This document shows, one piece after another, positions 1 through 36,538 of a stretch of 36,538 nucleotides of DNA. Source of the DNA: a virus; IMG/VR virus record IMGVR_UViG_3300033155_002361, positions 1-36,538 of that record. One strand, given 5' to 3'. A model generated the notes under the pieces. It did no database searches, was not told where the DNA came from, and worked only from the letters and a program-made list of their open reading frames with translations. A program made the translations under genes and the position numbers. The stretch's first letter is position 1. Each line of letters begins with the position of its first letter.

Positions 1-375
1 GGTCACACCCAACACAATCAAACCATAGTAAATATCAGCACCGCCATTCTGCGATACTGAGCCACCAAAGTGTTGCTCCATTACCGTATCGGTCACAGTA
101 TAATTAACAGCATAATCAGTCGTGTGATCGTTCAACGTGACAATCTTGCCCAGCGCTTCTTCCTTTGATGGGTTAGGAAAAGACAAGTTGATTTCATCAT
201 CACCAGAAATTATAAAATCCCACGCCAATTTTTGGAGCGCTCGGTTAATCCACTTAACGTGAAAAGTGTGAGTACCTGTCACAAAAGTAATAGCACCGGA
301 AGCCGCTACTTTGTATTGTGCAAGCCAAGCTGCAATCGCTGTTGCACTGTCAGCGTCAGTATCATAAATAGCCAT
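1..375 (-). CDS. Hypothetical phage protein, 3' end cut by window edge
   Basis: An open frame of 125 codons starts with ATG at 375 and runs off the left end of the window without a stop, so the C-terminus is missing. An AAGGAG ribosome site lies about six bases before the ATG. The start MAIYDTDADSATAIAAWL is followed by mixed helix and strand sequence with no transmembrane segment and no motif I recognise. It follows the 547-residue surface protein by 12 bases, so it probably belongs to the same late transcript and is likely another small virion or tail-associated protein. Function unknown. Confidence 0.7.
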   Translation of the reverse strand, partial: MAIYDTDADSATAIAAWLAQYKVAASGAITFVTGTHTFHVKWINRALQKLAWDFIISGDDEINLSFPNPSKEEALGKIVTLNDHTTDYAVNYTVTDTVMEQHFGGSVSQNGGADIYYGLIVLGVT

Positions 376-387
376 TTCAATCTCCTT

Positions 388-2031
388 TTAAATAGGTTCT
401 AAACTTATTGTTGTAGCAAATCCGTCTGCCGTTATTATACCTGTAAAATCTTGTTGCACAAAATCGGGAGCCGATATATTAAATTCTCTCGCCCACCCAA
501 CTATATCAACAGGCGTTGAGCCTGTATATCCCGTTGACGCTACACCACCTGCGTTACAGGCTGCTTCTAATATTTCGCTTTTGTCTGATTCTAACATCAC
601 GCGCACCCTGCATGTCGTGCCAATAGGCAGCTTTGTGGCAGCATTAAGCACCGTTACGCTTACGGGCACAGAGCTTGAAATATTTACAGTATCGCCAAGT
701 CGTTCTTTGTAATAGCTGACCGTCCCGCTTGTCCCACTATGCGATACTGTCCACGTTACATCACCTCCGGTATCTTGAAAATAAAGAACTGAAGTAGCTT
801 GTTGGTCTGACGCACTAAAACCTTCAAATGTCATGTTCGTGAGATTTATTGTTTGAGGCGCAGATGTTCCAAACTCAATTGCATGATGGGAACCAGCACC
901 CTTTGAAAAGACCATATCGTTTAAGTATGTGTTGGGGTCTGCTGCCACATCCCACAGTAAAGCTGCCCCACCATCTGCACCCCCACCCGTAGCAGAAGAT
1001 TCAAGAACATTGCTGAAAGACAAATCCGCCTGTTGCGGGTCAATCTGATCACAACGCAGCCAGGTGCAAGATAGTGCTATGGTATTAGAATCAAAATCAA
1101 AAGTGCCCATATCCTGAAACGAGCAGTTCGTTAAAATTACGGTTGCATCGTTTGTTGTTATCCATCTTCCCCTTGAAACTGTTGTCGTGTCCAGTTGGAT
1201 AAATTGAAAATTGGTCATTTCAATATTAGAGCCGGCATTTTCAATTTCAATAGTATTAAAATTTGATGTTACTTTTGGACACCACTTAATAAAAATAGTT
1301 ACATCTGAATCTCTAAAATCAACAGCGGTACCAGCTGTGCCAAGATGTATGCGCCCCTGCCACAGATAACCACCAGCAGCTTCTTGTATTAATCCCCACC
1401 TATTACTTTGATTATCATTCTGTACTGCAAATCCAGCAATAGTTGCATAATTGGCAGCTTCTCCATCTTCAAAAATAGCAGAGCACCTACCAAATCGCAT
1501 GACATCAACTTGATGTACTTCACCTTTAGAAGGATACGCAGTTAGAGCTACCTGAGCACCAGCATATCGATCTATTGTTTTAGTTCCAGCCCCAGCTGCG
1601 TCTCTTGTGACTGTGGTATTTACAGCATGACACTGCCAACCCCCATAGGGCATCGGTGTTTTATCGTTGCCACCAACATACCACACATCAAAGTTGTTTA
1701 CGTCATTACCAATAAGAACCGCAAGTCCTGCTGTACCTGAGATTGACCCTGCATAATCATCTATTGCAAATGGAGATGAAAATGCTTGCCAAACAAGAAA
1801 CGCACCATCTGTCGGCAACGAAATAGTGGAGCCATAATCATATCCTAAATTTCCAAGTGTCTTACTTTTGCTGCATGTTTGAGTTACAGCATATGACCCT
1901 TGAATATAGGGATAATCAGCATCAGTATATGATGGCGTACCTTGTGTGTTGGTAGAAAAGTTCACCCACCCTGACGCTTCATCACCAGTAGCTATGTCTG
2001 TTAAATCTTCTGTATAATTTGGGACGGCCAT
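388..2031 (-). CDS. Virion surface protein with beta-helix-like region
   Basis: This 547-residue protein is rich in Thr, Ser, Gly, Asn and aromatic residues and has almost no Lys, as is typical of extracellular beta-structured phage proteins. The N-terminal 230 residues (start MAVPNYTEDLTDI, later YVGGNDKTPMPYGGW) resemble a family of large phage structural proteins that I recall from environmental phages. The middle (about 240-420) has short hydrophobic/polar strand repeats such as IEIENAGSNIEMTNFQF, consistent with a right-handed parallel beta-helix. The last 80 residues look like a carboxypeptidase-regulatory or Ig-like sandwich. The start overlaps the end of the upstream cysteine-cluster gene by 31 bases and has a GGGAGAG ribosome site. 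It is probably a tail or capsid-surface component; no enzymatic residues could be assigned. Confidence 0.75.
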   Translation of the reverse strand: MAVPNYTEDLTDIATGDEASGWVNFSTNTQGTPSYTDADYPYIQGSYAVTQTCSKSKTLGNLGYDYGSTISLPTDGAFLVWQAFSSPFAIDDYAGSISGTAGLAVLIGNDVNNFDVWYVGGNDKTPMPYGGWQCHAVNTTVTRDAAGAGTKTIDRYAGAQVALTAYPSKGEVHQVDVMRFGRCSAIFEDGEAANYATIAGFAVQNDNQSNRWGLIQEAAGGYLWQGRIHLGTAGTAVDFRDSDVTIFIKWCPKVTSNFNTIEIENAGSNIEMTNFQFIQLDTTTVSRGRWITTNDATVILTNCSFQDMGTFDFDSNTIALSCTWLRCDQIDPQQADLSFSNVLESSATGGGADGGAALLWDVAADPNTYLNDMVFSKGAGSHHAIEFGTSAPQTINLTNMTFEGFSASDQQATSVLYFQDTGGDVTWTVSHSGTSGTVSYYKERLGDTVNISSSVPVSVTVLNAATKLPIGTTCRVRVMLESDKSEILEAACNAGGVASTGYTGSTPVDIVGWAREFNISAPDFVQQDFTGIITADGFATTISLEPI

Positions 2032-2435
2032 CTGTTTATTATCTCTCCCTCAACATACTCGATAGTGTGTTTATCTGCCAAATAAAACGTTCTCGACTTT
2101 TGATTTTGATTAACCAATACAACCGATATACCCTCCGCTTGAAAGTACGAAACTTGTCGTAATACCAAATCAGATGGTAGATTTTCTAACGATCCCACAA
2201 TTACATTGTCTGTCCATTTCTCAAACAAAACATCACATTTATCTGGTCTTAAATCAATATGTGCTTCACCCATCTGTTTCCAACAACACTCAAAGGCTTT
2301 GCAACATTCAGGTCGATTATCATAAATTTTACATCCAACCTTCTCGTCACAATGTTTACATAACTCGCCTTCTTTGCTGTTAGTATCAGGTATATTCAAA
2401 TGTAAACAACACAATGTGCACCCACCGCACTCCAT
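2001..2435 (-). CDS. YkgJ-like cysteine-cluster (CxxCxxCC) protein
   Basis: This 144-residue protein has a dense N-terminal cysteine cluster: C3, C6, C9 and C10 (CGGCTLCC), then C26, C29 and C35, the GCxIYxxRPxCC block ending at C44/C45, and C50/C51; another Cys follows in RPDKC (about 68). The order matches the CxxCxxCC/YkgJ family (PF03692), thought to chelate zinc or iron. The C-terminal half is a plain alpha/beta stretch. The bacterial family has no settled function; in a phage structural region it might be a metal-binding virion component or a protein-modification helper. The ATG at 2435 has an AGGAAAGG site 12 bases upstream. The 3' end overlaps the next gene by 31 bases. Confidence 0.8.
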   Translation of the reverse strand: MECGGCTLCCLHLNIPDTNSKEGELCKHCDEKVGCKIYDNRPECCKAFECCWKQMGEAHIDLRPDKCDVLFEKWTDNVIVGSLENLPSDLVLRQVSYFQAEGISVVLVNQNQKSRTFYLADKHTIEYVEGEIINRWPSQIIQKI

Positions 2436-2442
2436 TTTATTA

Positions 2443-2907
2443 TTAGCCTTTCCTGGTTTGTTTTACGATCATTTCTGCAAGCATTTTCAATTCCTCTGTT
2501 CGGTCCTTTCGTATCATGCCCTTAACCCTCTCCATCGTTATGACTAAATCCTTTGATTCCTGCACTCTGGCATCGGCCATTTCTTTTAGCTGATCCTTTA
2601 TTCCACCAACCTCTACCTTTACCTCGTCAATCTTTTTACAGTAAGTTCCCTGGAACCTTATGCAGTCACCCGCATGTTGATAACGGGCCGAACCGTCCGC
2701 ACTGTATATTTCGTGCTTTTTAACGGTGTTAGCCATATCTATTGCCGTAACCTGTTGTGTGTGAGCAATCATCTCAACCTTGTCTACCCTTCCAGCCAGC
2801 GCTGGTATTTTATATCTTACAGTTACAATTATAGCTATAACAAAAGCTCCAGTTATTAAAAACATTGGGACCCAAATAGACGCTGTTTTTATAATTGTTT
2901 CTAACAT
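2443..2907 (-). CDS. Single-pass membrane protein with coiled-coil tail
   Basis: This 154-residue protein has one hydrophobic N-terminal segment (about residues 11-32, rich in Val, Ile, Phe and Ala) followed by a charged, helix-forming domain (about 38-154) with heptad-like Lys/Glu/Val patterns and two cysteines (in HAGDC and TYC). The architecture suits a spanin-like, holin-accessory or membrane-anchored tail protein, but no family signature is seen. The ATG overlaps the stop of the upstream gene as TAATG, so it is probably translationally coupled. Its place just after the ejection-protein block and the absence of an endolysin nearby leave the role open. Confidence 0.7.
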   Translation of the reverse strand: MLETIIKTASIWVPMFLITGAFVIAIIVTVRYKIPALAGRVDKVEMIAHTQQVTAIDMANTVKKHEIYSADGSARYQHAGDCIRFQGTYCKKIDEVKVEVGGIKDQLKEMADARVQESKDLVITMERVKGMIRKDRTEELKMLAEMIVKQTRKG

Positions 2908-3242
2908 TATTTAATCCTCTCAAGGTCTACTTCCTGGATAAAACCCTTATTGTCACGCTGTGTAACCCTCACTCTCCACCGCCTTGGCGGATCCATTTCT
3001 GGATATGGTGGTATGGTAATCACGGGTGCATCCATCTTGATAACCGGCGTCGGAAGGTCACGGGACAGATGTAACACAACATTATCCAGGAGCTCCACAG
3101 CCTTTGCGTTGTTCGTGGACATCTGGCTTATAGCATCCCGTACCGTCAAAATCAACGGGTCCGATGTAACCGCAGAAATCTTTTTGGATTTCTTGGCAAC
3201 CTTACTGGAATTTTTCCCATTATCTTTTAAAAAGACTTTCAT
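2907..3242 (-). CDS. Small hypothetical late protein
   Basis: I place the start at the ATG at 3242 (MKVFLKDNGKNS), giving 111 residues and an ATGA overlap with the stop of the 1444-residue gene. A GTG four codons earlier, at 3254, is the alternative. GGAG lies about ten bases before the ATG. The N-terminus is strongly basic (a KVAKKSKKI run), the middle is helical, and the C-terminus carries a Pro-rich stretch (IPPYPEMDPPRRW) followed by a beta segment. There is no signal peptide or membrane helix. Function unknown; tight coupling on both sides suggests co-production with the large ejection protein. Confidence 0.65.
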   Translation of the reverse strand: MKVFLKDNGKNSSKVAKKSKKISAVTSDPLILTVRDAISQMSTNNAKAVELLDNVVLHLSRDLPTPVIKMDAPVITIPPYPEMDPPRRWRVRVTQRDNKGFIQEVDLERIK

Positions 3243-6200
3243 GTCTTCAGACACTCCATTAGCTGGTAAAATTCGTTTACATTTTCTTCCATATCAGAGA
3301 AAGCCTCGCGTGCTGGCTCCTCTGTTTCAGTCAGCTCCCCAGTCTCCGGATCTATGTATCGTACCGTAGCTGTCTCACTCATGGGCATGAAATCCATATT
3401 CTCACGAATGAATTTGGCCTTGCGCGATTTAACCGTAGGAGCTTCTTCTGGGGACGGAAGGGTCTCAGCCAGGACAACCTCTGGGGCAACAAGTTTGGGC
3501 GGTGGTGCTGGCAACTGAGGCTGCATGAGGGGCATTTCAATAACGGTTGACTTCTTTATTTTATCAACAGAATCCCTAATCCAAATTTTTGCCTGTGCGT
3601 CAGCCTGACGATCAGTCAGGGTGGTATATTCCGGTGTGGAAATGTCGGTAGACAGCAAACCGTCAACACGTTTCTTCTGGACAGCTACCTGTTCTGGTGT
3701 TGACGCACGGCCTTTCCATGTCAATCGTTTTGTCAGGTTGTTAAGACGAGTCATAGACCCTGTGATCTGAGCGCCCAAAGATTTGAGGTTTCTTGCCCAG
3801 GGTGGCCCGCTGGGTTTTTTGCCAAAGTTTCCAAGCTGGCTGTAAATTTGGCTGAGTTTGTTTTTGGCCTTATCTTTAAGGTTCCCATCCACCAGCTCCA
3901 GGTCGTCAATCATTTCGGTTACTTCTTCCGGTGCAACCTCAATGGTCGCCGGTATAGCAACCATCGGAGTTGCGATTGCAGGTACTGGTGCAGCTCCAGC
4001 CTCAGCCATTTGCACCACCCCCAATTGCTCATTGGTCAGGTACTCCTGGGCTTGCTGGAGCGCACCAGAACTAACGGCAAAAGCCAGCGTGCTGGGTGGC
4101 ATACCGATATCTTCGGCCTCGTAGGCCAATTCTTCTAAAATGAAATTCCAGGCGTTTGCTTCAGGTAGGGCTGGGCTTTTGGCCAGGCGACTGACGTGAC
4201 CCGTGGTCCAGGCAATGGCATCTTCAACGGTATCTTCAGGTGTCCACTGGGCGTTGTGACCGGTAAACTCAACTCCAACAATCTGTTCATCTATAAGTTT
4301 GCCTTGGCCAAGGTCCCTTCCCACTTTTTCATTCGCCCTGGTTTGGGAAGCCAGAAGGCCCTCGCTTTTTTGGCTCCACCCGACTGGGAGATAATTGACT
4401 TCAACTCTTGTCCCAGGGATCCTTGCTCTGGTGGGTTTCTCTTTACCTTCCTCAGTGATGGTTGCGTATTCCGCTGGGAGTCCATCTTTGATTTTTTCGG
4501 CAGCTGATATCGCATTAGATATTGTACCTCCCGTGGCTGACGTAAAGGCCAGTCCGTTAAGCTGATAATGTATGTTATCGTCTTTTCCTAAAAAGTCGAG
4601 AACTATTTGAGATGCCGAATCTTTAATGGCAAGTCGTAAAGTTTCAAGTTCGTCCCTGCTGACAGAATCACTGTCGATCCCACTGACTCCATATTCGTCA
4701 CCACCCATACGATACAGTTTGATCCTGTTGATAATTCCGGTGGTTTCGGCTGCTTCAGTCATGGCTTGACCCATCAGCGCCAAAGCCTGGTCGCCCATAG
4801 CGTGTCCGCCAATAACCCTTTCGCCGGTCGGCAGCGTACCTTCTTTGGTCATATCGTTATAGTATTTGAGTCCGTCCACATCGATAGACACGAAAGGAAC
4901 ATCCGCACCAAATTCTTCCTTGTGTAGCTCCAGAGCATTTCTGTTTAATAAGCCGGTAAGAACATCCTCAACGGCAAACTTTCTTGTAAACTCCAGAGCT
5001 TCGGTTCTCTCAGCCGGTGTCATTTTATCAATATCGGATGTCATTTGCCAGTTTTCACGGCGCTCTATGCCACTACGCTTGTCATCTTCAACCGGTGTTT
5101 CAGTCTGACGACGATCACCCACATCAGGCTCTCTAATCCCTTCCGGATTCTCAAAGAATTCTGCCAAGTCCGGTAGATTTTGTGCAAAATCTTCCTCCAT
5201 TTGTGCAATGGAATAAACATTCGTAAGCTGATGTAATGGTTCAATATCTTCAATACCTGGTAGCGTCCTGGGTGCGTCGGAGATCCCCTGAGCACCACCG
5301 ATATCATACATGGTTTTCCAATAATCGTTACGCTTAACACCTATAACATCAATTTCGTCTGACGGTGGGATCTGGATCCGGTCGGTCAGTGAGTCCAGAA
5401 CCATGTTGCCAGCTCCGTCATCTTCAGACACCACGGTATATTGATCCCAGCTGTAGCCATCACCCTCAATCACCGCTTGATCGCCCAGCTCTAAGGAATC
5501 CACATTAATGGAGGTGCCAATGATCTCATAACCGTCTGATTCAAGTTGTGCAATCTCACCGCCCAGAAATAGCTCAGGGTCAGATGCTTTCATAGCCTGG
5601 GCAATTCCCATAATGTGATCAGATATAGCTGACTGGCGTGCTGTCAGTAGCTTGCCGGTATCCAGCTTTTCGATCAGATCAAAGAAGTCTTTTCGATTAA
5701 GACCATACTTAAATTCTTCTTTCTTTTCCTGGATCTCACGCACGGGAACCTTCTTGTCCGATTCCATGACCGTCTTACCGGCCTTATCTTTTTTAATTCG
5801 TGAGTCTCGATACCTGATAGTAAACGGTTCTTTAAACCACCCAGGATAACTGGATCCATATCCATGGGCCATACCTTCTGCAAGGTTTGGGTTTCCAGCT
5901 TCATCTATAAAGGTTACACCCTTCGGCTCGGAAACTCCAACTTGTTCGACCATCATGTCGTAAGCAGCCCGTAGATCCGGTGGGATCTGACTACGGTCAA
6001 CAAAATAGGAATCAGACAGCGTGCCCAGTAAATTGACGCGCCGGTTATATTCTTCCTGTGTTAAACCGATAGGCTCTGGGCCACCAAAAGCCGGACGGTC
6101 TGGGATGCCATTGCCCCTGATGATACCAATCTGCTCCATTGCTCCTTCATTTTGATCCTGAGTTTGGACCAAGCCCAGATCCTGGAGTATACGTTCTTTC

Positions 6201-7573
6201 TGGATGTTATCCAAATTGGGCTGGCGCGTAAAAACATCGTCACCCACTATGCGAAGCGTCCGTGCAAATTCGTCAGCAGCTTCCAGAGCTCGTTCTTTCC
6301 GGTTCTCAATTTCAACAGGATTGCCTGGTATATTTTCGGCAAGTTCAACAAACCGCTGATGGAAACTGAAATTTCTAAAGGCTTGCTGTTGTTCTGGAGT
6401 CATCATATCCAGGTGGGCCTGGGTGACAGAGGACGCCTTTCTGTTCGGCGCACGCCTGGAGATAATATCTTCGTCAGAGTAAGGCACAAAATCACCTTCA
6501 TCCGCTGCGTCTACAGCCGGACCTTTGCCGCGCCTTTCTTCTTCCATCCGAAGTTGATGGTAATTTTCGTCCTCTTTCCTTTTTTTTCTGGAAGCAACCG
6601 CACCGAATGGAGCGAAAAGCAATGCCCATGGAGCTGTCAGGGTACCTTCGTACATGCCCTGTTTGGTAGTTTCCCCTATCTCGTCCCAAAACAGTTCAGC
6701 TCGTTGGAATAATTCTTTATCCGGATTGGTAGCAAAGATATTTATAAAAGAATCAGGGTAAGCCTGTGCCCATTCTGTAAAAAACTCTGTGGACACTATC
6801 CCTCCAAGAGCTTTCATCTTCTGAAGCAACGGCATCCTTGGCTTAAACATTTTCATAGCCAAATGAAACGGTGCCATCTCAAGGGCACCCTGGATAATAG
6901 CATTACCTAAAGACCAATAATACGCTTCATCCGGTGGTGTGCCTTCCTGGATCAAATTGTCATACGTTCCACCCAGGATCTGCATGCCCATCATTCCAAA
7001 ACCAGCCCACGGCCCACCGGCTACAGATGCCAATATCATAGATCCAATCTGAGGACCTACTGATACCACGCCTTCAAACCAGTTGTGGTTCTCAAGCCCC
7101 CTGGGATCTGCTTTAAGAAATTCGGACTCAGCCAGCATGGACAAGGCCAGCTCTTGATTTTCATCCATGGCCATAATGCCAGGGCCAAAATTAGAGATCG
7201 TGTCTGCCAAGGCTTTAACCGCTGTACTTTCCTCATAGTAAGGAACGTACTTTTTCTTCATCCGATTAAGCCATTCGGATGTAGATAGCGCTGCAATAGC
7301 CGACGTTTGACCAACTTCTTGGGTCCCAGCCTTAAGTTTTTCTCCCAGCCGTCCATATTGCTCTTGCGTCCATGGACCAACATTTAAGAGCTTTAACGGG
7401 TCCAGCTCAACGGGGGGATGTTTTTCAGGCCGGTCTTCATCAAAAGAATCAAAGCTCTTGTAAAAATCCTCTACTGGTCGCGGGACCTCTCCAGACGACA
7501 AGCGCGAAAACATCGGGTCGTCTTCATAAAGCCCCCTACCGGCGTATTCTAAAATATCTTCATTAATTCCCAT
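3239..7573 (-). CDS. Giant presumptive ejection protein with internal GGDEF domain
   Basis: This 1444-residue protein is the last and largest of three consecutive presumptive internal virion proteins (348, 590 and 1444 residues), the order and size trend of T7 gp14, gp15 and gp16. Residues 165-330 hold a Gly/Ala/Met-rich hydrophobic stretch (from WFEGVVSVGPQIG) of the kind found in phage membrane-penetrating and polyvalent proteins, followed by a basic RKKRKED patch. Residues 590-660 contain an LTARQSAISDHI segment resembling helices in large polyvalent phage proteins. Residues 670-750 look like a small beta-barrel. Residues 862-1090 form a GGDEF-like domain (separate entry). The C-terminal 350 residues are helical with a Pro/Ala-rich linker (1190-1215) and a second one near 1350-1380. 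I see no transglycosylase motif. Ejection is inferred from context; the GGDEF match is direct from motifs. Confidence 0.85.
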   Translation of the reverse strand: MGINEDILEYAGRGLYEDDPMFSRLSSGEVPRPVEDFYKSFDSFDEDRPEKHPPVELDPLKLLNVGPWTQEQYGRLGEKLKAGTQEVGQTSAIAALSTSEWLNRMKKKYVPYYEESTAVKALADTISNFGPGIMAMDENQELALSMLAESEFLKADPRGLENHNWFEGVVSVGPQIGSMILASVAGGPWAGFGMMGMQILGGTYDNLIQEGTPPDEAYYWSLGNAIIQGALEMAPFHLAMKMFKPRMPLLQKMKALGGIVSTEFFTEWAQAYPDSFINIFATNPDKELFQRAELFWDEIGETTKQGMYEGTLTAPWALLFAPFGAVASRKKRKEDENYHQLRMEEERRGKGPAVDAADEGDFVPYSDEDIISRRAPNRKASSVTQAHLDMMTPEQQQAFRNFSFHQRFVELAENIPGNPVEIENRKERALEAADEFARTLRIVGDDVFTRQPNLDNIQKERILQDLGLVQTQDQNEGAMEQIGIIRGNGIPDRPAFGGPEPIGLTQEEYNRRVNLLGTLSDSYFVDRSQIPPDLRAAYDMMVEQVGVSEPKGVTFIDEAGNPNLAEGMAHGYGSSYPGWFKEPFTIRYRDSRIKKDKAGKTVMESDKKVPVREIQEKKEEFKYGLNRKDFFDLIEKLDTGKLLTARQSAISDHIMGIAQAMKASDPELFLGGEIAQLESDGYEIIGTSINVDSLELGDQAVIEGDGYSWDQYTVVSEDDGAGNMVLDSLTDRIQIPPSDEIDVIGVKRNDYWKTMYDIGGAQGISDAPRTLPGIEDIEPLHQLTNVYSIAQMEEDFAQNLPDLAEFFENPEGIREPDVGDRRQTETPVEDDKRSGIERRENWQMTSDIDKMTPAERTEALEFTRKFAVEDVLTGLLNRNALELHKEEFGADVPFVSIDVDGLKYYNDMTKEGTLPTGERVIGGHAMGDQALALMGQAMTEAAETTGIINRIKLYRMGGDEYGVSGIDSDSVSRDELETLRLAIKDSASQIVLDFLGKDDNIHYQLNGLAFTSATGGTISNAISAAEKIKDGLPAEYATITEEGKEKPTRARIPGTRVEVNYLPVGWSQKSEGLLASQTRANEKVGRDLGQGKLIDEQIVGVEFTGHNAQWTPEDTVEDAIAWTTGHVSRLAKSPALPEANAWNFILEELAYEAEDIGMPPSTLAFAVSSGALQQAQEYLTNEQLGVVQMAEAGAAPVPAIATPMVAIPATIEVAPEEVTEMIDDLELVDGNLKDKAKNKLSQIYSQLGNFGKKPSGPPWARNLKSLGAQITGSMTRLNNLTKRLTWKGRASTPEQVAVQKKRVDGLLSTDISTPEYTTLTDRQADAQAKIWIRDSVDKIKKSTVIEMPLMQPQLPAPPPKLVAPEVVLAETLPSPEEAPTVKSRKAKFIRENMDFMPMSETATVRYIDPETGELTETEEPAREAFSDMEENVNEFYQLMECLKT
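4454..4990 (-). other. GGDEF (diguanylate cyclase-like) domain inside the ejection protein
   Basis: Domain core within the 1444-residue protein, residues about 862-1040. Visible signatures, in order, are DVLTGLLNR (870-878), SIDVDGLKYYND (896-907), GGHAMGD (922-928) and RMGGDEY (955-961; codons at 4691-4711). By comparison with PleD, D898 and D959 would bind metal, N906 and D928 the guanine base, and G957, G958 and E960 complete the active loop, so every catalytic position I can check is kept. Differences from typical enzymes are a 14-residue insert between ND and GGH, and no RxxD inhibitory site nine residues before the GGDEY loop. The C-terminal boundary is loose; a degenerate AxEKVGRD motif near 1080-1087 may be the usual final helix. 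Confidence 0.85.
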
Positions 7574-7606
7574 GCTATTGTCCCGTTACATATTTAGATG
7601 TTTTTA

Positions 7607-9379
7607 CTACATTTGTAACCCAAGGTGAGACTGGCCTGTTGGTTTGGCTTGAGGCCCCAGGTTTGATATATCTTGTTTCGGCTGAAGCCCCTGCGGTCGG
7701 CCACCATCTGCCCAACGTTTCATTTTACCAGGTTCCTCTTTAAGCGCATCGGCTATGGCCGACCCAGCTCTTAGAACCTCTTTGCCAATCGGCTTAAGGA
7801 GATCTGCAAGACTAAACGGTGTCATACGTTCAGCTTCAAGCAACTGTATAATTTCTTGTGCTTTTTCGTCGCCATCCCTTGCCATAGTTTGAAGAATGTT
7901 AAAATAAGCCTTTGTTTCCGATTTGTCTGCTGACGCCCAGGAGTCTTTCGTTCTATTGTATATTCTAAGCTGCTTCATATCCTTGTCTATAGCAAAGCCA
8001 GTTCCGCCTTTTCCGATATCCTTATGGTAGTAAGTGACAACATTTTCTGAACCCTTGCCAAGATCCGGAGTTATCTTTGGGCTTCCGTCGCCATTATATT
8101 CCAACTCTACAGGAGTCAGTTCTGCCTTAAATTCTTTGGCCATATGGTAGGCAAAAGCGGGGCCATATTCCTTTAAACCACTCTGCATTATCATCCGGAG
8201 ATCAGGTTTCTTCCCAGCTTGGTCATTAAACATTTCCCTGACCCTGCCAGCAGCGACCTGGGCTGCCTGTGGAGTTAAGAAGTTTTTACCTGTTAACCCA
8301 TACTGATTTGCAAGTTTTTTCGACCCTCCGACACCACCGACCATTTTTTGTAAAACTCCCATACCCTTAAGAAAATCTCTCTGGTGTTGTTGAGCAGATT
8401 TGGGCTTCGGGTTTATCGAATCATGTTCTTCGCCCTCTGCAAGCTCAACTGGGATCCCTTCGGCATATTTTAGAGCAGCTTCCATGGCTGATTTTCCTGC
8501 TGAAATATTGTTTTTCATAATCACAGACTGATCTTTAGTTGATATCTTTTCTCCGGTCGCAGTTCCGCCAGCGCCACCACCAACAGGCTGCATCATTTTT
8601 TGGTTAACCGACATAAGTATCTGGCGTAATCGAGAAGATCCTACTGGCACCGGCGCACTGTCTCCAAACTGAACAGAAACCACACCACCATCAGTCCGAT
8701 GTTTAGGATAGCCCATCTGTTTGGCCTGTTGCTGTTCTTCGGAGATTGGATTGCCTTCAGCATCATACTGTTGTTTCATTTCTCCCAAGACCGGATTGCC
8801 CTGCTCGTCTAATATAGGATTACCCTGTTCATCTTTCATCGGCTGCTTTTGTCGCGTAACACTCGTCCTGCTGGTTTCACCCATACCTGGATAGATCCCC
8901 TTGAAATGACGATCCGCAGCCGTAGCATCTCCACGGTAAATCGCATCAGAATAAGCCCGATAGTGGCGCATCTGTTCTTGGTATGCTTCCGCATCTTCCG
9001 CAGCCTTGTTGCGGATTCGGCTGGGAACAACATCTTCAGCCGCAGCTTTAGCCCGATCTTCAGCCTTGTAGGCAGCCGTTGTTTCTCTTTCGGATAAAGC
9101 CTGGCCTAAAATATCGGATTCCAACTCGCCGCGCTCCATGTCTCGATTATGAGCCTCCTCCGTCCTTCTCTCTTTGCTGGCCTTTCTGGCTTCCGCTGCC
9201 TGACGGGCCTCTTGGTCTTCAAAACTTTCCATTGCAGAGCCACCACCACCTCCACCCATCCGAATAGCAGGCCCCCTTGTCATCGGTCGCCTGATAAGAG
9301 CGTTTAATAAGCCCAGCTTTTGATTTTGAGCCTGGGTCGCTACTTGCTGACCCCTTAGAAAAGCATCTGATATTCCCAT
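7607..9379 (-). CDS. Presumptive internal virion (ejection) protein, 590 aa
   Basis: This 590-residue protein is rich in Ala, Gln, Glu, Lys and Arg. Residues 55-170 are highly charged and probably coiled coil (runs such as ARQAAEARKASKERR). Residues 185-225 contain short imperfect repeats of the type DEQGNP[IV], a linker-like stretch. The rest (290-590) is helical with Gly and Pro breaks. The N-terminus begins MGISDAFLRGQQ, followed by a GGGGGG linker at about 42-47. It has no transmembrane helix or catalytic motif. A GGGGG ribosome site precedes the ATG. It sits between the 348- and 1444-residue proteins, the position of T7 gp15 in the ejection set. The role is inferred from position, size and composition, not from a sequence match. 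Confidence 0.7.
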   Translation of the reverse strand: MGISDAFLRGQQVATQAQNQKLGLLNALIRRPMTRGPAIRMGGGGGGSAMESFEDQEARQAAEARKASKERRTEEAHNRDMERGELESDILGQALSERETTAAYKAEDRAKAAAEDVVPSRIRNKAAEDAEAYQEQMRHYRAYSDAIYRGDATAADRHFKGIYPGMGETSRTSVTRQKQPMKDEQGNPILDEQGNPVLGEMKQQYDAEGNPISEEQQQAKQMGYPKHRTDGGVVSVQFGDSAPVPVGSSRLRQILMSVNQKMMQPVGGGAGGTATGEKISTKDQSVIMKNNISAGKSAMEAALKYAEGIPVELAEGEEHDSINPKPKSAQQHQRDFLKGMGVLQKMVGGVGGSKKLANQYGLTGKNFLTPQAAQVAAGRVREMFNDQAGKKPDLRMIMQSGLKEYGPAFAYHMAKEFKAELTPVELEYNGDGSPKITPDLGKGSENVVTYYHKDIGKGGTGFAIDKDMKQLRIYNRTKDSWASADKSETKAYFNILQTMARDGDEKAQEIIQLLEAERMTPFSLADLLKPIGKEVLRAGSAIADALKEEPGKMKRWADGGRPQGLQPKQDISNLGPQAKPTGQSHLGLQM

Positions 9380-9392
9380 GATTTACCCCCTA

Positions 9393-9587
9393 TTAATAAA
9401 GCACTGGCCGTCCAATATTTTGTCCACCACCAGGAATTTTCTGGATTAGCCCAGCTTCTGACGCTTGCTGCGGTGGTTTTGCTATAGGCTGTTCAATACT
9501 TTGCATTATTGATGGATCCATATCGTTCACAGCTGTAAGCCCTGACAATTCAGTTTGGGGTTTAGCCTCTTGCGACGGGCCAAACAC
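9393..9587 (-). CDS. Small protein inside the ejection-protein block
   Basis: This 64-residue protein starts at a GTG whose G is the last base of the preceding TAG stop (TAGTG), so translation is probably coupled to the 348-residue protein. The sequence is Pro/Gln/Ile-rich (for example SIMQSIEQPIAKPP) and likely disordered, without a membrane helix. It could be a linker or chaperone for its ejection-protein neighbours, or a C-terminal piece split from the 348-residue protein. Function unknown. Confidence 0.6.
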   Translation of the reverse strand: MFGPSQEAKPQTELSGLTAVNDMDPSIMQSIEQPIAKPPQQASEAGLIQKIPGGGQNIGRPVLY

Positions 9588-10633
9588 TAAACCCCCAGTC
9601 GAAAAGGGGAAGATGCCGGTTGCCCAAGAGAAGATATGTTCCCCAAAACATTTTGAGCATTTTGCTGTGCGCCATACTGTAAGCCCATCTGTAATCCTCC
9701 AATATCACCGTACTGACCAGCGATATTTGTAGCCATGCTGCCAGCAATATCTGCCTGACCACGGGCAATGCCTGCCTGTTGACTGGCAAGGCCGGACAGT
9801 GCCTGGGTTTCCTGACCCCTAAGCTGTGCAGCCATACCCATCATTTGGGAACCAGCCCCACGGATACCCATGGCAGTTTCTGCCATCCTTGTCGGATCCA
9901 GAAGTTGCATGGCCATAGCTGTTACTCCGGTCACACGCTCTTTCTCCCCACGCCTGGCCTGGGTAGCCGCCATTGCTTTTCCGGTAGCTTCCTGTCCGGA
10001 AATCCGCTGCATGGTTGCCCGTCCCTGCGTGGTAGTTGGATCCATACCCAACCTTTGGAGCCGCCTGGCCTCTGATTGCCTGGCAATATTGCCCTGGGCA
10101 CTAACATCTGCCATGGCTCGACCGGAAACGCCTTCATAATCAGCCTGTGTCATATCCATCAGCTGATCTCTGGCCACCCCTCTGGCTGACAATTCTTCCT
10201 GGGCTGCAAGACGGAAGTCCTGTTCTGTGCCAGCAAAATCTTCACGAAAACTTCGGTATTCATCCTCCATTTCTCCCGCCAGACCACCCAAACGATCGGC
10301 GGACTCTTTGGCGTCCGTCATCCACTCATAGGTGCCCTCAAAAGACTGTAGGGCCTTGTTGTAAACACCCTTGGACTCTTGAAGCGTCTGGTTCCACTGT
10401 TCCAACCACTGGTTCATTCCCATGTCGCCACCGCTACCAGTGTTGGCACCTATGCCCAGGGCTTGCTGTGCTGCCAGGTACTGCATTTCACGCATATTGA
10501 TTTCGTGCGCCCTGTCCTGGTTGGCAGCCTTCCCCCTTGCTGCCATATACTGATCCATCGTACTGTACATTCCAGATCCTGGCCTGGTAGTATAGGCACC
10601 TCCAGTCCCGATTGCGTTTGTATAGGCTCCCAT
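9587..10633 (-). CDS. Presumptive internal virion protein, gp14/gp7-like
   Basis: This 348-residue protein is extremely rich in Ala, Gly, Gln and Met and has very little beta propensity. The middle (90-150) is an acidic helix pair. Residues 185-235 carry the ARRLQRLGMDPTTTQGRA type of sequence that I associate with podoviral DNA-ejection proteins (T7 gp14 or P22 gp7 style). The C-terminal 90 residues are Gly/Ala/Gln repeats (such as GLASQQAGIARGQ) typical of membrane-inserting ejection proteins. A GGAGGT site embedded in the last codons of the upstream gene sits immediately before TAA-ATG. As the first gene of the ejection block it fits the smallest-first order. Assignment is by composition and context. 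Confidence 0.75.
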   Translation of the reverse strand: MGAYTNAIGTGGAYTTRPGSGMYSTMDQYMAARGKAANQDRAHEINMREMQYLAAQQALGIGANTGSGGDMGMNQWLEQWNQTLQESKGVYNKALQSFEGTYEWMTDAKESADRLGGLAGEMEDEYRSFREDFAGTEQDFRLAAQEELSARGVARDQLMDMTQADYEGVSGRAMADVSAQGNIARQSEARRLQRLGMDPTTTQGRATMQRISGQEATGKAMAATQARRGEKERVTGVTAMAMQLLDPTRMAETAMGIRGAGSQMMGMAAQLRGQETQALSGLASQQAGIARGQADIAGSMATNIAGQYGDIGGLQMGLQYGAQQNAQNVLGNISSLGQPASSPFRLGV

Positions 10634-11161
10634 TTATCTACCTCCCTGCTGTAATTGCGTAAGCTCCTTTATTGATGGCGCAAACTCTATGCGCTTAACA
10701 TTCTCCACGTTACCCTCCAGCTCAAACTCCCACCTGTTGGATCTAAGCTGTGCATCCAATCTAAAGGGGAATTGATTAAATATTTGCGTAGTTGATATCA
10801 GAGTTTCGTCAACATATATCTTAAGAGACAACACCTTTGCCCCTACATAGGTTGGCAACGCTCCAGAATCTCGGATCACAGACCCAGCCAGTGGCAACCC
10901 GCCTACCGGCCAGCCCTGATGCGGTTCGTTCACATACATTACATATCCACCCGACAAATACCCAAGGTTCTGATTAACCAAAAGATTATAGGCATCCAAA
11001 GCTGCATTGTAGGCATCGAAGTCGCCTTCATCAAAATAGATACGGCCATAACCAAAGCGCATCCGATCGATCATATTATACAACTTCGTTTTCCAGTTGA
11101 AAGTTCCGAAGGGCTGCGTTTCGTCACCCTCCCACTCATATATTTCTGTTATGTAGGCCAT
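10634..11161 (-). CDS. Nozzle-associated tail protein
   Basis: This 175-residue protein starts MAYITEIYEWEGDE and contains FNWKTKLYNM near the N-terminus. Its C-terminal 70 residues (VLSLKIYVDETLI through FPFRLDAQLRSNRWEFELEGNV) match the pattern 'L-Y-x-D-x-x-L-V ... PFRL ... R-S-x-x-W-E-x-E-L-x-G' that I recall from proteins encoded next to podoviral tail nozzle genes, often as a C-terminal domain. It is probably a beta-sandwich component of the tail hub. The ATG overlaps the upstream stop as TAATG. Specific function unproven. Confidence 0.65.
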   Translation of the reverse strand: MAYITEIYEWEGDETQPFGTFNWKTKLYNMIDRMRFGYGRIYFDEGDFDAYNAALDAYNLLVNQNLGYLSGGYVMYVNEPHQGWPVGGLPLAGSVIRDSGALPTYVGAKVLSLKIYVDETLISTTQIFNQFPFRLDAQLRSNRWEFELEGNVENVKRIEFAPSIKELTQLQQGGR

Positions 11162-12075
11162 TAACTAAACTCCAGAGTCACGGTTAATCCATTCGGTGCC
11201 GTACCTGAATGAATACCGCTAATGTTGACATTTATTATATCGCCGGTTTCTACATCATCATTCGAAGTATTAATAACGCCATCTTGTGCATACCACTCGT
11301 CACCAATAGTAACTTCCGTGGACAACATAGCGACCTCTGAGCCATCACGGCTTCGGTAAACACCCACATCCGTAGAAAGAGTTATCCCTTTATCCCAAAC
11401 ACCGCAAACCACATTGGTCAATTCCAACCCATTCAGGTGTGGCGGAATGACAATAATACCCTTTTCCCCAGTGGTAACGGGTACCGCTGCATCAAAAACA
11501 GGAATCGTTACCGACAGAGTAAGCGTCCCGCCACCAGCTGCGTTGGAATGGTCGTGACCGGCGCTGGTGAAATCACCAATCGTGGGTGTTGTCAGCGTTT
11601 TATTGGTCAGTGTCTGGCTATCATCCGTAGTTAAAATGTCTCCGGAAGTGTTGCCACCAACAGACACATCGTCCAGCTGATTAAGCTCAGTCGCCGTAGC
11701 CACCAAAGCCACAGCCTCGTTAAGCAATGGGCTTGTTAGTTGTCCACCATTAGCAGCATCAGCGTGGGTATGTCCAAAATTGGTAAAATCACCACCGGAA
11801 AGGGCAGCAATCGCATTGAGCTGAGTAGCCGTTGCTGTCAGGTCAACAGCTTCATTAAGATGAACGGTACCCACAGAAAGATCAAGTGTGGCAGCAGTAT
11901 TTAGAACGATGTCGCCCTGATAGCCACTATCAAGGTATTGAAACAGGTTCTCTACCTCGATATGTTTATTCTGGTCCTCAAGCACTACCTCAGAAACATC
12001 TCCAAGGTAAAGAACATCGTCTGCCGCTGGAGCTACCAGCAGCTGGGTCATTTGGGTAATATCTAAGTCAGCCAT
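11161..12075 (-). CDS. Tail fibre-like protein with short repeats
   Basis: This 304-residue protein has fibre-type repeats: LNEAVDLTATATQLN and LNEAVALVATATELNQ; FTNFGHTHADAANGG and FTSAGHDHSNAAGGG; and SQTLTNKTLTTPTIG. Thr, Ala, Asn, Asp and Gly dominate, and HxH triplets may bind metal ions at a trimer axis, as in several phage fibres. The C-terminal 110 residues form a separate beta-rich domain. N-terminal residues 1-50 (MADLDITQMTQLL) probably attach it to the tail. It lies between the nozzle and the nozzle-associated protein, suggesting a second, shorter fibre besides the 1966-residue one. Confidence 0.75.
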   Translation of the reverse strand: MADLDITQMTQLLVAPAADDVLYLGDVSEVVLEDQNKHIEVENLFQYLDSGYQGDIVLNTAATLDLSVGTVHLNEAVDLTATATQLNAIAALSGGDFTNFGHTHADAANGGQLTSPLLNEAVALVATATELNQLDDVSVGGNTSGDILTTDDSQTLTNKTLTTPTIGDFTSAGHDHSNAAGGGTLTLSVTIPVFDAAVPVTTGEKGIIVIPPHLNGLELTNVVCGVWDKGITLSTDVGVYRSRDGSEVAMLSTEVTIGDEWYAQDGVINTSNDDVETGDIINVNISGIHSGTAPNGLTVTLEFS

Positions 12076-12084
12076 GTCAATCTC

Positions 12085-13683
12085 CTATAAGTCTGCGATT
12101 AAAAATATATTGTCTCCGGATCCGATCTGCACAATCTGGTCGGCCCGATTGGGATAACTGGCCCCATCGATCTGTAATAGAACTTCGGCAGTCTGCTTCA
12201 CATAGTAAAGCGTATCGGTGCGCGGATCTACATACACAGCCGGTGCATAATTTGTGTTTAGCGCACTCCCCAGAAGCAGCGTGGTGATTTTCTTCTGGTC
12301 AAAATCAATAACCAGAACGTTGCCTTCAAAATCTCCCTGATCGTAAAAACCATAATAACGACCATCCTGATAGGCCCCTTCAAAAGTGTCCGGCTCGTAA
12401 CCTTCCCACTCCTTTTTGGTAAAAAATCCTGCGGTAGCATTAATAGATCGGCCCTCTGAAACCAAAACAAGGCCATCGCTGGTAGCGTAAAGGACGCCAA
12501 GCTCATATTCAGCAAGAGACCTTTTGGATATGCACGGCTGAGATTCAGGCATCTTGTTAGGTGTCATTGATGACGGGTGAGTACCAGTAATAATATATGG
12601 GTTTTGATCTGTGGCAACCACCAGGTTGTTTTCCATCACGCCCAGAGCCACAATCGAAAATTCCAGAGTAAGTATATATTCCTCCGGATAAGCGTGTGGC
12701 TGATATGGTTCAGAAAAATAAAGATCCTTCCCCCTGAACCCAACCATTATCCCATTGGGCATAGCAACAAGGCCAAGAAGATCATCCGGTGGCGGTACCC
12801 ATCGCGGGGCTGTCAGGCCGGTCTGCAAAACTTCACCCAGTTCGGTATCCAGTTTAGAATCAGAATAGATCGTTGTTACAGCTGCAACTTGATCTACATA
12901 TTGATACTGGGCTACCGTATCGCCCTGGTTAAGCCGGTAGATGAACTTGGAAACCATTGTGTCTTCATAGGCTCTCCAGATCACCGTATTGTCGGTCGTA
13001 TCTCCATCTACGACAGTTCCCCAAGTAGGCTCTGGGCCACCTGTAGTGCCAGCCTGGACGCACTTGTAAACATATCCATTAGGAGTGCTGGGTATTACAA
13101 ACTCAGTCGTCTCATAGCCCTGTCCGCTGAGCCAGGTCATGTCCATATTGGTAATATCGATCTGATCTCCAGGCAAAGCGCCCACTTCAACATCCGATAC
13201 AGGTGCAGGAGCCGATTCTTCACCCCAGGATGTAATTACGGTCCATGTATAAACCAGGTCTCTGGCATCTCCACTACCCCCACCCGCATTGTTGAGTGAC
13301 GGTTGCCTCCATGGTTGCGGACTGGCCATAGAATAAAAGTTGATCGGCAGAGCACCGGAACCAGTTGTGGCTTCAGTTTCATTCGATTTTTTAGGAATCC
13401 CGTCGCCGGTATAATAAAACTTAAAATCGGTATCTCCGGACACTGGACCCAACGCTACATCCACATCAGCCGACCATTCCAGCCAAAATTGAGATCGATA
13501 CAGATAAATCGTTCTGACCAAAACACCCAGCTCGGCATCAGCATTTTTAAACTCGTTATCCCATGGACGTATCTCTCCCGAAACCAGTTTGACATTGCTG
13601 GCTACCTGGGCTTCATTAGCTTCAAGTAGCTGCCTGGCCCTGACCGGTCTGATACCGCTGAATAAAGGGATGTCTATTTTCAT
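12085..13683 (-). CDS. Tail nozzle / tail tubular protein B-like
   Basis: This 532-residue protein has the hallmarks of podoviral nozzle proteins. It starts MKIDIPLFSGIRPVRARQLL, with VKLVSGEIRPW near residue 31. An FN3-like stretch (VYTWTVITSWGEES) follows at 144-157, and a propeller-like half contains AMPNGIMVGFRGKDLYFSEP (about 330-350) and later YATSDGLVLVS. An extra module at about 185-240 interrupts the FN3-like part (YKCVQAGTTGGPEPTWGTVV), resembling small sugar-binding inserts in phage tail proteins. An AAAGGAT site precedes the ATG. The expected role is to form the distal tail tube that opens during DNA delivery. Confidence 0.75.
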   Translation of the reverse strand: MKIDIPLFSGIRPVRARQLLEANEAQVASNVKLVSGEIRPWDNEFKNADAELGVLVRTIYLYRSQFWLEWSADVDVALGPVSGDTDFKFYYTGDGIPKKSNETEATTGSGALPINFYSMASPQPWRQPSLNNAGGGSGDARDLVYTWTVITSWGEESAPAPVSDVEVGALPGDQIDITNMDMTWLSGQGYETTEFVIPSTPNGYVYKCVQAGTTGGPEPTWGTVVDGDTTDNTVIWRAYEDTMVSKFIYRLNQGDTVAQYQYVDQVAAVTTIYSDSKLDTELGEVLQTGLTAPRWVPPPDDLLGLVAMPNGIMVGFRGKDLYFSEPYQPHAYPEEYILTLEFSIVALGVMENNLVVATDQNPYIITGTHPSSMTPNKMPESQPCISKRSLAEYELGVLYATSDGLVLVSEGRSINATAGFFTKKEWEGYEPDTFEGAYQDGRYYGFYDQGDFEGNVLVIDFDQKKITTLLLGSALNTNYAPAVYVDPRTDTLYYVKQTAEVLLQIDGASYPNRADQIVQIGSGDNIFLIADL

Positions 13684-13686
13684 GGT

Positions 13687-13815
13687 CTATCCTTTGTTGG
13701 AGATACGCCCAATCGCAGGCATTGCAAAGACCCCCTCCCGAACCGTCTCCACAGTTGTTATAAAAGTCTTTTGTCGCCTTACGATTGAGCGCATCATAAT
13801 AATTCCCACAAACAT
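13687..13815 (-). CDS. Putative 42-residue protein filling an intergenic gap
   Basis: This short frame (MFVGIIMMRSIVRR to GRISNKG) occupies the 139-base space between the propeller-containing protein and the nozzle gene almost exactly: it starts eight bases after one stop and ends three bases before the next start. The start codon has no clear ribosome site; an in-frame ATG at 13797 or 13794 has a weak GTGGGA upstream. The N-terminus is hydrophobic then basic. It could be a real small late protein or chance. Confidence 0.4.
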   Translation of the reverse strand: MFVGIIMMRSIVRRQKTFITTVETVREGVFAMPAIGRISNKG

Positions 13816-13822
13816 AATATAT

Positions 13823-15418
13823 TTATACCAGAGGCCAATAATAAGTTCCTGCATTATTCACAGTAGAGATTATATAGCCATCAAATTCTTCAAAATTTAA
13901 ATGATACCGAAAATTACCAGAAATATCATCAGATGCCGCTATCCACTGATTGCCAGAACCAGGCCATCGATACATGGTTAAGTCCGCAGAGTCATTAGAC
14001 GCATAGAATAGATGGCCGCTACGTTCGACTAAATCAGCCGCATCAACCGCCCCCAATGGTTGGTTTGTAGTAACCTGGGAATAATCCGAACCATCGTGCT
14101 TGTAAAGGTAGCCGTTGTTTTGGACCATATAGTATACATCACCATCAATAGAAAACGCTTCCACCGCCCGATAATTTCCACTGGCTGGTATCGGAGTGCC
14201 TGGAGCTACCGCCCAGTCCCCAGAAACTTGCCATCGATAAAATCCGCCAGGTCCGTTAAATCCAGCCAAAATATAAGTGCCATCTGAAACCAAAATTTGA
14301 GTGGTGAACCCCAGCGGTGTAGTTGTCATTTGCGACCATGTAGTCCCGGAATCCCATCGCCACAGATGACCAGTGCTTACAACTGCGTATAAGTTACCAC
14401 CGTGAGTAATAATTTGGGGACCTACACCACCTGGCGCACCAGCTGAAACCCATGTAGGCGTTATGGTGTCGTAATAATAGACTATTGAAATACCGCCAAA
14501 CGACGAAAACAAATTGCTGCCATGAGACACCATGTTTACGATATTCGCACCTAAACCATTCATGCCGACATCCGACCAAGAACCTGTCGGATCAGCCCTG
14601 CCATACAAATAGCTATTACCGTTACTTCCGTAAAGTATACCGGAGTGCTCTGTCATATCATAATAGAAACCGCCATCGCTAAACGTCCAAAGAGAAATTT
14701 CTGTAAGCGTATATTCCCCAGAAGCAACATTTACGCTTGGCTGCTCCCAGCGATTCCCACCAAAAGCACGGGCTTTATAAGTTGTGACAGCACTATTAAT
14801 CATTTCGAACGGACCACTATAGAGCGTATCGGTCTCGTCCGGAGTGCTCCCGTCATCGGTATAATAAATGCTAACACCCGCAGTAACGCAAGACATGGTT
14901 AAATCTGCCCCGTTGGTATAAGCACCGGGGGGCGGAGAAAAAGTTACATCCGCCACAAAAACTTCACCGGCAATCAACCTCCACGCTGTTGAAGCGGCAG
15001 CAACCGCTTTCCACCACAAATGCAAATCTGTTTGGTAGACTTTCTCGCCAATATAATCAGAAACCAGCACACCGTCTGGAATAAAAGCCACTGTCCTCGG
15101 CAACGCTTTCTGAACAATCAACTCCACAGATGCCTCTGATAAAACCTGCCAGATTATTGTGCCTCCACCCCAGTTTTGGGCAGCGGTCGACTCTAATCCA
15201 CGGGTGACAGACAGGCCCTGGGCTGCATTGGAGTTTCCAACATCCACCAACACAATTTCTTTATCACCAGCAGCATTGATCATCTGGGCATAGAAACTGT
15301 CACCACTCCCACCCTTGCTCAGCATGGTGTCATAGCTGGTCAGTGGTATCCTGGTGTCGGAATCGCTAATGCTTTCAGCCAGTCTTGCCTGGGATCCCAT
15401 ATTAAAAACCAGTGCCAT
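13823..15418 (-). CDS. Multidomain sugar-binding tail protein (chitobiase-C-like plus propeller-like)
   Basis: This protein has 531 residues from the ATG at 15418 (MALVFNMGSQ), chosen because it overlaps the upstream TGA as TGATG and has AAGGAG 11 bases upstream; a frame extending to 15466 is possible but would overlap more. Residues 1-150 are a paralogue of the adjacent 145-residue protein. Residues 158-238 match the chitobiase/beta-hexosaminidase C-terminal domain pattern (FSPPPGAYTNG, SIYYTDDGSTP, YKARAFG). Residues 241-531 are about six repeats with WxWxSG- or YRW-type strands, probably a beta-propeller. The composition is that of a secreted or virion-surface adhesin. It likely binds host glycans or envelope polysaccharide; no catalytic residues are evident. 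Confidence 0.75.
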   Translation of the reverse strand: MALVFNMGSQARLAESISDSDTRIPLTSYDTMLSKGGSGDSFYAQMINAAGDKEIVLVDVGNSNAAQGLSVTRGLESTAAQNWGGGTIIWQVLSEASVELIVQKALPRTVAFIPDGVLVSDYIGEKVYQTDLHLWWKAVAAASTAWRLIAGEVFVADVTFSPPPGAYTNGADLTMSCVTAGVSIYYTDDGSTPDETDTLYSGPFEMINSAVTTYKARAFGGNRWEQPSVNVASGEYTLTEISLWTFSDGGFYYDMTEHSGILYGSNGNSYLYGRADPTGSWSDVGMNGLGANIVNMVSHGSNLFSSFGGISIVYYYDTITPTWVSAGAPGGVGPQIITHGGNLYAVVSTGHLWRWDSGTTWSQMTTTPLGFTTQILVSDGTYILAGFNGPGGFYRWQVSGDWAVAPGTPIPASGNYRAVEAFSIDGDVYYMVQNNGYLYKHDGSDYSQVTTNQPLGAVDAADLVERSGHLFYASNDSADLTMYRWPGSGNQWIAASDDISGNFRYHLNFEEFDGYIISTVNNAGTYYWPLV

Positions 15419-15855
15419 CAGATATTCATCTCCTTCCATTCGGTGCTGGTAGTGTGTTTCCACCATACACCGGTAACGCTCTGGTAGACTTCTTCTCCAG
15501 CATAAAGTGCTGCCAGAGATCCATCCGGATCAGTTACCACTGTGCGCTCCACCCCTTTCTGCAAAAAATTTTCAAGGGCTATGTCGTCCATTCGATGTTC
15601 AACGGACGCACCAATATTAAAAGATAGTGGCGATGGGCTGCGTGTGACCGTAAGTGAATCACCAGACACACCGGTACAGGTCATCCATTCGAAAACAGCA
15701 GCACCCTCATAGACAATAATCCTGAAGGCTTCACCGGCCCCGGGAGACGGGAATAAAGCTCCCTGTCCAGACTCAAGTACCAGCAAGGTGTCACCAGTAC
15801 CAATAGCTGTGTTTAGTGCGCCAATGGCGTTATTGGCAAATAGGTATTCTGTCAT
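15418..15855 (-). CDS. Tail-associated protein, paralogue of next gene's N-terminus
   Basis: This 145-residue protein (start MTEYLFANNAIGALN) overlaps the upstream DUF6682-like gene as ATGA. It shares a scaffold with the first 150 residues of the downstream 531-residue protein: a start with LFANNAIG versus LVFNMGSQA, a TRxPLT/TLLVLES strand, SLTVTR versus GLSVTRG, FLQKGVERTV versus IVQKALPRTV, and GEEVYQSVTGVWWK versus GEKVYQTDLHLWWK. It ends soon after the WWK motif, so it represents the attachment module without a binding domain. It is probably a tail-attachment subunit on which the longer protein was built by duplication. Function inferred from this relationship only. Confidence 0.65.
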   Translation of the reverse strand: MTEYLFANNAIGALNTAIGTGDTLLVLESGQGALFPSPGAGEAFRIIVYEGAAVFEWMTCTGVSGDSLTVTRSPSPLSFNIGASVEHRMDDIALENFLQKGVERTVVTDPDGSLAALYAGEEVYQSVTGVWWKHTTSTEWKEMNI

Positions 15856-16520
15856 TGTGGCTGACCTCCTGATTGCTGCTGTAAGCCCAGAGACATCAGA
15901 AATCGCTGGTAATAAAGCTGTGACCTGGGAGTGTTGCCTGGGATATCAGTATCATCATCATACGCCTGAAACAAGATCCCATTGATATATCCATCCAAAT
16001 AATAATCACTGGTAGGAATTGACAGAGATCTCCAGGCTCCTGGCGCGTCATAGACAATATCCGGTGGAGCCTCGGCTTGTTCAATTTCTACATAACCGGT
16101 ACCATCAGATTTAGGATGAACATAAAATTGCTCAGGATACTCCGGAAGCGGCCACCAGTCCCAGATGCTGGCATCGGAATTAACCGGATCTGTAGAAAAT
16201 GCAGGCACATAACGTGTGACATAGCTCCTGTCGGTCTGACGAACAGCACGGCCTGGGGTCAATCCATCCGTACCCATATTGCGGATCACGTCAACAATCT
16301 CTAACCCAACAGGCGGTGTGGCCGACAAGACCTGTTTGTTTCCGGCTTGCAGTTTCAGGTTTCGCACCCTGGTATAAACCCGTGGCTGCAATGTTACCAT
16401 CCTGCGGCTGGTCAAATTAAAAAGATTCAACATCTCTGGATCATCAAAATCGATACTGGCTTCATCCAGTATTCGTTTTCTGCAGGTATCGATTACCGAT
16501 CCGACTGTGTAGGTAGACAT
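15852..16520 (-). CDS. DUF6682-type head-tail adaptor protein
   Basis: This 222-residue protein matches the pattern I recall for DUF6682 phage proteins: a helical N-terminus (STYTVGSVIDTCRKRIL), NLTSRRMVTLQPR, the conserved LEIVDVIRNMGTDGLTPG, then RQTDRSYVTRYVP and FYVHPKSDGTGYVEI, ending in a helical YLDGYINGILFQAY segment. Proteins of this kind sit near nozzle genes in short-tailed phages and are likely equivalents of T7 gp11 or P22 gp4 adaptors joining the portal to the nozzle. The gene overlaps the next by four bases. A weak AGGAGC-type site precedes the ATG. Confidence 0.75.
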   Translation of the reverse strand: MSTYTVGSVIDTCRKRILDEASIDFDDPEMLNLFNLTSRRMVTLQPRVYTRVRNLKLQAGNKQVLSATPPVGLEIVDVIRNMGTDGLTPGRAVRQTDRSYVTRYVPAFSTDPVNSDASIWDWWPLPEYPEQFYVHPKSDGTGYVEIEQAEAPPDIVYDAPGAWRSLSIPTSDYYLDGYINGILFQAYDDDTDIPGNTPRSQLYYQRFLMSLGLQQQSGGQPQ

Positions 16521-16556
16521 TTCTTCAGCTCCTCAATTTGTGATTTAACTTTATAT

Positions 16557-17336
16557 TCATATAGCATTAATCGACTGTATGTTTGCCGCAAGAACACTAT
16601 TTACCGCTGCTGGGCTTGTTACTCCGTTTATTTTGCCGGTCCAGCCTCCGGCTATTGCTGATTCATAAGAAATACCCATCGGTGGTGCAGGATAAAGAGC
16701 GCCATAATCGTGTACGAAATCTGTTGGTGTTCCTGTTTCTGTAAACGCCACACCAGACATTTTATCAACGGGTGTCCCTCTTATTATGGGGGCATATATC
16801 TGTAAATTTTGTGGTCTGATAAATTCTGCTGAATATCCTTGTGCTAAAGCTGCGATTTCCTCAGCAGACAATGCCACATTCCAAAATCCAGCATCAGCCA
16901 CAATCCCTTCAAGAAGGGTAAAAAATCCACCCCCCGTTCTCAAACAACCTATAGTTGCGCTATCAATACCACTTGTAAGACCCAGAGTGTTTGTATTTGC
17001 CGTACCAGGAGATCCATCTAAATAGCAAATACGATAGGAATCATTTGCAAAAACTGCTGCAATATGATACCAAATATCACCAATAATGGAAAGTGGACTA
17101 TCTGCAATTTCATAATTGACATCTCCACCATCATTGCTAACCAGTGCTGACACATAATCGGTGTCTCTCTGAACTAAAATCATCAGATCTGCATAGTCTG
17201 CAGATTCAGATACTCCTAAGACAGTCTGATCACCAGGTGCAAGAGCATAAAACCAACAAGCCAAAGTACAAGGAACATCTATAATGCGTGTTTGACTTAA
17301 TATGTTTGTTTGTGTCGCATCATACTCTCTTGCCAT
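16557..17336 (-). CDS. LamG / concanavalin-like lectin-fold protein
   Basis: This 259-residue protein has residues 15-165 that fit the laminin-G-like (LamG_3) jelly roll: IDVPCTLACWFYALAP, a central DIWYHIAAVFAND, the YLDGSPG turn, and GIVADAGFWNVALSAEEIAALAQG near the end of the fold. The IWYHIAAVF...YLDG and AGFWNVALSAEEI blocks are the family's hallmark. The C-terminal 90 residues (IRPQNLQIYAPI on) form an accessory region. It probably binds polysaccharide and decorates the tail or head. It starts two bases after the upstream stop. Confidence 0.85.
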   Translation of the reverse strand: MAREYDATQTNILSQTRIIDVPCTLACWFYALAPGDQTVLGVSESADYADLMILVQRDTDYVSALVSNDGGDVNYEIADSPLSIIGDIWYHIAAVFANDSYRICYLDGSPGTANTNTLGLTSGIDSATIGCLRTGGGFFTLLEGIVADAGFWNVALSAEEIAALAQGYSAEFIRPQNLQIYAPIIRGTPVDKMSGVAFTETGTPTDFVHDYGALYPAPPMGISYESAIAGGWTGKINGVTSPAAVNSVLAANIQSINAI

Positions 17337-17338
17337 TT

Positions 17339-17833
17339 TTAAGTTGTTTCCTTAATTTCAACCTTTAAAAGTTCTGCATCACCAGAAGCGGTATCGCTCA
17401 CAGCATCCCTTGTTATTTTTAATCGAAAAGCCTCTCCAACTGCAATACTATCCATCTGAGCACCATTTGTAAACGCAATACTCACAATATCAACATCACC
17501 AGAATTTCCAGGAACAGTGATGTCGTCAACACTTTGGACGGGTTCAAAACCATCTGAATCAATGTCCTGTTGCTGGTCCCCAATCCTTTCAAAAGCTGCA
17601 TCCCAGTCGATATTGCCAGATTCAGCGGTTGACATTGCATAATGAATATAAACCGTTACGCCACTACCATCATAATTTCTCGGCATGATGGCAGAAAATA
17701 CCGCACTCCAGTTTTCTGCATCATCAAAATCAAGAACAGGGTGTTGATTGCGCCTATCCGGCACAGCCATAACGGTAGCCGTTGGCTCATTATGTAAAGG
17801 AGTAAAAATAAGTAATGTATCACCGGAAGCCAT
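17339..17833 (-). CDS. Hypothetical virion protein of the fibre cassette
   Basis: This 164-residue beta-rich acidic protein starts MASGDTLLIFTPLHNEPT and contains PVLDFDDAENWSAVF and a DGSGVTVYIHYAMST strand. It is similar in general pattern to small conserved proteins found beside lectin-like genes in environmental phages, which I know only as hypothetical. Its ATG overlaps the upstream stop as TAATG. The likely fold is a jelly-roll sandwich; it may form the base or partner of the adjacent LamG-like protein. Function unknown. Confidence 0.65.
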   Translation of the reverse strand: MASGDTLLIFTPLHNEPTATVMAVPDRRNQHPVLDFDDAENWSAVFSAIMPRNYDGSGVTVYIHYAMSTAESGNIDWDAAFERIGDQQQDIDSDGFEPVQSVDDITVPGNSGDVDIVSIAFTNGAQMDSIAVGEAFRLKITRDAVSDTASGDAELLKVEIKETT

Positions 17834-18087
17834 TATATCACCTCGTATCGTTTGTTTGCTACAAAAAAGAAAATTAATGCCTTATCTGCCGAATCAAGTT
17901 CAGTTCTTGCTGGAAGTGGGATGGCCAGGTTGTAAGAAGCTGCATTGTCTTCAATCCACTGGTCTGCTGCATCGACAACCTCCTTCCATTCATCCTTGTC
18001 TAATGGAATACCTTTCCTTAAGCGGGAAAAGTGCTTTCCCAGTGAGTGCCGAACCTCTTGCCTATCTTGTTCTGATAAAACAGCCAT
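17833..18087 (-). CDS. Small helical hypothetical protein
   Basis: This 84-residue protein starts MAVLSEQDRQEVRHSL with a GAGGGGG ribosome site upstream. It is largely helical (KDEWKEVVDAADQWIED), with a PLPARTELDSADKALIFFFVANKRYEVI tail split between a loop and a final hydrophobic helix. Small helical proteins of this type often lie between fibre and sheath-like genes in environmental phages; no function is known to me. It is coupled to the following gene by TAATG and could be a fibre-assembly chaperone, though this is a guess. Confidence 0.6.
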   Translation of the reverse strand: MAVLSEQDRQEVRHSLGKHFSRLRKGIPLDKDEWKEVVDAADQWIEDNAASYNLAIPLPARTELDSADKALIFFFVANKRYEVI

Positions 18088-18106
18088 TATACCCCCTCAT
18101 GTGTCG

Positions 18107-21100
18107 TTATGCTATTTCTACTATTGTTGAATCCGGCCTAAAGTATATAGTGTCAGCGCTTAAGGCCCAACCAATTTTTTGGAGTTGATCCCCAGCAACT
18201 GCCGGAGCTGATTGTGTAAGCGCTCCGGTTGTTGCTGAAACATAAATAGGTCCATTCACCCACGTCCAGGACGTATCGCATATTTGACCCTCTAATAAAA
18301 CCACTTTTGTACCGGTACCACTCGACAAAGCCAAGGCCCTGCAAGGCATGGTTCCCGCTGCGCTGGCGTCGCATCTTTCATAATGAAAGTCAGCAGCACA
18401 ATAAAGAGCGTTGCCGAAGACAGCCGAAGCATCATCAGTCACTACAGTTAAGGTTCTCCCGCGGTAAGTAGAAGTGACTGTGAGAATGGCCTCTCCGGTA
18501 TTTATGGGTTCCCAGGTTCCGCCGGTGTCCTTACTCTCCATAACCCCAGAATTATCTCTGACCCCGTATCCGGTCGATCCTAACGTAGTGTTAAAATTAA
18601 GATATCCACCGGTTCCGTAAATTGCCAGAATATGATTGTCCATCTCACCGCGTAAAAATTCATAGGATGAATTCCCAATAACAAATTGATCGTCTGCAGT
18701 ATTTGACGCAAACTCACGATCACCAAGGACAATATTCCGCGAACCGGTAGAAAGAGACCTTCCTCCGGTATATCCCAGGCAGAGATTTTCCGTGCCTGTA
18801 CTGACAGTGTACCCAGCCTCATATCCGACCGCAATGTTTGATCCGCCCGTTGTTACATTATAAAGAGTTTTCGCTCCAATTGCTACACAAACACCAGCTG
18901 TTGCTTCAGTAAAAACTCCGCGCATTGCCTGGAACCCAAAGGCACTGTTGTTGTTGCCAGTTGGGAAGGAACATGCCAAGGTCCCGAAGGCAGAATTACC
19001 GTTGCCAGAGGACAATTCCTGAAAGGCGAGAGTCCCAACGGCTGTATTTTGATAGCCATCCGTTACTAATTTGCCTACACTGCGGCCAATCAGCACGTTG
19101 CTGTCTCCGGTTGTCATTCCATAGCCAGCTTCATTCCCAATCAGCGTATTCCAATAATAAGTAGAGGTTGTGTCTACCCCCCTGCCAGCATCATATCCTA
19201 TTATAACATTTTCGCCACCAGAAGAAGCCCCAAGGAATAAAGCTGCATAATTTCCGATAATAATATTTTTGTCGGCCGAAGCACCAGTAAGGTCGTTTCC
19301 GGCACTTACACCAGCTATAAAGTTGTCTGTAGAGGTAGAAATTAAAGAAGCCCCAGCACCCGTGCCACCAACAATATTGTCGTAGGCATCTTCTGAAAAA
19401 AGACCGCTACCACCAGTAGTAAAACCAGTCCACGACCCTGAACTGTCTTTAAATTCCATGGTGCCGGTATTATCCCTGATTCCATATCCGCCCGATCCTA
19501 ACGTGGTGTTAAAATTCAAGTATCCATCAGCTCCATAAATGCTTAACTGATGATTGGCCATATCTCCACGCAAAAATGGATAAGTAGCCGTTCCTATTCC
19601 GAATTGATTGTCGGCGGTGGCTGATAATGGCTCAAGGTCGTAGCCAAGCAGAATATTGTTGGATCCGGATGTAAGCCCAGACTCCGCCACCTTATAGCCA
19701 AGAAGCAAATTGTTTGATCCAGTCGTAAGTTGCTCCCCACATTCAGCACCCATGGCGGTATTATTATGTTTGGTATTTGAACTCGTACCCAGCAGACACC
19801 TATATCCAACAGCCACATTATTGTCACCATCTTCAACTCTACTGTTGGCCGATGCACCTATGCCGACATTGTTTACACCGGTAAATACATTTTGACCACA
19901 AGAAAATCCCACAAAGGTATTGTTGCCATTTACCTGGCCTGTTGCGCCCTGTCCAGCCACATATCCAATACATGTATTTGCAGTGCTATCTCCATATCGA
20001 CCGGCCCATATACCTCCATAAAAATTGTTAGTTCCGGATGATGTTTCTCCCCCAGCAAGGGTGCCACCCATGATATTGCTGCCAGTCTCTGTAAAAATGC
20101 CGCCACCATTGGTGTCAACATAAAGTTTAACCGCCTTTTCCGTAGGAACAGCGTCGTCTGAATCGTCTCCCAAAGTCCCATCTGTTGAAAATTCGTTTAT
20201 TGAGGTTCCGTTTAATAGTGTAACTGCACTATTTGTATCAATAAGAAAAGAATTAGCACTGGCACCTGCTTCAATTTTCATTACTATAGCGGTATTAGTA
20301 TTATCATAAAATGTAAGGCTGTCATCTGTATTGCATGCAATATCCCAATATCCAACATCATTTTTTAAAGTAATGCTGGCGGTATTATTTGTTCCACCTT
20401 CGACTAAAATTGTAGCATATCCGGAGGTGTCTGATACATGTAAAAGTTCAGATGGGGTATCTGTCCCTACACCTACTTGACCTCCGTCTTCTACAAACAG
20501 GCCAAGAGTTCCACTATCATCTTTTAAAGATAATCCACCTGAATCACGGGCACGGATTTCGTCTGTTGCAAAATATAAACCATCGGCTTGGGTTATGTTG
20601 CCATCAGCCGCGATAGTAACCCTTTCAAGGCTGGTTGTTAAAAATACTAATGCTGCTACGTCTTGAGTAAGTATTTTAAATTCGCCTGTTCCTCTATGGA
20701 CTATATGGGATTCAGCATTTTCCCCAGTATTGTTTCTTAGTATTCTAAATCCAAAATCGCTATAAGTATCATCACCAATTAAATCAACATGAGAATATCT
20801 ATTACCACTACCAAGAGAATTGACTTTTATTGACACTCCATTTGTAGATATCATACCATCCGCATCAACACTCAAAGCAGGATCAGGACTTCCATCACTC
20901 GCCACCAACTCAGAGTGCCTATGAAGTGCATCGGCAATAGAATTATCCGTCAAAGTATCTAACTCAGGACCGGTCGCGGATGTATCCGAATGACTTGCTA
21001 TGGTATGAGAACCACCGGCATGGACGTGGAGTAAATCCGCATTGCTGCCATCTGTTAGCGTTTCAAGATCTGCCTCGGTGATATTTGTTGTTTGTCTGAG

Positions 21101-24007
21101 GGCTTCGCCATTAGCAGCTGGGGCTTGAAGGTTTATAATTTGGTACAAATCGTTCATGTCGATATCAGCAGTCATGGTTCCAAGCGCTGTGTCTGTACCC
21201 TGGGTATGACGAGCAGATGAATTTTCTGAGATCCCAGCATGGTCATGCAGAGTTGTGTCACCCCCACCAGTTAATGTGTTAAGATTGGTTTCGGTAACAT
21301 TTGCTGTCTGTCTGATTGCCTCACCTAAAGCAGCAGGAGCCGCAAGGCTTGTAAGCTGATACAGGGTATTCATGTCAATGTCTTCAGCCATGGCCCCAAG
21401 GGCTGTATCGGTACCCTGGGTGTGCCTTGCGGAACTATTCTCTGAAATTCCATCGTGGTCATGCAGGGAGGTATCGCTTCCATCAGTTAGTTGCTCAAGG
21501 TCTGCCTCGGTGATATTCGCTGTTTGTCTGAGAGCATCACCTGCAGTATCAGGAGCCTGCAAGTTGACCACCTGAAAAGAACCATCCATGTCAATATCAG
21601 CTGTCATGGTGCCAAGAGTTGTGTCGGTTCCTTGAGTATGCCTTGCAGAGGTATTCTCTGAAATGCCGTCGTGATCGTGTAGAGCTGTGTCGCTTCCGTC
21701 TGTTAGTTGCTCAAGATCTGCCTCAGTAATATTCGTGGTTTGTCTAAGGGCTTCACCATTAGCGGAAGGCGCTTGCAGATTAACCACCTGGAAAGAATTG
21801 TTCATGTCAATATCGGCGGTCATCGTTCCAAGCGTCGTATCGGTACCCTGAGTATGTCTGGCTGAGATGTTTTCTGAAATCCCGTCATGGTCGTGAAGTG
21901 TGGTGTCGCCGCCACCCGTTAATTCTTCAAGTTGTGCTCCGGTTGCGTCAACAACATCGCTGTGGGAGGTTATTGTATGTGAACCGACAGAAGGAGCTGC
22001 CCATGTCTGGTCCCCCCTTAAGAAAACCGTGTTATCAGCAGATCCGGTCCCCAGTTCAGCGGTTGGCACAAGGGTCGTAGCCCCTAAAGACGCATACCCG
22101 TTGGCGGCACTTTTTTCTGATTCCAGCTGATATTGAGTGTGTGGATCCCCAGTGGCAAGATTTAATAAATTAGTATGATCAATCTTAGCTTCATCGATCT
22201 GGATTTGAACATCCTCGTCACCACCATCATTTAATGTTGACAATTCAAGGATATTTGTTGTGTTTGAACCGTCGGACACCACGATTTTATCTTCCAGGAA
22301 TCCAGCAGTCGTGTCGTTGGAAGATCCCTTAACCAGCTCGTCTGAACCAGCAGCAATCGTTTGCCAGGTCTGGTCGCCACGAAGGTAGGTGGAAGAAGTC
22401 GCAGATCCAGTGCCCAACTCAGCAGTCGGCACCAGGATTGAAGCATCCAGAGAGGCGTAGCCGTTGGCAGCGCTCTTTTCTGACTCCAGTTGGTAGCCGG
22501 TATGAGGATCAGCCGCACCCGCATGGGTGGAAATCTCAGCGCCTACTTCATTGTAAACCGAAAGAGCTGTCGGTAATTCGGTGTTCAGGCTGCCCGAAGA
22601 AATAGCAGTAACGATAGCGCTGACTGCCTGGCCGGAATCAAAATTAAATTCGCCGGTAATGTTCTGGTCCCCAGTGACCGTAAAAACACCATCGGGCCAA
22701 ACAGAAAAGAAAAACTGGTCCCCAATCACACCACCCGTGGTTCCGCTGAAGGTAGCCTCCACTCCATTGGCAAGCGCCTGAGAAGAACCCGTAATCGAAG
22801 TGCCTGTAAACTCAGGGGTTTCTCCATCATTATTAAGATATAACGTAAAAGTGTTTGGAGAGCCGGTTCCGTCGATCTCTAAGATATAGTGTATGGGATC
22901 TGTCCCTGTGTTGCCAGATATGTCAACAGCACTAAGGTTTAATGACCCCGTTCCTACAAAACTGGTAAGGTCCTTAACACCGTTACTGGAATAATATTTT
23001 GCCGTTTGAAGATTAAAGCTGCCATTAAGATTAAAATCGTCGGCCATCATTGTAATGTCATAATTCTCAAAGACTAAAGGCTTCCAGTTGGCACCTGGGC
23101 CTCGATAGCTCTGTATAAACCATTCAAACACATCTCCTATGGAGCCAGGATTGTCTGACATAAAAAACTGAAATTTTGTTGTGTCAGAAACTGTTTCTGT
23201 AACGACAATTCGTGCAAAATCGTTAGTCTTTTCAAATTCAATGGTTGACGAATTGCCAATCCCAGGATTCATCAACCGAAGCTCGTTTGTTGAACCTGCT
23301 GGCCCTATATCCACTCTGGACGCAATGGCGCTAAGGACGACAGCGGTATCAACGGTTATGTCCACCTGTCCGGTACCTGTGTCAACAACCTCTACGCTGC
23401 TATCACCTTCGCTGATTATGTCGTGACTGTGGCTAAGAACAGAATAGGTAGCAGAAAGATCTGGGATCCGGTCTATGTGGACATCTTCGCCGCCAGTCAC
23501 AGACCAGTCAATATGTTCGTCAGCTTCAAAGTTCGCAAGCTGATTGTGATCAATAGAGCCCTCATGTTGAGTAACGGCGGTCGCCGTAATTCGATCTACA
23601 TGAATATCCTCTCCACCGGTTACGGCCCAATCGATATGTTCGTCAGCCTCAAAGTTCAGTAATTGGTCGTGATCAACCTTGGCCTCGTCGAACTGCAGTT
23701 GTCGATCTTCATCGGCACCATCATTTAGGGTAGACAATTCAAGCGGATCAGAGGTGTTGGTCCCGTGTGCGACAATAAGTTTGTCTTCAAGGTATCCACC
23801 CGTGGTGTCATTAGAAGAAACCTTAAACGTATCAGCGGAAGCAGTTGGATCCACATAATATGATAACAATGTCCAGGCGGTAGTTCCATCACCCATCTTG
23901 GATTTTCCGGTATCAGTTTCATAGCCCATCTCACCGTTGGCAAGCGTAGGATCTACCGATGTCCAGTTTGCTGCTGTATCTCGTCTAAATTGAATAATAT
24001 CAGCCAC
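18107..24007 (-). CDS. Giant mosaic tail fibre (1966 aa)
   Basis: This is the largest gene of the window. It starts at a GTG overlapping the upstream TAG (TAGTG). Residues 1-52 (IIQFRRDTAANW, GYETDTGKSKMGDG) match the major tropism determinant N-terminal domain that attaches fibres to tails. Residues 110-185 and 480-690 carry duplicated HNQLxNFEADEHIDW and YQLESEKSAANGYASL modules. Residues 689-976 are four 72-residue tandem repeats. Residues 1310-1460 and 1545-1765 are YadA-like head repeats (NNxxxG... NNxxVGY), each followed by a near-identical 63-residue block. The C-terminal 125 residues form a separate beta domain. The product is probably a long trimeric host-recognition fibre. No reverse transcriptase or template repeat of a diversity-generating element is present nearby. 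Confidence 0.85.
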   Translation of the reverse strand: MADIIQFRRDTAANWTSVDPTLANGEMGYETDTGKSKMGDGTTAWTLLSYYVDPTASADTFKVSSNDTTGGYLEDKLIVAHGTNTSDPLELSTLNDGADEDRQLQFDEAKVDHDQLLNFEADEHIDWAVTGGEDIHVDRITATAVTQHEGSIDHNQLANFEADEHIDWSVTGGEDVHIDRIPDLSATYSVLSHSHDIISEGDSSVEVVDTGTGQVDITVDTAVVLSAIASRVDIGPAGSTNELRLMNPGIGNSSTIEFEKTNDFARIVVTETVSDTTKFQFFMSDNPGSIGDVFEWFIQSYRGPGANWKPLVFENYDITMMADDFNLNGSFNLQTAKYYSSNGVKDLTSFVGTGSLNLSAVDISGNTGTDPIHYILEIDGTGSPNTFTLYLNNDGETPEFTGTSITGSSQALANGVEATFSGTTGGVIGDQFFFSVWPDGVFTVTGDQNITGEFNFDSGQAVSAIVTAISSGSLNTELPTALSVYNEVGAEISTHAGAADPHTGYQLESEKSAANGYASLDASILVPTAELGTGSATSSTYLRGDQTWQTIAAGSDELVKGSSNDTTAGFLEDKIVVSDGSNTTNILELSTLNDGGDEDVQIQIDEAKIDHTNLLNLATGDPHTQYQLESEKSAANGYASLGATTLVPTAELGTGSADNTVFLRGDQTWAAPSVGSHTITSHSDVVDATGAQLEELTGGGDTTLHDHDGISENISARHTQGTDTTLGTMTADIDMNNSFQVVNLQAPSANGEALRQTTNITEADLEQLTDGSDTALHDHDGISENTSARHTQGTDTTLGTMTADIDMDGSFQVVNLQAPDTAGDALRQTANITEADLEQLTDGSDTSLHDHDGISENSSARHTQGTDTALGAMAEDIDMNTLYQLTSLAAPAALGEAIRQTANVTETNLNTLTGGGDTTLHDHAGISENSSARHTQGTDTALGTMTADIDMNDLYQIINLQAPAANGEALRQTTNITEADLETLTDGSNADLLHVHAGGSHTIASHSDTSATGPELDTLTDNSIADALHRHSELVASDGSPDPALSVDADGMISTNGVSIKVNSLGSGNRYSHVDLIGDDTYSDFGFRILRNNTGENAESHIVHRGTGEFKILTQDVAALVFLTTSLERVTIAADGNITQADGLYFATDEIRARDSGGLSLKDDSGTLGLFVEDGGQVGVGTDTPSELLHVSDTSGYATILVEGGTNNTASITLKNDVGYWDIACNTDDSLTFYDNTNTAIVMKIEAGASANSFLIDTNSAVTLLNGTSINEFSTDGTLGDDSDDAVPTEKAVKLYVDTNGGGIFTETGSNIMGGTLAGGETSSGTNNFYGGIWAGRYGDSTANTCIGYVAGQGATGQVNGNNTFVGFSCGQNVFTGVNNVGIGASANSRVEDGDNNVAVGYRCLLGTSSNTKHNNTAMGAECGEQLTTGSNNLLLGYKVAESGLTSGSNNILLGYDLEPLSATADNQFGIGTATYPFLRGDMANHQLSIYGADGYLNFNTTLGSGGYGIRDNTGTMEFKDSSGSWTGFTTGGSGLFSEDAYDNIVGGTGAGASLISTSTDNFIAGVSAGNDLTGASADKNIIIGNYAALFLGASSGGENVIIGYDAGRGVDTTSTYYWNTLIGNEAGYGMTTGDSNVLIGRSVGKLVTDGYQNTAVGTLAFQELSSGNGNSAFGTLACSFPTGNNNSAFGFQAMRGVFTEATAGVCVAIGAKTLYNVTTGGSNIAVGYEAGYTVSTGTENLCLGYTGGRSLSTGSRNIVLGDREFASNTADDQFVIGNSSYEFLRGEMDNHILAIYGTGGYLNFNTTLGSTGYGVRDNSGVMESKDTGGTWEPINTGEAILTVTSTYRGRTLTVVTDDASAVFGNALYCAADFHYERCDASAAGTMPCRALALSSGTGTKVVLLEGQICDTSWTWVNGPIYVSATTGALTQSAPAVAGDQLQKIGWALSADTIYFRPDSTIVEIA
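18503..18691 (-). repeat. Duplicated 63-residue fibre block, copy 2
   Basis: Fibre residues 1773-1835, with FLRGEMDNHILAIYG and GYLNFNTTLGSTGYG. It corresponds to 19421-19609 and ends the second YadA-like head module, just before the C-terminal domain. Confidence 0.85.
19421..19609 (-). repeat. Duplicated 63-residue fibre block, copy 1
   Basis: Fibre residues 1467-1529, with FLRGDMANHQLSIYG and GYLNFNTTLGSGGYG. It corresponds to 18503-18691 and ends the first YadA-like head module. Confidence 0.85.
21080..21943 (-). repeat. Four tandem 216-bp (72-residue) repeats in the fibre gene
   Basis: Units span residues 689-760, 761-832, 833-904 and 905-976 of the fibre; a partial fifth begins at 977. 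Each unit contains LHDH[DA]GISEN, SARHTQGTDT, DIDM and LRQT motifs in the same spacing. The units differ at scattered codons, so they are old rather than freshly copied, but the DNA is alike enough to allow recombination. Confidence 0.9.
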
Positions 24008-24441
24008 TATGCAGGACCTCCATCTATGTTTTGCTCTGGTGTATAAATAGAATCGGCACGCCCACCGTCAACATTTTGATCTCCGCTAACGCCAAGCGAT
24101 CCAATGGTAACACGCTTTTTAGCATTAGACGCCGCAGAATCTTCTATCAATATCAAATCAGCGGATATTGGAATAGATTTAAGAGCTACCGCTGAGATCT
24201 CGGCAGCCACATTGTCGTGAATGGCGTCAGAATCAGTACCGCTGCCCCCTCCACCAGAACCAAGAATGTTTACGGTAATGGCCTCGTCTAACAGATCCTC
24301 AATTGTCACATGCCGACATAATGGGTTCCCAATCCGACCAGCCCAAATATCAAGAGTCTCTTTAACTGGAGACAATATACGCTGAAGATTCTGTTCAATA
24401 CCTGAAGGAAACGGTATCTCTGGTATTTTACAATCTGCCAT
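24007..24441 (-). CDS. Fibre-associated small structural protein
   Basis: This 144-residue protein starts MADCKIPEIPFPSGIEQNLQ. The N-terminal 55 residues are helical (ILSPVKETLDIWAGRIG). They are followed by a glycine linker (GSGGGGSG, about 62-69), a short conserved strand (SADLILIEDSAASNAKKRVTIG) common in phage fibre and tail proteins, and a C-terminal repeat pair QNVDGGRADS and QNIDGG. Such IDGG/VDGG repeats usually occur in fibre-tip or tail-attachment proteins. It is coupled by TAATG to the upstream adaptor and by TAGTG to the giant fibre, so it probably links the fibre to the neck. Confidence 0.65.
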   Translation of the reverse strand: MADCKIPEIPFPSGIEQNLQRILSPVKETLDIWAGRIGNPLCRHVTIEDLLDEAITVNILGSGGGGSGTDSDAIHDNVAAEISAVALKSIPISADLILIEDSAASNAKKRVTIGSLGVSGDQNVDGGRADSIYTPEQNIDGGPA

Positions 24442-25145
24442 TAAGAGCCACTCCCCGCACTACGAAAATCTGGTTGAAAATAATATGATGCCTGGTGATC
24501 GGTATAGCCGGATGTCTTTTTATCCGTGGCATCTTCCATATACATTTCCCACTTGCCCCAGTAAAACAAAGCCCCCTTAAGATCGTTCCAGGGCACCCCT
24601 GGCATCTCAAGCATGAAAGCCATTGTACAATTTTCAATTGCCAGTCGATAATCGTCATAGATAAACTGCTCAATCAGATCAGAAGATCTCAACGGCATTA
24701 ATGTCAACCACATATCCAAACCATCAACAATGGCCTGGGTGGGTTTATAAACTAACTGCAATTGTCTCCTGGGATCCATTATAAAGCGCCTGGGCCTCGA
24801 CTCTACCCTCTGCCTCCATCCACGCTCGTTCTCGTCTAAATATCGCTCTGAGGTGGTTTCAAGGTCAATTTGAGACAACTCTATGTGTTCCAGCGTAACA
24901 ACGTCAGCTATGGTATTGATCTGGGTGCTGGTGCCTTCCAAAACGATAGCATCATCGGTCAGATCGTAAAGGGCCTGATCGGCCACCACAGAAACCGGAT
25001 CGATCTGTTCGCGCCACAGCAAACTTTCCCAGCAGAATTTGCGGCACGCTTCTATGATCCAGGATCGGATAATTGCAGTCGGTGCAAGATTAAAAGCTGG
25101 GGCGATGTTTGGCATGAACTCCAGCGGATCGATAGTAAGTGCCAT
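24441..25145 (-). CDS. Putative head-tail adaptor / neck protein
   Basis: This 234-residue protein starts MALTIDPLEFMPNIAPAF and contains IIRSWIIEACRKFCWESLLWRE, a helical pair with the bulky aromatic pattern common in podoviral neck proteins, then a beta section with FIMDPRRQLQLVYKP and a helical IYDDYRLAIENCTMAFML end. The overall layout (helices, sandwich, helices) resembles T7 gp11-type or tail-tubular-A adaptors. An AAAGGAG site precedes the ATG by five bases. The window has two adaptor-like proteins (this one and 15852-16520), which may form successive rings. Confidence 0.65.
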   Translation of the reverse strand: MALTIDPLEFMPNIAPAFNLAPTAIIRSWIIEACRKFCWESLLWREQIDPVSVVADQALYDLTDDAIVLEGTSTQINTIADVVTLEHIELSQIDLETTSERYLDENERGWRQRVESRPRRFIMDPRRQLQLVYKPTQAIVDGLDMWLTLMPLRSSDLIEQFIYDDYRLAIENCTMAFMLEMPGVPWNDLKGALFYWGKWEMYMEDATDKKTSGYTDHQASYYFQPDFRSAGSGS

Positions 25146-25155
25146 AATTACTCCT

Positions 25156-25995
25156 TTAAACCAAAGTGATACTTCTGACCTGCATATTGGTCACGGTTGC
25201 GTTGGCCTGAAGCTCGTCCACGCCCAGGCTGAAAAACCCTGGAGAAAACAAATAATCGTAATAACGATAGCCCCACGACCAGTCAGCCGTAGACTGCTGC
25301 AGGACAGTTGTGTAAGTTCCGTCTGTATAAAGGGTTAGCGTGAATTGACTGTTGTCAAAGGTCAGCTCGATAAAAAGATCCGTACCAATAGCCAGACCGG
25401 TGATCTGGCTCTGGATCGTTCCTCCAGCGTAAAGGCTTAAGTCAATATCGGGGGTATCATTGATGCTGGCCTGAAGATAAATGGCCGGTGCAGATTGGTT
25501 TGCCACTTCATCGGTCAACCGAAAGAGCTCCATTAAACCAGAAAGGGCTCCTCCGGCATGGGTGGCATTTAGAGTGCTCCGGAAACCAAAGCGGTCGGTA
25601 AAAAAGTCTTTTCCAAAATTTTTAAAAACTCTGGCATCAGCGTTTTGATTTAGGGCAAGATCTACCTGGTTGGCAGCTACTGTCAGGCGACCGTTTGGAT
25701 CAGTCTCAACGTAGGTGGTCCAGTCCTGAACAGTCCAGACCTCGTTGGACAACGTGTCAAAATCATCTATTGGCCGTGGGCGACCATCGTCTACCCACTG
25801 ACGGTCCAGACGGTATGGTGGTGTAATATCCTGTGGATGACGCGGCTCCCAGCAGTCAGATGTTCCAGGACCGCTGCAAGTCAACCATCCCTGCCATTCC
25901 TTAAAGCATTGAGACCGATAATACTTGAATCCGCATCGGTCGCAGATAACCAAATGGTCGCCAGGATAATACGCCTTTTGCGTATGTCGGGTCAC
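25156..25995 (-). CDS. Zinc-ribbon protein fused to lectin-like domain
   Basis: This 279-residue protein begins at a GTG at 25995 with a GGGGGT ribosome site. Residues 15-56 form a zinc ribbon: CDRCGFKYYRSQC (C18, C21), a tryptophan-rich strand (KEWQGWLTC, C40) and DCWEPRHPQD (C48). This family is common in phage neck/head regions; here seven residues (SGPGTSD) separate the last two Cys ligands, which are normally two or three apart. Residues 75-279 form a beta-sandwich with VWTVQDWTTYV, FGFRSTLNATHAGGA and a YRYYDYLFSPGFFSLGVDEL end, resembling concanavalin-like proteins. It probably bridges the capsid or neck to a polysaccharide-binding surface. Confidence 0.75.
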   Translation of the reverse strand: MTRHTQKAYYPGDHLVICDRCGFKYYRSQCFKEWQGWLTCSGPGTSDCWEPRHPQDITPPYRLDRQWVDDGRPRPIDDFDTLSNEVWTVQDWTTYVETDPNGRLTVAANQVDLALNQNADARVFKNFGKDFFTDRFGFRSTLNATHAGGALSGLMELFRLTDEVANQSAPAIYLQASINDTPDIDLSLYAGGTIQSQITGLAIGTDLFIELTFDNSQFTLTLYTDGTYTTVLQQSTADWSWGYRYYDYLFSPGFFSLGVDELQANATVTNMQVRSITLV

Positions 25996-26011
25996 GGCTT
26001 ACCCCCATTGG

Positions 26012-26617
26012 TTATGCGGCCTTTTGGTCGCTATGCGAAAATATCGGCGCACCACTGGTAAAGGCGGTTACGTCATACTTAAACGCTGTAATACCACCAT
26101 CATAGTACAGTCCGGTTACACCGGTCTTGTCTGTCTGGTCGGCCTCGGCCACCCAAACTGGTGTTTCCCCAGCCAGGATCTTCTGGTTTGACCAGAATAC
26201 TGTATAGGTGGCAGCAAAAGTACCACTGACCATTATCCGATTACCGTGGCAGTATGGGTCTACAGGATATATAAAACTCGCTATACCGTTAATGCCAGCC
26301 TCAACGCTGTTTGCACCCGTACCTGCGTCTCCGTAGATAGATGTAACCGAAGCGTAATACAGCGTGGACACTTCAGTGCTACCACTTACACCCGTGATAT
26401 CCTCTGTCTGAACCTCACCGTTCTGGCCCAAGCCAACAATGGTGAATACAATCGTTGCAATATTGGCAGCGGATGTAAGCGTAACCTTTTGCGGCGTGAA
26501 TTTTCCATCTGCCACAGACTCCAGCGTAAGATAACCAGCAGCTGCCAGCTGTTGTGACAATGCTATATAATTAGTATCATCGGCAAGCGTGTCGAAGTTT
26601 ATTTGTTTCGGACGCAT
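26012..26617 (-). CDS. Hypothetical head/neck structural protein
   Basis: This 201-residue protein starts MRPKQINFDTLADDTNYIAL, with a GGAGAA ribosome site. The central 110 residues are beta-rich (KVTLTSAANIATIVFTIVGLG, and an SGSTEVSTLYYASVTSI strand pair) with many Thr, Gly and Ala. The C-terminus contains ITAFKYDVTAFTSG. It lies immediately after the capsid gene and its hairpin spacer, where decoration, head-fibre or connector proteins are usual. No family could be named with confidence. Confidence 0.65.
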   Translation of the reverse strand: MRPKQINFDTLADDTNYIALSQQLAAAGYLTLESVADGKFTPQKVTLTSAANIATIVFTIVGLGQNGEVQTEDITGVSGSTEVSTLYYASVTSIYGDAGTGANSVEAGINGIASFIYPVDPYCHGNRIMVSGTFAATYTVFWSNQKILAGETPVWVAEADQTDKTGVTGLYYDGGITAFKYDVTAFTSGAPIFSHSDQKAA

Positions 26618-26655
26618 GAGTGTTCTCCGTTTTTAAAAACAGTTATGGTGTGATC

Positions 26656-26720
26656 GCCCAGGACGGGCAAGGAGCGCCTTAAACCTATCCTGGGCAAGGG
26701 GCCAACGTAAGCCAGCCCCT
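26656..26720 (-). promoter_or_regulatory. Two hairpins in the spacer after the capsid gene
   Basis: On the minus-strand transcript, an AGGGGC/GCCCCT stem (26697-26720, 12-base loop) is followed by a perfect GCCCAGGA/TCCTGGGC 8-bp stem (26656-26695, 24-base loop). There is no U-tract directly after either, so they are not classic terminators; they might slow transcription, block exonucleases or lower expression of downstream genes relative to the capsid gene. This 123-base gap is the longest apart from the 139 bases at 13684-13822. Confidence 0.5.
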
Positions 26721-26740
26721 ATTTCAGTCACAGGCGGTTT

Positions 26741-27649
26741 TTAAGCGCCAGCAGATCCGTAAATACCACGTTTGTCGGAAGCGCCCCAGGAAGCCCTGAA
26801 TGTAGATTTAAAACGGGCGTTCTCGGTGTCAAAATCATTGTCAGTATCAAATTCGTCGCCACGACGGTTAAAATATTTCAGTCCGTCTGGGCAATCTGTC
26901 TTGATATACCAGCTGTCCTGGTCAGTCAGATAATGATTAATAACAACCTCTGGGATCATCCCCAACGCGCGAATCGCGTTAAGGTCATTGTTTGCCGTTC
27001 CTACGCGCAGTTCGGATTTCAGGATCCTGGTGGACTCAAAAGTATTGTCCACAGCCACAATCAGCTTCATTGGCCGTACAGCAATCCTGAGACCGCGATC
27101 ATTGGTAAAATTGGCAATATCAATGCACGCTTGCTCAAGCGCAGCTTCGGATAAATCAGACGGTGTTGCCAGCTCGTTCGACCAGACACCTCCCGTTACA
27201 TTGGGATGTGCGGTGGAAAGCATCTCTACACCATCACCGAAAACATAATCAGAGTCAAAGGCACGATTGAGGATATTCGCACCCAGTATTTCCTTGGTTT
27301 GGCGGATTGAAAACGCCAAAGCTCTGGCTCTTTTCAATGCCACGGTCCCTGCGATCCCATCTTCCCACATCTCCCGCGTGATGATGAAACCTAAACTGTA
27401 GGTCCCATGAATGTATCTATCGATAAAGCCCTGACGAGCATCGTCGTAAGTGATGCCGCGCCCTTCAGGCTTCTCTTGAGCCAGGCCAAAAGACGAGATT
27501 CCTACGTCTTCCTCAAAGGCCAATTGAGATTGCTCCTCGTCGAATATCTCGGTAAATTCCATTGGATATTCAGCGTAAGCAAGCCCGTACCATTTGTTAA
27601 CGCCAGGCCATAGGTCCTTGGCGAATGATCCAGTTGTAATAACAGGCAT
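26741..27649 (-). CDS. Major capsid protein
   Basis: This 302-residue protein is strongly indicated as the major head protein. Residues 1-150 follow the pattern of Bbp17/gpT-like phage capsids: an N-terminal helix (FAKDLWPGVNKWYG), the acidic FTEIFDEEQSQLAFEEDVG, RYIHGTYSLGFIITREMWED, and the spine-helix-like RARALAFSIRQTKEI. Residues 205-300 contain IAVRPMKLIVAVDNTFESTRIL and a C-terminal WGASDKRGIYG. It has the window's best ribosome site, AAAGGAGG six bases before the ATG (27656-27663), as expected for the most abundant virion protein. It lies downstream of scaffold and decoration genes, the usual head order. The fold is presumed HK97-like. Confidence 0.9.
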   Translation of the reverse strand: MPVITTGSFAKDLWPGVNKWYGLAYAEYPMEFTEIFDEEQSQLAFEEDVGISSFGLAQEKPEGRGITYDDARQGFIDRYIHGTYSLGFIITREMWEDGIAGTVALKRARALAFSIRQTKEILGANILNRAFDSDYVFGDGVEMLSTAHPNVTGGVWSNELATPSDLSEAALEQACIDIANFTNDRGLRIAVRPMKLIVAVDNTFESTRILKSELRVGTANNDLNAIRALGMIPEVVINHYLTDQDSWYIKTDCPDGLKYFNRRGDEFDTDNDFDTENARFKSTFRASWGASDKRGIYGSAGA

Positions 27650-27655
27650 TTTGTG

Positions 27656-27663
27656 CCTCCTTT
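27656..27663 (-). promoter_or_regulatory. Perfect Shine-Dalgarno of the capsid gene
   Basis: AAAGGAGG with a six-base spacer to the ATG at 27649. It supports the start choice and very high expression. Confidence 0.8.
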
Positions 27664-27677
27664 ATCAGTTCGCCAGG

Positions 27678-28271
27678 TTAAACCCCAAGCTCCTGGTTAA
27701 ATGCGTGCTCGTTAATCATTACCCACCACTTGGCATGTTCGCCCAGCGCATTATCAATACCTGGAGCCAGGCGTAAGATTCTGAGCTGCTCAGTGGCGGC
27801 TGTCTCTCCGGTGTTTTCCAACTCTACACCGGAAAGTCCCGTGTCAGTATTACCGCTACCAACTGCAATCGGAACATTGTTTCCGACTTCATCAGCGGTA
27901 AGTGCCGTTCCTCCGGAGACTTCCTGGATCTCAAAAATCAGATCCATATCATCCGCCACGAAAACATACATGTCTTCATTGGCAAGACGGTAGCGTTTTT
28001 CAAGGTTGTCAACGATGGCTGCGATCTCAGGTGTGAGACCAAAGCCCATGACAACGCCAACGATCAGGTTGGTTGTACCGGTCACTGCTTGTTCTACAGT
28101 GGGGTACTTACCTGACACATCAGCTGATCCTGCAAGAGTCACAGGATCACCAATAAACATTGCTACTGAATCGGTCGATGGCACAAAGTAAGCGTTTATT
28201 TCGCCATTATAGGGATTTCCGTTCATATGCTTGACCGGACGTAGCCCTCTTGGACGATCAACATTAGCCAT
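27678..28271 (-). CDS. Head decoration (Bbp16-like) protein
   Basis: This 197-residue protein starts MANVDRPRGLRPVKHMNGNPYNGEI, an opening that I associate with Bbp16-type coat/decoration proteins encoded just before the capsid gene in BPP-1-like phages. The rest is beta-rich (DPVTLAGSADVSG, LIVGVVMGFGL, EDMYVFVADDMDLIFEIQEV) with a C-terminal helix (DNALGEHAKWWVMINEHAF). A strong AGGAGG site lies upstream. It is likely to bind to the outer capsid surface and stabilise it, though no ring or trimer interface can be seen from the sequence. Confidence 0.7.
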   Translation of the reverse strand: MANVDRPRGLRPVKHMNGNPYNGEINAYFVPSTDSVAMFIGDPVTLAGSADVSGKYPTVEQAVTGTTNLIVGVVMGFGLTPEIAAIVDNLEKRYRLANEDMYVFVADDMDLIFEIQEVSGGTALTADEVGNNVPIAVGSGNTDTGLSGVELENTGETAATEQLRILRLAPGIDNALGEHAKWWVMINEHAFNQELGV

Positions 28272-28319
28272 AATTTTTACCTCCTACTTAACGACCAGCC
28301 ACAGCAGCATCAAACTTCT

Positions 28320-28961
28320 TCAAAAATGTCCCTGATCCATGTCTACATCCGCCACATCTTGCGGCGGTGGGGTCATAGCTGATTCGGCTTTAACACTCCC
28401 GTAGAGGCCGTCTTTTTTAGGTCTACGTTTAATTTGCGCTTCCATTTCGTCCAGGCGACGTGCTTTTCTCGCCTGATCTTCATTGAACCAGTCTTCCCGT
28501 ATCTCCATTAAAACAGCCTGTTGACCACCGCCAACTTCCTCCACAACCGCAGACCCAAGGGGTGTCGGTCCCGCCGTTCGGTTTCCAGTCTTCACCACCC
28601 CAGGATTATCGGGGTCGTAAGTTTGGTCCGTAACCAGCTGATATCCGGCATCCTCAAACATCTGGATCCTGCCTGGCTGCATGTTCACAAACCTGCGTTT
28701 ATAGCCTGGCCGTCTCGGCGCTGTTAGCCGATTCCTTTGTCCTACAGGGATTCTTTCTTTCCGGCGCGCTCCAGAGTCAATACGCTCAAGGGCATAGCCC
28801 TCAACCGGCTTTCCGTCGTCCTGCACCGTCCAGGGAATCCTCTGATAATCTTTACCTTGCTTGGCCATGGCAGCAACCCGCAGGTCCGCTGCTCTTGCTG
28901 TGGCAAATGGTAAGCCATTTGTACGAAGCACTATTTTATGTTCTTGGTTTTCTTGGTCCAC
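28320..28961 (-). CDS. Basic head-associated protein
   Basis: This 213-residue protein starts at a GTG (28961) with AAGGAGGAATT before it. The middle is very basic (ARRKERIPVGQRNRL, APRRPGYKRRF), followed by an FEDAGYQLVTDQTYDPDNPG block and a charged coiled region (DQARKARRLDEMEAQIKRR). It sits between scaffold and decoration genes, where many phages encode scaffold partners or DNA-binding head proteins. The stop falls in a T5 run, and a -1 frame continues for 11 codons to a stop just before the next gene's ribosome site (see findings). Confidence 0.7.
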   Translation of the reverse strand: MDQENQEHKIVLRTNGLPFATARAADLRVAAMAKQGKDYQRIPWTVQDDGKPVEGYALERIDSGARRKERIPVGQRNRLTAPRRPGYKRRFVNMQPGRIQMFEDAGYQLVTDQTYDPDNPGVVKTGNRTAGPTPLGSAVVEEVGGGQQAVLMEIREDWFNEDQARKARRLDEMEAQIKRRPKKDGLYGSVKAESAMTPPPQDVADVDMDQGHF

Positions 28962-28991
28962 AATTCCTCCTTGCCGTCTTTACGGCTGCCT

Positions 28992-29900
28992 TTATCCTTT
29001 AAGATTGCCTATTTTAACCTGTTCGTCTACATACTCCTGCGCGCTCATTACCTTTTGTTTTTCGTAGAACTTGGCCCATTTTTGCTGATCGGGCGACAGG
29101 TCGTTAATGGTAAATTTTTGTTTGGCTCCAGGGCCAGTCTGCCGTGTCTGTCCACCCACCACAGCCTGCTGCTGGGCAACAGTCTGCTTTTGCCCTGGTA
29201 AAACTTGCCCCTTAAATGCTTCAGGATACATCGTCATGGCCGCTTCAGACAGTTTTTCAAAATAAACATCGTCCGGCAAGCCCCTGAAGCGTTCACTCTG
29301 GGTATCTATAAAATTTGTCATTTCCACGTTTTTGCCATACCATGCGTTTTCAGTCATCCATTGTGAGGATTTTGCCTTAAAATCTTCTGTACCTACCTGT
29401 TGCTGAGCTTGCTGCTGGACAACCGGCTCGTCCATGTCTTTTTTAGAATTTTGCAAATTTTCAATTTGGCCATCGACTTCTTTGACTTTCCCCTTGTCAG
29501 AGTTTTCGATATGCACGTCTCGTTTTTCTTTAAGATTTGCAATTTCATTGTCGATTCTGGTTTTTTCTACTTTAGCAACTTTGGTATAGGTGGTTTTTAA
29601 ATTCTGCATACCAGCTACCAATTCCTCATTGGTAGCCTTCAGCGAGTTAAGCGTCTTTACAGTGGTATCTTGAATCTGTTTTGAATCTATGATATACTGA
29701 TCAGCGCTTTTAAACGGTCTGCCGGAGTTTTCGTCATGCTCCGGATTCCAGCCCATCTTCATAGCCAGAACCTCGACCTCTCCATATTGTTTCTCGCCAT
29801 CCCCTGCCTCTTTTTGCACTCCAGTACCGGCTCCGACCGGTACCCTGTTGCCGGTAGTAACTTTAACCTCCGGCACTGCTTCTCCTTGTAATCCATCCAT
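28992..29900 (-). CDS. Scaffold protein
   Basis: This 302-residue protein is charged and low in aromatic residues, consistent with a phage scaffold. Residues 75-160 form a long predicted coiled coil (KVAKVEKTRIDNEIANLKEK, followed by KEVDGQIENLQNSKKD). A Gln-rich linker (VVQQQAQQQ) follows, then a folded C-terminal part with ENAWYGKNVEMTNFIDTQS and a final basic helix region (KQKVMSAQEYVDEQVKIG). It lies between the GroES-like gene and the basic head protein, upstream of the capsid gene, the usual place for scaffolds. A strong AAAGGAGAGG site precedes the ATG. No protease fusion is seen. Confidence 0.75.
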   Translation of the reverse strand: MDGLQGEAVPEVKVTTGNRVPVGAGTGVQKEAGDGEKQYGEVEVLAMKMGWNPEHDENSGRPFKSADQYIIDSKQIQDTTVKTLNSLKATNEELVAGMQNLKTTYTKVAKVEKTRIDNEIANLKEKRDVHIENSDKGKVKEVDGQIENLQNSKKDMDEPVVQQQAQQQVGTEDFKAKSSQWMTENAWYGKNVEMTNFIDTQSERFRGLPDDVYFEKLSEAAMTMYPEAFKGQVLPGQKQTVAQQQAVVGGQTRQTGPGAKQKFTINDLSPDQQKWAKFYEKQKVMSAQEYVDEQVKIGNLKG

Positions 29901-29912
29901 AATTCCTCTCCT

Positions 29913-30263
29913 TTATTGTTTAAAGACAAGATCAACGGCTGGCGGTTCTTCCAGCATTTTGCCCACTACATCTTGGTCCTGGAGAAGTTGAAAAGTCTTC
30001 TTCCCCCACTTAAACTGGGTGCCGCCGTACCTGGCGTAAATAACCCTGTCGCCTACCTGTGCCGGTGTCTCTTTACCGTCTCCGTTATTCCAGCAAATTT
30101 CAGCTCTGGGGCCAATGGCCGCCAATGTACCCTGGGTGACAGCGTTCTGTTCCTGCTGTCGTGTACCTGGTGGCACGATAATAATCCCACCAGCCGTCTT
30201 TTCGTCGATCTTGTCGGGTACAATCACAATTTTGGTTCCTTCCGGATCAATCGGACAATCCAT
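29913..30263 (-). CDS. Phage co-chaperonin, GroES/Cpn10 family
   Basis: I choose the ATG at 30263 because AAGGAGG lies eight bases upstream; this gives 116 residues, while the frame could extend to 30296. Residues 10-16 (TKIVIVP) and 17-30 (DKIDEKTAGGIIIV) match the Cpn10 start and mobile loop, where GGIII takes the place of the GroEL-binding GGIVL. The roof and C-terminal part (VTQGTLAAIGPRAE, VGDRVIYARYGGTQFKW, QDQDVVGKM) follow the family in order. The C-terminus is about 15 residues longer than in cellular GroES. It is expected to cap host GroEL and fold the capsid protein, as T4 gp31 does. No GroEL is encoded in the window. Confidence 0.9.
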   Translation of the reverse strand: MDCPIDPEGTKIVIVPDKIDEKTAGGIIIVPPGTRQQEQNAVTQGTLAAIGPRAEICWNNGDGKETPAQVGDRVIYARYGGTQFKWGKKTFQLLQDQDVVGKMLEEPPAVDLVFKQ

Positions 30264-30468
30264 AAGTCGTCCCTCCTTCATCCTCATATTCAACATTTAA
30301 CACTAAATCGATCCCCTTAATCATGCCGACTATTTCGGCTGTCTTTTCAGTCGTGGCTCCAGCGTCACCCAAAAGAGATTTGCCGGTACTAAGCGCTGTT
30401 TGCAACACGCGCTTTTCTTCCCGAAGTCCTTTAAGAATCGCTCTTGTGATCGGCAGCGTTTTCCACAA
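30247..30468 (-). CDS. Small helical protein after the portal
   Basis: The frame is open from 30579 but its first 33 codons overlap the portal gene. The first plausible start after the portal stop is a TTG at 30468 (AAGGAA nine bases upstream), giving 73 residues; a GTG at 30513 after AAGGAGGAG is the alternative, and the ATG at 30579 lacks a good site. The core is a long charged helix (TRAILKGLREEKRVLQTAL), then AGATTEKTAEIVGMIKGID and an acidic end. The 3' end overlaps the GroES gene by 17 bases. Function unknown; it is possibly an assembly factor for portal or scaffold. Confidence 0.5.
   Translation of the reverse strand: MWKTLPITRAILKGLREEKRVLQTALSTGKSLLGDAGATTEKTAEIVGMIKGIDLVLNVEYEDEGGTTYGLSD
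30272..30278 (-). promoter_or_regulatory. Shine-Dalgarno deciding the GroES start
   Basis: AAGGAGG with an eight-base spacer to the ATG at 30263. The other in-frame ATGs lie upstream of it or overlap it, so the short form is preferred. Confidence 0.7.
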
Positions 30469-30481
30469 ACCGAAACTTTCC

Positions 30482-32656
30482 TTAGATACTTCCTCCTGGT
30501 TGGACTGCTGCACCTGCTCCTCCTTGTGGCGGCATAGCTCCTGGTGGTTGCCCTTCTCCTGCACCTGGCTGCTCACCACCGCCCTGTTGCGCTTCTCTGC
30601 GCTGTTGATCCTCGTACTGTCTTTGCTTCAGATCTGCTTCCAGATCTACCCTTTTAGCATTAATCACAGCGGTCAAATGACCGACCTGTGTTTTATATTC
30701 CTCTATCTGTGGCCCAATCTCTGCCGCTTCGGCCAGGGCCATAGCTTTAACTGCATCCGCCTGGAGCTTGACCATTTTATAAAAGGTCTCGGCGTCTTTT
30801 ATCATTACTTCGCGTTCTTCTAAGTCCAGCTTTCTTTCAGCCTGCTGGATCTTGGCCATCTCGAGAGACATGGTTTGCTGGTGTATAATCAACGGGATAT
30901 TAGGTGGCGGGGTTTCCGGCACCAGCTCTTTCCAGTTGTCGATTTGTATGGCATCCAGATATCTCTCAAGGATTTTCTGATCATCAAGCCCCTTCCCAAC
31001 TACCTGCATCAGGGCTTCCGCTTTTATAATTTTTTGGGTATCGGAAACATCGGCTGTAGAACTTACCGGCCCGATATCCAGATCGGATGGATCATAATCA
31101 ATCCTGGGATCAAACTCCCCTTCATCGTACATATCCAGAATCCGATTATATTCTTCGGGTGTGGTATAGAGCATGTTTAAGCGCTGGATTTTAATAAATT
31201 CACTCTTAAGCGCTCGATGAATCCTTTTATAAATTGAAGAAAAAACCTTAAGTCCCTGCTCGATTAATGCCAGAGTAGTGGTGGCTGGCACATTCGGCTG
31301 ACGCTGCTCTCCCGACAAAACCTCTGCTTGCGATGCCAGATCCTTGGCGGCCTCTAACATCAGTCCTAATAGTTGAAACAGCGTAGCCGATGGCTCTTTG
31401 GTGGGCAGGGGGAAAATGCTTTTTCGCAGGTCGTCTCCTGCGGATTTAATAAATTTCCATTCACCGGCTTTAAATTTAACCGATCCGGATCCACCAGCTT
31501 TCGTCAGACGGATTCCGCGATTAATAAAACCAGATTGGCGGTTCTGCAGCGTACCAGAGTCCAGTAGCTGATTTATAATTGAATTGACAGTTTCGTTGAC
31601 CGGAGAAAGCAGAATCCCAAACCCGAGACCATAAAAATTAGCGTCAAAGTCCGGAAAGAAAAGATAACGGGTAAAATACTGATCCGGCAAAATTTTAATG
31701 ATTTCGTTGTTGGGGTTGCGAATAACAGATGTCGCCCTGAAGCGCGGAACAATCCGCATCACTTCTCTGGACGCCTTGTGGATTGTCACAATATAGGGCT
31801 CTTTATAGCCGTCACCGTCCAGGTCCAACCAGCGGTGCTGCTCTAAAAATACATAGGTAGCCTCAGTGTCTCTAACGTCGTCATTTTTGTTTTTCTTTTC
31901 TTCTTCAGAGGTGTCCGGCTGTTTATTCTCAATTCCGGCATCGCGCCATAAACCGGATCGGGTATGCTCCAAATAACTGTTTTTGGTCATCTCAATGACA
32001 TGCGTGGCTCTTGCAGCCGTTTCCATGGACTTGGCCCAGTAATTAACCACCAGCTGCTCAGGATCTACATATTCTGACACGGAAGTGTTGTCGATAAAGT
32101 TTCGATAGGTTTTTTTAAAGGCACAACCTAAAAGCGGCATGGCAATCAACAACTGATCCATCTCGTCTTCCCATCCGGTAGTTGCGGCTGACAGCTGCGC
32201 GTTCATGTGGGTCCTTACGCGTTCAGCCCGTTTTTTCTTTTCTCCGCTTTCGTCGGCACCATACACGTTAACCTTAACGTAATCTTCGCCCTTGACAATA
32301 TTTCCATAGGCCCTGGACGAAAACTGGATACAAGCTGTGGATATTAACGGATATTTGATATTGGCACTTACTTCTCCACCCCAGGTTTTCGCTGATCTCA
32401 GCTGACGCGCCAGCTTAAGAGCCTCTGTCATCCGCTTTTCCCAGTCTGATCTGGATTCTTTATCGATCTGATATTCATCTTTTACCGTGCGGCCAATTTC
32501 TAAAAGTTGGCTTTGGGTCAGCTCCTCGGCAACATTCTCCGCCATGAGCATCATATCCAGGATATCAACGCCTTCGTGTGAAGGCAGTTCGGCATCCTCT
32601 ACCGGCACATCATCTGATGGAAGCTGGCTTGTGTCCGTTGGATTTCTACTTTGCAT
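30482..32656 (-). CDS. Portal protein
   Basis: This 724-residue protein is the size of P22/BPP-1-type portals. It has an acidic N-terminal tail, then WEKRMTEALKLARQ, IKYPLISTACIQFSSRAY (about 101-118) and AFKKTYRNFIDNTS, characteristic of the clip/wing of podoviral portals. A YLFFPDFDANFYGLGFG segment follows near 325-345, with VNETVNSIINQLLDSGTLQN (about 350-370) as a crown-side helix region. The C-terminal 130 residues form a coiled coil (KIQQAERKLDLEEREVMI) ending in a Gly/Pro/Gln-rich tail. The gene starts one base after the large terminase stop. The dodecameric ring it forms is the DNA entry/exit channel. Confidence 0.9.
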   Translation of the reverse strand: MQSRNPTDTSQLPSDDVPVEDAELPSHEGVDILDMMLMAENVAEELTQSQLLEIGRTVKDEYQIDKESRSDWEKRMTEALKLARQLRSAKTWGGEVSANIKYPLISTACIQFSSRAYGNIVKGEDYVKVNVYGADESGEKKKRAERVRTHMNAQLSAATTGWEDEMDQLLIAMPLLGCAFKKTYRNFIDNTSVSEYVDPEQLVVNYWAKSMETAARATHVIEMTKNSYLEHTRSGLWRDAGIENKQPDTSEEEKKNKNDDVRDTEATYVFLEQHRWLDLDGDGYKEPYIVTIHKASREVMRIVPRFRATSVIRNPNNEIIKILPDQYFTRYLFFPDFDANFYGLGFGILLSPVNETVNSIINQLLDSGTLQNRQSGFINRGIRLTKAGGSGSVKFKAGEWKFIKSAGDDLRKSIFPLPTKEPSATLFQLLGLMLEAAKDLASQAEVLSGEQRQPNVPATTTLALIEQGLKVFSSIYKRIHRALKSEFIKIQRLNMLYTTPEEYNRILDMYDEGEFDPRIDYDPSDLDIGPVSSTADVSDTQKIIKAEALMQVVGKGLDDQKILERYLDAIQIDNWKELVPETPPPNIPLIIHQQTMSLEMAKIQQAERKLDLEEREVMIKDAETFYKMVKLQADAVKAMALAEAAEIGPQIEEYKTQVGHLTAVINAKRVDLEADLKQRQYEDQQRREAQQGGGEQPGAGEGQPPGAMPPQGGAGAAVQPGGSI

Positions 32657-32657
32657 A

Positions 32658-34136
32658 TTAATACCCCGTCGTTGGATTTACCATATCGTTGTCCACTTCT
32701 TCTTCATCAACTTCATCTTCTGGCGGGACATATTCCGTGTCCAGGAGAAGTAGCCGGTATAGGTTTTCCATAAAATCGTCATCTTCTTTAACCGGCTTTC
32801 CGTCATCACCGTACATCCAGCCCTCAATTTCGTCAATCGTGCGAAGCATTGAGTTGAATATAAACAGGCTGGGCATTTTGTTTGGACCCAGCAGGTGGTC
32901 GTTCAGCTCGATAATCCCAGAATCTTTATCCTTTGTAGCAGTTTCCAGGATAATATCATAGGGAAAAAGTTTTGCTGCAATTTTATCAAAGGTCGTATTC
33001 TCGTTATTTGCATCTCCCTTAGCCAGCGGATCACATATAATTCGATTAATCCGCAACACGCGCCTTTTCATAATTCGAACAATCCAGTCTCCAATGTCGT
33101 GCCCACTGCCTGGATCCCAGATCTCATGGAATAAATACCTGAAATTTCTTTCATCGGTAGCCATAAATAAAAGAGCCTGGGGTTTGCGTGGGTGTGTATC
33201 GATTCCTATATCCACCAGCCAGTTGGTCGGAATCTTAAACGGCTCAACCACATTGCGCTGGCGACTATAGTTTTTGGCAATCAAACCAGACATATAGCTT
33301 GGTATGCCTTTTAGCCGCGCTTCTTTTTCTTCCGCATTGAGTTTTGACTCATAGTCCGCAACACCCTGGGAAGTTAGCCCAAAACCCACATTGTCGTATA
33401 TTTCGCCGTGGACATTAAAAACCGTTGGGTCAGGCCGCCCATCGTCCAGCTTTTTCTTAATAACCTCTTTGTCGATCCATGCTTCCTTAAGCAACGTGGC
33501 ACAAAATAGTTCACGCCCCTGGCGATCGATCAATCCACGGGCATTAGCCACTCGGATATTACGCTTGGGCGGTTCATCATAGCAAAGGAGATCGCCTTCC
33601 CAGCCTTCGTGAAGTTCTACATCCTGCTTATTGCTCATTAATTCAAGGGTAGACCCGCTATCCAAATCCTCCCAGTAAGCCTCAATCCCGTGCTGGTTCT
33701 TTCTGATCTTGACGGGGATCCGATTGGGCCACCACTTCTTTAATGCCGGTACAACAACGCTTCGAATATGTTTTTCCCAGTCCTGACCTACATATCTGAT
33801 CTTCCTGGGTAAATTGTGCATAAAAGGAAGTTTTAAATTATTCCAAGGCCAACGGCCCCTCATTGTCGCTATGATAATAATTGCACCAATTGTCGTTTTT
33901 CCGATTCGATTCCCACCGGTAAACGTAAAAACCTTAAAGCGTGGATGACTCCAAGCCTCCAGCAGTTCTTCCTGGCGCGGGTTTGGCCTGGTGAAAAATT
34001 CGATCTCATTTTCTTTGCGATACCGAATCTGTCCCTGGAGCGCTAAAGCCTGGCGTGTCTTAGCTTTAGCAATCTTTTGCTCAATCCGCAGCTTTTTACG
34101 CTTTGACGGATCTATTTTTAAAGCAGGTTCACCCAT
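32658..34136 (-). CDS. terL: Terminase large subunit
   Basis: This 492-residue protein is the DNA-packaging ATPase and nuclease. The Walker A motif is FTGGNRIGKTT (72-82), with the reactive lysine K80. Walker B is LLCYDEPP (183-190), with D187 and E188. The C-terminal nuclease has LVDIGIDTHP (D309), ICDPLAKGDAN (D369) and an EDDDF cluster (451-455), which fit the RNase H-like metal site. Length is normal for the family. It is expected to dock on the portal encoded next door and cut concatemeric DNA. The ATG overlaps the upstream stop as TAATG. No small terminase subunit could be recognised upstream. Confidence 0.95.
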   Translation of the reverse strand: MGEPALKIDPSKRKKLRIEQKIAKAKTRQALALQGQIRYRKENEIEFFTRPNPRQEELLEAWSHPRFKVFTFTGGNRIGKTTIGAIIIIATMRGRWPWNNLKLPFMHNLPRKIRYVGQDWEKHIRSVVVPALKKWWPNRIPVKIRKNQHGIEAYWEDLDSGSTLELMSNKQDVELHEGWEGDLLCYDEPPKRNIRVANARGLIDRQGRELFCATLLKEAWIDKEVIKKKLDDGRPDPTVFNVHGEIYDNVGFGLTSQGVADYESKLNAEEKEARLKGIPSYMSGLIAKNYSRQRNVVEPFKIPTNWLVDIGIDTHPRKPQALLFMATDERNFRYLFHEIWDPGSGHDIGDWIVRIMKRRVLRINRIICDPLAKGDANNENTTFDKIAAKLFPYDIILETATKDKDSGIIELNDHLLGPNKMPSLFIFNSMLRTIDEIEGWMYGDDGKPVKEDDDFMENLYRLLLLDTEYVPPEDEVDEEEVDNDMVNPTTGY

Positions 34137-34324
34137 TATCCATAAACCTTTTCCATCGTTTTTTTATAATCTTCCCACTCGTCGTCCAGGCCGTAATGAT
34201 CGTAATAAGCCTTGGCCTGTTTCATATATGCTTCGTGGTCCGGCCAATCACAATCCAGTTCCTCCGGATGAAGCGGTGCTCCCTCGCCCTTTAGGCGGGC
34301 TAAACCAAATCCACTATTTTCCAT
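34136..34324 (-). CDS. Small acidic protein upstream of terminase
   Basis: This 62-residue protein starts MENSGFGLARLKGEG; the ribosome site AGGGAG is formed from the stop of the preceding gene. It is rich in aromatic and acidic residues (DCDWPDHEAYMKQAKAYYDHYG, ending DEWEDYKKTMEKVYG). Too short for a classical small terminase and without a helix-turn-helix; it could still be a terminase cofactor because it is coupled to it by TAATG. Confidence 0.6.
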   Translation of the reverse strand: MENSGFGLARLKGEGAPLHPEELDCDWPDHEAYMKQAKAYYDHYGLDDEWEDYKKTMEKVYG

Positions 34325-34334
34325 GATACGCTCC

Positions 34335-34604
34335 CTATTCTTCGTCTATACTGTCAAAATCAATAGATTCGCTTTCTTCAGTCGGAAACCTATCTTCAAT
34401 AACGTCCCTTTTAAAAACTTCATTCAAGACCAGCATTTCCGCCGGATCACCGTTCCAGTAAGTTCGGATACTGCCGTCCCTGCGCCGGTACATAATGGAT
34501 ATAGACTCAATATTGTCCGTGTCAAACTCCTTAACAACTTCGGCAACATTCTTCCTAAATCCAGTTTTATCAAAGATATCAATATGTTCGATTTTACCCA
34601 TCAT
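34335..34604 (-). CDS. Small hypothetical protein
   Basis: This 89-residue protein (start MMGKIEHIDIFDKTG, or one codon later) has one helix followed by a beta-hairpin (ESISIMYRRRDGSIRTYWNG) and an acidic C-terminus (EESESIDFDSIDEE). The ribosome site is weak. The fold hints at a small alpha/beta regulator, but no family can be named. It is part of the early-late block upstream of terminase. Confidence 0.55.
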   Translation of the reverse strand: MMGKIEHIDIFDKTGFRKNVAEVVKEFDTDNIESISIMYRRRDGSIRTYWNGDPAEMLVLNEVFKRDVIEDRFPTEESESIDFDSIDEE

Positions 34605-34618
34605 TAATGCCTATCGTC

Positions 34619-34999
34619 TCACCTGTGAGGATTTGGATCCCAGGCTTTTTTATACTGCTGACTGAAAGCCAGGGCCTCGTCGGCTTTATTAAACTCAATA
34701 AAATTGTCAGTTTCAAGGGCCTGCTTAACAGCATCTCCAGGTGCAAGCTCTTTAAGATTACCGTCCGGCTGCAGAACAACCGTAGGGTACACAATATGCT
34801 TTCCATCAACACCTGCAGTAGCCATTATGTGTGTAGACGTTTCTCCAGGTACGCCACGATCCAGGATGGGAGAAGATTCAGGGTTTAAAATCCGTTGCAC
34901 AAAAGGCTTTTCAGCGTTTTCCTGTAGAATATCCACCACACGGTTACGGGTAAATGTAGTTTGACGCTGGCGTTTGTACTTTTTCAGATCAAAACCCAT
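34619..34999 (-). CDS. Conserved phage domain protein (GETSTHIMA motif)
   Basis: This 126-residue protein starts MGFDLKKYKRQRQTTF. Residues 30-120 contain the pattern PFVQRIL...(I)LDRG..GETSTHIMATAGVDGKHIVYPTVV, followed by PGDAVKQALETDNFIEF and ALAFSQQYKKAW. I recall this block (T-H-x-M-A ... Y-P-T-x-V ... A-x-x-F-S-x-x-Y-K-K-x-W) as a small domain that is repeated across unrelated phages, sometimes as part of larger internal proteins. No function is established. Here it stands alone, four bases from its upstream neighbour. Confidence 0.65.
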   Translation of the reverse strand: MGFDLKKYKRQRQTTFTRNRVVDILQENAEKPFVQRILNPESSPILDRGVPGETSTHIMATAGVDGKHIVYPTVVLQPDGNLKELAPGDAVKQALETDNFIEFNKADEALAFSQQYKKAWDPNPHR

Positions 35000-35002
35000 A
35001 AA

Positions 35003-35230
35003 CTAATCCCCTTCTTCATCCATTTCACGATCTTCAGAGTAGGTGTCGTAGTCCTGATCGCTGTCGCCCCTGCGCGGTGCTATAGGACTAATATCGCCAG
35101 CCTCGTCCAGTTTTTTTGTTACACTGGCTTTAGGCTTTATATAATTGGAAACACCAGGCTGCAAGTCCTTACCCGCTTCACCGCTGCCAAAGATTTTCTT
35201 CGATAGCCAGGCTTTTACGTCATAACCCAT
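35003..35230 (-). CDS. Small acidic hypothetical protein
   Basis: This 75-residue protein starts MGYDVKAWLSKKIFGSG. The N-terminal helix is followed by a linker (VSNYIKPKASV) and an acidic tail (DSDQDYDTYSEDREMDEEGD), so the C-terminal half is likely disordered. Function unknown. Confidence 0.55.
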   Translation of the reverse strand: MGYDVKAWLSKKIFGSGEAGKDLQPGVSNYIKPKASVTKKLDEAGDISPIAPRRGDSDQDYDTYSEDREMDEEGD

Positions 35231-35243
35231 GAGTCAGTCTCCC

Positions 35244-35582
35244 TTACTTCTTGATTTTATTGCGAATATCCCGCAACGCAGCCCGTTCGTCGTCCAGGTC
35301 CCGTTTCAGCTTTTCATAAATAATCTGAACTTCCGGATCTCGATACGGCGGTTTCCCGTATTTTCTATAGTGCTCCTTAAGATCCTGCTCCAGCCATTTA
35401 ATCTGCTGCTGGGTGCTGACCTGCTGTTGAAACAACGAAACTCCGGCAATTTCAATCTGTTGGGCCTTGTGATCCAAAAGGTGGCGCTCTTTTGTCGTAA
35501 ATTGAGAATAAGCGCCCACCACCACGGTCCCCAAAAGAACCAGGGATCCCAAAACTGCCAGTATAGCTCCGTATCGCTTCAT
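35244..35582 (-). CDS. Membrane-anchored coiled-coil protein
   Basis: This 112-residue protein has an N-terminal hydrophobic segment (about residues 5-25: AILAVLGSLVLLGTVVVGA). The rest is a charged coiled coil with KEHYRKYGKPPYRDP in the middle and DLDDERAALRDIRNK at the end. The layout is that of an inner-membrane spanin or a membrane-bound scaffold; no lipobox or partner gene was seen, so a lysis role is only a possibility. Confidence 0.65.
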   Translation of the reverse strand: MKRYGAILAVLGSLVLLGTVVVGAYSQFTTKERHLLDHKAQQIEIAGVSLFQQQVSTQQQIKWLEQDLKEHYRKYGKPPYRDPEVQIIYEKLKRDLDDERAALRDIRNKIKK

Positions 35583-35583
35583 T

Positions 35584-35946
35584 TTAGCTAAATGTCAGCG
35601 TCTGAGGATTAGCCACAATCAGCAACTTGGTCGCAGAAACTGCAAATAGTACCAGAATGTCGTTCGCAGCCACGAAAGTTACCACATCATTCGTCCCGTC
35701 CAGCGTCACGCCGGAAGAAGCCGTTAATGTCGTTACCTCTGAGGAATCCAAACAGACAAAAACATACAACTTGCCTGGTGTCGGTGTAAATTCACTAAGC
35801 GCTACAGTCGCGTCTGTTCCATCCAACTCGATTAAGTCGGTCGGAAAATCCTTATCGCCCAGCGCTTTGTCGGCCACATAATTTGATGCTTCCCGTCTCA
35901 CACCCAGGGTTACAGCAAGTGGTCCTGATAGATTAGTTTCAGCCAT
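35584..35946 (-). CDS. Beta-rich hypothetical virion protein
   Basis: This 120-residue protein starts MAETNLSGPLAVTLGVRRE with a strong GGAGGA ribosome site. It is built of short strands (GKLYVFVCLDSSEVTTL, DGTNDVVTFVAANDILVLF, ATKLLIVAN) and has no membrane helix of full length. It could be a small capsid or tail decoration protein. Function unknown. Confidence 0.65.
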   Translation of the reverse strand: MAETNLSGPLAVTLGVRREASNYVADKALGDKDFPTDLIELDGTDATVALSEFTPTPGKLYVFVCLDSSEVTTLTASSGVTLDGTNDVVTFVAANDILVLFAVSATKLLIVANPQTLTFS

Positions 35947-35983
35947 GATAAGTCCTCCAGTTAAAAATCGTTATTAAAAATAG

Positions 35984-36006
35984 AAAAAGCCCCATAAAAA
36001 CAGAGC
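35984..36006 (-). terminator. Weak rho-independent terminator candidate
   Basis: Directly after the TAA of the 107-residue gene, the minus-strand RNA could pair GCUCUG with UGGGGC (three G-U pairs, six-base loop) followed by five U. It is weak, and could act as an attenuator rather than a full stop. Confidence 0.35.
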
Positions 36007-36330
36007 TTACTTCGTCATTGCCTTGCCGTAGCCACAATTCGGGCCACTCCCGCTGTGTCCCTTAATTTGAGACCGGCCATCAGAAACCGTGTGGTTTCCG
36101 ATTTTAGGATCCGCACCCTGGGCTTGCGGTACGCCCTTTAAAACAGGATCAGGGTTTCCGGTCCCTGGAAAATTTGTAAATCTGGCTTCGGCACCAGTGG
36201 CACCGTGCATCCCAGTTATTTTCGTATCAACCGGTCCGCGATCCAACGGTCGAATAATGCCAGGCAGGTTGGAATTTCTGGCTCCCTCGCGCTGAGACAG
36301 CCGTTTTCGCATTACACCATTCATAGCCAT
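36007..36330 (-). CDS. Basic Gly-rich hypothetical protein
   Basis: This 107-residue protein starts MAMNGVMRKRLSQREGARN after an AGGAGG site. It is full of Gly, Pro, Asn and Arg/Lys, without hydrophobic segments (FTNFPGTGNPDPVLKG, SGPNCGYGK near the end), so it is probably disordered or a small structural protein. Function unknown. Confidence 0.55.
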   Translation of the reverse strand: MAMNGVMRKRLSQREGARNSNLPGIIRPLDRGPVDTKITGMHGATGAEARFTNFPGTGNPDPVLKGVPQAQGADPKIGNHTVSDGRSQIKGHSGSGPNCGYGKAMTK

Positions 36331-36339
36331 AACATCCTC

Positions 36340-36498
36340 CTAAAGTTTTTCGCGGAGCTTGTCCAGGATCTCTTTCCACTTGGCGCTTGGGTCCATATTT
36401 AAAGCATCCGTAAAACGCTTCTTGTTGTTTCGGGCGACTAAAAAGCACCCAGCCATTCCTATCACTCCCCCTACCAAAAAACCAATTGCGATATCCAT
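36340..36498 (-). CDS. 52-residue single-helix membrane protein
   Basis: This short gene begins with the ATG at 36498, preceded by GGAGGA at a seven-base spacer. The peptide starts MDIAIGFLVGGVIGMAGCF, a Gly-zipper hydrophobic segment of about 19 residues, continues VARNNKKRF and ends in an amphipathic WKEILDKLREKL helix. Such a layout suits a small holin-like or accessory membrane protein; this is a suggestion only. Its stop lies just before the ribosome site of the following gene. Confidence 0.7.
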   Translation of the reverse strand: MDIAIGFLVGGVIGMAGCFLVARNNKKRFTDALNMDPSAKWKEILDKLREKL

Positions 36499-36538
36499 AA
36501 TCCGTTCCTCCAGTTAAGAATTTAAGTTTTAGAACCTT

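Follow-up and report, generated by a model that had tools for sequence, protein, structure and literature searches.

A GGDEF domain in a presumptive ejection protein of an uncultured sediment phage

The GGDEF domain and its active site

The window, by which we mean the whole 36,538-nucleotide stretch of IMG/VR record IMGVR_UViG_3300033155_002361, is part of a sediment phage that is also present as a 61-kb record (G001). Its minus strand encodes a 1444-aa protein, here called P0001, with the following features.

3239..7573, minus strand: putative ejection-type protein of 1444 aa with a GGDEF domain (P0001); an ORF with an intact, 83%-identical orthologue
4454..4990, minus strand: GGDEF (diguanylate cyclase) domain, residues 862-1040; PF00990, AlphaFold2 and PDB fold matches, and alignment to phage and bacterial GGDEFs
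4940..4966, minus strand: DVLTGLLNR motif, residues 870-878
4853..4888, minus strand: SIDVDGLKYYND, residues 896-907, with the presumed metal Asp D898, K903 and the presumed guanine contact N906
4808..4849, minus strand: about 13-14 additional residues separating ND from GH (TKEGTLPTGERVIG, residues 909-922), seen as an insertion in alignments
4790..4807, minus strand: GHAMGD, residues 923-928, with H924 and the presumed guanine contact D928
4691..4711, minus strand: A-loop RMGGDEY, residues 955-961
4487..4489, minus strand: K1029, Lys of the C-terminal helix at the PleD K442 position, in an invariant alignment column

The PF00990 profile scored 24.4 bits in the genome search, above the curated cut-off of 23.8, and the orthologue scored 25.6 bits; against the entire 1444-aa protein the score was weaker (17.3 bits, E 0.0043), and the sequence is divergent. 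When the domain was combined with its relatives into a profile, this matched 57 distinct PDB sequences, nearly all of them GGDEF proteins and among them the solved diguanylate cyclases, down to E 4.9e-38; the profile was made from GGDEF rows, so that the matches show these rows to be GGDEFs rather than testing the window row independently. In an AlphaFold2 model based on a 27-row alignment, the GGDEF core blocks had pLDDT values above 90 and the pTM was 0.70 over 271 residues, with a disordered tail. VIA-align matched this model to SiaD (7e6g; Z 15.7, 2.2 Å, 143 residues), WspR and PleD (Z about 14 for the latter two), so that the structural check against PleD suggested in an earlier note on this DNA returned the GGDEF fold. 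Given the PDB profile matches and the predicted fold, a chance match can be excluded, and it is near certain that P0001 contains a GGDEF domain with its fold. Residues 862-1040 represent the whole domain, including the C-terminal strand and the helix that bears the conserved K1029, and the span 4454-4990 that had been proposed for it proved to equal the complete domain. A C-terminal helix placed by eye at residues 1057-1100 was dropped, because the phage relatives and the model put the helix at about 1018-1029. In the Pfam scan of P0001, GGDEF was the sole recognised domain, and residues 330-860 and 1041-1444 received no assignment.

The four motifs that the earlier note had described in diguanylate-cyclase order (DVLTGLLNR, SIDVDGLKYYND, GHAMGD and RMGGDEY) were all located, within residues 870-961. 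By alignment, the metal residues D898 and D959, the base residues N906 and D928, K903, E960 and K1029 are present in both the window and its orthologue, and the active site looks intact; the metal, guanine and phosphate roles of D898, N906, D928, D959, E960 and K1029 are those that we take them to have from PleD. The A-loop R955-x-G957-G958-D959-E960 is kept in both known phages and ends in Tyr rather than Phe. Thus, the domain shares its fold and its metal, guanine and A-loop residues with PleD, WspR and SiaD, but it differs from them in several respects. It has no receiver or sensor domain, its signature reads GGDEY, and the inhibitory RxxD I-site is absent, with residues 948-951 before the A-loop reading INRI. 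The position equivalent to PleD R446 is not kept in the alignment, and the insertion after ND, next to the active site, is absent from canonical GGDEFs; because the R446 partner is lost and this insertion lies beside the active site, the activity may be altered. In hybrid promiscuous GGDEFs, which make cGAMP, the guanine-contact Asp is replaced by Ser. This mark was not found in the window domain, where D928 is kept, and the guanine-selective N906 and D928 appear to favour GTP and c-di-GMP. Overall, we think it somewhat more probable than not that the domain is an active diguanylate cyclase.

Virion gene order, sister phages and a second phage

The order of transcription in the window is a terminase-sized ORF, portal, head, tail proteins, a large fibre, the phrog_511 protein, a 348-aa protein, a 590-aa protein and the GGDEF protein. 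The features concerned are given below.

30482..32656, minus strand: portal protein (E 1.6e-18)
26741..27649, minus strand: major head protein, 57-62% identical in sister phages
12085..13683, minus strand: 532-aa phrog_511 protein, labelled 'internal virion protein', nozzle-like (E 7e-108)
9587..10633, minus strand: 348-aa protein with a weak match to the virion structural protein phrog_8003 (E 0.0011)
7607..9379, minus strand: 590-aa protein just upstream of P0001, a presumptive ejection protein by position only
6611..7081, minus strand: N-terminal module of P0001, residues 165-321, with hydrophobic stretches

P0001 therefore lies where a T7 gp16-like protein is expected, as a large gene after the nozzle and smaller internal virion proteins. 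The GGDEF protein had been described as following two presumptive ejection proteins; it does follow the 348-aa and 590-aa genes, but only the former has a virion match, and a weak one. For the 590-aa protein, we found no family match, and the protein that holds the corresponding position in the sister phage G011 showed no detectable similarity to it. Similarly, no Pfam or PHROG match to a lytic transglycosylase was found in the N-terminus of P0001, whereas one is present in the sister giant of G011. An N-terminal lytic transglycosylase in an ejection protein is a trait of T7 and not of P22. In an hhalign comparison, residues 165-321 aligned (probability 96%) with a 1974-aa protein that a Methanomicrobiales virus encodes in its tail module, and AlphaFold2 gave no usable model of the N-terminal 420 residues (pLDDT 32). 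The GGDEF domain sits in the C-terminal half of P0001; T7 gp16 is the last ejection protein, and its C-terminal part (gp16-C) projects into the host cytoplasm (PMC8954989).

No GGDEF was found in the sister phages (portal 40-91% identical), whose records include several fragments as well as records of 47-62 kb. Since the latter are without GGDEF, the domain would be dispensable in the wider group. Two such sisters are G010 and G011 (portal 46% identical). In G011 (L030:6071-17626), a DarB-like (phrog_10089) methyltransferase/SNF2 giant of 3852+ aa stands at the place of the GGDEF protein. It follows its own nozzle and a 631-aa protein, its N-terminus matches the 'tail injection transglycosylase' phrog_7182, and its last ~670 aa match the C-terminal part of a polyvalent giant encoded downstream in the window phage. 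DarB of P1 is the classic antirestriction protein that shields transferred DNA (cited in PMC5512222), and the occurrence of a DarB-like giant at the same place strengthens the ejection reading. The 'ejection-type' label given to P0001 at the outset thus held in terms of position, at the T7 gp16-like end of a podovirus-type virion module and in synteny with G011 and with two further phages described below (L060 and L065). On this basis, which is positional throughout, P0001 is likely to be an ejection protein.

Other genes around the module were also observed. The downstream polyvalent giant lies outside the window, at G001 11872-20358 (L008/L009), and has about 2830 aa; a GHKL-type ATPase and HExxH motifs were seen by eye, weakly supported by Pfam, and its match to ART-PolyVal (E 2e-6) fell just under the cut-off. 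Three genes past the GGDEF protein, positions 2001-2435 of the window (minus strand) encode a 144-aa protein with a weak match to the CxxCxxCC zinc/iron-chelating family PF03692 and a match to phrog_9155. The 1966-aa tail fibre/spike gene (18107-24007, minus strand) is located between two tail-tube-like structural genes and not after the ejection genes.

An intact orthologue of P0001 (83% protein identity), in which the domain is kept, occurs in a second phage (L002/G002; MAG contig JAFDHL010000001). The known diverged copies are these two only, and close-relative queries in the first scans matched just these two phages. The dN/dS between them was 0.036 over residues 865-965, the first half of the domain, versus 0.118 over the whole protein, values that serve as a guide only since dS is near saturation; the comparison indicates that the domain is under strong purifying selection. 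The contig of the second phage is 66.5 kb, circularly permuted, colinear with G001 across the contig ends, and binned in the Deltaproteobacteria MAG Meg22_1214_Bin_234. We also considered a prophage in a host genome; however, a scan of the GTDB collection gave one contig, a permuted phage genome without host flanks. The MAG organism is a candidate host, the link being one of binning only. Its MAG encodes two canonical GGDEF proteins and five PilZ domains, and no EAL was found in it; given these GGDEF proteins and PilZ domains, c-di-GMP would be read in this organism.

Giant GGDEF proteins in other phages

We scanned IMG/VR with the L046 domain, the window domain and YuA gp44 as queries and obtained 38 viral loci with GGDEF. 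At 15 of these (13 distinct after near-duplicates; L046/L050-L062, L065 and L066, with the window pair left out), the domain lies inside a giant ORF of 1020 to 3799 aa, mostly 2600-3800, lengths that are partly minimum values because several ORFs end at locus edges. Its companions in the giants are DarB-like regions, InPase, RadC, 2H phosphoesterase and a portal domain. In L054 (4923-14087), a single 3055-aa ORF comprises a 2H phosphoesterase, GGDEF (as KGDEF) and a portal-protein domain. In the unrelated phages L060 and L065, a phrog_511 nozzle and two proteins are followed by the giant GGDEF protein.

The giants resemble the window domain in having a compact GGDEF with a short C-terminal loop, but they differ in their extra domains and in the A-loop. 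His replaces the Arg before GG in all giants, and the first Gly is replaced by Ser or Lys in all but L046, giving the classes H-x-[SK]GDEF and, for L046, H-x-GGDEF; the window pair alone has the canonical R-x-GGDE. Otherwise, the giants keep the metal and base residues, except for L066, which has Asn for D928. The altered H-x-[SK]GDEF loop possibly reflects a changed activity, and such changes hint that c-di-GMP synthesis may not be what the family conserves. In the tree, the window pair fell on the phage side (support 97/97), a placement that is unsure because its branch is very long, at 5 changes per site. L004-L006, labelled human faecal 'Bacteriophage sp.', were rejected as phage relatives, since they proved to be common bacterial proteins in which GGDEF is joined to receptor or EAL parts, and were used as comparison rows only.

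GGDEF has previously been listed among the 'not very widespread' domains of polyvalent proteins, where it was suggested to act on nucleotide signalling once inside the host (Iyer et al. 2017; PMC5512222). Polyvalent proteins combine several unrelated effector domains in a single chain. Those proteins, for example that of the Acetonema prophage (WP_004096050), are likewise very large phage proteins in the company of virion genes and proposed to be injected. The window carrier differs in having no second recognised enzymatic domain, the ART/HExxH/HATPase giant being a separate downstream gene; its A-loop is canonical, and our comparison with Acetonema covers the carrier and gene context. Stand-alone GGDEF genes are also phage-encoded (YuA gp44 of Yuavirus, Vojvodinavirus LK3 and others, and gp350 of Bacillus phage G), but they are separate genes of 156-254 aa and are thought to act in lysogeny or host conversion; for those of Yuavirus and Vojvodinavirus, hyperbiofilm is seen in lysogens (PMC8471281). 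YuA gp44 falls on the same side of the tree as the window, and it lies outside the virion module, adjoining an antirestriction gene. Since injected GGDEFs were reported in 2017 and stand-alone phage GGDEFs are known, we regard the window protein as a new variation of a known kind. What is new here, within the library searched, is how broad the giant GGDEF family is, that its A-loops fall into classes, and that the window pair is canonical.

Possible roles of the domain at infection

Based on these results, we propose that P0001 serves a podovirus-type phage as a virion ejection protein, which would be packaged and injected so that its diguanylate-cyclase domain enters the host cytoplasm along with the phage DNA. 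There, the domain would presumably dimerise and, by catalysis, make c-di-GMP from host GTP at the onset of infection; because the I-site is missing, we propose that it would do so without product inhibition. The purpose of such a c-di-GMP pulse could be to shift PilZ-type outputs of the host or to feed nucleotide-based defence signalling. Taken as a whole, delivery of a working cyclase at infection is in our judgement an evenly balanced proposition.

The main alternative is a GTP- or c-di-GMP-binding module that is not a synthase, and that senses host GTP or c-di-GMP during ejection or soaks up nucleotides. Non-catalytic GGDEF domains act in this way, as binding modules, in some bacterial proteins. 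Such a role would suit the giant relatives, which keep the metal and base residues while two A-loop positions, the first Gly and the Arg before it, are substituted, and also the lost R446 partner, the insertion beside the active site and the very long branch of the window domain. However, the window pair keeps the full R-x-GGDE under strong purifying selection, and enzymes with SGDEF or AGDEF can be active (PMC3974145; PMC9683572); we consider a binding role rather unlikely. Less probable still is that P0001 is never injected, being a structural or late-expressed protein whose GGDEF has its function during virion assembly or in a cell undergoing lysis. The poor N-terminal model of P0001 and its 590-aa neighbour without a family match leave room for this, but the synteny with DarB-like, injection-transglycosylase and other GGDEF giants speaks against it, as does an N-terminal module in common with a giant in an archaeal virus tail module.

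A different product (cGAMP, c-di-AMP or a linear dinucleotide), serving as a decoy or blocker of CBASS or type III CRISPR, seems very improbable to us. N906 and D928 are kept, unlike the Ser of cGAMP-making GGDEFs, and the CBASS-like signalling raised in the earlier note gains no specific support. The fusion of GGDEF to a 2H phosphoesterase in L054 would fit a different product, and such fusions in phage giants suggest that manipulation of nucleotide signals is a theme. In addition, interference with host nucleotide responses was proposed by Iyer et al. (PMC5512222), and the related mCpol enzyme of Panoptes produces decoy cyclic nucleotides (PMC12657218).

Returning to the delivered cyclase, we offer a broader conjecture only tentatively, and hold it to be less likely than not: injected GGDEFs may be a widespread effector class of unrelated short-tailed phages, most of them with a remodelled A-loop that changes activity or product, and the window lineage may keep the original c-di-GMP synthase, raising host c-di-GMP before phage gene expression. 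c-di-GMP governs motility, surface polysaccharides and biofilm, outputs that decide the attachment of later phages and perhaps also affect nucleotide-based immunity. If an enzyme entered together with the genome, it would act ahead of phage transcription, like T4 Alt or the N4 virion RNA polymerase. With the giant GGDEF set, which offers two altered A-loop classes and a canonical pair, small domains would suffice for a direct test of the 2017 suggestion. The window domain is a well-preserved instance of a strategy that has received little study and recurs across many uncultured phages.

We also noticed that the window phage and L002 are almost identical over about 200 nt at positions 4340-4560 (codons about 1005-1078), with hardly any third-position changes, whereas elsewhere they differ at most synonymous sites. 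This may reflect either recent recombination or overlapping constraint; both phages have an open +1 frame of about 98 codons there.
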